Origin: Watersipora subatra
Taxonomy: Eukaryota > Bryozoa > Gymnolaemata > Cheilostomatida > Watersiporidae
DNA: 64,000 bases
Direction of reading: 5' to 3'
Assembly: GCF_963576615.1 (NCBI RefSeq)
Contig: NC_088708.1
Location: 53,865,196 to 53,929,195 of the forward strand
The notes beneath the pieces were generated by a model. That model saw nothing but the letters and a program-made list of their open reading frames with translations, had not been told where the DNA came from and ran no database searches. Numbering within the stretch: position 1 is the first letter of the stretch; each line of letters begins with the position of its first letter. Below are positions 1 to 64,000 of the stretch, piece by piece. The translations under genes and the position numbers were made by a program.

Positions 1-977
1 TTGTCTGACTTCCTTGAAACCTTTGTTATCTCCTTAGCACATAGCATCATCCTTTGTGGCTAGCTTAACATGGCGACTAGGGAGTTGTTAGCTAGAAAAC
101 TGATCTTGATAAACAATTTTTGTGGTGAAAAAGGCTAATTCTTGCGATGCTAGTTGGGTTTATCAGAGCAGGGTTCCTCACATTATTTTAGGCTTTAGCC
201 AGTTTGAATATGCTGGAGGTAATTAGTCTTTTCTCTGCCTCGTCTCTAATTCCATAAGTTATTACATGTATAATGAAAGTTTTCAGCTTTTGCAAAAGCT
301 AATTAACAAATAATAGAAAGAAATTTGCAGCACATGGATGCGACGATGAGCCAATAATAATAGCTGTTACAACTAGCTTTAGCAGCAGATCAATAACTGA
401 ATTTAAAACAGATCAGTAAACAGAGTACGGGCCCAAATAAATCGTTAGAGTTCGTAATCAATGTTAAAATAACAGAATTAAGCTATGATTCATTTGAAAA
501 CATAATAAGTCTATCTATGCAAAAATGTGTTACATTTAAAAGCTTTTGGGCTGCTGAGTTTTTGAGTTCGGCATTTTGATGAATATTTTGGGTTTGTCAT
601 GAGTTTTTTATTGGGTAAAAGACATTCAAAAAGGAAACAAAATTTGTATAGTCTAGTTGATCCGCTTTTTAGTTTACATCTTAAGTTTATCTTGCAGAAT
701 GAACATAATTTTCAAATAACCACACTCTTAAATCTTCTTGGCTATCAAATAAATAAAAGGTTTTACCCGTGCTGTTTTTGTAGCATAAAAGTTAAACTAC
801 ATGAAAAGAAAGGTTGTTTTTGCTCACCTTCTCTATAGAGACAGATTTAAAGTGAATGCATTTGTAGCAACTGAATATATTTATATTTTTTTACATTATA
901 TACAATATGTTTAAAGGTAAAATTGTGTACTTAAACATGTAAAGGGATGGTCAAATCCACAAAGTGTTCGATAGTGT

Positions 978-1262
978 TGTCAATCAATAAATCTGATCAA
1001 TAGGCTTGTCAATCAATAAATCAGATCAATAGGTTTTTCAATCAATAAATCTGATTAATAGGTTTGTCAATCAATAAATTTGATCAATAGGTTTGTCAAT
1101 CAATAAATGTGATCAATAGGCTTGTCAATCAATAAATATGATCAATTGAATTGTCAATCAATAATTCTGGTCAATTAAATTGTTCATCAATAAATCCCAT
1201 CACTTGAATGGTTCATCAATAAACCTGATTCATAAGTTTTTCAATCAATAAATCTGATCAAT
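978..1262 (+). repeat. 26-bp minisatellite (copy A)
   Basis: About eleven imperfect units of roughly 26 bp built on the word gtcaatcaataaatctgatc. The same array sits at 33988-34253 in the duplicated copy with a different unit count and different variants. Confidence 0.9.
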
Positions 1263-1589
1263 ATAAAGATATCAAATAAACACATTGGTATAATATACCG
1301 ACTGATACCAATTGATCATATTATGATCAAACTGGAATTAGCAGTTGTAGATTTATAGCTAAAATATATTTATTGTTAGTATATTAAGTGCTGGGCAATT
1401 GCAACTCTTGTTTATGGTTCCTCTAAAAATCCTTATGTGAGCCCTTCTATATTTGTATGAAAAAATGTTGATCTTTTGAAAATTGGGGTGTTTGTTGGGG
1501 TTATCTGCTTTATGCCGCTTTCGATGGTAAGTGATTAACATCACAATGTACCAGGCACGAGTAGATAAATCTTTCTAGTGTTTATCTCA

Positions 1590-1880
1590 TGCACAAATAT
1601 TCATTCTGAACAAGTGTGAGAGGATAACTCTTTTCAAAGCGTATGTGTTGGGAAAATTTTGCTCTCAACAAGTAGGAGTGGAGAACTTTTTCAAGGACAT
1701 ATGTGACGTGAAGATGTTCGATCTGAACAAGCATGAATGGATGACTCGCTCAAGGGCATATGTGACGTGAAGATGTTCATTCTGAACAAGTATGGGTAGA
1801 TAACTCTTTCTACAGCGTATGTGATGTGAAGACGTTCTCTCTCAACAAGCATGAGTGGATAAATCTTTGTAGATAATGCA
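1590..1880 (+). repeat. About 57-bp tandem repeat (copy A)
   Basis: Four to five diverged units carry words such as cattctgaacaagtatg and catatgtgacgtgaagatgt. In copy B only about one and a half units remain (35185-35270), so this array changed length strongly between the copies. Confidence 0.8.
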
Positions 1881-2384
1881 TAAAGTGATCTGTATAAAGT
1901 TAATTTATGACCTTATTATAAATTAATATAGCAAGCTTCATTCAGTCTTAATTCAATGTTTTCAATTTTCTGAGCCTGTAAGGAAACTCACCAAAATGGA
2001 TATTCTACATTCTACAATTATTTTAAAAAATTTTACACTCCCACTTTTGCAAAGATCTGCAATCTTTCTACTTGCAAGCCATGAATATATCACATGACTG
2101 TTTATTAGTTTTACAAACCAGGAAATAAAATATTTGGTAAATGGAAGGTTCCAGCTACCAACTGTTGCATTTTTGTATCATTACTCATTATTTAGTAGCC
2201 TGCTATAAAATTTTCCATTCACAATGCGGTCAGGAAGGGCGTTCTGCAGACAACAAGCAATTGCTAACATATGTCACACCGACATACTTTTTAATAATGT
2301 TGTCACCAAAGCCAAGTTAGGCATCAAAATAAGCTGATTAGAATCAGCAACAATGATTGGTTAGCAAGCTTTGTCATACCCTTA

Positions 2385-2522
2385 GCTTGCTGAGTAGTTT
2401 CTCTTTGTCTGATCACTAACTTGCTGAGTAGTTTCTCTTTGCCTGATCACTAGCTTACTGAGTAGTTTCTCTTTGTCTGATCACTAACTTGCTGAGTAGT
2501 TTCTCTTTGTCTGATCACAGCT
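2385..2522 (+). repeat. 33-bp minisatellite (copy A)
   Basis: Four units built on tgctgagtagtttctctttg followed by tctgatcact. The matching array in copy B (35812-36050) has about seven units. Confidence 0.9.
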
Positions 2523-2589
2523 TGCAGAAAAGTTCCTCTGTTGTGAAACTCAAACAGTAAATAAAATCATACACGATTCTCCAGTTGTT

Positions 2590-3300
2590 ATAGACAACAG
2601 GAAAGAGAAGGTTCCAGAAGCACATTAAAGCATATTTGTATCATTAGTGTTGATTTACAATCATCATCACTTTCTATTCATGCAAGTTCAGGTCGTATCA
2701 GAGAAAGGTTTTCCATTCACTTGGATACACACTTATTATTAGCTTATCAGTAAGAAAGATGCTTATGAACTGTCAGACTGCAATCAATAGTTCTTTGTAT
2801 TGATACATACTATTGTTTATAGAAACTTTGACACAGAGGACTTAGGTCAATCACTTTCAATCTAAACAAGTGCCCGCATCTTTGTCACGCTGACATGTTC
2901 CTTGCTAGTGCTGCAGCAGAAATGACTCAGCAATATTAATTTATTAGTATTATTGTTTACCTAATTCTACTGTAAAGTAATAATTAATTTTGAATCTAAC
3001 AAAACATCAGTTGAAGATTAGTTTTATGTTGTCATTTCCTGTTCTGCCGGCCAATGATAAAAGTGAAATAGTTGAAAGTCAGAAACTCAAAAGGTGAAAA
3101 ATGACTTGAATTGCTTCATTTCAAAAATTGCTTCATCTTAGTTTCAACTCGCTTTTGAGAAATGTATTAATACAAATAAGTATAAAAGAGACAAAAATAT
3201 GTTACATTTAGACAGTTAGTTAGTTGATATATCTGATAATTGTAGAACTTGAAATCTAAAAACAACTTGATTTGAACCAGTTTGGATGGAGCTGGCTTCT
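2590..3300. other. Segment present only in copy A
   Basis: Copy A departs from copy B after the words around 2580 (cagttgttatagacaac) and rejoins near 3308 (agcataaggttacat). Copy B jumps directly between these words at about 36100. This is an insertion in A or a deletion in B of about 700 bp. I see no terminal repeats, target duplication or coding frame in it. Confidence 0.7.
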
Positions 3301-3979
3301 ACTTTTTAGCATAAGGTTACATCTAAATAGAGACAAGTACAAAGCCAAACAAGACTTCATTTCTATATTTACTTAGATAATTTATTGGCTCTGATTTTCT
3401 TAGTCAATTGTTTAATTAATTTAATTTTAGGTTGCAACCATGCAGAACTTTTTATTTTCACATGCCACCTTAAATAACCTTTATCTCATCTTTATAAATT
3501 TCTATTACTGATTTTTATAGCCTATCGTAAGGCAGCTAACAAATCAATTAGCCAATCAGAAAATGATATAAAAACCACAAGTAAACTGCTTATTCACTCG
3601 TCCTCACAAGGATCTAAAAGGCATAAATCATACCAGATAAATATCTTGTAACAGAGAACTGCTTAAACACTGTCTTATCTGTGCCTGGATCAGCAGCTGA
3701 AAATGTACTTGTAGAATCATATTGTTCTTGTGGTATACATGAAAGACAAGCAAGGATGTATTGACTGTCATCACGTTCCTTTTATTAGAGCTAGGACTTA
3801 TGTTAAACTGCTCAGAGGTAACTTATATAACTTTTAATACACTGATAAAAAAGAGAATCTGATGCAACATTCCTATCTGTTAGCATACATGTACAAGTAT
3901 ATTCATAATGTGCTAAAGTGAAACTGCTGAAAGTTGTCCTATGGGAGCAGTAGCACTTACATTCCACTTATCAAACCTG

Positions 3980-4672
3980 GTATTTATGTATTGCTATATT
4001 GCTGTATTGCTATATTGCAGTATTGCAGTGTTTCTGTATTGCTATATTGCTGCGATTCTGTATTGCTATATTGCTGTATTTCTATATTGCAGTATCGCAG
4101 TGTTTCTCTATCGCTATACTGCTGCGATTCTGTATTGCTATATTGCTGTATTTCTATATTACAGTATTGCAGTATTGTTATATTGCGGTATTGCAGTGTT
4201 TCTGTATTGCTATATTGCTGTGATTCGGTTTTTGCGGTGTTGTTGTATTTGTTGATTTTCTGTATGACAATATTGCTGTACTGCTGTATTACTATATTGC
4301 AGTATTGCTGTATTGCTATATTGTAGTATTGCAGAACTAATTTGTGGTTGCATTGCTGAATTGTTGTAATGCTGTATTACTATATTGTAGTATTGCAGAA
4401 CTAATTTGTGCTTGCATTGCTGAATTGTTGTAATGCTGTATTGTTGTAGTGTCGTATTGCTATATTGCTGTATTGTTTTATTGCTGGATTGCTGTACTGC
4501 TGTATTGCTATATTGCTGTATTGTTGTATTGCTGTATTGTTGCATTTCTGTATTACTATAACGTAATATTGCAGTATTACTGTATTGCTGTACTGTAGTA
4601 TTGTTGTATTGCTGTATTGTTGTATTGCTGTATTGTTGTATTGCTGTATTGTTGTATTGCTGTATTGCTAGG
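3980..4672 (+). repeat. TATTGCTG-type simple minisatellite (copy A)
   Basis: Alternating 8- to 9-base words (tattgctg, tattgctata, tattgcag, tattgttg) run for about 690 bp. They keep several frames open on both strands and give Leu/Tyr/Ile/Cys-rich translations, which is a by-product of the repeat. The homologous array at 37085-37507 is about 270 bp shorter. Confidence 0.9.
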
Positions 4673-5871
4673 CACTTTACAGCAATGAACTAAAACTTTT
4701 AAAGTTACTGCGCATTTCTTACATGGATGGAGTTATAGTTTCACAATTAAAAGTTGAACACATTTCTAGTAACATTGGAATTCCATGACGTACGCTGTTG
4801 ATAGACATATTTACACTTGACCAATTCTAATTGTTCTGCTAACTTTGGGTTTGAACATAGTTCCTTTGAAGCACATATTATTAGTACAAATAAAAACACT
4901 TATCCATATGTTAGTTTTTGACATTAGCCAACAGCTAACAGGTTAATAATGATGTATGATGCATATGTTAGATTGCAGCACATCTATATTGGCAGCGGTA
5001 CATTTAGTGATTGTACACTAGCTGACCAGTGCTTCATGTTCTGTAGTCTGTACACAGTACGGCTTTGTAAGTAAGAGCAATACATCTGTAGAAAAACTTT
5101 ATCAGAAACAATGGGTACCCAGCGCACATCATGTAACACTAAATGTCCAACTCTATTTTAAAAGCAGTGGCTCAATTCTATTGGTTGATGCATCTAATTG
5201 TTGACATGATATTACAGATCGGAAAATCATAGTATGAACAAAGCTGGAAATGAATGCCAAGCAGAAAGATTCTCACATAATATAAAACAATAAGCAAAAC
5301 CATTTAAATGCACAAACTGATAATCACAGTGAATAAATGTAAATGTTGGAGCTGTGATAATCAGCCTTATAAGATTTTCTCATGAAGGACAGTGTATGTG
5401 GTGACATGTGATAACAGCAGCGATTTTAATAGAATCCACATCTGTCAGAGTATTACAGCATTTTCCAACTTGAAACTTATAAAATTCAAGTAAGAAAGTC
5501 GACAGTTTAAAAGTAGCTTTTCATCACTGAGATAGATAACTGTTTTATTCAAGTTTGCTGTTTTTATGGTACCCAATCAATTCATTACTTGTTCATACAA
5601 AATTTTTTTAAAAGATATGATGAGATTGTGACACAGACATGAGTTTGCTAGAGACGGCACTAAAACTATCAAACTGTTTTTGACAGCCCTCTAAGAAGGT
5701 CCTAAATTTAGAGTCAGCACCAACAACAAGGTATAGTATAAACACCTCATCGTCAACAGCATTTTGTTAGCAAAATCATAGTAACAGAGATATCTAATAA
5801 AACAAACATAAAGGGAAACTTTGAAGTAAGAAGCGATATCTAAAGGCTGTAGTAATAGTCATACTAATATA

Positions 5872-5947
5872 AAGTAGGTCGATCTTCTCAAGTAGGTCAA
5901 TACCTGAAAGTAGGTCAATATCCAGAGGTAGTTCAATACCTGAAAGT
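5872..5947 (+). repeat. About 18-bp minisatellite (copy A)
   Basis: Four units of aagtaggtcaatacctga type. Copy B has about seven units at 38812-38930. Confidence 0.8.
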
Positions 5948-6650
5948 AACCTTCAACTCTAACCTTTCAACTTTTCCACCCTTCTAACCTTACAATTCCT
6001 AAAGTCTGGTGATACCAGAAACAGCAATCAGCCTCAAATTGCTCTAAAAACTGGGTATGTCTGCAGTCATTGAAGTTTCCTTGTCACTGGACTCAGACAT
6101 GTTCAGCCAAGACCACAGGTGATGTTTGTGCAACAATGCTCTTAACTACAGGCACAGCTTCTGTTTCAAACAGGCTGAGCAGACATCATACTCAGTCTGC
6201 GAAGATTGCGCACACATGCACAAAGTATAACTTGAAGGTTTGCTAACAAATTCTGCAGGAAACATGCTCTTCTTTCCTTGTTTATTTATATATTCACAAT
6301 CCTTAAAGACCTGTTGGCTTTTATACCAAACTAATGACCTCTCTGTTATCCTTGCTGCTCCTTCATGGTTAGCCTTAAAACTAGTGATAAACTCTCCAAG
6401 ATTTGTCATCACTACCATAACAAATATATTTACATATAGAGTACATACAGTTGATTATCAATACAGTGTAATTAGTATTGAATATTATACAATGTACAAA
6501 ACCTCCACAATTTAGATTGATTGCACCAGAATGATTGAGTGGCTAGAGATTCTTTTGTCAATCTGTAGACATGAGTAGACAACTAATCATAATGGCTCTG
6601 ACCTAAAGATGATGTTACACGCAGAAAGTTAATAACAATTCGTTGCTTAA

Positions 6651-6775
6651 AACCATCAACAATCCATTACATAGAAGTGAATGAAAATCCATTACATAGA
6701 AGGTAATGAAAATCCATTACATAGAAGTTAATAAAAATCCATTACATAGAAGTTAATGAAAATCCATTACAAAGA
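6651..6775 (+). repeat. About 25-bp minisatellite (copy A)
   Basis: Five units containing aatccattacatagaagtta. Copy B retains about three at 39640-39700. Confidence 0.85.
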
Positions 6776-6842
6776 TATCAGTAATCAATTACTACTTAAA
6801 TTGTTCAGATATGAAAATGCTATCAGCATTATCAGCTCTCAG

Positions 6843-6899
6843 TCATAAACTTGTAACAACAGATGTTGGCAAATCCTCTTCCATGAAAACCAATAAATC
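6843..6899 (-). pseudogene. Orphan terminal exon of a PPxY membrane-protein gene
   Basis: On the minus strand a pyrimidine-rich tract and ttgcag precede 57 bases that read in phase 0 as 18 residues ending PTSVVTSL and a stop. This is nearly identical to the last exon of the intact paralogue at 39768-39824. Differences between the two include two synonymous changes (GAA/GAG, CTG/TTG) and replacements V/M and N/E. The matching first exon, which should lie near 7.1-7.7 kb, is absent: homology to copy B stops at 7066 and a foldback element occupies 7349-8019. I infer a gene copy that lost its 5' exon. An unseen distant 5' exon cannot be excluded. Confidence 0.65.
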
Positions 6900-7348
6900 C
6901 TGCAATGTAAACAAAAGAGGACATAGATCAGTGCTTAAAACATGACCAAAACTTTGTTTTATGTAGTTTTATATAAACTAAACATCCTGTTGCTGTTATA
7001 CAACTCTGGGCAGTCTTGGGTTTATTAGATATAAGTTCATGTTATTTGCTTTCTTTATGAAATGTTCATATAATACACTAGAAATTCCACTGTCATACAG
7101 CCCATGACCAAAGTGATAATGAAAAGAAGAGAGGGTACTGTTGGTTGTTGAAAAAGTAGTTCTCAGCAGGAATTGACAGAGTATAGTGTAAATGAGACTT
7201 GTTTGAGATGATATAAAATAAATTTGAGGGAGCACGACTCTGAAAAGGTGCAACTAACAATTTATTTTGGAGGTAAAGTTGGATTGAAACCAGGTATACG
7301 AGTAATTGGCTAATTGTTGATATTACAATATTTGTTACACAAGTGTCC

Positions 7349-8019
7349 TTTAGAGGGATATTGCCAGAGCCGAGGTCGGGCCGTAGTCTACACACACAAA
7401 ACAACAACAAAGGTCCACGTAGCTATGAGCAAAAACAAAAGTATCAACCAAAATATCTCACCAATCCGATGAGCAGCACACACAAAAACCAAAACCAAAA
7501 CAAAAACACAAAAAAAAAAAAATTTCTCAAAACTTGTCCCAAAGTCCCTATTAATTTGAGCCTGTCCGATTGCTGTTTTAGAAATGGTCGGCGCTAGCCT
7601 AACCTAACGTCCTGATTCAACATCTCACTAACTATCGGGGCATTGCTAAAAGAGGGAATCAAAAAGTTCGGGAGCACTCAGCAATGCCTCGATAGTTACT
7701 GAGATGTTGAATTAAGACGTTAGGCTAGAGGCGACCATTTTTAAAACAGCAATGAGACAGCCTCAAATTCATAGGGACTTTGGGACAAGTTTTGAAAAAC
7801 CATAAGGTGAGTTGTGCAAGAAATGACTTGAAACTTGGAATATTTTGACATGATGGGTGGCTCTGTCGTTTTGTTTGGTTTTTGTGTGTGCTGCTCATCG
7901 GATTGGTGAGATATTTTGGTTGATACTTTTGTTTTTGCTCATAGCTATGTGGACCTTTGTTGTTGTTTTGTGCGTATAGACTACGGCCCGGCTTCGGCTT
8001 TGACAATATCTCCGCTAAA
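7349..8019. mobile_element. Foldback-type DNA element with about 300-bp arms
   Basis: The two halves are long inverted copies. The left arm (7349-7647) begins tttagagggatattgcc; the right arm (7680-8019) ends ggctttgacaatatctccgctaaa. Arms share long blocks around 7395-7490 and 7870-7980 and again around 7540-7647 and 7680-7775, with indels between them. The loop is about 32 bp. No transposase frame is present, so it is non-autonomous. A related end fragment at 27197-27229 carries the extra terminal bases ggacac, which are also present left of this copy (7344-7348). Open frames on both strands here are mirror images caused by the inverted repeat. Confidence 0.85.
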
Positions 8020-8046
8020 TACTTATACTTATACTACCGCTTATAC

Positions 8047-8640
8047 TGCTGGTTAGTTTATAGTGGAGAACATAAACTGTATTTAAATTAACATGGTAAC
8101 TGAACTAGATTTCATTTTTAGTAACCAGAATAACATTCTCAGCAAGCTTCACCTTTTAAAGATTAACTGGCACTAAATAAGTGCAAAATGAGGCCAGTAA
8201 TCGCTATCATTGCTAATACATGTGTCCGTATCTTTTTATAATTTGGAATTGTTTTACTAGCAACTAGTAAAGTTAGTAACAGGTAGAGTTTAGGTAGGAG
8301 CTTTAAAAAATATTCTAATGTCTGACTGCAAGTTATGTTTTGTATATCCCCATCTCTCACTTACAGCCCCCAAGGAGAGCATAATTGAGCCAAAGTATGC
8401 TTTGTTATTGAGAAATGTAATGACACCAGTAATTGTTTGTTACAAATATAAAAAATATTCAGTTACAGTTGAGATGTTAGTGAAAATATCTTGACAGATA
8501 AGTGTTGAAAATTTTCCACTCAAAATATATATTTTTTAATCATTGATTCTAAAAGTTCCTGATAGACATATTCATAATATAAAAGAATAGCCTAGATGAT
8601 ATCAATACTGCTATATATAATTATGTATATAGACACACAC
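8047..8640 (+). repeat. Dispersed duplicate block Y, copy 1 (internally deleted)
   Basis: Homologous to 27170-27960 and 41100-41830: it begins ctgctggttagtttatag and includes the word ccaaggagagcataattgag. It lacks about 180 bp found in the other two copies (those around 27360-27530) and stops where a TA microsatellite begins. No coding frame is conserved among the copies. Confidence 0.85.
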
Positions 8641-8651
8641 ATATATATATA

Positions 8652-8707
<56 letters not shown>
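8633..8707. repeat. (TA)n microsatellite
   Basis: Alternating TA with few interruptions. It marks the end of block Y copy 1. Confidence 0.95.
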
Positions 8708-8709
<2 letters not shown>

Positions 8710-9394
8710 TATATAGGAACATATGGGGCCTGAATCAAAAATCCGGTCCTGTTATGGGGCATTCGTCTACATATGGGGCGCCCCATATGTGGATGGGTGC
8801 TTAAATACATTGTAAACCACTGTAGAATGTGTCAAATCATTCCTAGCAATTTTTTACATTACAACAAATCATGAATCAATTTTGGAGTTGCTTTCCCCGG
8901 GAGACAACTCCAAAAATTTAATGTTTTTTCAAATAAATTAAAACACTGTGGGGCTAGCCCCATAACTGATAAATTGAAACATATTTCGGAGTTGTCTGTC
9001 CGATTATCATTTGTGTGGGCAACTTCAAATATAGCTTGGAAAACCCAATTTTGTACTGGTGTCTCTCTGAGTCACTCTAATTACATATAGCATTCTTCAT
9101 GAAACCTTTTATCAATTAGTTTTACATTTCAGTACTTAAGCTTAAAATCAACCTTGAACTTGAATATCTTGATTAACTTGATTATTCGCTCCTAAATTAG
9201 ATTATATTATTTGTTACTCAGATAATGTATAACTAGATTGTCTTTTTATTTTGCAGCCTTTTCAATTGTACATGCAGGAGTGTATGCCGCTCAATTTTAA
9301 TCAAGGTGGTAGTCTTTTTGATTTTGTGCTGACCCTCAACATATTTTGAAATAATTTGGTTTCAAAAAGTATTGAAATAATTTATTATTTCAAT
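8708..9394. other. Non-coding stretch with a cluster of GC-rich dyads
   Basis: No gene seen. Within 250 bp lie a perfect 22-bp palindrome (8769-8790), an interrupted dyad tttggagttg / caactccaaa (about 8880-8915) and the 12-bp palindrome ggggctagcccc (about 8950). Each carries a GGGGC or CCCC core, unusual in this AT-rich setting. Confidence 0.7.
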
Positions 9395-9450
9395 CGTTAT
9401 TCAAATCGTTGCCCGTTATTCAAATCGTTGCCCGTTATTCAAATCGTTGT
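9395..9450 (+). repeat. 19-bp triplet tandem repeat
   Basis: Three consecutive copies of cgttattcaaatcgttgcc, the last ending in tg. Confidence 0.9.
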
Positions 9451-9676
9451 GTATAATTAGGAGTGCTACAGAAATAGCAATTGTATTTGCAGATAATATT
9501 GAATTATTCATGAGAAAAGCATCTCCCTTCAAAATGAATACAAAAATCATAAAAAAGCCATTTCTTTCACAAAAGATTACAAAAGCAAACAACAATTACA
9601 AACAGCAATCAACATTTTAAAAACGTGTTTAAAAAATCATGAAACCTCGAAATAGAAATTTAGTTTTTTAAAAGTG

Positions 9677-9682
9677 TTTATT
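9677..9682 (-). promoter_or_regulatory. Candidate polyadenylation signal of the Tudor/SANT gene
   Basis: AATAAA on the minus strand, about 130 bases past the stop codon of the gene ending at 9810. AT-rich sequence makes such hexamers common, so this is suggestive only. Confidence 0.4.
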
Positions 9683-9809
9683 TCCAAAAACTACTGTTAA
9701 TCAGAATAAGGAAAAAACTGAGAAATAAGATAGCTACATTAATTGCCTACCAATTATGAACAAGGTGACTGTGGCAAAGTAGAAAAAAACAAATTCCCAA
9801 TTATCTTGC

Positions 9810-12800
9810 TTAGAGCTGGCTGTTAGGTGCTGTACTGCTTTTTAGGAAGTTGTGAGCTCTTGCACGCAATACCGCCAATGATCTGTGTGGGAGAGCCTCT
9901 TTAATTTTCAGCAAAATCGTTTTGGAAGGTACAGTTGTCTTATCTTGCCATAGCTTGCTGAGTACGTCTTTTTCCAACTGGGTCCATCTTGGTTTTTTGG
10001 TTCCTGAAAAATAAATGAGTCATTTAGTCGATTGTAAGTCATAAAAGTTGGAGGAGTTGCTGGAAATACAAAGCCGAACAACATGCAGTTTTTCTTCAAT
10101 ATAGCTTGTTGCAATAGTGAAAAATTCAAGTTTTAAGGCAGCATACTATGCATTTGTAAAACTTATTTTCCCTGGTTTTTAGAGCTGCATTTCTATGAAA
10201 GAAAAACATTGCCAAGGCAAAATAATTTTTTTTAACGTATGGGGTAAAATTTGATTTTTTGCCCTATTATAGCAAATTCACTAGTAAATAATATAGACTT
10301 TGCACTTTTTATACGTGTTTACATAATAACTAAGCTAAAATCGCTAAATCTTGGTGTGAACACTTATTCGTGCCATTGCTATTAGTATTATTATACATAC
10401 CACTTAGCATTGGTAGGCAAACGGAACATCCTACTATGGTTGTCAAGCTTTTAACCAATTCTTATAGTTTACAAACATAAAATGACATCGTACAATAAAA
10501 CACCAATCTCTAACCCTTTTATACTAATTTTGAGGTCATCATTAATGGTTTACTATTAAGCTCCATGACACTAACTTTTTCTAACACGACATAAAAAAAT
10601 AAGCCAGAATTAGAATTTTACAGGCTTTTATTGCAGACATGTTTGAACTGATGACACAATATTTTGTAAATAGTTACACGTGTCTAACATGCAATTTAAA
10701 TTATCAATGTTGATACAGAAGAATATAGATCATAATGCTACCTTGTCTTTCGGTCGCATCATGATTATCTGATACACTTATTGTTGCAATGCAGTCTGCA
10801 TCGTTCTCACGCTCCTCTACTTCAACAAGATGGGTGATGGATTCCTCTTTACCATCACTATCACAACGTGTTTCACCTATATTAGACAATTTTATTGATA
10901 CATAGTTATCACCTAAAAATATTTACCAAAAAATACCTAAGAGGATCACAAGCGGTGTTAAACCTGGTTAGCAATAAACCCTTAGGGTTTTTTAAAATAT
11001 TTGATTCACTCTTATTACTTAAATTTTCTCAAACTGGCTTAGAGGCAAGAGTCACAGATGTTTCATTACGTCTAATCTGGCCAAAATTTAGCAAATTATT
11101 GTCATAGTAATATCAGTGATAACAGAGTGTAATTCTTTTAAAAAACCAACAACTGCATAACATGCTGAAAAGTATGATCCTAGGATAATTGTCCATTGCC
11201 TAGCTTTCAATTATTAAGTATAGGTAAATGCTAGATATCACTTCATGCTTTTCAACTTTCAGTTAATAATAAGTGATATATAATGAGGTGTATTTAACGG
11301 ATCACATATGGGGCTTTCATAATAATAAGAAATATATAATTATGCATGTGTATAGAACAAATCACATATGAGGCTTCAATAATAATAAGTGATATACTTG
11401 GATAAATATAGAACAAAACACATATGGGGCTTCCATAATAAGAAGTGATATATAATGAAGGGTATTTAACAAATCACATATGGGGCTTTCATAATAATAA
11501 GAGATATAATTATGCAAGTGTATAGAACAAATCACATATGGGGCTTTCATAATAAGAAGTGATATATAATGAGGTGTATTTAACGAATCACATATGGGGC
11601 TTTCATAATAATAAGAGATATATAATTATGCAAGTGTATAGAACAAATCACATATGGGGCTTTCATAATAATAAGAGATATATAATTATGCAAGTGTATA
11701 GAACAAATCACATATGAGGCTTCAAAAATAATAAGTGATATACTTGGATGTATATAGAACAAAACACATATGGGGCTTCCATAATAAGAAGTGATATATA
11801 ATGAAGTGTATTTAACAAATCACATATGGGGCTTTCATAATAATAAGAGATATATAATTATGCAAGTGTATAGAACAAATCACATATGGGGCTTTCATAA
11901 TAAGAAGTGATATATAATGAGGTGTATTTAACGAATCACATATGGGGCTTTCATAATAATAAGAGATATATAATTATGCAAGTGTAGAGAACAAACCACA
12001 TATGGGCTTTCATAATAAGAAGTGATATATAATGAGGTGTATTTAACGAATCACATATGGGGCTTTCATAATAATAAGAGATATATAATTATGCATGTGT
12101 ATAGAAAAAATCACATATGAGGCTTTCATAATAATAAGAGATATATAATTATGCAAGTGTATAGAACAAATCACATATGAGGCTTTCATAATAATAAGTG
12201 ATATACTTGGATAAATATAGAACAAAACACATATGGGGCTTTCATAATAAGAAGTGATATATAATGAGGTGTATTTAACGAATCACATATGGGGCTTTCA
12301 TAATAATAAGAGATATATAATTATGCAAGTGTAGAGAACAAACCACATATGGGCTTTCATAATAAGAAGTGATATATAATGAGGTGTATTTAACGAATCA
12401 CATATGGGGCTTTCATAATAATAAGAGATATATAATTATGCATGTGTATAGAACAAATCACATATGAGGCTTCAATAATAATAAGTGATATACTTGGATA
12501 AATATAGAACAAAACACATATGGGGCTTCCATAATAAGAAGTGATATATAATGAAGGGTATTTAACAAATCACATATGGGGCTTTCATAATAATAAGAGA
12601 TATAATTATGCAAGTGTATAGAACAAATCACATATGGGGCTTTCATAATAAGAAGTGATATATAATGAGGTGTATTTAACGAATCACATATGGGGCTTTC
12701 ATAATAATAAGAGATATATAATTATGCAAGTGTATAGAACAAATCACATATGGGGCTTTCATAATAATAAGAGATATATAATTATGCAAGTGTATAGAAC

Positions 12801-15800
12801 AAATCACATATGAGGCTTCAAAAATAATAAGTGATATACTTGGATGTATATAGAACAAAACACATATGGGGCTTCCATAATAAGAAGTGATATATAATGA
12901 AGTGTATTTAACAAATCACATATGGGGCTTTCATAATAATAAGAGATATATAATTATGCAAGTGTATAGAACAAATCACATATGGGGCTTTCATAATAAG
13001 AAGTGATATATAATGAGGTGTATTTAACGAATCACATATGGGGCTTTCATAATAATAAGAGATATATAATTATGCAAGTGTAGAGAACAAACCACATATG
13101 GGCTTTCATAATAAGAAGTGATATATAATGAGGTGTATTTAACGAATCACATATGGGGCTTTCATAATAATAAGAGATATATAATTATGCATGTGTATAG
13201 AAAAAATCACATATGAGGCTTTCATAATAATAAGAGATATATAATTATGCAAGTGTATAGAACAAATCACATATGAGGCTTTCATAATAATAAGAGATAT
13301 ATAATTATGCAAGTGTATAGAACAAATCACATATGAGGCTTTCATAATAATAAGAGATATATAATTATGCAAGTGTATAGAACAAATCACATATGGGGCT
13401 TTCATAATAAGAAGTGATATAAAATGAGGTGTATTTAACGAATCACATATGGGGCTTTCATGATAATAAGAGATATATAATTATGCATGTGTATAGAAAA
13501 AATCACATATGAGGCTTTCATAATAATAAGAGATATATAATTATGCAAGTGTATAGAACAAATCACATATGAGGCTTTCATAATAATAAGAGATATATAA
13601 TTATGCAAGTGTATAGAACAAATCACATATGAGGCTTCAATAATAATAAGTGATATACTTGGATGTATATAGAACAAAACACATGTGGGGCTTCCATAAT
13701 AAGAAGTGATATATAATGAGGTGTATTTAACGAATCACATATGGGGCTTTCATAATAATAAGAGATATATAATTATGCAAGTGTATAGAACAAATCACAT
13801 ATGGGGTTTTCATAATAATAAGAGATATACAATTATGCAAGTGTATAGAACAAATCACATATGAGGCTTTCATAATAATAAGAGATATATAATTATGCAA
13901 GTGTAGAGAACAAATCACATATGGGGCTTTCATAATAATAAGAGATATACAATTATGCAAGTGTATAGAACAAATCACATATGAGGCTTCAATAATAATA
14001 AGTGATATACTTCGATGTATATAGAACAAAACACATGTGGGGCTTCCATAATAAGAAGTGATATATAATGAGGTGTATTTAACGAATCACATATGGGGCT
14101 TTCATAATAATAAGAGATATATAATTATGCAAGTGTATAGAACAAATCACATATGAGGCTTCAATAATAATAAGTGATATACTTGGATGTATATAGAACA
14201 AAACACATGTGGGGCTTCCATAATAAGAAGTGATATATAATGAGGTGTATTTAACGAATCACATATGGGGCTTTCATAATAATAAGAGATATATAATTAT
14301 GCAAGTGTATAGAACAAATCACATATGGGGCTTTCATAATAATAAGAGATATACAATTATGCAAGTGTATAGAACAAATCACATATGAGGCTTTCATAAT
14401 AATAAGAGATATATAATTATGCAAGTGTATTTAACGAATCACATATGGGGCTTTCATAATAATAAGAGATATATAATTATGCAAGTGTATAGAACAAATC
14501 ACATATGGGGCTTTCATAATAATAAGAGATATATAATTATGCAAGTGTATAGAACAAATCACATATGAGGCTTCCGTAGTAACAAGTGATATACTTGGAT
14601 GACTATATAGAACAATACACATATGGGGCTTCCATAATAAGAAGTGATATATAATGTAGTGTATTTAACAAATCACATATGGAGCTTTCATAATAATAAG
14701 TGATATATTTGGATGTATATAGAATGAATCACATATGGGGCTTCCATAATAATAAGAGATATTTTTTGGATGTATATAGAACGAATCACGTGTGTGGCTT
14801 CCATAATAAGATATATATATATGTATTTCTATGGAACAAATCTCATACGAAGCTTCCATAATAGTAATTTATATAAAGAGATGTTGGCAGAATTTAGCAT
14901 AACTGACCATTCATAACAGTAAGTGATATAAGCAAGATAAATACAGTATATATCGTATATGGAGCATTCGTAATGACAAGTTTACATACATATATGTACA
15001 TGATATAACATAAAGAGTTATTCACGGCAGTAAGTAATATGTACAAATATCTACAGGGTATTACATTAACTGAGAACTTGCAATATATATGTATATATAA
15101 ATATAATTAAACACATGATTGAGCACATATGGTGTATTGACGATAGCTGTTTGTTTACAAACATGCTGTCTGAATGTAATAAACATTTGGAATTTTCATG
15201 TTGATATTTTGATAGTTTGACACGGAATGTTGGGTAATCAAAGTTTGTCTAATGATTTCGAGTGCTGCTTTCTTAGAAGTCAGTAGCATCAGTAATATTC
15301 ATTTTTATGAAATATAACAAGTAGCATATAGTTTAGCTGCAGTTAAGAATGACCGACAAGCAAACTTATGTGAAACACTGCTGTCATATTGGTCAGTTGC
15401 ACAGCATTTTAGTTGCTATTTTCCATGGCAACTAGTAAATTATCACAAACCTTCAGGCTCCTCCTTAATAGTGTGATGGATCAATACAGAGGGATTACTG
15501 TGCATGGGTTCAGCAACTATTTTCACTTCCTGCAGTTGAACAAGCTGCATTTCTGGCTCTCCTATTAGGTGCTGTAACAATTAAATGAACAATTTTACTT
15601 GTTTTGTTTGACGCCTTTCGAAAGATTAACACATAGAGTGTTGCACTTTGTAACTAACTTGGGCAACATTAATGTACATAAATGATTTTCACACCATGTG
15701 TGATTACATCAAAAAGTAAATTAATGTTCCTACCTTAATCTGATGCATTTTAAGCCTTCGGTTCATGTTGTCAGCCCTGAATTGAACTGTCACTTCGCCT

Positions 15801-16902
15801 TAAATAAAACCAAAGTTCTTTCACGCAGTGAATGGTAAATATTCAACAGAAACACTAAAGCAATAATAGCCATGTTTTACTTGAATACCTAAAGAACTAG
15901 CCAGCACCTATATAGGAGAACTACTTCAGCCACAGCCGCTAACCAGCAACTGTGTAAAAACATTGAAAAGTTATTAATAACTAAGTAGGTATTTTGAAAC
16001 AATAATACTAGCAGTTAGCAGGAAGATTTATAACACATACGACTCAATACAAAAATGCCTATCAAAAAGTGCTAATTTTTCAAAGATGAAACCAGATCCC
16101 AAGATCACATAGCCTTTATTTTTGTACACAAATATCAAGCCTGTAGCCAACCCAAGTTTTAACGCACCTGCATGAAGTTCTGTAATGTTGGCAGTATACC
16201 ATCTACCAGATGGAGGCCAAACGGCATTCACTAAATCTCCAACGTGCCAAGAAAACAACTATAAAAGCAATATCAATGTTTAAACTTCTATACAATGCTT
16301 TCTCTATAACCCCCAAAAATATAGTTTTAGCTTTACATATACAATATATATAGAAAATGGTACAACAACTTAGACTTGTTAGAGTTTTCACAGAGCAATG
16401 CGTTTGCAGCTTAGTTGACATGACATCTTGCGTAATTTAAAAAGGTTTTTATAGGGCGATGCATTTAAAACAAAAACATTTTGCTTTAGTTGCATTTTTA
16501 AAACTTCTGCACTGTTCTCATCAGTATTCAACATACAATTTTGGTGCAATTTATTTGTTAAGTTATGCAACATCAGAACACAATTATTATACGTATAGCA
16601 CTGATAGTTAGCCTATAGTCAAAATGCTATTGCTGCTTTGCATCTCCTAGTGAAGTGAGCCTCATGTCGCATTATTGGTTAGATTATAGCCTTTTGGCAG
16701 TTAGCTAACAAGCATATCAGCGCAACTGGTAAACATGAAATATAGTGTATTCTATGAGAATATTTGTTTTTTAAGATATGATGAGTTTGACCTATGATGC
16801 CAATAGTAAAACAAAGTAACATTGTATATCAAGGTGAGGGATTACTGCCAATTTACTTACCGGTTCATCATTGCCTCGTTTACGTTTTGCCATCATTGCC
16901 AT
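9810..16902 (-). CDS. Tudor-domain and Myb/SANT-like nuclear protein, 215 aa, six exons
   Basis: Minus-strand coding exons are 16861-16902, 16168-16258, 15734-15798, 15451-15571, 10742-10876 and 9810-10003. All junctions are GT-AG and phases agree (0,1,0,1,1), giving 215 codons plus TAA. Residues 6-9 are KRKR, a possible nuclear signal. Residues 17-66 read WHVGDLVNAVWPPSGRWYTA then EVTVQF, the pattern of Tudor domains (W-x-V-G-D, aromatic cage candidates W28, W34, Y35, F51), which usually bind methylated Lys/Arg. Residues 67-151 are acidic and contain IKEE (101-104), a SUMO consensus. Residues 154-202 (KPRWTQLEKDVLSKLW onward) resemble a Myb/SANT or MADF-like helical DNA/chromatin module, less certain. 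The start is the first of three nearby Met codons (1, 3, 4). A chromatin role is inference. The 4.6-kb intron 4 is largely satellite. Confidence 0.8.
11270..14880 (-). repeat. 58-60-bp satellite array inside an intron
   Basis: About sixty tandem units, each with the core cacatatggggctttcata and variants (atgaggcttc, ataataataagagatatata, ataagaagtgatatataatg). Monomer types alternate, giving composite units, and a block from about 11290 to 12195 recurs 1,096 bp later (12386-13290): identical 62- and 60-residue frames appear in both. The array degrades after 14800. It lies wholly in intron 4 (10877-15450) of the Tudor/SANT gene. The repeated minus-strand frames are side effects. Confidence 0.95.
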
Positions 16903-18289
16903 TGCGATACGTTACGCCTTGCCATCACTAAAAACTAATGTTAGTATTTAGGATCACGCTCGTGCTGTCGCTTGACAGTACGTGCACTGCCACAAACAAA
17001 ATGCAGCCAGATCAGGCAGCTAGCTGATCATCAACTATAAACTTGCCAAATAACACTGTATATCAATTATGACCCTAGTTTACATCAGCCTAGGCCCTAG
17101 AGTGACAAAGCCTACTGCTTATCATTTGATGACGCCGTGGTTAGATTAAATCAACAATGGCCAAGCAATGGTTCACTGATGCTGACCTAGCTCAAGCTAT
17201 AAATTAACCACAAGAATGCTGACTTGGGCAATCAACTTTTGACACAGCCTGCCGCATCTTACTTGTTTGACAAATATCCAAGCACATAATGTTGGAAAAT
17301 ATTACTAGAGTAACTCGTTAGTGAAATACAGTCGTGTCTGCAAGTCCTCACTGATTTTGTCCTCTAAACTCACTTTTCTCCATCTGAATACCTTCAAACT
17401 GCATATCATCTTGTAGCAAATGATGTCAGGCACATGATAAACATAATTTAAAAATTTAAAAATTAAAATTCATTTAATTGATGATTTAAACAAAACATAT
17501 GTAAGCGGCACACACAAATAAATTAGCACCATGAAAACTGAAAGTTTTTAAAACTTGATTAACATATGAAATGTAGCTAATGAAATATTATGTGAAGTGT
17601 TAATAAAAATTGCAAAAAAACTAAAGACATAGATAAAAAACATTAATCCAGAAAATTAAAGCATACATATAGATAGACATAACTTTTCATCCGTTTCCAG
17701 GAGAGAGTTGGGTGTACAATAAGTTTCTGTTCTAATCTAGTTATAAAGAAGTCTACACTCTTTAAGAATATAATATGAAATGAATAAGAAAACGGGTTGC
17801 TAGAAATTTGTATAAAACTGGAAAAGAATCATCGTATTGCAAATAGTGACAACATAAAGGCAGCGGTGATTTCATTTATTTCTTTTACTTCATGGGGGCA
17901 ATACTGAAACATCTATTTTTAAAGGTAGAATGATGCTGAAGAGTGATGAATCTCACCAAGGTAAACAGTTTGAGCAGTTTTTAGTTGTACATTTGAATAT
18001 GAATCGGCAGCAATAAGGCATTGGACCTGATTGCAGGCTGATTTGCACCTGTGGTTATTTCATTATGTTAATGGATTGGCAACTAGCTGATAATAAACAA
18101 GTTAACAGGAATTGACGCTATAAAATTTTACAATTATTATTAATGAACATTACATGAATCGTTTACATGCCATTTAGCAATGAACAAACTCTTAATTTAT
18201 TATCTATCATAGAAGAACATAACACTCAAAAAAGAATTAATGGCAAAGTTCATAGGAACTAAGGTATTTTCAAGATAATGGCCAAAGTA
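16903..18289. other. Upstream region of the Tudor/SANT gene, no further gene seen
   Basis: The first 200 bp should hold the promoter and 5' UTR of the minus-strand gene. It is somewhat richer in G and C (around 16960-17000) than the rest, and I see no clear TATA box. Beyond it no coding frame, RNA gene or organised repeat is evident. Confidence 0.5.
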
Positions 18290-19925
18290 CTATAGTAAGT
18301 CACTTTTCGATCCGGTCCGCTTACTAAGAATTGTGTACAGGGCGATTTCAATATGCTTACTAGGATGTTTATCATTAATTTATGGCAAACATCCTGGTAA
18401 GCATTTCGAATCCGTAATCTTTTGTTTGGTCTAATACCATCAATCACTCGTTAAATCTTACTCATTCACAGTACTCCCGTCGCATTCCATAAACGTTTAC
18501 AATACGATCAGTTACTCGTTCAACTATAGAAGCAATAACTTACAACAAATATAACTAACGATACCAAGACCAAAATAACAGAATAGAATACATTGATTTG
18601 AATCGTCCATCAATAAAAACATATTCTTGAAAAAACCTTTACATTTACTGTAAAATTTGTGTTAAAAGTTATTAATAAAAGTGAATATTCAAGCTACTAT
18701 CCATGACTTATGCCTGATAGCTTTATTTTGCAAAGGTATATTTCCAACCATGTCATCATCCTTAAAATACCTTGATTAATTATCTGTCGTTGGTGCAGAG
18801 CTTACGGCTGACTTTAAAGTTACCTTTGAAATTATTAGGAAACTATCCCAAAACTGCAGATCTAATTAAATGGATACACAAAAAGCATAAGCCCATAACT
18901 GACAAAAGCGAAAAACCTCTCATCGCTATATCAAATTAACTAATGCCATACTTTAATTAAATTTTACCGCTGATGCATTTAAAATTAGATGCAAAAAGTC
19001 AAGACCGGCTGAAAGACAAAACTCATCAATAAAATTAATTTAGGTTATCGCTGACGTCATTACTTTCATTTACTATATAACAAGGCAACATTTTTTTGTC
19101 TCATCAGCAACACCCAAGCTGTGGAGAGATAGACATCAACATTGTGAATTTACCAATCGTTTTACTGAAAAATTGATGAGTCCAATGCTGAATGAGTGCT
19201 GACAATTTTGCTGCCGCTTTTGGTACAGAGCGAATATTTATTACCCTCTGGTTCAATAGCTTTGAATATCAATTTAACTTTCATTTCCCAAATATACTTT
19301 CAGTGTATAATTCTAATAACTCACCTTAAATAGTTTTTTGATTCACAGTGACACAGAAGGTAAAAAGACCAAACCCAGAGAAAAGCCACCAAAATGATGC
19401 ATAATACCCGAATGGACATATTTTTAATTGACCTCATGACTATCAAGATATTTAGTCAATTCGCTCAATAGAATGGCTGGTGTTTTTGGGTTAAAGATCA
19501 TAGTAGAGTTATCAGTCTTTTCTTCTGGATTCAAAGGTTCAGTGATTTCAATTATGGACATTCTTAACGGCTGCTGATGCCAAACTAAATCTTATGTAAT
19601 TTTATGAAATTTTAATTTTAGCTTAGAGGATAACAAGTATACAGTAATTAACCTTCACTCGGTATCAAAATTAATGCAATGCCAATTCACTGGCATTCCT
19701 GAAAAAGCTCAGAACTTCAGATTTCAAACGGTTACCGATGTTAACCATAAATTAATGGTAAGCATTCTAAACACTGACATTCCTAAAACTATTGCTCTGG
19801 AAATTACTATTTGAAATGCTTACTGATGTGTACCATAAATTAATGATAAGCATCCTAGTAAGCATATGGAAGATGCCCTGTACAAAATTCTTAGTAAACA
19901 CATCGAAAAGTGGCTTAATAATAAT
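18290..19925. mobile_element. Possible DNA transposon remnant with long inverted ends
   Basis: About 130 bp at 18293-18420 is matched in reverse complement at 19800-19915. Both share taagycacttttcgat, gcttactaagaatt, tgtacagggc, atatgcttactaggatg and tatcattaatttatgg. Part of the right end is duplicated again at about 19730-19775. The 1.6-kb span has no long open frame, so any element would be non-autonomous. Target duplications are not clear. Confidence 0.5.
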
Positions 19926-20529
19926 ACTACTAGCTGAGCAGCTTGATGCCAGCAGAAATTTCTAGCTAACTAGAAATAAGAGAAAATCGCTAAAGAAAAG
20001 CAATTGTTTCAGAGTGAGATTGTTGTAGTGAGATTGTTCCAAATCTGCTAAGTTATATGTTTAAGTATGAAAAGTGCAAGGGTTGTTTGATTCAAGCCTA
20101 TCGATTTAATACTACTTTTTGTGTTTTAAACAGAGGTTTGTGATCTTTTATTACATTTAATCAATTTCAAATATATTATGAACTTAAACTGTGCAATGAT
20201 GATGCAACGTTACATACGATATGTGTTAAAGTAGCCTGCACACATAGCAGATTTGTAGGAGTGTTTTACAAAAACTTGCTAAGCAAAATAAAACTGCGCC
20301 GGTACTTATTAACCTAGGGCATATAATTCCTCACCTTTTTTCAACAACGCGCAGGGATCGATCCGCATCATGTGATTTGCACCAATATGCAAGATGCACC
20401 TAACTACAATTCCTCTTAATTCGTAGACCCTATTATGCTTGTCATAGAAACATGTTTATTAAATCAGTGAACTAATAGAAAATTGAGTCTGTAAAATTCT
20501 ATAGCTAACCAGATAGCCATTGTAGAGCT

Positions 20530-20805
20530 CTGCCCTTTGCTGCTAAAACCACTTATCTCCCTTAAAGTGGTTTTTCGCTGCGCCGCTGGTCAAATTTGCT
20601 CTGATTAATTAGTTTGAGCAAAATTCTATTACATAATTCCTTCATCTATTATGTAATTTAAGTTCATCAACGAAGGATTATTAAGTCCTGTGTTAATTTG
20701 TAATGAGCAGTTCTATCCGCAGTTCCCTTAACAGATTTTGAGAATTCTGCAGATAAAACTACTTATCAGCTTTTAAGTAGTTTTATGCGCAGTTGAGGGA
20801 ATATG
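20530..20805. repeat. Pair of similar short hairpins
   Basis: Two stem-loops share one plan: aaaaccactt / aagtggtttt at about 20545-20575 and aaaactactt / aagtagtttt at about 20757-20792. Each is flanked by ctgc and gcgc words. They may be terminal structures of a small element. No gene is present. Confidence 0.5.
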
Positions 20806-21429
20806 ATTCATGCAATGTCTGCATCTGAAACTATTTATGAAATTTAATAAAGGCAACAGACAAAATTTCAAAGCTTACTAAACAAATATTATCTCTTTTT
20901 ACCTGTTTTTAAATTTGGACAGCTCACAAAAACGAGCGTTTACTTACATATTGGTATCTTAAGAACCTGACAACTCTCTAAAAAGCAGCGACACGTTTTA
21001 GAAGACAAGATACGGTATGAAAGATCTAAACATTTGTTGAGACCATATTTTGATTGTTCAAAGTTATACAGTCAAAAAATATACCAGTTCAGAAGAGTTT
21101 GAGTATATGTAGAGTTTTTTAAAATCAATGGTACAATGGTAAAAAAACATTTATCCATCCGAGTGTTGATCAGCAAGCAGCGAATAAAATTGCTCTCGCA
21201 ACAAGAAATAGAAAAGTAAGTTTGCGTAAAGATTTATATACTTCACTTATATTATACTTTACATACTGTCCAAAGCAATCTCAATATGGCAATTTTCAGT
21301 TAATTTGTAATATAAATCTGCATGGGACATTCTTCATATACCATTTAATTATTCTCCATACCCTTTTTTAATGTAAATTATCTTACAAATATAGTGCATT
21401 TGATTGGTTATAGCTGTTTGGATTAAAAG

Positions 21430-21665
21430 TTATGGTGCGTTTACACTGGCCGACACCGACTCCGATTAGGTGCCAATACCCCGACTCAGACAGGTACCTC
21501 CGACATTTCACGTATGGGTGCTGACACCGACTCCCACTTTACATTGCAACGATCAAACGATTTTTGTCGGTACCAACAGCCAATCACAGCGTTTCGCCGT
21601 TCTGACCTTCACCCAACCACGCGAAGACGAGTACACATAAAAATCAACGCGCTTGATGTGGAAAA
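21430..21665. other. GC-richer island of unknown nature
   Basis: Starts ggtgcgtttacactggcc and contains repeated ccgactcc / ccgacaccgactcc words and a CCAAT motif (about 21580). The opening words resemble termini of small DNA transposons, but I find no matching inverted end. The 93-residue frame from 21514 has no recognisable domain. Confidence 0.35.
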
Positions 21666-24600
21666 TTATATCCTAGTACTACACTACTACTACTGCTTAC
21701 TACTTACTTTTACTGTTCTACTGATTGTATTGTTGATGAGTTTCATACTCAGCTCGGAGTTGTATTCGCTATTCTTGCTGCTCAATAAACGATAAACGCT
21801 ATACATTTTTTAACACTTTGCGAAATCTTCTTTTTGGCATACTTCTTATGTTCTTACGAGCTACACATATAACTTTTCTATTAAAAAATGGTTACACGAT
21901 TTAGCGGATATCACCAATTTTGTTAAAGCTCAAAAGTTTCTGACGACTTGTCTTTGATTTGAAAATGTCATAATAACTTCTCAGTTTTTTTGTTTTCTAG
22001 TGCATACTGCTTTGTAGACAATCAGTTATTTTTCAGTTTTCCTGACTTATTTTTTATAATAAATCACTCCCATACTTCAAGAAGTTTAATTTTATTAGTT
22101 TCAGCAAACGATCTACTTTGTGACTGCCGCATATGGCATCACATTTACACACATGTAATATCGGATCATGCAGCACATCTCAATTCAGCATCAAAGCTTT
22201 GTACAGACATTACACTCAAACATTTATTTCATGCGTGATTTTGCCCAGTCATTTTTAGGCCAATGAAATATGCCTCAAATGTGTTATCTTCATATCCAAG
22301 CAAAATGGTTTGAACACCATGTAGAAATTGATTAAAGTAGATTCAATTACAAACTAAAGCGGATGATATATTTTTCTTCCTTTATGACATATTGGTAGCC
22401 AATACGAATAGGTCAAACAATTCAACATGACATATCCAAAAAATTTGCCGGCAGCAATATATAGCTCTTGCACAAGTCTGCAACTGCTCTTAAACCCATT
22501 TAGTTGTTCTGTGCAGTAACATTCATCATTGATGGACAGCAAATTCTCTTTGCATTTCTTTACTGTGCACCATCTATTATATCAGCTTTTCTTTAATGCA
22601 TAAATTTTTCAAATATATATAGTTTCAGGTTTGCGTACTTTTAAAAAAAATTGTTGTGAATGGTTTCATCAATATTTTACATACTGTAGCTTCAAACATT
22701 AATGTTGAGTCATTACAACATTTAAAAAACTTGTAGTTTTACACTGATGCACCTTTCCTAGCATACTATAAATGCATCTTTATTTCTATAGGTTCGAGCA
22801 TATATGGGGATGTATACTCTTATAACAAGATATGCAAAGTGCATATAGAAATATCAGTGCTAATGTAGCATGCAGCTTACCCATGTGTATCCAATGAAGT
22901 GACGAGTATAATAAGGTCTATGGTATGGCTTAGCATGCTAGTGTTGGTAACTCTAGTTTGGAAATTTATTGTAATTCAGTTATACGCTAAGTATTCAATA
23001 GTTTATGAATTATTCATTGTAGTTATTATTTGTAGTTTGGTAGTTCGGTTCACTCTTGTTCATTCATTAAAATGATTTGACAGATCATAGCAACCGAATT
23101 GCCTTGGTATAACAGCATGCTCCAGTGACTAACGAGCAAAATTAAGTGTATTCAACAACATGACCCAGTGAAGGGGCTAGCATGATCATGGGTGTACGCT
23201 AAGAGTATAATTCTTTAAAAAATGTGGGGCATTAGTCGTTGACATTCTAATAGTGACAATTGTTGTTGAAGGATTGTGAGAACAAACTTCAATTATTTAT
23301 TTGTGTTAAGCTTACAAGATACATTAGGGTGTACTACTAAAAATAATTATCATTAATGCATGATCTGTATATAAGGTGTTTTAAACTATTACAGAGAGAT
23401 GAAAAACTCATTACAGATGACACGCCTTACAATGTCATAGTCTGCACTTTATAGCAGCACCAATATTAAATATATAACTGTCATTAAATATAAGTACATA
23501 CACATATATAATATATTTACATATTATGAAAAATATATACATGTAATAAAGCTACATGTAAATGCGTACTAAGTTTACATGTTTAGTTATGTATGCACAT
23601 TCACAAGTACATCATTAATTAGCTTGATACAAAAAGAATCCTATTAACATATGATGCACACACGTATATCCATTTATTTTACAAAAGTAGATCTCCCAGC
23701 AGAATTCTAAGTCAATGGGGAAGTATGGTTAATCGGAAGTCATCTTCAGATACTAGGGATAGCTAATAAAAATTGTATACATTTATCCCCACAGGTTTAC
23801 ATAAATGGGTATGCAAATTAATATACAGATGAAGAGAATAATAGACTAATTAATTTTGATGTAAATTTTTTTGTACATTCTATTACTTGCAGATGTTAGA
23901 AAAAAGCCCATGCAATTATGTTTGTGAATGCGAACATCTATAGAAATAGAAATGTGCATGCCATGTAGCCATAAAAAATTAAATCAAGATTCAAAATGAT
24001 ACATTCTAACTCAGCTAAGTACATGGGCTTTTAAGTAGCCAGTAAAAACTACATTTTAATCAAATATATAGCTTTTTATGACACATGCTGATGTTGCGTT
24101 TGATTTTGGATTTCCTTGTTGTGCTGCGAAGACCATAACAACAATAAACTTTAAACTCTTTTTTGAGTCGTCTTTTCTCCATTATATATAAATATGTACC
24201 ATAAGGGTGGAGCAACTCCATGAGATTATATTACAATAATCATCCTTATAATGTCAATACTACAAACATAGCTTATAAAAACACCCATTTGTAATGTTAT
24301 AGCCCATTTTGCCATTTTATCGGGGCTTTTGTCATAACACAATGATTTGACAAAGTCATGTTGAAATAAATGTGAGAGATGAAGAATTTGTAGAAACTTG
24401 AATGTATGATGAGACTTGCATAAAATTGAAAATCACAGAATAAATGCATTTTAATGCTATATAGCATTAAATTATTTAACAGGATGATATTCTAAAAACC
24501 TTTAATCTAGTTTATGTGCAAACTGGCAGTTCATATTAAAATGCCATAATAACATTTATTCACTACAAAAATTTTTATTTATCAGTTTCTGATTTTAAAA

Positions 24601-24889
24601 AGCACCTTTATGAAGAAAGTTTCATAAGTTTTTTTACTGATATAAAATACCTAGCAACGCATTAAAGTGGCAAAAACTATAAAAAAGTGTACAAGAATAG
24701 TCAGCCTTGTGAGCTGACAACTCCAAATTATAATTAATTGTTTTCAAAATTATTTGTAACAATTGGGGCAGAGAATATATCAAATTTTGGGGAACAAAAT
24801 GCCCCAAAAGTGGTATATATATATGGAAATTATATATGTATATTTGCCTTGATTTGTGTACCATATATATGAAGCCCCTTAAGTTCCAC
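21666..24889. other. Non-coding AT-rich stretch
   Basis: Short open frames only, none with a recognisable domain, splice context or repeat copy elsewhere in the window. Nothing further supported. Confidence 0.5.
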
Positions 24890-24893
24890 AATA

Positions 24894-24950
24894 TGAGTAT
24901 ATATATATATATATATATATATATAGCATATATATATAGCATATATGTAA
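24894..24950. repeat. (TA)n microsatellite
   Basis: Alternating TA interrupted by tagca words. Confidence 0.9.
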
Positions 24951-25303
24951 TGCAAACTATAGTCCAGACAAACCTATTTTTATTTTCAAATACACTATTT
25001 TGGTGTTCTGGCATCTGGTTGGCTAAAAGTTCCATTAGGCAATAACCATGAATCCTATATTTTTAGTATCAAGTGTTTTAATCATGTCTTGTTAGTTTGA
25101 GCTATCTAGAACAAGTAATTACAGAGCTAAAGCTAACACAAAAAGCATGTTTTTGAGTTAAAAAATGCCTTGCGGAGGCACTTAGAGCAACAAGTAATGC
25201 GGCAGTCAGATAGTTAATGTGTTTTGTATCCATGACTGATTTTAAAAAAAACTGCTGACCGATTCTCTATCTCAATCATCGCCTAACACCTAACAAGATC
25301 GAA

Positions 25304-26271
25304 TTAATAGAAAACAAGGAGATTCTCCTCGAGCAACTCAAAAATTTGCACTTTCATACAAACCGACATTACAGGTGAGGCAGTCAGCTCATAATGACAT
25401 ATTAGCGACTCTGTATTGTCCGTTAGGTTTCCGTTGTTCAGCCACATATATGTCTGGTGAAAATCGCCAAACTTAGATATTTTTCGGTGGTAAGCACCAT
25501 GAAGAGGTTTCATGTTCCAGTCAGTTTTCCGATCATCACTGCGAAGCTCCATTGTCAGAGCAGCCGATTGAAATTCAGCTAGCAACTTATCTGAAGTGGC
25601 CATGGAGGCTGCATAAGGCTTTGATGCTTTGTTCTTCTTTTTTCATTGTCTGCTGTGCACTTTAGAGTCCCCTACCGCCATCTTTCCTATCGAGATGCAA
25701 TCTAGTAGTAACAGGTTTTGGGTGGAGTGCTCCACGCATGGTCAGCAGTTTACGAGTTGCTATATCTATTTCCTTGATGGCTTCCTCAGTCCACTTTATT
25801 ATGCCTGCTGGATATCTTATTACTGGCAGTGCGTAGGTATTTATTGCCATGACTTGGTTTTTGGCATTGAGCTGGCTCCGTAGGACCTGCCGAAGGCGTT
25901 TCTTGTATTTTGTAATGGCTTTGTGACGTACCTCGGCTTCGTGGTTGATGTTGCTTTGCATAATCCCCAAGTACTTGTACCCTTCTTCTATATATTTGAT
26001 GATACCATTTGGGATTCTTAGACCATCTGTGAACATAAAATGGTCTTTCTTAAGAATTAGCCTTCCACATTTCTCAATCCCAAATGTCATTCCGATGTCC
26101 TAGCTGTATACCTGAGTGAGGTGTAATATCGAATCAATGTCCCTTTCTTTGTCATCCATGTAGAAAAGGTGGTTTATCTTGGTGCCACTCTTAAACTGGT
26201 ACCCACATTGAGTCTTCTCCAGCATATTGCTTAGGCATATGCAGAAGAGCAGGGGTGATAAGGACTTACCT

Positions 26272-26272
<1 letters not shown>
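25304..26272 (-). mobile_element. Degenerate R2-like non-LTR retrotransposon fragment
   Basis: On the minus strand the translation runs from SLSPLLFCICLSNML, through the reverse-transcriptase active-site box FYMDD (near 26160), HLTQVYS, a stop, then FGIEKCGRLILKK, YKYLGIM, INTYALPVIRYPAGIIKWTE, RKLLTMRGALHP and ending GGRGL (25662). A frameshifted continuation (25304-25603) has DWNMKPLHGAY and NTESLICHYELTA. This order matches the RT palm/thumb and linker of R2/R4-type LINE proteins widespread in invertebrates. A short deletion follows the FYMDD box, and stops and a frameshift show it is dead. The 5' end is cut at the TA microsatellite and no 3' endonuclease domain is present. Confidence 0.85.
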
Positions 26273-26311
<39 letters not shown>

Positions 26312-26404
26312 ACATATATACAATGTATATATATAAATATATATATATATATACATGTATATATGTATATATATATACAATGTATATATATAAATATATA
26401 TATA
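26273..26404. repeat. (TA)n microsatellite left of the palindrome
   Basis: TA-rich tract with tgtatatata interruptions joins the LINE fragment directly to the palindrome. Confidence 0.9.
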
Positions 26405-26654
26405 TATAACTAACTAGAGTGTGGAATAGGTTAATTTTACTTATCTTTGTTCCAGATTGATGTTTTATTCTGGGGTCACGACAGGTCTGTTTCGTGCTGG
26501 TGCACTCTTCAGGTGACTTGTGTTGACTTGATTCAACACAAGTCACCTGAAGAGTGCACCAGCACAAAACAGACCTGTCGTGACCCCAGAATAAAACATC
26601 AATCTGGAACAAAGATAAGTAAAATTAACCTATTCCACACTCTAGTTAGTTATA
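26405..26654. repeat. 250-bp near-perfect palindrome
   Basis: Arms 26405-26526 and 26533-26654 are 122 bp each, with one mismatch seen (C/T in the word tgtttcgtgctgg versus its mirror), around the 6-bp spacer cttgat. It is bordered on the left by a TA microsatellite and followed 55 bp later by another (26712-26770). The same peptide appears on both strands because of symmetry and is not a gene. A small foldback or MITE-like element is the simplest reading. Confidence 0.95.
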
Positions 26655-26711
26655 ACACTCCGCACTTTTTAGAGCGTAGAGTGCTGTTAGCAGTAGGCCT
26701 GACAACTTATC

Positions 26712-26767
<56 letters not shown>

Positions 26768-26770
26768 GTG
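26712..26770. repeat. (TA)n microsatellite right of the palindrome
   Basis: About 22 TA units followed by tatgtatatatatatgtg. Confidence 0.95.
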
Positions 26771-27196
26771 TATATTACACAGCCACAGCAGCTCGCCATT
26801 TTACTTCTAATATAGCATTTTTCCTATTGCAGGGAGAGATATAAACATATAATCTTTTCCTTTCATTATTGCTGGTTGTTTTTCATAATAACACCCAGTA
26901 CATTACAGCTACCATTGCAGCTACCATTGCAGTTATCCTATTGCACTGCACTGCCATTTGGCTGCTAATATTGCATTTATCAACCAGCAGTATCCTTTCT
27001 TTTTTACAATATCACTTTGTTGTACAGGAGAATTGTTGACAGGGGAATTTTTAGTATTATTATGTGTCACACATACAAGGAACTGACATCAGACCTAAAA
27101 GTTTTTCTACTCAAGTTCTGTTTGAAGATGTTTGTTACTGCTGGTTAGTTTATAGAGGAAAAGTTTATTTCAATTTTATTTAAAAGTTAGTTTATT

Positions 27197-27229
27197 TCGG
27201 CTTTGACAATATCTCCGCTAAAGGACACC
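27197..27229 (-). mobile_element. Solo end of the foldback element
   Basis: Read on the minus strand, gtcctttagcggagatattg and the following tcaaagccga match the terminus of the element at 7349-8019. It sits immediately before the same block-Y sequence (ctgctggttagtttatag) that follows the full element at 8047, so the insertion predates the separation of the two Y copies. Confidence 0.8.
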
Positions 27230-28302
27230 TGTACATAAACTGCTGGTTAGTTTATAGTGGGGAACATAAGCTGTATTTAAATTAACACGGTAACTCAACT
27301 AGAATTCATTTCTAGTAAACAGTATAACGTTCTCAGCAAGCTTCACATTTCAACTATAAACTTACACAAACTTTTAGTACATTTCATTAGAAAGTGTCGG
27401 TATTTTTCTAGCACTGGCGAATTTTCTGATGTTTGAGGTGATCTGACTGACAGGACGTCTCAAGATTAAAATCAACTAAACATGATTGCGATTAAAACGC
27501 TCAGAAAGAAATATGTTCAAAGTGCCGCCACTAGTTGCTATCATTGCTATTATTCGTATTTTTCTATAATTTGGAATTGTTTTACTAGCAACTAGTAAAG
27601 TTAGTATCAGATAGAGTTTAGGTAAGAGCTTTAAAAATATTCACATGTCTGACTGCGGGTTATGTCTTATATATCCCCATCTCTCACTTACAGCCCCCCA
27701 AGGAGAGCATAATTGAGCCAAAGTATGCTTTGTTATTGAGAAATGTAATGACAACAGTAATTGTTTGTTACAAATACCAAAAATATTCAGTTACATTAGA
27801 TGTTAGTGAAAATTCTTTTGACATGTAAGTGTTAAAAGTTTTCCACTTCAAATATGTATTTTTTAATGATTGTCTCTAAGAGTTCCTGATAGAAATATTC
27901 ATAATACAATAGCCTGGCTGATATTAATACTGCTATATATAATCATGTATATAGACATGTTCAGACCTGTTGAATCCTATCTGATAATTAGAAAGCTCCA
28001 ACAAGGAACCAAACATTCCAGAATGTAACAAGAGAATCCACCTGTGCTATTCTGCTATAGAATAAGTGATTATTTAACAAACATAATTTTAGAAAGATGA
28101 CATTAAGAACGGCGTAGTAAGTTATTGCTGCCACTCTGCTGCTCTTCTGTCGCCAACTTTATTAGAGAATCTACCATATGCAGGTTGATGACTAGATTGG
28201 TTTTTCTTGAATATGAAATATAAACTATATCTCTTGTGCTGTCCTCAGCCATAAGCCTTCAAGTAGACGACACTAATATTCTTGATAAGCAGGTAAAGAT
28301 AC

Positions 28303-28340
28303 GAGGGCAAACCTCTCAGATACGTGAGAGGTTTGCCCTC
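28303..28340. repeat. Perfect 16-bp stem, 6-base loop hairpin
   Basis: gagggcaaacctctca, loop gatacg, then its exact reverse complement. The homologous place in block Y copy 3 (around 42170-42200) has only one arm, so the second arm arose as an inverted duplication here or was lost there. Confidence 0.9.
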
Positions 28341-28930
28341 TCAGTCACTTTATATGCGTGAACGACAATGACAATTTCACCATTAACAATGCTTTTGGAT
28401 TTCAAGTTTACATCATAATCTTAGGTTTTGAGGGTTTCATACACCAGGCTATACATTCGAGTCTATCAAATCACTTATCTTCTAATCATTATTGTCCTAC
28501 CAGACCAGTGCTTTTGTAAATGAGGCATAAAATATGCAAGATTTGTTTTACAGTCAGGTGAAATGTATTTACATATTGCGTAGTCGATTATTAATACAAT
28601 GTACATATTATATAACTATAATACATAAAACGTTACATAATATAAAATATGTTGTCAGATCATTATATCATAGGATATTTATTGAATCATCCAATTGTTG
28701 CAATGTACATTAATATAGAGGACTGCACAGTATTACAGAATTTAAAAATTGTATAATTAAAAAGAATTTGGGTCAAAAAACTTTCGAAAAAAGTATATGG
28801 ATGGCTAGAATTTTCACTGTCATTCCGCAGATTCCAACTTTAGAGCGTCACTGATTATAGGATAAAACACAGCCTACAAACCCATTCTAGGTATCAAGTA
28901 GTTGTTATAATCCAAAAATTAATAACACTG

Positions 28931-29604
28931 TCATCGTTTCGTCATAAACTGATAACGACGGACGTTGGCACGCCTTGTACTAGAGACCAGGTGGCTCTGT
29001 AACATAAACAATAAACTGGTATAAGATTGTATTCTAAACTTACCATTGAATTCTACCATGTACTGCTATTGCACAAAACTGTGTGCAGATGTTTTAGAAT
29101 TTAAGCACAACATTTGCTTTCACTATGGTGTCCATTGTCACGAATTTGCTTAACTGGTAGATTGTAAGTCAAATATTTAAAAATATTTAATGTTATTCAT
29201 TTTGCAAATCTTAAGTCTGATGAACTATTCATCTGATATGTTTTATAAACTCCTTGCCCATAACATTTGAAATGCAAAATTACAAAAAACTCAAAATTTA
29301 CAGTGCAAACTTTTACCTTGTTTTGAGTCTGATCAGAGATGCCTGTAACTGCGCGTATAACTGCGCTATACGAAGGGGGAGCAACATCTTCTGAATCTGG
29401 CTTTGGTAAAGATGAGTCGCTTAGTTTTCGGCAATTCATTATATTATCTTTGTCCTCCTGTAAACCATCATGAGCTTGTTCAATATCGTCTTTGGATCTG
29501 CAGGCGTGGAAAATTCCGCGTATAACTTTTCCTAGGCAGCAGGATAAAGAGATAAGTAGGATAAGACACAGCGCAACAGCAATGATTAGCAGAATGATAT
29601 TCAT
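28931..29604 (-). CDS. Small single-pass membrane protein with PPSY motif, paralogue 1
   Basis: Coding exons are 29317-29604 and 28931-28996 (minus), joined in phase 0 between QNK|GT and a pyrimidine-rich acceptor, giving 117 residues. Met is preceded by gcc (good context). Residues 1-22 are hydrophobic (MNIILLIIAVALCLILLISL) and followed by SCCLGKVI, a membrane-edge CC pair typical of palmitoylation sites. A charged cytosolic part follows with APPSYSAV (about 75-82), a PPxY motif that binds WW domains of Nedd4-type ubiquitin ligases or YAP-like adaptors. The layout resembles short PPxY membrane adaptors, but no named family is claimed. The closest relative is the gene at 39768-40571. The last exon, read in the spliced phase, ends ANVRRYQFMTKR, whereas the conserved frame (PTSVVISL) is shifted by two bases, so the C-terminus may be altered or the model may miss a junction. 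Confidence 0.7.
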
Positions 29605-31774
29605 GGCTGTTGTTCTTACAAATGTTTCTCATGCATAATTGTTGTTCTTTTATAGACTAGACTTGAGGAAGACATCATTGCTGGCAATGTATCCATCCTT
29701 TATAAACTAGATTTGAAGACATCAATGTCAGTAAATTTCCATTCTATCATCAGTTTCCTTATCATGGAAGTGTCTGTTTTGCTGGGAAAGTCCAAAGCGT
29801 GTATTTTTGCTGTTATTTGATATATTTTAGTTTTAGCTGTTTAAGGATATATATGTTATGTGGCTTAAAATACTTGCACAATGACACCCGGTGTTTTAAA
29901 TTTCCTTTTGCTCATGGATGGTCCATAGAGTGTACATATGCTAGAGAGTATATATGTGTGGAAAGATGAGACCTGATAAAATATGTATGTTTCGACAAAT
30001 AGAACCTCAAAACACTCACTTGAAAATATTCATTTCCTTTGGTGCTTTTCATGTTGTTAGGGAGAAAACGCAGAGCATTGTTATATACATGTACCTTATA
30101 TACATATTACTTTATTGACGATAATTTCAGTTCTAAAAGACTTTTTCCAAATTAATTTATACAAGAATCATAAAAAAGGAAACAGTTTGTCAATGAAATA
30201 AAATAAATGGTTTGACATGAAGCATTTAAAATATCTTTCTCTGTTAAGAGGGCAGATATTAGCTAGAACATTGTTAAAAGAACTAGCAACAATATTTTCA
30301 GTATAATCGTTAAAAGTTGTATACAATTTGTTCTTACGTAAGCTGAAATGAACTTAAAACCTGTACCTGTCACATAAAAAGACAAAAAACATAGAAATTT
30401 AAAAATTTATAATAGATGTAAAATATATACGCTTTATGTTATATAATATGTTATATTGTGCCATATATGCAGAGTGATGTTTATAGCGAACTGAGTTATT
30501 TTACGTAGGTCAACCAATTTACGTATTTTACTAAAGTCAACTATTCTTCATATATTTTTAGCCTAAAAGTGATGCATTTTACGACCTCGAAGAAAACACA
30601 AACCAAGTAGCGCATTGAGTTTTCTGCAGCGCCTCTGACTCTGTTACTCAGTGTATCATTACATCTCCATTTACCAGAGTTATGGTCTCAGTTTGGTATT
30701 CTGGCAGAAAACATTATTTTCAAACTTCAATACAGCAGTTTCGGTAGAAAGTTTTCAGCTAATGGAAATCATGATAATTTTGTTAGCATTCTTTCTAAAT
30801 CTTGCAGTTTCTGATTTGCTAGATAAGTTACAGTCATCACTGATGCTACTAGATGGCCTTTATAAACCTGCATAGTCGAAATAGTGATGCATTCATAGAG
30901 CGAGTAAATCTTTCTACATGTTATGTTAGTTCTACGTATGTCGGTAGATTTCACTCTTCGGCTTTGATGGTGTGAAACAGACAGAAAATAAAACATGTTG
31001 TTTCTTATGTGCTCAGGCTTTCCTCAATGCCCAATCGCGCTTGCTGTTTATTGGTCAATGAAGTTATATTTTCAAGGCTATGTTTAACGGTTCTACTTTT
31101 TTCATAAATTGCAAATAAATTATTCAATAGCTTAAAGCTTCTGATTATTTCCCACAATGCCCTCTGCTAACTGAATTGTCCAATGAGATGCGAAAGATGT
31201 GAATCTTTGCGTCTTGCTTCTTTTGCCACTTCTATCAAACATATTTCTGCATACCTAAATGTATGAGCGCCTAAAGCGCCTCCCTCACTCATGCTTGTAC
31301 CAAATATTCCCACCCTCACCTATGCCTGCATTCATGCCCACATTCATACCAGCACTTCCAATGTACATGTTTTAGCACCGGTGCTATATCGATGCTCTTG
31401 TCAGCACCATCATCCACACCAAACAGCAACTAATGTGGCAATCCAATAAGTTTTCAGCAAAATGTTTAGATTTTGCCTCCTTTGCACTACAGCCTATTTT
31501 GAATATTCTGAGCAGCGCATAGTTATGGAGTAAATCTTAGCCTTCATGTCTTACAGTGGATGCTTAAGGTTAAATAGGGATTGCCTTATTTGATTTCTTT
31601 TCGCAGGTGTTAAGCTATACCTTATACTGTTACCTGTTAGTTGTCGTGAACATTTTAATGAGCATTTGATGAATTTTAATGAAATTATAGACACTGATGG
31701 GTTCAGTTACAGTCTGTTATTGTAGTGCTCATGGAAAAACTTCCTGAAAGCATTGAATATTGAGATTGTCAGGA
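29605..31774. other. Non-coding stretch between paralogue 1 and duplication copy B
   Basis: Contains the presumed promoter of the minus-strand gene just right of 29604. No further coding frame with a recognisable domain or splice context is visible, and no organised tandem array. Confidence 0.5.
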
Positions 31775-32344
31775 TAAGGATTTTTTTATTTCCTTAGCAT
31801 GTAGCATCATCCTTGGTGATTAGCTTAACATGGCAACTAGGGAGTTGCTAGCTAGCAAATTGATTTTGATAAACAATTTATGTGGTAAAATAAGCTAATT
31901 CTTGAGATACTAGTTTAATTTATCAGAGCAGACTTCCTATAACATTATTTTAGACTTTAGTCAGGTTGAATATACAAAAGATGATTAGTCTCAATTCTTG
32001 AAATACTAGTTTAATCTAGCAGCCGATCAATAACTGAATTTAATGCAGACCAATAAACAGAGTACATGCCAATATAAATCGTTAGACTTCCTATTTGGTG
32101 TTAAAAGAAAGAAACAGAATTAAGCAATGATTCATGACATTTGAAAACCTAATATTATATATTATATATAATATACATTTATTTATCTATGCAAAAATGC
32201 ATTCAATTTAAAAAAACAAGTTTTTAAGTTCTGACTTTTGGTGAATATTTTGGGTTTATCATAAAATTTTTATTGAGTAAAAAACATCCAAAAAAGACAA
32301 AAGTCGTATAGCTCAGTTGATCCACTTTTTAGTTTACATCTTAA

Positions 32345-33219
32345 AGGTTGACTTGCAACAAAATTCACATTACAGTTATTTGATATCAAAAGATTCACCA
32401 TGTCTTACTCTGTTGTGTTGTAGGTGCAAATTATGTGGGAATGTGATTACAAGCTCTTAAAAGCTAAAAAACCAACAGTTAATTGCAGCCACACGAGACT
32501 GCCGTAGTTTGGATTCTCTTTCCAAAACTGCTCAGGTGTGACACAGTGTGGGAGATGGTTTCTGTTTACAATTTCATGCAACTTTATTCGTCGAAATATT
32601 TTCACAAATATACTTCACGCATTCAATAAAACCATGTCTATTGTTCTTACGCGTCTTTTTTATCGTCATTGTAATGCTGTCACTTTTAGCAGTTATATCT
32701 TATAACTTACCGTAAAAATTAATTTAATTTTTTAACCTTACATCGAAGGAGTAAATAGCATTGTCTGATAATCAAAACGAGCCTGTTGGTCACCTGTGAT
32801 AATTGAAAAGTGCTGCAAAAATTATTTGCGAAGTATTGGGTCACATGATCAGATTACGACTTGACGATTGAATAATGCCGAAACAAAACTGTAAAGTAGC
32901 GAGCATTTATATTTGACACAGGGTCTTCGATGAAACCCGAAGTGTTTGTCATAAACTAGTGCTACGATAAGTTTTATATTGAGCTTCGTATTGGCCTTTC
33001 AATTCACCTGAGAACATAAGTGACAAGACGATAAGCAAATTTCATGGTTACGTCATCGAAATAAAGAGATTTCAATCTACGGCGGCTTTTCGTCTTTGAG
33101 CTTTTAAGAGCTTGTAATCACATTTCCACATATTTGGCACCTACAATACAACAGAGTCAGACATGGTGAATCTTTTGATACCAAATAACTGTAATGTGAC
33201 TTTTGTTGCAAGTCAACCT
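32345..33219. mobile_element. 875-bp non-autonomous element with TTAA target duplication
   Basis: The element begins aggttgacttgcaacaaaa and ends with the inverted form ttttgttgcaagtcaacct; inverted homology extends about 115 bp on each side, with indels. TTAA flanks it on both sides (32341-32344 and 33220-33223). Copy A shows the empty site: catcttaagttt at 677-688 with a single TTAA. TTAA duplication is the hallmark of piggyBac-type insertion and precise excision. There is no transposase frame, so a MITE mobilised in trans is inferred. Confidence 0.92.
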
Positions 33220-33506
33220 TTAAGTTTATCAAGCAGAATAAACAAATTATGCAAAGAATCCATGTGCCTAAATCTTTTTTGGATATTAGGAATGATAAAA
33301 GATTTTTTCTAAATCGTAAAATTTTGTATAAAAGGTCTGATTTTGGCTAAAATGTATAATTTTGTATAAAAGTTCTCATTTTGTCTTTGTGGTATAGAAA
33401 TTGAAATACATGAGAAGAAAGGTTGTTGCTCACCCTCTCCAGATAGGTTTAAAGTGAACGCATTTGGAGCAACTAAATATATATTTTTTCTAACGTTATA
33501 TACAAT

Positions 33507-33915
33507 GCTAGCTATGCTACCCAGCATTGCCCCGGTTTTAAAAATCAGCTTGTATACTGTACATTGAGATGTAATGAGAGTTGCCTGCCACTTGCTATTA
33601 GCCTGTCACATTGCCAATGGATAGTTTGAGTAAGCCTACTAATAAGAGTTACTCTCTCGGTGACGTTAGGCAATCACCCATGTAGTACGCAAAGCCGTCA
33701 TGTATTTGCTCCTATATAGTGACATATATCGCTTGTGAAGAGATCAAGTTCATGCAGTTGAGTTGGTATGGCACCTGGTTGGTGAACCGGAGGGTCCGTG
33801 TTCAGATCTTTTGCGATATGAAATCACTATTCCAAGATATCAATAGCTATAGCTGGACATACTGAAAACAGACGATAAACTTTGAGAAATATGAATAGAC
33901 CTATAGTTGTTTAAA
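33507..33915 (+). mobile_element. SINE-like insertion in copy B
   Basis: Absent from copy A at about 900. It begins tgctagctatgctacccagc, includes agagttgcctgccacttgct, and ends tttgagaaatat. A related copy lies at 47638-47990 and a short head at about 45275-45310. The internal stretch around 33760-33815 (ggttggtgaaccggagggtc then gtgttcagatc) resembles a tRNA-type B box, suggesting a tRNA-derived SINE (tentative). Confidence 0.65.
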
Positions 33916-33987
33916 GAAGAATATTGCGTACATATACATGTAAACATAGACATGTAAAATGATGTTTAAAGCAGCAAAGTGTTTGGT

Positions 33988-34253
33988 AGGCTTGTCAATC
34001 AATAAATCCGTTCATTAGGCTTGTCAATCAATAAATGTGATCAATAAGCTTGTCATCAATAAATCTGATCAATAGGTAGATCAATCAATAAATCCGATCA
34101 ATAGGTTTGTCAATCAATAAGCCTGATCAGTTTAATTGTCAAGCAAAAAACCTGATCAATTTAATTATCTATCAATAAATCTGATCACTTGAAATGTTCA
34201 ACAATAAATCTGATCATTAGGTTTGTCAATCAATAAATCTGATCAATATAAAG
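33988..34253 (+). repeat. 26-bp minisatellite (copy B)
   Basis: Counterpart of 978-1262 with about ten units. One unit has a shortened gtcatcaataaa form. Confidence 0.9.
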
Positions 34254-34481
34254 ACATCAAATAAGCACAATGGTATACAATCAAACTAGAGTTAGTAATT
34301 CTACATTTACAGCTGAAATATATCCATTGTTGGTATATTGAGTGCTGGCAATTGCAACTCTCGTTTATGGTTACTCTAAATATTGCTTTCGCATTTGTAT
34401 GACAAAATGTTGATCTTTTAAAAATTGAAGTGTGTGTTGGAGTTATCAGCTTTATGCCGCTTTCAACGGTAAGTGATCAAC

Positions 34482-35068
34482 ACAGTAGTTTCTCTATTAA
34501 AGAATGAACTGTAAACGAACTCATTAACAACATTTGCAATGTTACTAAACATGTCTATTATGTGATAAGTGATCAGCTATTGTACTTATAAAAATTCACT
34601 ATCAACAAGATCTCAGGCTACATGTTTTAATTATATGTAGATGCATCAGAATACCGACTGTCAGCAAGACCTTTATGACTAGGTTCTCACATACCCTTGT
34701 GTCTCAAATCATCACATACTTTGAGGCAAGTCTTTTGCAGTGGGTACATTAGTCCAAGCACTATATGTATTTTCCATTCGCACGCCCTCTTTACATATCT
34801 GATCTAGAATCATCTAATTTTATTCAATACATGACTTCCGAGGAAAGTATTTTTAGAACATAATTTTAAATCATACATCATTTAATAAGGCAGTTTTTAA
34901 ATCATACATCACCTTCTTATCAGAGGTTTATTAGAGTGTGACTTTCTAAAGCTGCTCCAGTCAATCCAATTCACTTTGACTGACAAAAGACAAAACATAA
35001 GAACAGTCAATATAATCATATGTGAACTAGTTTACAATCCACAGAGTAATGTAGCATCTATATCCATC
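34482..35068. other. Insertion specific to copy B
   Basis: Copy A runs uninterrupted from ggtaagtgattaacatcaca (1528 onward). In copy B this is split: gtgatcaacac stands before and gattaacatcaca after about 590 bp. The near-duplicate gatcaaca/gattaaca could be an old target duplication. No terminal inverted repeats or coding frame seen. Confidence 0.65.
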
Positions 35069-35811
35069 CTGATTAACATCACAATGGTGATCTTTTGAAA
35101 TATGAATCTGAGGACATGACTGTTTTCTTACATATGGTTAGCAACTGTTTACTACTATAAAAAATATTTACTTTCAATTAGCACGACTGGATAACTTTTT
35201 CTAGGGTGTATGTCATGTGAAGATATTTATTCTGAACAAGCATGAGTGGAGAACTCTTTGTAGATATTATATTAAGTGCTCCGTATAAAGTTGACCTATG
35301 ACCTCATCAACTAATATAGCAAGCTTCACACAGTCCTAATTGATTAATTTTAAGTTTTCTGAGCCTGTAAGGAGACCCACTAAAAGGTTATTCTACAATC
35401 TAGCAGCATTGCTTTCTTACTTAATAATCACACAGCGCTGTCAGTTTCCATCGCTGTCAAAGATTATACCCTCCCACTTTTACAAAGATCCGCCAACTTT
35501 CTACTTGCAAGCTATGAATAACATCACAAATGACCATTTATTAGTTTTACAAACCCGGAAATAAAATATTTGGAAAAAAATGGAAGGTTCCAGCTACCAG
35601 CTGTTGCATTTTTGTGTCATTACTCATTATTTACGTGCCTGTCGTAAAACTTTCCATTCACAATGCGGTCATCAAGGGCGTTCTGCAGACAACAAGCACT
35701 TGCTAACATATGTCACACTCACATACATTCTGACAATGTTGTCGCCAAAGCCAAATTAGGCATCAAAATAAGCTGAGTAGAATCACCGACAATGTTTGAT
35801 TAGCAGGCTTT

Positions 35812-36050
35812 GTCTGACCACTAGCTGGCTGAGTAGTTTCTCTTTGTCTGATCACTACCTTGCTGAGTAGTTTCTCTTTGTCTGATCGCTAGCTTGCTGT
35901 GTAGTTTCTCTTTGTCTGATCAGTAGCTTGCTGAGTAGTTTCTCTTTGTCTGATCACTAGCTTACTGAATAGTTTCTCTTTGTCTGATCACTAGCTTGCG
36001 GAGTAGTTTCTCTTTGTCTGAACACTAGTTTGCTGAGTAGCTTCCCTTTG
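35812..36050 (+). repeat. 33-bp minisatellite (copy B)
   Basis: About seven units of tgctgagtagtttctctttg plus tctgatcact, against four in copy A. Confidence 0.9.
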
Positions 36051-36382
36051 GTACAACTCAAACAGTAAATAAAATCATAAGCAACTCTCCAGCTGTTGTA
36101 GAGAAGCATAAGGTTACATTCAAAGAGAGGCAAGTACAAAGCCAAACAAGATTTCATCTTTATCTACTTAAACATTTTATTGACTTTGGTTTTCTTTGTC
36201 AATTGTTCAATCAATTTAATTATATTTTGCAACTCAGTGGAGCATTTTATTTTTGCATGCTACCTTAAATGACCTTTACCCCATCTGGATAAATTTCTAT
36301 TCCTGATTTCTATAGCCTATTGTAAAGTGGCTAGCAAATCAATTAGCCAATCAGAAAATGATATAAAAACCACACATACACT

Positions 36383-36677
36383 GCTTCACTTCACACTGTC
36401 TATCAGCAATATTTTCACTGAAGAATATGTAAAAACATTTGAATTTGGTGTAAAAATTGTCCTGTCATTTCCCATTCTATAGTGACTACAACCTGATATA
36501 CTCAAGGATTGTGGGTAGCGGGTTGGAGAGGCTAAACTTGTCATAGCAATATTGATCACCAGTCTGTTCAATGGAGGGCTCTGTCTACTCTCTGGAATAG
36601 ACTCTTCTTCTGAATGCTTCTCAGCAGACGTAACAGTTCATATTACAATCTGTAATCCATTAACATAATTATTGGAG
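36383..36677. other. Insertion of about 295 bp specific to copy B
   Basis: Copy A reads ctgcttattcactcgtcctcac at about 3586, while copy B has about 295 extra bases between ctgcttca and tcgtcctcac. I see no inverted ends and no convincing gene. The 61-residue minus frame has no domain. Confidence 0.6.
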
Positions 36678-37084
36678 TCGTCCTCACAAGGATCTAAAAG
36701 GCATAAATCATACCAGATAAATATCTTGTGTCAGAAAACTGCCTAAATGCTGTCTTATCTGTGCCTGGATCAGCAGCTGAAAACATACTTGTAGAAGAAT
36801 CATATTGTTCTTGTGGTGTACATGAAAGACAAACAAGAATGTACTGACTGTCATCACATTCCTTTTATTAAAGCTAGGTAAATACTTATGTTAAACAGCT
36901 CAAAGGTAACTCATATAACTTTTACTAAGCTGGTAGGAAAAGGAATCTGCTGTAACATGCAACATTCCTATCTGTTAGCATATATTATTCATACTGTTAC
37001 ATGAGTTAAAGTGAAACCACTGAAAGCTGTCCAATAGGAGCAGTGGAACTTACATTCCACTTATCAAACCTGGTATCGGTGTAT

Positions 37085-37507
37085 TTATGTATCGCTATAC
37101 TACAGTATTGCCATATTGCTGTATTGCTATATTGCAGTATTGCAGTGTTTTTGTATTGCTATATTGCTGCGATTCAGTTTTTGCTGTATTGTTGTATTTC
37201 TGTATGACAATATTGCTGTATTACTATATTGCAGTACTGCTGTATTGCTATATTGTAGTATTGCAGTACTACTTTGTGGTTGTATTGCTGAATTGTTATA
37301 TTGTAGTACTGCTGTATTGTTGTATTGTCGTATTGCTATATTGCTGTATTGTTTTATTGCTGGATTCCTGTATTGTTGTATTGCTATATTGTTGTATTGC
37401 TGTATTGTTGTATTTCTGTATTACTATAATGTAATATTGCAGTATTACTGTATTGCTGTATTTTAGTATTGTTGTATTGCTGTATTGTTGTATTGCTGTA
37501 TTGCTGG
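37085..37507 (+). repeat. TATTGCTG-type minisatellite (copy B)
   Basis: Counterpart of 3980-4672, about 270 bp shorter. Open frames in three plus frames and on the minus strand are repeat artefacts. Confidence 0.9.
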
Positions 37508-38811
37508 GCACTTTACAGCAAAGAACTAAAACTTTAAAAGTTACTGCGCATTTTTTTACATAGATGGAGTTATGGTCTCACAATTCAAAGTTGAATACAT
37601 CGCTAGTACCATTGGATTTTCATGGCGTATGCCATTGAAAGACATATTTACACTTGACCAATTCTAATTGTTCTGCTAACTTTCCTTTTGAACACAGTTC
37701 TTTTGAAGCGCATATTATTAGTACAAACCAAAACACTTATACAAATGTTAGTTGTTGACTTTCGCCAACAGCTAAAATGTGAATGGTGATGTGAGATGTG
37801 TGTGTTAGATCGAAGCACATCTATATTGGCAGCGGTAAATTTAGTGATTGTATATTGACTGACCATCTATGTAAGCCCGTGTCTACCAGAGCTGCAATTG
37901 AAGTGTTGTAGAGTTCAGAATATTGTACTGTTATTGTGGCTTCATTTAATGTCTGAATATTTTTTATGTTCTGTACACAGTACTGCTTTGTCAGTAAGAG
38001 CAGTACATCTGTAGAGAGACTTTATCAGAAGCAATGGGTGCCCAACACACATCATGTAACACTATTCATCCAACACCATTTTAAAAGCGGTGGCTCAATT
38101 CTATTGGTTGATGCATCTAATTATTGACATGATATTACAGTTTGTAAAATCATAGTATGAACACAGCTGGAAAAGAATGCCAAGCAGAAAGATTATCACA
38201 TAATATAAAACATTAGACAAGACCAAATGTAATAATCGCGGTGAATAAATAGAAATGTTGGAGCTGTGATAATCAGCCTTATAAGATTTTCTCAGGAAGA
38301 AGAGTGCATGTGGTGACATATGATAACACCAGCGATTTCAATAGAATCCACATCTGTCAGAGTATTACAGCATTTTCCAACTTGCAACTTATAAAACTCA
38401 AGTAATGAAATCGACAGTTTAAAGGTAGTTTTTCATCACTGAGATAGATAACTGTTTTATTCAAGTTTGCTGTTATTATGGTACCCAATCAGCCAAAGTT
38501 GTCAGCAAATCTAATCCTCTGATCCATTCATTACTTGTTCATACAAAAGTTCTGTAAAGAATTGATAAGATTGTGACACAGACATGAGACTGCTAGAGAC
38601 AGCGCTAAAACTATCAAACTCTTTTTGACAGCACTCTAAGAAGGTCCTGAATTTAGAGTCAGCACCAACAGCAAGGTAGAGTTTAAACACCTCATCGTCA
38701 ACGTCATAGTAACAGAGATATCTAATAGAACAAACATAGAGGGAAACCTTGGAGTAAGAAGTGATATCTAAAGGCTATAGTAATAGTCATAATAATATTA
38801 AAAAAATCGAT

Positions 38812-38930
38812 TTTCTCAAGTAGGTTAATACCTGAAAGTAGGTCTATATCCGGAAGTAGGTCAATATCTGGAAGTAGGTCAATATCCGGAAGTAGGTCAA
38901 TATCCAGAAGTAGGTCAATACGTGAAAATA
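38812..38930 (+). repeat. 18-bp minisatellite (copy B)
   Basis: About seven units of aagtaggtcaatatccgg type, compared with four in copy A. Confidence 0.85.
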
Positions 38931-39767
38931 ACCTTTAATTTTAACCTTTCATCCTTTCTAACCTCTAACCTTTAAATTCCTAACCTCTGGTAATACCAGA
39001 AACAGCACCCAGCTTTAAAATGCTCTAAAACCTGGGTATGTCTGCAGTCATTGAAGTTTCCTTGTCACTGGACTCAGACATGTCCAGCCAAGACCACAGG
39101 TAATGTCTGTGTAACAATGCTCTTAACTATAGGCACAGCTTCTGTTTCAAACAGGCTGAGCAGACATACTCAATCTGCGAAGATTGCGCACACACACAGA
39201 GTATAACTTGAAGGTTTGCTAACAAATTCTGCAGGAAACATCCTCTTCTTTCCTTGTTTATTTATATATTCACAATCCTTAAAGACCTGTTGGCTTTTAT
39301 ACCAAACGAATCACCTCTCTGTTATTCTTGCTGCTCTTTCATGGCTAACCTTAAAAGTAGTGATAAACTCTCCAAGATTTGTTATCACTACCATAACAAA
39401 TTTATTTACATATAAAGTACATACAGTTGATTATCAATACAGTGTAATTAATATTGAATATTATACAATGTACAAAACTGCACAATTTAGATTTATTGCA
39501 CCAGAATGATTGAGTGGCAAGAGATTCTTTTGTCAATCTGTAGACATGAGTAGACAACTAATCATAGTGGCTCTGACCTGAAGATGAAGTCATATACAGA
39601 AAGTTAATAACAAATCATTGCTTAAAACCTTCAACAATTCGTTACAAAGAAGTTAATGAAAATCCATTACATAGAAGTTCATGAAAATCCATTACAAAGG
39701 TATCAATAATTAATTACTACCTAAATTGTCCAGATATGAAAATGCTATCAGCATTATCAGCTCTCAG

Positions 39768-40571
39768 TCATAAACTTGTAACAACAGATGTTGGCAGATC
39801 TTCGTTCACGAAAACCAATAAATCCTGCAAAGTAAACAAAAGAGGACATAGATCGGTGCTTAAAACATGACCAAAACTTTGTTTTATGTAGTTTTATATA
39901 AACTAGACATCCTATTGCTGTTATACAACTCTGGGCAGCCTTGGGTTTATTAAATATAAGTTCATGTTATTTGCTTTCTTTATGAAATGTTGTCCCAACT
40001 TATCTACACTGGTTGTGGTACACTCCAACACCTTCATTACTTGAAAAAACTATTTGAAAGCATTCAGAGGATTTTTGAATATTTAATTATATCAAGTATG
40101 TTTATGCCATACGATATAAAGTCATGTATTAAGAATAACCCAGCTAGTTGTGGTCTGTGATATGGTTCTACTTAAGCTAGTTCAGAAAGCAAGTCATATG
40201 AACTCACTTCTTGAGTGATAAGTTCAGTTGCTGTTACTACATACAAGGATCAGAGGATGGTATAACTACCTTTCTAAATATAAAACACAGTCTCTCACCT
40301 TATTCTGTGGCTGAACATCTTCTCTCTGAGCTGCAAAGTAAGAAGGGGGATAAACGTTATTAGACTCCGGAGTTAGGAGCAACAAATCACTCGCATATTT
40401 GAACTTATCTACGTTTTCTTTCTGTAAAGTCTCAGCACTTCCTTCAATATGGTCGCTAGAGCTATGACAGGCCTGCATAGCACCACAAATAACCTTTTGG
40501 AGGCAGCAGATTGTGGCGATGAATAATATCACACACAATAGAGCAGCGATGATAAGAACTAACTCATTCAT
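39768..40571 (-). CDS. Small single-pass membrane protein with PPSY motif, paralogue 2
   Basis: Coding exons are 40299-40571 and 39768-39824 (minus), phase-0 junction at QNK|GT and ttgcag, giving 109 residues. The chosen Met aligns with the start of paralogue 1 and has A at -3; an upstream in-frame Met at 40616 would add 15 residues in a weaker context. MNELVLIIAALLCVILFIA forms the membrane helix, followed by TICCLQKVICGAMQAC (CC at the membrane edge, further Cys). YPPSYFAA gives the WW-binding PPxY motif, then QPQNK. The C-terminus is EDLPTSVVTSL, whose last three residues TSL fit a class I PDZ ligand. Orientation outside-in (short luminal N-terminus, cytosolic tail) is inferred. It lies in the duplicated region; the copy-A counterpart keeps only the last exon. 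Confidence 0.75.
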
Positions 40572-40616
40572 GGTGCTGATGTTGGCGAATGTTGCTAATA
40601 CTGTGCTGTCAGCCAT

Positions 40617-41026
40617 TTATAAACAACACACCGGGGGTCTAGCGGTTTCCACTCAAAATTTTTAGTAAGAAAAAAATCCCCCAATCAGCCTATGTTCCTA
40701 AATTTTATTTGATCAGTTACTGAGACTAAACACACGATACCACAGGCATTAAATATGTGCTTAAGGAACAAACGCTAAAAATTACACTTACTCATGGATA
40801 TTCCATCAGGATATAAACAGAATATGAACACGTAATGCGGTATAATAATTCCATTGTGTTTGTGCATCTATGGGTAGCGTAGCCTATAAGCTCTGAATAG
40901 CTGCCACTAAACAAACGCAGTTTCTATTTGTTCATATTTTCATGCTTATTCAACTTTTAATATTATATTTCGGTATTGTTATTTTATAATAAAGGAAAAC
41001 TATCTCAATCCATTGTATTATAATAG
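40617..41026. other. Upstream region of paralogue 2
   Basis: Presumed promoter and 5' UTR of the minus-strand gene. No motif is decisive, and no other feature is seen. Confidence 0.4.
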
Positions 41027-42290
41027 GTCACACATACAAGGAACTGACATCAGAACTAAAAGTTGTTCTGCTCAAGTTTTGTTTGAAGATGTTTGTTACT
41101 GCTGGTTAGTTTATAGTGGAGAACATAAGCTGTATTTAAATTAGCACATGGTGACTAAACTAGAATTCATTTCTAGTAAACAGTGTAACATTCTCAGCAA
41201 GCTTCACATTTTAACTATAAACTTACACGAACATTTAGTACATTTCATTAGAAAGTGTCGGCATTTTTCTAGCATTGGCGAATTTTCTGATGTTTGAGGT
41301 GATCTGACTGCCAGGACGTCTCAAGATTAAAATCAACAAAACATGATCGCGGTTAAAAAGCTCAGAAAGAAATATGTTCAAAGTGCTGCCACTAGCTGCC
41401 ATCAATGCTGTTATCCATATTTTTCTATAATTTGGAATTGTTTTACTAGCAACTAGTAAATTTAGTATCAGGTAAAGTTTAGGTAGGAGCTTTACAAATA
41501 TTCAAATGTCTGACTGCAGGTTATGTCTTATATATTCCCATCTCTCACTTACAGTCCCCCAAGGAGAGCATAATTGAGCCAAAGTATGCTTCGTTATTGA
41601 GAAATGTAATGACAACAGTAATTGGTTGTTACAAATATCTAAAATGTTCAGTTACAGTTGAGATGTTAGTGAAAAAGCTCTTGATATATAAGTCTTGAAA
41701 ACTTTCCACTCCAAATATATATTCTTAATCATTGACTCTAAGAGTTCCTGATAGACATATTTATAATACAAAAGAATAGCCTAGCTGATATCAATACTGC
41801 TATATATAATCATGTATATAGACATGTTCTGACTTGTTGAATCCTATCTGATAATTAGAAAGCTCCAACAAGGAACCAAACATTCCAGAGTGTAACAGAA
41901 GAATTCACCAGTAATATTCTGCTATAAAATAAGGGATTATTCAACAAAAATCATAATTTTAGAAAAATGACATTAAGAACAGCGTAGTAAGTTATTGCTG
42001 CCACTCTGCTGCTCTTCTGTCTCCAACTTTATCAGATAGTCTACCATATGCAGGTTGATGACTAGATTGGTTTATCTTGAATATGAAATATATACTATAT
42101 TTCCTGTGCTGTCATCAGCAATGAAGCCTTTTAGTAAATGACATTAATATTCTTGATAAGCTGGTAAAGAGACAAGGACAAACCTCTTAGATAAAGTCAC
42201 TTTATATGCGGGAATGACAATGACAATTTCACAATTAACAATGCTTTTGGATTTCATGGATCACATCATAATTCTAACTTTTGATGGTTT
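41027..42290 (+). repeat. Dispersed duplicate block Y, copy 3
   Basis: Collinear with 27065-28440 from cacacatacaaggaactgac to the ggtttcatt word. It lacks the foldback fragment seen in copy 2, so it represents the uninterrupted form. Confidence 0.9.
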
Positions 42291-44161
42291 CATTTACAGT
42301 GTTTGTGGAAAACATTGGGAAACTTTGTTTTTTGTTTGAGTAGCTAATCAGCTAGCTTGACTATAATTATTCTATTTTTAGACTCGTAAATGTCATGTGC
42401 TCCAGAACTCTTCCAGTCAACGTAGCCTTTATTTTGTGTTTTGATTTTACAGAATCTAAGTGACAGCAAAAAGCTTTGTTTGGCAGAGTAAGGCCTTGAT
42501 ATTTTCGAGCCAGAGTGAACCTGGAGTAAAGTTGAGCCAATGAATGGTTCAAACTCAATAAAACATTTTCATTCCACGGCTCAAAAGGCCAGATTGTGCT
42601 AAATAAGAGAAAACAAACATTATGGAGGAATCTTTTTTGGGCAATTGATTTAATAAGTTGTAGATAATGATATAGCAATGCTATATAACTGCATGCATAG
42701 CAGAAATATCAAATACAATATAGCAAAAAGATTAGACTATTTGATAAGTAATTCATAACAGCTTATTGTTTACCCGCTATAGTGGTTTAAGCAATTCTTT
42801 TGGCTTTTTTACGAGCATTGTTAAACTAAATGACTAACCAGTCGAGGAGACAACTCCATCATTTGAATGGCTTCAATCACTTTATCCATATGAGCTGTTT
42901 TCACGCTATAATGCGTGCAGCTGCAGTGTTTGAGATCTCATTTTAAACTTTTTTTTGCAGTCAAGCCTCTACTTAAGGTTACTTCAACATTTAACTTTTC
43001 TTGCATGTAATGTAAAAATTGAACAAACATTAAACAGTAAATAAAATTTTTATTTTACGTCTGAATTTCTGACAAACTTGACAAAAGCTTTTCAAAGCAT
43101 TGCGGTTTTTTAAAGTAAAGAGGCAAATAAAAATTAAAAAAGAATATAAAATATATAACTTATAAAACAATTATACGCTTAGTTTCAACTTTACCTAGTT
43201 TAATTTCAACTAAGTTTTATCAAGTATCTTGATCACCACTTTCTCCTCTGAACCTACACTTTGTTAAGTGTACACTTCTATTCACATATCTGTAAAATAA
43301 ATAAATAAATATAAATAAATAGTAAATAATAAATAAATATCGGTAAAATAATTATTACTTTATTGATTTTAGTTTTGTACATGCGATTTTGTTTGTCATA
43401 TAAGTTTATATGATGACATTTGTTTTAATGTTATATATAATTATTTTTTATGCTTTATCATAAGTTTTGCAGCTCTGAAACAAATTACACTACATTCTTA
43501 TAAAAGTTTGAGAATGGCTATTTCTGTGAAAATATTGGTTTTAATAAACGCCAATTTTACATAAAAATTAACTCTAAATGTTAAGGTTTGACTGCGTAGA
43601 GTGTATTATTGCAGATTTTCTACGGTCAGTCTACAAAGTGATGCGCTTGGCTGTCTGATTAAAAGTTTAACTTTTTTTTTATAAATTTACATATTAAATT
43701 AGATTTTAAAAACAGGGTATTACATTCTCATGGTACTACTAGATAAAATCTTTACACAGTTTTGTGAGGTTTATATCTGTCAAGTTTTCATAATAAAATG
43801 ATTTTCAACTTTACAGAGATTACCTAATCTCTTCGTTCCTTATTCACATGTGGTTGATAGAGCTAGGTTTCTAAAGACAATTAAAAACTCATACGAAATA
43901 GTTGATGGTTTAGGTTGTAGATATGTAAAGAGGTTGTTTGCTCATGAATAAATGAGCACATAAATTCTTCTCGTATTTACATGGCTATGGCTCAACAAAT
44001 GTATTAGATAAAAGCTATGCTGAATGTACACTAAACCAATTATAGCTCAGTTCTTTTCATCTATCTATATTCAGCTGATTTGCTCAAGTAAGAAAACTTA
44101 CAATGGAAGTTCATTGTCTTGTCAAAACTTTTAGTCATGCTGCAGGCCCCAAGTTCTTTCC
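42291..44161. other. Non-coding AT-rich stretch with AAAT microsatellite
   Basis: Contains an (AAAT)n-type tract at about 43288-43345. The 103-residue minus frame at 42367-42678 has no recognisable domain or splice context. Nothing else supported. Confidence 0.5.
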
Positions 44162-44900
44162 TCAACTTTCCTTTGACATCTTTCTGTAGACTTTGTTAGT
44201 ATTGTTAGACTTTAGAGCTAACTTTAACTGTTTCATCAAAGTACTCACTTCGCTGCCAGTGTAGTCTATAACCACTGGAGTCATTTCCACTCTGTGCTTT
44301 ATATTTCTCTCTCTTATCTCAAATACAAGTTGTTGGTATTTCAGCCTCTTCTCTGTCATATTTTTGCTTTTGATTTTTTACTGGAGAATCTCATATCAAC
44401 TAGCTAAATCACCTCTTTCTTGTATTTCTTAACAACATCTGGCTGGTATACCATTATCTTCTTTATCTGATAATCAAAATTCCAGTTGAACTTTACTTCT
44501 TTGTCTTCCAATACTGAACTTTGTTTCAAGTCACTTTGTACCAGGCCGTTTGTCTAGTAGCAAACCATTCTCCTTACACCATGCTGTCCTGAGAAATTTT
44601 AAAACATTATCATGCCTTGTCAAGTACTCTCTAAATGCCAAGCGTCTACCTTCGGGTATTAAGTGCATCACACCTTCTGTAACCTGCCCACATAGTCTGC
44701 AGATGTCTATTTCAGCCAAAATCCTGTTTCATTTTTAAGCTCTTGTCTCCACCATCTGTTCTTGCTTGTTCTTTCTATGAGTCCATGTTGCACTTCATCC
44801 ACTAGTGACTCTTTTTCTTTAATACTTGATAGATTCTTTTCTCCAGATGTGACTGCTTGTTTACCTTTCTCTCTCATCCTTTTTTTATCTTGCACCATAA
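44162..44900 (-). mobile_element. Degenerate 3' part of an R2-like LINE
   Basis: Minus-strand pieces in shifting frames read: EIDICRLCGQVTEGVMHLIP and REYLTRHDNVLKFL (44531-44719), SSVLEDKEVKFNWNFDYQI (just below), then KRLKYQQLVFEIRERN and VEMTPVVIDYTG (44162-44359). These match, in order, the C-terminal zinc-knuckle (C-x2-C...H, final Cys replaced here), the RHDNV block and the endonuclease-region blocks of R2/R4-type retrotransposon proteins. It is complementary to the RT part preserved at 25304-26272 but is a different, older insertion. Frameshifts and stops show that it is inactive. Confidence 0.75.
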
Positions 44901-45458
44901 ATTTTTCCGTGTTTTTTGTACGCGCCCTTTGTCTTCATACGTTTGACCATGTTCGATCTTAGCATCCCATACATCCCATGTCTTCGCAGTCATTGAATGG
45001 TTTTAAGGTTAGCCTGGGTCCTACATGTATCTATGGTTCAAAGGGTTGTCGCTTATAGTTTTACTTCTAGAACTCCTTTTTTATATTCTGTACAGTTTTT
45101 ATAAGCTTTGACTCCTGAATCTGAATGATTTCTGAATGCTCCTGTCTCAGCGAAACATGACTTGGGTCTGTGACTTATGGGGCCCAAGGCTCTAATGATT
45201 ATCATTCTCAGTTTCCCACCCCATTACTTTTGAGGCTATTATCATTATTATTATCATTATTTAAAATATTACTAGTTGAATACTCGGCGTTACCCCAGTA
45301 ATAAAAAAACTCTTTGGACAAAAAATTAATTTTTATTTAACATATACAACATATACCATTCTAACTTTCAAGCTACATGAGAAAAGTGTTTTGTGCAGTT
45401 CAAATAAATTAAGAGAACAATAAAACAACTGTATAGGTGTTAAAATGTGAAATGGGGA

Positions 45459-46611
45459 CCGCGGGGCAAGTTGAGTCATAAATTGCATTTATGCAAAATT
45501 AGGATTGTAAAACCCATAGATATAATAAACCTATAATAATAGCATAAATATCATAAAGGATTTATTATATCTATGGTAAAACCTTTTCTATGAATAGGTT
45601 AGTGTGTGTTCTATTATACTGAAAATGTGCCATGGTTAATTCTTGGTGAAATTGACAAAATATTCATTTGAAAACTTGTTGCCGTGTGTCTCAACTTACT
45701 CCATCCGTGGCGTAAGCTGGGTTAGTCAATGGAGCAAGTTGGGTCAATTTAGAAAGTATTTAGAAATGTAGTTTTATTACACAATAAAGTTTTACAACTA
45801 CTGTATATTTTGGATTTACACTTAAATATATTTCACACTTATAATTATTATGTGCATGTACATATATACGTTATGAAAGAATATGCATTGATAGTATAAT
45901 TAACATAAAACATCATAGCATATTTTATTAAATGTAAAAATCATTATTAACGTAATTCTACACAAACGCCCTTTATATCTATATATATTTTGTCACCAAA
46001 GCTGAAACTTCCTAGCATTCTGCTAGTTGTTTGAGTAGAGAATAGAGCCCCTAGTACTTCAATGACCTGGTTGAGATCAACTGGTGACATGCCTTCCTGT
46101 TCGGATTTGCTGTACATTCCTTGAGGGGTTCGTTTGTAAAAATCTACTAACCAATTTAATCCCTCATCCTGTTACCCCTCCAACATACACAACTTTACTA
46201 AAACTATCTGTCCTATCTGAACTGATTTCTCCCCCTTCTTCACTGTCTGACCAATCAAACTGTTTGGTTTGGGTTTTTCCTCTGAGCTTGAAGATGAGGC
46301 TGTATTCACATTTTTAATTGTCTTTCGTTTGACTTTAGATTCTTCAGTTGCTGCTTTTCTGGAGTATCAGGTAATATTACAGTCCTAGTTCTTCCTTATT
46401 TTTATGGTAGTTTTGAATGTGGTGCCCTTGATTGCGGTTTTAAAGACTTCAACAGCTGAGTGTGAAGATTATATTGACTGTTTTAATAATTTTCACCTAT
46501 TAGACCTGTATGTGTAAGAACTACAGTTTATATCCTTTTAAAGGTGTCAGCAAAAGTATAAGATCAATAAAAGCTTATGGAGTAAGTTGGGCGAGTGACC
46601 CATCTTGCGGT
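45459..46611. mobile_element. Candidate DNA transposon remnant with GGGCAAGTTGGGTCA ends
   Basis: Left end ccgcggggcaagttgagtca (45459) and right end gtgacccatcttgcggtaa (46593) form imperfect inverted termini. The same word recurs inside (gcaagttgggtcaa near 45745 and actccatccgtggc near 45700). The minus strand of 45990-46380 gives broken, acidic/Ser-rich coding-like pieces (for example QEGMSPVDLNQVIEVLGALF near 46090-46000) that could be a transposase or host-derived relic. No target duplication is certain. Confidence 0.4.
45514..45576. repeat. 16-bp perfect stem hairpin
   Basis: ccatagatataataaa at 45514-45529 and its exact reverse complement at 45561-45576 enclose a 31-base AT-rich loop. 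It lies within the candidate transposon. Confidence 0.85.
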
Positions 46612-46835
46612 AAAGTTTACATTCAATATAGAAAACTCTCATCTGCTAAGTATTCCTTACGAAGTAATGGTAGAAAATGACATTGACCTAAAATGTTCTC
46701 AGCAACCTAATTAAAGAAAACAAACAGAACAGGCAAATCCGTATGTGTAGCTTGGCCTACCTTACCCCTAATTAGCAAGTAATGGTTAGATGGTCTGTTT
46801 TGCAACAATGTTGACAGTAAAAAACCAATTGATAG

Positions 46836-46898
46836 CAATGATATACAGCCCCCACAGGGGGGGGGGGAGGGTGTATACAGGGGGGCTGTATATCATTG
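46836..46898. repeat. 18-bp stem hairpin with poly-G loop
   Basis: Stem arms 46836-46853 (caatgatatacagccccc) and 46881-46898 are exact inverted copies. The loop carries an 11-G run then AGGG. The loop also repeats tatacag, so alternative pairings exist. Confidence 0.9.
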
Positions 46899-47637
46899 TT
46901 GATACTGATATAATTATTGCGAGCTGAGAAAACAAAATAGAAATTATAAATCTGTAAAATTAATCATAACAATGATTACAAAGAAGAGTGTGTATAAAAA
47001 AGGTTACTGTTCTAACAGAAACTATCATCAAAACTTTGAATATGACGATACTGGTGCGTCTCGATACTGGGTATCTCAAAAATGAGATGTCAGACTGCTT
47101 TTGTCTGATCCTTTGTCTGATTGAAAGGAGAGAGAATGTAGAGGCATTCCTACTCGAGATAATATAACGATCTATGTGTAGAAGTTTTAAATTTAAGCTT
47201 TTAGCAATAGGCATGAGGAAGAAATGGAAGTTGAAGCTGATAATGGGACATTTTAAATTGAACTGTCACATTTAAAAAATACAAATTAAAAAAATAGGTA
47301 ATGAATTTTTGAATGGCTTTTAAAAATTTTTAGAAAGTTGAACAAACACAAAAAGTAATATTAATTAAGTACATGTATATAAACATTTAGCTTGTAAACT
47401 GTAATCACGATAAGTGCATTGTAGATAAAATGATTACGAATTATAAGAACGGCCATAGCCTTATGGTTAGTTGTGTGTGTATGCAAACTTGCTATTACAA
47501 TCATTGCAAGTGCAATTCCAGTGCCATGTGAACTTTTCATTACTAGAATGCTATAAATGGACACAGCAACAACAGATAATAAGACAAGCTGGGATTTATA
47601 TAGTCGGATGGTGTTGTGATTATTACCAGTATATTGA
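46899..47637. other. Non-coding stretch
   Basis: No gene, RNA or organised repeat recognised. The short frames have no domain. Confidence 0.45.
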
Positions 47638-47990
47638 TACTAGCTGTGCCTCTCGGCGTTGCCCAAATATTAAAAATCAGCTTATAAACAATGAGAAGTG
47701 ATGAGAGTTGCCTACCACTTGCTATAAGCCTACCACATTGCCAATGGAAAATGGTATTAAAAATTAGCTTATAAACAATGAGAAGTGATGGGAATTGCCT
47801 ACCACTAGCTCACTTGCTCATCTATCACTATTAGCTTGGCACATTGCCAATGGAAAATTCCAGTAAGCTAGTTAGTAAGTGCTAGGCTTCTAATGACTGT
47901 ACGCCATGACATTGCGTAAGCATTGTCCAGCTACGCTATTCTAATAATAGCTATAGCTGGAGGGACACACATACATACTTTGAGAAATAT
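47638..47990 (+). mobile_element. SINE-like repeat, second copy
   Basis: Begins tactagctgtgcctctcggc and continues with gttgccca, shares aaaaatcagcttataaacaa, gagttgcctaccacttgct and the tail agctatagctgg...ctttgagaaatat with 33507-33915. An internal direct duplication of the head portion (47664-47750 and 47757-47850) is present. It ends in a tatagataaagata microsatellite-like tail. Confidence 0.65.
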
Positions 47991-48156
47991 ATATATAGAT
48001 AAAGATAATAAATAGTTGTTGTTGATTTTCTTAAGCCGGTACTATACACAGGAATCTAGATAGAGCTGACTAGAGGTTGTCTGTACCTTCTTCAACATTC
48101 TGGATGATCTAGGCAGAATGAGAATTATACTCCATCTGCTTCCCTTTATTCGATTT

Positions 48157-49136
48157 CAAGCACCTCTACAAGTTCACTACTGCCTCAAGCTCACCCACAA
48201 TAACAAGCACTACAATGACAAGCACTACAATAACAAGCACCACAATAACAAGCACCACAATAACAAGCACCACAGTAACAAGCACCACAACAACAAGCAC
48301 CACAACAACAAGCACTACAATAACAAGTACCACAATAACAAGTACCACAATAACAAGCACCACAATAACAAGCACCACAATAACAAGCACCACAATAACA
48401 AGCACCACAATAACAAGCACTACAATAACAAGCACCACAATAACAAGCACCACAATACCAAGCACCACAGTAACAAGCACCAAAATAACAAGCACCACAA
48501 CAACAAGCACCACAATAACAAGCACCACAATAACAAGCACCACAATAACAAGCACCACAATAACAAGCACCAAAATAACAAGCACCGCAATAACAAGCAC
48601 CGCAATAACATGCACCACAATAACAAGCACCGCAATAACAAGCACCACAATAACAAGCACCAAAATAACAAGCACCGCAATAACAAGCACCACAATAACA
48701 AGCACCGCAATAACAAGCACCACAATAACAAGCACCGCAATAACAAGCACCGCAATAACAAGCACCGCAATAACAAGCACCACAATAACAAGCACCACAA
48801 TAACAAGCACCACAATAACAAGCACCAAAATAACAAGCACCACAATAACAAGCACCACAATAACAAGCACCACAATAACAAGCACCAAAATAACAAGCAC
48901 CACAATAACAAGCACCACAATAACAAGCACCACAACAACAAGCACTAAAATAACAAGTACCACAATAACAAGCACCGCAATAACAAGCACCACAATAACA
49001 AGCACTACAATAACAAGCACCACAATAACAAGCACCGCAATAACAAGCACCACAATAACAAGCACCAAAATAACAAGCACCACAATAACAAGCACCACAA
49101 TAACAGGCACCACAATAACAGGCACCGCAGTAACAG
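48157..49136 (+). repeat. 15-bp minisatellite with Thr/Ser-rich open frame (possible mucin-like exon)
   Basis: About 63 tandem copies of aataacaagcaccac, almost without indels. Because 15 is a multiple of three, several frames stay open on both strands. The plus frame ACA-ATA-ACA-AGC-ACC gives (T-S-T-T-I)n with A, K, V, P and C variants, preceded by KFTTASSSPT and followed by TGTAVTG. A pyrimidine-rich tract with ...gatttcaag (ending about 48156) could be an acceptor, and cag|gtgatt at 49136/49137 could be a donor leaving phase 1. Phase 1 is exactly what the exon at 54447 accepts. Thr/Ser arrays before SEA/EGF/TM modules define membrane mucins. Many variants change amino acids, so selection on this frame is not evident. 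Repeat certain, coding status uncertain. Confidence 0.35.
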
Positions 49137-49400
49137 GTGATTTTGGGCCCTATCTCGCTTGATAAATATGGGTACTTTCTAATCTTCTCTACAATCCATC
49201 CCTTCTATATACTGATAAGCATTTACCTCATGTCTGTGACGTAAACAGCCACTTCAAGCCACCCTGATTATAATGGATACTCGAGAATCAGACTAGTGCT
49301 GATTACGCATGTTTGCTTTAGAATAATTATAGGAGTTGCTAGCTAGTGACGGTGAGAGTCAGTCTGTTAGAAAAGATACGGCAAGCTGTTACAAGCTGTA

Positions 49401-52400
49401 ATGAGCTCTCCATTGGAACTGTCTATCTGGGCACTGGCAGTATTTGCTGCAGTATCTGGTAAGTGGTTGTACACTGTTGAGTTTTTAAACTTTTTAGCAA
49501 CGAACACTGTGTTTGTATGTGTACATTATGTGCGTGTACAATATTACCATAATGTACTCCATGTACATAATGGTAATTTACATGGAGACTGCAGTTCAAG
49601 AATTTAAAAGATATATAGTTTAAACTAAGGATATGATGTAAGATTACCCTGTCCTGCCTTATAAAATGTGTCTGAGAAATTCATTGGTTCGACTACCATT
49701 GAGATAGCTAGAGCGTCAGTCTTGAGCTATCTCACTAACATAGTCAATAGACAATAGCTAATGCTCTATATTTTATATTTACATACCATTTCTGATATGG
49801 AAAGAATACTATTCCATCTTTATTTGGCTTTTGTTCAACAATTCTTGCTCGATGTGAGATGTCAACACTTGATAACAAAATGTTTTAGGTGATATTAAAA
49901 TTTATTGCTACAGACGAGGCTTGCACTCACAGCCTCTGCATCTTTTACTGATCATAAGTACGACGCACTAACCGATTGCACCACTGGAGCGAGTTGGATT
50001 GACTTTTTGACAACCTTTTTGCCACAAATTTACACTGATAATGTGTTTTTGTAATACTATAAAATATTGCTCCAGGTGAGGCTCGAACTCACAGCCTCTG
50101 CATCTCATACTGTTTATAAGTACAGCGCACTAACCGATTGCACCACTGGAGCTTACAATTCTGGGATTTTTATAACACATTTCATCACGAATTTCTACAA
50201 ACCATATGCTCATGTAATACTATAAAAGTTGCTCTTGGTGTGGCCCCTAGTATTTTATATTGTTATACTTGTTATATAATATAATTGCTATACTATTGAC
50301 ACTTACAGTTTCAATTTGTCTGATTTTATTTTTATATCAAAATAAAAAGCACTTTCCGAATACGTAAATCAATGCTTCAGGTGAGAGTAACATTCACACA
50401 AATCCAGATGCTAGCAGATCCAACATAATCCTTGAAAGTTTTATGTTTTTGTATCTTAAAATGATTGAAATGTTTTGAGATAGAGCTAATGTACTAAATA
50501 CTACATACTACTTCATATTACCTATTGTCAGGTTTGTTGAACTGTTTAACCTAGTCAATAACTTTCTGTTATAAATAATAGCAACTTTTTGTTACTATAG
50601 CCTTCAATTCACTATCCCAACTTCTCTACAATACTATCAGATTACCAAATTTTAAAACACTTTTGTTCAACTCACTCAATAATTTTTGAGTTATTTTTTC
50701 TCATTTTTCCTTTGGCATGTAACAAAAATCATCATATTGTTGATGATTACTAATAGCAATTAAAAATAAAAAATTATGCACAAATACAATAAAGTATCTC
50801 AATATTCTGCTGTATCGGTTTACTAGCAGTTCTATTGTTATCACGTTAGCTAAAAATTACAAAGACATTCAGATTCAATTAGCATATAAAAATGGTTTGA
50901 TCCTACGAATGCATAATGTATACCCGCAGGCTGAAGAGGTCTATATGTATAACTAAATATGATTACTTTGCATATGAACTGAACAGTGTGAGTGTGAGGT
51001 AGAGAATAGTTTTTTGTTTTCTCATCTACTTGAAGTTTACTGTTTAAATTAACTCAATGCGAGGAATACAAATAAACATATGCAATATATAACTAAAGTA
51101 ACTTGACTAGCTTTATGCTATATAGCAAGCAATCTGTCAGCTCTATTTTACTGTTTTTTTGACGGTTCAAGTCCGAAAAACTTAGAAAAGTGAAGTTCCT
51201 ATCTTTGAAAAAAGTAGAAAGGTATTTTAAAGGTAGCGGAGAAAACTATTTCAAATGGTATAATTATGTCAAACCACTAATTTGATTTTATTGGCTAACT
51301 GTTGCTCTTTTGTGTGTTATGATTCTTGCATGGCATAATTTGAAAAACATTTCTGTTTGAAACGAAATTATTGCCAATAAAGAAGTATATTGAATTTTTG
51401 AAAGCGTATTACACAGCAATGCCTTTGAAGAGCAAGACGCAATTTTTTGAGAACTTCATGATGACATCTGTAGTACGATGCTGTGTATAGAACTTCCTCC
51501 TATCTATTTGACATATGCTCACCTCACATATACTTTTATTATATAAAAACATAACTCTTTTCAGCTTTTGTAATAAATGGTTGAAAAATCTTGACAAAAC
51601 AGGCTTTATGATGGAACAATGTAGAATCTGTAAAATAAGGCTATATTCTGCAGATTGAAGGAAGTGCACATCACACGAGCTTGGATAGCTCTCTGTTTAC
51701 TTTTTATAAGCGAAAAGATTATTTGCTTCGGTTGCAGCTCTGGTTGATTATCTTTGGTTAGTTCTTTCTGTTGGAGCTGCCCAGCTGCAAATATGATGAA
51801 CACCATCAGTTTTTAGATCCCAACTCACTATGTCCTAAAAGTACATACCATGGAACAGTTCTTGTTTCAGATAAATTAACAGACTTTACTAAAATCTCAA
51901 TGTTTATGTAGCGAAAATGGTGCAAAGGCTTTACATTGGTTCACATTGTATGCTCTGTAACTCCGCCTACATGTTGTTCTAGTTCACTCGGGCCAAGCGA
52001 GGCACTAAGCCAATCATTCCTGTTTGTACCATACGTCTTTTACGCCCAAGGTTCATATACACATGCTGTCAGTTTCTTGTCAGTTTTCTGTGTTTTGAGT
52101 ATAAATGGCATCCAATGTACGCCAAAGTTTCACATAAATTTCTGTTAACCAGTTTATTTAGACTATCAGCTTCCAGTTACACAAAGGTGATTGGCATATT
52201 AAGATAGATCGATATTAATTTTATCATCATCCGTAAATGCTGTTTAGAACAAAATAGACCATGAGACAAAAACCAAAAAAAGGAGAACTAAATTATGTGT
52301 ATTGAAAGAAAAAGCTTTTATTCATAACGCTCCACTATAATGTGAATTGACAAGGTGTTGGTGTCTGGTATCAAGTGTAGTGACTTTTTTGGGAAAGTAG

Positions 52401-55400
52401 GAATGTAATGGATAGTTAGGCAGAAACACATTTAGCTCATCGACATTAATCGATGGTCGCTTAATCGCTCATCGCTGATCGTAGATTGATGATGATTAGA
52501 ATGATTGGATGATGATTAGATGATGATTGGTAGCATAACCTAAATCATAATTTTTAAAATAACTCAATTAGCATTCATAAACTTTTAAAATTAAACTATA
52601 AAGCGACATCAAAGTGTTCTATCAAAGACCGTATTTCTATAACAATTTTTTCTGTTGTAATTTTAGTTAAAAAATATTTTGCTAAGAAAATCATACTAAG
52701 ATTACATCCGAGATTGTTCAATTGCCAGTTGATGTTCACAAAGAAAACAATAGAACCTTTGATTATCATTTCGTTTAAACATCATTCAGTAGACCACAGT
52801 CCTGAGAACACTTGGATTCCACTAAGCAACAAAGAGTTTGTAGATTCAGCACAATCTGCTAAAAAAGACATGAAACAGATATGTATGACTAAATGAACAC
52901 CCAGCATTGTACAAGTAATAGATTCGTGCGATAGGTTACTAACTACTGAATATGTATAATAAGTTACTAACTACTGAATATGTATGATAAGTTACTAACT
53001 ACTGAATATGTATGATAAGCTACTAACTACTGAATATGTATGATAAGTTACTAACTACTGAATATGTATGATAAGTTACTAACTACTGAATATGTATGAT
53101 AAGTTACTACCTACTGAATATGTATGATAAGTTACTACCTACTGAATATGTATAATAAGTTACTAACTACTGAATATGTATGATAAGTTACTAACTACTG
53201 AATATGTATGATAAGTTACTAACTACTGAATATGTATGATAAGTTACTAGCTACTGAATATGTATGATAAGTTACTAATTACTGAATATTTATGATAAGT
53301 TACTAACTACTGAACATGTATGATAAGTTACTAACTACTGAATATGTATGATAAGTTACTAGCTACTGAATATGTATGATAAGTTACTAATTACTGAATA
53401 TTTATGATAAGTTACTAACTACTGAACATGTATGATAAGTTACTAACTACTGAATATGTATGATAAGTTACTAGCTACTGAATATGTATGATAAGTTACT
53501 AATTACTGAATATTTATGATAAGTTACTAACTACTGAACATGTATGATAAGTTACTAACTACTGAATATATATGATAAGTTACTAACTACTGAACATGTA
53601 TGATAAGTTACTAACTACTGAATATATATGATAAGTTACTAACTACTGAATATGTATGATAAGCTACTACCTACTGAATATGTATGATAAGTTACTAACT
53701 ACTGAATATGTATGATAAGTTACTAACTACTGAATATGTATGATAAGTTACTAACTACTGAATATGTATGATAAGTTACTAACTACTGAATATATATGTT
53801 AAGTTACTAACTACTGAATATGTACAATAAGTTACTAACTACTGAATATGTATGATAAGTTACTAACTACTGAATATATATGATAAGTTACTAACTACTG
53901 AATATGTACGATAAGTTACTTACTACTGAATATGTATGATAAGTTACTAACTACTGAATATGTATGATAAGCTACTAACTACTGAATATGTATGATAAGT
54001 TACTAACTACTGAATATGTATGATAAGTTACTAACTACTGAATATATATGGTAGGTTACTAACTACTGAATATGTATGATGAGTTACTAACTACTGAATA
54101 TGTATGATAAGTTACTAACTACTGAATATGTATGATAAGTTACTAACTACTGAATATGTATGATAAGTTACTAACTACTGAATATGTATGATGAGTTACT
54201 AACTACTGAATATGTATGATAAGTTACTAACTACTGAATATGTATGATAAGTTACTAACTACTGAATATGTATAATAAGTTACTAACTACTGAATATGTA
54301 TGATGAGTTACTAACTACTGAATATGTATGATAAGTTACTAACTACTGAATATGTATGATGAGTTACTAACTACTGAATATGTATGATAAGTTACTAACT
54401 AATGAATATGTATGATAAGTTACTAACTACTATGGCATGGTTGTAGGTGTGTCAAGTCTAAACAGGACATCTCCCACAGAGAGTCTCTACGACATACAGC
54501 TTGGCATCAGTGATCAATCAAGATGTACTTCTGAGGTATGCTTCTCCAGGTTCTAGGAAGCATCTGACTTAGCTGTCAGATTAAGAACTTGAGCTAGTAA
54601 CAGACTTGCTTTATTATTATGAACTAGTGAAGAATTGAGAGAGAGATAAGGTGAAGCAATTTTTTTGAAAAATAATAAAAGTTGATGAGTAAATAAAAGT
54701 AAGGTTTACAGTCTTTCCAATACCGAGTAGGTTAGTTCTTGGCAGTTTATGAACAGCGGAAGAGCTTCTGTTAGCATATTTGATAGATTTGATAAATAAA
54801 TTTGATAGCATAAAATTGATATGATATAAAAATGCGTGACTTACAAGCTCTAGAGGTAGAACTGTTTGGCTGGGTGATGCTATAATCAGTACAGTATGAG
54901 GGCACTGTTAGATGTTGGCTCTACAATGAATAGTTTTACCGTACCAGAAAGTATTGGCTTACGGTTGGTTTTTATTTTAAAATGTAGCAAACAAAACATG
55001 GTGACAGGTTCAGTGGTGCAATCGGTTTATGTGCAATACATGTAAACTCTGTGAGATGCAGAGGAACTGAATTCAAGCATCATATGGAGCAATGTTTCTT
55101 TAGTAGCACAAAACATATTGTTAGTGGAAATTTGTGATAAAAAGTGTTGGTCAACTTCAAAGTTGTAAGATCTAGTAGTGCAATTGGTTAGGGCGCTGTA
55201 CATACTTGTGAACAGTAGGAGATGTAGAAGCACCGCGTTCAAGTTTCACCTGGAGTAATAGTTTTTTTATTGAATGACAAAACATATTATTAGTAGAAAT
55301 CTGTGATGATAAAATCTGTGAAGTTCCAGTGCTCAATATGTTAGTGCACTGTGCTTATGAGCAGTATGAGATGCTGAGGCTACGAGTTCAAACCTCACCT

Positions 55401-58400
55401 GGAGCTACTGTAGTTTTTTATTACAACAACATACTATTAGTAGAACTTCGTGAAGAAAATTGTCAAATTACTAAAATCACAAGCTCCAGTGGTGCAATCG
55501 GTTAGTGCACTGTATTTATTAACAGTATGAGATGCAGAGGCTGTGAGTTCGAGCTTCTGCAACTGCTTCTACCTATTACCAAAACATACTACTAGTAAAA
55601 ATTCACGATGAAACATTTTGCCATAATATATGCAGCGCCAGCTCCAGTGGCGCAATCGGTCAGTGTGCTGTACTTATTAACAGTATGAGATGCAGAGACT
55701 GAGTTTGAGCCTCCCTGAAACAATCACCTCTTACAGAGCGATAAAAAATTTGATTAGTAGATGCTCCCCAAGTGGAGCGATGTTAGAATTAAAAAAGATT
55801 TACGTTTTATTTCTGCCATCAATCAGCATGCTATAGGAACTGCTACTGGGGCTGGTGTTTGATCTTCTGATGATGCATATAAAATTATCCCATTTCTAGC
55901 TTTTGTCTCATTTTCTGAGCTTCTTCAGCATGGCTTTTCCTCTCTTAGACCTTTGACTTGCGTATGTGTGAAACCATCTAATTTTATAGGTGTATGATGA
56001 GTTCTGTGAGGCTCTTGTTGGTCTGCAATACAAAGAGTGTGAGCTAATATCCAGAGGATGTAACAGGAATGTTCAGTTTCGGGTATCATTTGGTTACCAC
56101 GAGTCCAAAAATGTCATCATGGAGCACCTTTCTACCTTACAGGTAAGTCAAGAACTAAGGCTACGAATAAATCTGCAGCTACATGAATAGATGGGAGCGG
56201 AGTATTCTAACAAATTAGATAGGGCTGAGTCTCCCTGGTATGGTGTCAGCCATTTTAAAAATCTGAACTTTAACTGGGCAGCTCGCCCATAAAGTTAGTA
56301 TAGCAGGAGCTCAATCAACATGATACTAAATCAACATGGTAATAAATACTCATGCTAACAAAATGCCGGTTAGTGAATTAAAAAATATTGATAAGCTGAA
56401 AAAATTTACAATGTAAAAATGTTGTTTTAAATCTTGTATACAACATACGAAAGAATCTCATTTGAAGTATTTAAATACAGCCTCCAATCAACTGTCGCCC
56501 ATGTGAATCAAGGCAACCTTCGAGTGTACCACACAAATTTTAAACTGTCTGTTGGATACAACAAGCATGTATGGTTTTCACTAAGGATATCATACCTTGG
56601 TAACTATGTCATTCCAGTGAGAGACTAGACCTGCACGATTTGTCTCCCCATGTCAATTCGGTTATAGATCTGAACTTCAATCGAACACCGTTTATAACCA
56701 ACACACATGATGACTCACCACGGTGTCAAACGATGTCACAATTGCTTGCGATTAACTTGACACTGAGGCCACCTGAACATCCTCGTTTCATGAACCTTAA
56801 CTTCAGATTTTTGTAATGAAATATAAATAGCTTTCGAGAATGGATGTGATATCTACATATATGTAAAGCAAAGATTAAAAAAATCTTTCAAGAAAAAAAT
56901 AGCGTCAACTTCCATGAAAGATTCTGAGTATCCGGTCCAAGCACGCAGGTGCAGTTTTTATGATATGGAAACGGAAACCGCACCAAAAAGTCGCACCTCG
57001 AACTCGCACCGGTAATCCGGAGTTTTCGGTTTTGTCCGATGTCAGAAAATAAAAGATTTGACTTGATTTAATAGAAACTAGCAGCAACCACTGGATCAAA
57101 TCGAAACATCGTGCAGGTCTACCGGAGACTCACTAGAGATATCCTACTTGTTAACTAAGTCAACCCAGTGACTAACCAGGGACATTCTATTTGTTAACAA
57201 GTCATCCCAGAGAATAACTAAAGATCTCCTACCTTGTTAACAAGTCAACCCAGAGACTAACTACGGATATCCTAGTTAGTTAACTAGGTCAACCCAAAGA
57301 CCACTAGAGATATCCTACTTGTTAACTAGGTCATCCTAGAGATTAGCTAGAGATCTCCTACCTTGTTAACAAGTCATCCCAGAGAATAACTATAGAGATC
57401 TCCTATACCTCGTTCACTATATTACCCCCAAAACGAACTAAAGACAATCCTTTCTGTTAACCTGGTAATTACAATGTTAACCTAATTATTATCGAAATAA
57501 ACTCATGGTTACATCTTTGCTTTTCTTAAACAGTTACTTGATTTATGGCCAGCAGCAGAGATTAACTACATCGAAACAGAACTGTCATGGTGGTTGATTC
57601 AAATAACGATAGCAATTGGGTTTGTTAATCATTGCTGGTTGTTGCTCCAATATTTTGTATCTCCTGTGCAAAAGAATGTGGTTTAGACGAATCCCACAGA
57701 GCTATGTTGCTGATGAAACTCATCAGTTTTATAATATGAAATGAACGTATGAAAAAACCTAACTCATTAAAAAGGTCTTTTCATCAAGACATTGCTAACT
57801 ACAGAGGGTGACAACTCCGCTGTTCTATTTTGCGTAAGTTTGAACCATAAAAAATTGATATACACTATTGACAAAATAGATAAATTTTTGAATTATTTTG
57901 GCATCCAATTTTAGGTTAAAAAATATATTAAATACACTATATTATTAAATCTATTATATTTATTACTGTAATAGAGGCTAGTAGAAATTATATATCTAAT
58001 GTAAAAAATTGCAATAGTCAAATACTGAGCAGTAAAATAGTTGGTGTACCACTTATGCCAATAGCTGGCCAGCCTAATATTCTTGTTGTAGAATTAAAAA
58101 ACTATTCAACAAGTCTGTCAACTTTACAACAATTTAGTAAACATTGAACAACGCTGTCCTGTATATGCAACTCCCAACGAAAATACATGACAAGAATGTA
58201 TTTACTTTAAGCCAACAGCCTAATCTTGAAATATTGTTGTCAGTTGAACAATAGGTGGTCAGTAGAATTCCTTTTCAGCAGTTTTTAGGTAGGTGCCGGG
58301 CTATAACTTGGCACAAATTAAGCAACACGGATTACATTTTTCGTACGATGCAGTCCTGTTGCGAGAGAGGTCAGCTATAGGGCAATTTCATAACTTGAAT

Positions 58401-61400
58401 GCTTACAGAAGATTTACGCTATTATCATAAGGACAAATATTATACCTTAGAATTAGCTCAGTGCACTTGAGTTCTGACTCCTAGCAGGCTTACAATAGAC
58501 AATGCCTAGATACCCTTTACCTCTGCCTCATGTATGAGTGTCAGATCAGCTGACTCAAGCGTGTCATCTCGTTACTTGAGCCACACCCTAATATAATAAC
58601 TTTCATCATGGAATGGTCTTAGGTGTCAAACTCTATGTTGACAACTACGTTGCAATGCAAGTGTTTTAAATACTACACGCACAGTATTTTTTACCTATGG
58701 GAAAATTTCAGGTGGAGTTCTTAAGAGTCATTCTGATGACACTAGGGCTGTTTTAGCAAAACCTGGTAAATGTTGCTAATAAATAAAAAATGTAATAAAA
58801 AATCTTTGTCAAAATAATCTTTTCAGAATTATTTAAGCGAGGTTATATACTATATCATAATATATCATATACCATAAAATTTGTATTACATTGTACTAAA
58901 CAAAGTACTTTTATATAATTTTACATTACAATTAATCCAAAGGCGATAAGCGCAACCTTTATATGATATGGACAAGAGGAAGAATATCAAAAAATAAATA
59001 TATTTGATTATCTAGCATTAGAAAAGGGTGTATGTTTCTCCTTTGCAGTCGATCATTTCGACAATGGTTGTCGTATAGTTTAGGCTTTATCACCGACTGC
59101 CATGCAGCTCTTTTTTCATGTGGATGCAGAAGCTTTACAGGTTGTACATTCGGTTGTACAGGTTTTCGGTTATTCAGGTTGTACAGCTGTACATTCGTCC
59201 ATGTAACGTCACCTTGATCAATAAAATTTCTCTCTCTTTTGCAGTCAGTCGTTTCTGCAATGACTGTCTTATGGTTTAGGTTTTATCACTAACTTCCATG
59301 AAGCTCTGTTTCACATCTTCTCTTACCATCTGTTTGTGGCTAGTTCGCTCAAATTCCTGTTACGCTTAGATCTATTTTTCTATCTCAGTCTGGGTCTGCG
59401 CTGATTCCTCTTTTATTCATAGAGTTGTGAACATAATAATTGTCTGGCAATCTTTCATCACCCATCCTGTGCGTGTGTCCCAGCCATCTCAGGCCTTTCA
59501 TCACCCATCCTGTGCATGCGTCCCAGCCATCTCAGGCCTTTCATCACCCATCCTGTGCATGTGTCCCAGCCATCTCAGGCCTTTTTCTATCATAATGTCC
59601 ACCGTGGATGGAAGGCCAGCCTGTCTTAGGATTTCGGGGTTCTTGACTTTATCTTTCCAGGTGAAAGATATGGTCAAAAACACCAAACTCTAACACTGCT
59701 GGAAAGACCTTATCTTTCCAGGTGAAAGATAAGGTATACTGACCATTATGCTGTGTAGTTGTTTCATCATGACTGTGTGCAGTCCGTTAACTTGTGTTTG
59801 GTACACTGTTTAGATCTCAACTCCATATAATAGAGCTGTTAGATTACAGCTTTGTATACCTTACACTTAGCTCAGATGGTTGCATGTTTGTTTCTACACA
59901 AACAACTCTGAAGTTTTCAAAGGGCACATTTACATAAAAACGAAACCAACAATATCATCATGCATTTATCCTGATGACCACAGTAAACCTAACTATAAAC
60001 AAAATGTCCCCAATATGGCTCATTATAATATTTTTTTAATTACTGCAAATTAAATGATACAAAATAAATCAATAATAAAATTAAATAGTTTAATTAAATA
60101 TGGTAAAAAATAAATTAATTCATTACACTTACAACTTACAAGGTTGAGTACATGAGAGAAAAACAGTTGATGAATCAAACTGCAGCGTGACTGATTTGAG
60201 ATCTCCAAAGAGAAACGAGTAATGATGTGTGTGTGTGCGTGTGTGCGCGTGTGCGTGCGCGTGTGTGTGCAGCATGCTTCTGTAAGTCGACAGCGCTTGT
60301 ATCATTTCATGTCCTTGAAATAACTTATCAGGACTCATTAAGCTACTTTGAGTGGTCCCGAACATTGACCAACGGGTTTGTCTCATCTCGAAATCTCCTA
60401 AACTGGTGGTAAGGCACAGACAATATCTGAGGGAAATTTCAAGCGCAGGAGTCGCCAAAGACCTGCCTTACAGGAGTAAAACACCTTAATGGGGCTCCAA
60501 CAGAAAGTACACACGCTACCCTAGTAGTAGCTGCTCCCTATCCACATCTAGCATTCAAAGCACCAAAATCTTGAATCATTGGTTTCAACTTTGAATTGTA
60601 AAAGATTTGAGACATTCTGAAACTGAGGTTGGACTGTAGTACAATATGACATCCTTTCAAGTAGCTTATGCCTTGGAATACCAATATACGAGCAGTTTAA
60701 TTTAAAAGACAGTTGGGATAGAAATATTGGGTATGGATCCACTTATAATGCTTGCAGGAACAAAGATTTTTCAACATTTGATCTTGAGACACCAAAATCT
60801 GTAGTGATCGTTAGTGGGTAGATATAACGGTTATAGATCTCAACTACAGTCATTGAGTAGATGAGCCACAGCAGAAGTACGCAATTGGATCATATTACTA
60901 TAAGACTAACAGCACTAATAGGTACGAACATGTGTTGCTTTTTTAAAAGATACCAAAACTCCAAAAACTAGTTGTAGAGGAGAAATGCAAAATATTTTGC
61001 CCTTTTCACTAGAACAGTGTTCTAGCTTCTACAAACAATATAGCAATAGCTATATTTCAGTTTAATAATTTTTCATTGTCAAAAAATATAAGTTTCATGA
61101 ATTTGTTTTCTTTAAACCATAAATAAGAAAAGGGAATTTAAAATAATTAAAGGCTCACCCTGAATGTAGTCGCGACGAACAAATTTCATAAAGAATAAGG
61201 AACTATTCTGTTGCAATACTTATTACTTTTGTTATGTCTGGTTCAGACCAATGTTGTATGTCGTGAGAGGTGCTGCGCCCGACAATGCTCTTGCGGAGTG
61301 AGCGCAGGATATAGCTGCGTCATGCTGCGATTTCATAGTTATCACAGTTCACATCAATAGCACACCTGCATAAGCTTGCATAGCTGGGTGCAGCACCTCG

Positions 61401-63501
61401 CATGACATTGGTCTGAACCAGGCATCATAGTGACGATAAGGGTTGAGCAGGCAGCGGTGACTACCAGAGACGCTGGAGTAGATTAAGTAATATAAGGTAT
61501 AAAGCAGGTATAAAGACTATATAAGTTAGCGATGATAAAACGCTTACTAGTTTTCACAAAACTTTAAGCTGCAACATTTCTAAACGCCAATTCTGAGGCC
61601 TAACTGCAAGCAATTCCAACAAATATGTTAATTCTACAAGCAACCTTTTACTAAACACAGAGCTATTTACCTTTTATGTGATTATCAAATGAGATAACCT
61701 GTAAATATTAGACATAACAGCTATCGCAGTTGTCTTGATAAATTCCTAGAATTTCAAATGAGATATTAACTACAAAAGCGTTCCATTCCCAAGTAACATT
61801 GATATTTTACAGCAGGATCAGTGCCATCTAATTCAAATTAGAACATTACACGTACTCACAATGAGCAATTGTCAGAAATTTGAGCTAAGAGAGGTTGTCT
61901 TCAATGATTTTACAGGACTACAGAGGAATGAGCATCTTGCGCTCAAAAGTAGATGACCTGAATGAATGCTCTGAGAATATTCATGGGTGCTCGAAGAATG
62001 GCTACTGTACGAATATAATGGGGACATACAGGTAAGTTGGTGTTATAAAGATGAGACAGAAACCTACAAGGAATACTGAACATACACACGCATGAGGTAT
62101 TACTAACACACAGAGGATATATTACTAATATATATGTGAGATATTACAAACATACACATAGTATATTACTAACACACAGGGTATCAATAGCTTACCTATA
62201 TGTAAGATAGTGCAAACACATGCAATGTATTACACGTACTAATATAAATGCGATATATTACTAACAAATAATACTAACATATAAGAGAGATATTACTAAC
62301 ATAAACATAAGATATTATTAATATATACGTAAGATGTTACTAACATATATGTAAGATATTACTAACATGGTATATGTGAGGTATTACTAACACCTGTGAG
62401 ATATTACTTACTAGCACCTGTGAGATATTACTAACACATTGAATATTACTAACATATATGTGAGATACTATTGGAGCAGCAAATGTTAAACAAAAGACCA
62501 AAAAAATTGCCAAGAGAACAAGTTGCACTAAAAGACACACACAATTGAAAAATTATTGCAGTAGGAACGAGTTCAAAAAGGAAATTAATATATAATAACA
62601 AAAAGACAAGTTATACAAAAGGAAACATACATGATAATATTAAACATAAGGAGGGCATTGCTAATACACCAGATAGAGAGAGTCATTAAAGGAGAATACA
62701 GATGAAACCTTTCCAGGTGGACACACATTAGGACCATTATTGTATTTTGAACCATACTGTCGTTTAGATGCGTGATGAGATCTTCTTCTGCATCGTAGAT
62801 TAAGGCTAATCAAAATATTCAACTTTTGCACCAAGATATCAGTTGGTGGTTAGAGCATTATAAATTGTTTACTACTCTACTTGTACAGGTGTCAATGTGG
62901 ATTTGGATACCAGCAATCCCTAACTGCTACACACCCTCCTGGTACATACTGTGTGGCGAGATGTACTCAGAGGTCCTGCAAAAATGGTGGCTCATGCTCG
63001 GCAGCTCCAGACGAGGTGTCAGAGGTGACATGTGAGTGCCAGAAGGGTTACGCGGGTGAGAGTTGTGAAGATAAGACCGGTATCAACAATTTGTCGCGGG
63101 AGACGATTGTAGTCATAGCGGTGGTAGCGAGTATTGCGGCACTGCTAGGAGTGGTACTGAGTGTCTTTGCGTGCTACACACTGTTCAGGAGACGAGTAAC
63201 GGATGACAGTAGTGAGGCGAGCAGTATCAGTGGATTCAAACCAAAATCATTGTCAGCGCACGAGTATGATAGAATGACTGATCTAGGAAGCGTATCACGA
63301 GCAAATCATAGTTTTGTCAGCACCATCGATGAAGAGCCTGAAAGCACTTCCATAAAAAGTAACAACGTTTTCAATTCTGGATTAATGGGGTCTCGACGCA
63401 GCATTCCTAGTGAACATGGCGACCCAACACCGGCTCTTAGCCCTGTCAATCGCACGGACAGACACGCTGCTTCAGATATCTCCCAACCGGACTACTATTG
63501 A
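49401..63501 (+). CDS. Type I membrane protein with two EGF domains (possibly SEA-EGF, mucin-like), 342 aa, five exons
   Basis: Exons are 49401-49458, 54447-54535, 55990-56142, 61916-62031 and 62889-63501. All junctions are GT-AG (donors gtaagt, gtatgc, gtaagt, gtaagt), phases 1,0,0,2, giving 342 codons plus TGA. An in-frame stop at 49368 supports the start. Residues 1-20 are a signal peptide; N25 and N206 are N-glycosylation sequons. Residues 46-113 hold four Cys (46, 55, 66, 73) and a VQFRVSFGYHESK segment that may be a short SEA-like fold. DLNEC at 114-118 starts a calcium-binding EGF (Cys 118,125,131,140,142,160) with the Asx-hydroxylation pattern C-x-N-x4-Y-x-C-x-C. A second EGF has Cys 164,169,175,187,189,198 (CECQKGYAGESC). 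Residues 212-238 form a transmembrane helix, RRR stops transfer, then a 104-residue Ser-rich tail ending QPDYY. Cell-surface adhesion or receptor role is inferred. No specific orthologue is claimed. Confidence 0.88.
49907..49990 (-). pseudogene. tRNA-Ile(UAU)-like pseudogene in intron 1
   Basis: Matches the intact copy at 50069-50152 in the 5' half (gctccagtggtgcaatcggt) and anticodon region. The T arm is changed (gtgagtgcaagcc) and the 3' acceptor strand no longer pairs. Confidence 0.7.
50069..50152 (-). tRNA. tRNA-Ile (anticodon UAU) with 11-nt intron, intact copy
   Basis: The minus strand starts gctccagtggtgcaatcggt and ends ctcacctggagc. Acceptor arms GCTCCAG/CTGGAGC pair over 7 bp, discriminator A follows, and the T arm GTGAG-TTCGAGC-CTCAC is canonical. 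The anticodon stem CTGTA/TGCAG frames loop CTTATA|A, with an intron of about 11 bases (aacagtatgag) after position 37. Animal tRNA-Ile(UAU) genes typically carry an intron at this place. It decodes AUA. It lies inside intron 1 of the membrane-protein gene on the opposite strand, in a 160-bp tandem unit with a decayed sister. A third partial unit follows to about 50250. Whether it is transcribed or is the founder of a tRNA-derived repeat is open. Confidence 0.65.
50260..52920. other. Intron 1, left part
   Basis: AT-rich intron sequence. Small gatgattag repeats occur at about 52490-52530. No nested gene or element recognised. Confidence 0.5.
52925..54432 (+). repeat. 28-bp minisatellite abutting exon 2
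   Basis: About 53 units of 28 bp built on ataagttactaactactgaa and tatgtatg. A 112-bp four-unit higher-order repeat with marker words agctactg, aattactgaatattt and gaacatg recurs three times between about 53235 and 53570. The array stops only about 14 bp before the acceptor ag of exon 2 (54447), so it supplies most of the branch-point region. Confidence 0.95.
54536..55007. other. Intron 2, left part
   Basis: No feature seen apart from a possible very decayed tRNA-derived stretch around 54870-54960. Confidence 0.4.
55008..55722 (+). repeat. Tandem array of five decayed tRNA-Ile(UAU)-derived units in intron 2
   Basis: Unit starts at about 55008, 55170, 55323, 55483 and 55641 (spacing 153-162 bp). 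Each has a tRNA-Ile(UAU)-like body followed by a 75-bp spacer with acatattattagtagaaatt words. The copy at 55483 keeps the first 20 bases, anticodon region and gagttcgagc but has lost 3' acceptor pairing. The copy at 55323 keeps cacctggagc at the 3' end but has a mismatched anticodon stem; the others are more damaged. The same unit type lies in reverse orientation at 49907-50250, on the other side of exon 2. Confidence 0.75.
56627..57120. mobile_element. MITE with 13-bp inverted ends and TA flanks, intron 3
   Basis: agacctgcacgat at the left and atcgtgcaggtct at the right are exact inverted copies, bordered by T on the left (TA at 56626-56627) and A on the right (TA at 57120-57121). The interior is GC-richer (aaccgcacc, ccggagttttcgg words) and has no long frame. 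A TA target suggests a Tc1/mariner-type or similar MITE. Confidence 0.65.
57125..57430 (+). repeat. About 46-bp imperfect tandem repeat, intron 3
   Basis: Six to seven diverged units contain gagatatcctacttgttaac, aagtcatcccagagaataac and similar words. Two subtypes alternate (gatatcctacttg and gatctcctaccttg). Confidence 0.85.
57431..59029. other. Intron 3, middle part
   Basis: No nested gene or repeat element recognised. AT-rich tracts around 57890-57970 and 58780-58930. Confidence 0.45.
59030..59880 (-). mobile_element. LINE ORF2 C-terminal fragment, intron 3
   Basis: The minus strand from 59870 downward reads CNLTALLYGVEI, a stop, then TVYQTQVNGLHTVMMKQLHSI, later FTWKDKVKNPEILRQAGLPS (59640-59690), IEKGLRWLGHMHRMGDERPE and HEKRAAWQSVIKPKLYDN (near 59110). 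This order (LLYGxE, K-D-x-V-x-N-x-E-x-L, R-W-x-G-H-x-x-R-M, R-x-A-W) is the conserved post-RT tail of endonuclease-type LINE proteins of the RTE/CR1-like kind. The GH-x-x-RM block is triplicated by a 43-bp tandem repeat at 59456-59583 and the tail is duplicated near 59242-59310. Stops and frameshifts show decay. Confidence 0.75.
60222..60275. repeat. (GT)n/(GC) alternating purine-pyrimidine tract
   Basis: gtgtgtgtgtgcgtgtgtgc and following gcgtgtgcgtgcgcgtgtgt words make a continuous alternating tract, a Z-DNA-prone microsatellite in intron 3. Confidence 0.9.
61234..61425. mobile_element. 192-bp MITE-like element, intron 3
   Basis: Ends atgtctggttcagaccaatg (61234-61253) and cattggtctgaaccaggcat (61406-61425) are inverted repeats matching at 19 of 20 positions. 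Homology continues inward through aggtgctgc / gcagcacct. The interior is GC-richer than its surroundings and has no coding frame. Target duplication is not clear. Confidence 0.75.
62085..62470 (+). repeat. Degenerate tandem repeat in intron 4
   Basis: Irregular units of about 20-40 bp contain gatattactaacacac, tatatgtgagatatt and similar words. Strongly diverged from one another. Confidence 0.8.
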
Positions 63502-63576
63502 GGTTGGGGCTACTAAACCCTCACACTATAAACACTTTATCTAGCTCTACTACCACACTTGACAATCAACTCCATT

Positions 63577-63582
63577 AATAAA
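63577..63582 (+). promoter_or_regulatory. Candidate polyadenylation signal of the EGF membrane-protein gene
   Basis: AATAAA 76 bases after the TGA stop. It is followed within 60 bases by a cluster of ttgatca palindromic words (63590-63636). Confidence 0.5.
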
Positions 63583-64000
63583 CAGTTCTATTGATCATTA
63601 TTGACCCAATTGATCAATATTGATCAGATTGATCATTATTTATCCTAATATTGCTGCATGATTTATTTACAATGTTTCTCCTCTTCTGATTCTCTAAACT
63701 CTTACTAGCAAGAAGAGAACGATATTTTAAGTGGTTGGCACTCCTTAACTCTGTGATATTACTTACAACATGAATAATAATAAATTCCCTATAATATATA
63801 AACACAAAATCTTACTTATATCAGATTCACTGCAGAACTAATAAAAGTAGCAGCCAACTGTTCCCAGCTGTAAACTCAGTAATCATAGCCAGTGATTATG
63901 TAGATATAGACTTTATTGTTGATTGTATTATTAGTATTCCTAAATTTATAACTCCAGAGCAGACGATTCCTATAAGCGTTGTAGTTCTTCCTGCAAGAAA
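63583..64000. other. 3' flank of the membrane-protein gene
   Basis: After the ttgatca cluster no further gene is visible to the window end. Confidence 0.5.

Follow-up and report, generated by a model that had tools for sequence, protein, structure and literature searches.

The 15-bp minisatellite at 48195..49135 (plus strand) is, with a probability that we put at about 0.82, a non-coding tandem array that belongs to the 5' flank (or promoter region) of a distinct gene, which has five exons and encodes one short type I membrane protein. We analysed a window of 64,000 nucleotides (66% A+T), in which tandem arrays are abundant (62 TRF rows). A sequence-only reading of this DNA had proposed that the array may be the Thr/Ser repeat exon of a transmembrane-mucin locus, spliced to the downstream gene; the gene stands, and we do not favour the exon.

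There is good support for the downstream EGF-EGF-TM gene, all five exons of which are on the plus strand. Exon 1 (49401..49458) carries the start codon and the signal peptide MSSPLELSIWALAVFAAVS and leaves phase 1. Exon 2 (54447..54535) is entered in phase 1 and left in phase 0, and has an alternative acceptor at 54480 with the donor unchanged. Exon 3 (55990..56142, phase 0-0) holds the core of a Cys-containing module, exon 4 (61916..62031, phase 0-2) the first half of an EGF_CA domain, and exon 5 (62889..63501, stop codon at 63499-63501) the rest of EGF_CA, a second EGF domain, a TM helix and the cytoplasmic tail. The earlier claim that exon 2 accepts the phase supplied by the signal-peptide exon is confirmed by the joined frame (49401-63501), which is phase-consistent and encodes 342 aa with no internal stop. 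The domain order is signal peptide, Cys-containing module, EGF_CA, EGF, TM and Ser-rich tail. Both EGF-type matches exceed the Pfam cut-offs, EGF_CA at E=5.4e-8 and EGF at E=1.7e-5, and the EGF_CA match crosses the exon 4/5 junction, so that the short gene holds up without the array. The signal peptide and the TM helix were called from hydropathy alone, the candidate helix corresponding to a peak of 2.92 at residues 211-229. The profile search returned the two EGF domains that had been expected, with the hydrophobic TM segment and the tail after them, and the SEA domain was the part that failed to appear: the spliced 342-aa protein has no SEA match among those listed by Pfam at E<=10, a divergent SEA being possible. 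The cytoplasmic tail of about 104 aa ends in DYY (63490-63498) and gave no match at E<=10 to PDB chains of at least 20 residues. The protein has the EGF domains, TM helix and cytoplasmic tail listed for transmembrane mucins, and also the signal peptide, EGF domains and one TM helix of EGF-containing single-pass membrane proteins. It looks like an ordinary member of the latter class, probably a receptor-like or adhesion protein. Introns 1 and 2 also contain six matches (at most 5 substitutions) to a tRNA-like, SINE-like core, at 49965 and 50127 on the minus strand and at 55012, 55174, 55488 and 55646 on the plus strand; the segment 50068-50152 passes the Rfam tRNA model.

The array itself is very regular. 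TRF gives a period of 15 with 62.7 copies, 93% matches and 0% indels over 48195-49135, and from 48206 we count 62 units in register with the consensus AGCACCACAATAACA. The plus-strand frame that reads TSTTI is, as had been claimed, open for over 300 codons (48122-49162, 346 codons without a stop), yet this is no more than chance would give. When random 15-mers are repeated, calculated for perfect repeats without variation between units, an open frame is found in 99.2% on a given strand and in 99.9% on either. Two frames of the minus strand are likewise open across the array (327 and 337 aa). The TSTTI unit uses four codons (AGC, ACC, ACA, ATA), none of which can be turned into a stop by a single substitution, and the openness of this frame is therefore uninformative.

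The differences between units show no purifying selection or codon-level constraint in the TSTTI frame. The 62 units differ from the consensus at 39 bases in all; 9 of these differences are synonymous where 9.9 would be expected (P(syn>=obs)=0.70), and counting distinct changes only gives 2 against 2.8. Two other frames have an excess of synonymous differences when all copies are counted, the minus-strand frame CYCGA (17 versus 11.1 expected, P 0.003) and the plus-strand frame APQ*Q (17 versus 13.2, P 0.035). This excess is absent among distinct changes (4 versus 3.0 and 4 versus 3.5, respectively), which indicates that duplicated variants can mislead the synonymous test. The test is also weak as an argument against coding, because homogenisation can leave coding repeats in tandem with little visible constraint. 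Nor is the conserved length a sign of coding, because a 28-bp array in intron 1, with a period not divisible by three, is also without indels (0%, 53 units in register).

The main rival takes the array for a genuine exon of the EGF-TM gene, either an alternative 5' exon or an internal one preceded by a signal-peptide exon that escaped detection, so that the gene would also have a long mucin-like form of the MUC13 or HEG type. We consider this unlikely, although several features speak for it. The array ends exactly at a donor, CAG|GT at 49137, which ranks 23rd among the 3,511 GTs of the window (the exon 2 donor ranks 22nd), and the acceptor of the hypothetical exon at 48161 scores close to that of exon 2 (ranks 551 and 509 of 3,704), these ranks coming from human weight matrices. 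By arithmetic, such a donor would fall within 20 nt of the array end in about 1.5% of cases. The earlier claim that the array ends at CAG|GTGATT in phase 1 is correct for entry in phase 0, the hypothetical exon at 48161..49136 (plus strand) being 976 nt long. It is the sole candidate for a phase 0-to-1 exon in 47000-49300 at the cut-offs used, of which the acceptor cut-off was chosen with the exon 2 score already known. The match of splice phase is by itself a one-in-three chance. The mucin reading is poorly supported, since the open frame and the matching phase on which it rests are both cheaply obtained by chance.

A further difficulty for that reading is the signal peptide. The T/S-rich frame lies 5' of the signal-peptide exon 49401-49458, so linear splicing cannot join this exon ahead of the array. 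Our scans covered single-exon signal peptides inside the 64,000-nt window; split or outlying ones would be missed. The strict scan found no signal-like first exon in 40620-48160 and, on the whole plus strand, only the one at 49401. The loose scan gave 10 plus-strand candidates, of which 6 lie upstream of the array and none is in phase 0. Entry into the array in phase 2 is possible at 48190, and five of the upstream candidates are in phase 2 (two of these share one site), which favours the rival. Composition cuts both ways. Units with at least four S/T/P residues out of five on one strand make up 1.1% of units of random composition, 0.9% of 15-mers sampled from the window outside the array (2.1% when the array is included) and 5.3% of shuffled array units. 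The rarity of about 1% on a given strand counts for an exon. Thr and Ser make up 237 of 325 residues (73%) and Pro only 2 of 325 (0.6%). For PTS regions, PMC9080433 quotes >40% S+T, which the array exceeds, and ~5% Pro, of which it falls far short; taken as a whole, the array lacks the PTS composition described there. Together with the lack of constraint and of a detectable SEA domain, these results lead us to prefer the caveat of the sequence-only reading itself, a chance open frame, over its mucin exon. The features that it described are correct at every coordinate that we checked.

The comparison with known proteins is similarly mixed. With the EGF-bearing membrane mucins of the MUC13 type the protein shares a signal peptide, an extracellular module, two EGF domains beside one TM helix and a Ser-rich tail. 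Unlike them, the locus has no PTS exon able to follow the signal peptide, SEA is not detected, and the array is nearly free of Pro. MUC3, MUC12 and MUC17 are further membrane mucins with EGF domains. According to PMC1552070, PTS, EGF and TM co-occur in Muc13 and HEG, in line with a mucin exon, and HEG is described as having EGF and TM without an identifiable SEA, which is also the arrangement here. The tail resembles in length and ending the KRIT1-binding one of HEG1 as described in PMC4733052 (about 104 aa ending in the two aromatics YY, against 111 aa ending in YF). It differs in that the Rasip1-binding stretch TDVYYSPTS, quoted in the same paper, is absent by eye, and in that it has no match at E<=10 among PDB chains of at least 20 residues.

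A second rival, in our view very improbable, is that transcripts of the EGF-TM gene include the array as 5' untranslated or promoter sequence and that expression depends on its copy number; its end lies 265 bases ahead of the start codon at 49401, which would suit such a role. We return to the non-coding minisatellite in the 5' flank as the preferred reading. The array would have expanded through duplication of its unit. With a period divisible by three and a unit free of stops in most frames, long open frames would arise automatically, and the Thr/Ser content of the TSTTI frame would follow from an A/C-rich unit. The array is thus probably not spliced into mRNA, and the EGF-TM gene would give one short type I protein whose Cys-containing module resembles SEA in outline at best.

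A dispersed repeat lies close to the 15-bp array, since the 5' flank of the array (47637-47748) has a copy with 79% identity at 33505-33621. Repeats are found elsewhere in the window as well. The regions 22-7066 and 31782-39991 form an old segmental duplication, with pieces of about 71-86% identity that include several minisatellites, and copies of a dispersed repeat (about 82-92% identity) lie at 7993-8635, 27054-28440 and 41015-42293. Fragments on the minus strand at 25662-26624 resemble what we take to be the reverse transcriptase of a non-LTR retrotransposon. Two similar frames at 29197-29628 and 40266-40616 (minus strand) would encode short one-TM proteins with PPSY motifs, by eye perhaps paralogs.

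Introns 1 and 4 of the gene contain arrays of an unexpected kind. The intron 1 minisatellite (52930..54431, plus strand; 28 bp x 53.6) adjoins the exon 2 acceptor and has 44 exact TACTAAC motifs. The last of these (54421..54427, plus strand) is the presumed branch point; its branch A is at 54426, and the G of the AG that forms the acceptor (54445-54446) follows at a distance of 20 nt. Intron 4 has a degenerate array of ~22-bp units (62084..62470, plus strand) with 10 exact motifs. In the window, TACTAAC occurs 63 times against 13.1 expected; all 54 copies in the two arrays are on the sense strand, and elsewhere there are 1 on the plus and 8 on the minus strand. Shuffling 34 array units (one hand-picked row per place from the 62 TRF rows, with two from one intron 4 stretch) gave at least three motif-bearing units in 9 of 20,000 trials and at least two in 220, the observed three motif-bearing rows representing two places only. 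A likeness as good as that between the two arrays was found in 10 of 2,000 shuffles, and they may be of common descent.

In intron 1, all but two of the 44 exact motifs (42) have an AG 21 nt downstream. Against a function speaks that the 28-bp units show no special conservation of the branch A (it differs in 6 of 53). Skipping of exon 2 (89 nt) would by computation lead to a stop at codon 22. When the 58 AGs of the array and acceptor region are joined to exon 1, 56 run into a stop. Only two read through into exon 2: that of the true acceptor, and one immediately ahead of the last TACTAAC, whose use would add 9 residues. The repeats match SF1/Quaking sites. Tandem UACUAAC binds SF1 according to PMC3116199, and the preprint PMC11483029 describes pairs of ACUAAC for which SF1 and Quaking compete, Quaking repressing the exon. 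The intron 1 array resembles Gomafu/MIAT in having UACUAAC repeats on the transcribed strand (PMC3116199) and RAI14, competed for by Quaking and SF1, in having the motif beside a 3' splice site, there as a dual ACUAAC (PMC11483029, preprint). It differs from the Gomafu/MIAT class in copy number, a single minisatellite of one intron carrying 44 exact motifs against at most 8 in the vertebrate RefSeq transcripts of Table 1 in PMC3116199. The simplest account is a minisatellite grown out of, or beside, a strong branch point. That it would act as a multivalent SF1/Quaking-type platform switching the EGF-TM gene, with 10 further sites in intron 4, is distinctly doubtful.

The locus illustrates clearly how a minisatellite can mimic a mucin exon, even in splice phase, when three divides its period, and which tests tell the two apart. 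If the branch-point array of intron 1 is functional, competition between SF1 and Quaking at a single exon could be tested on it in a natural setting and at very high copy number.
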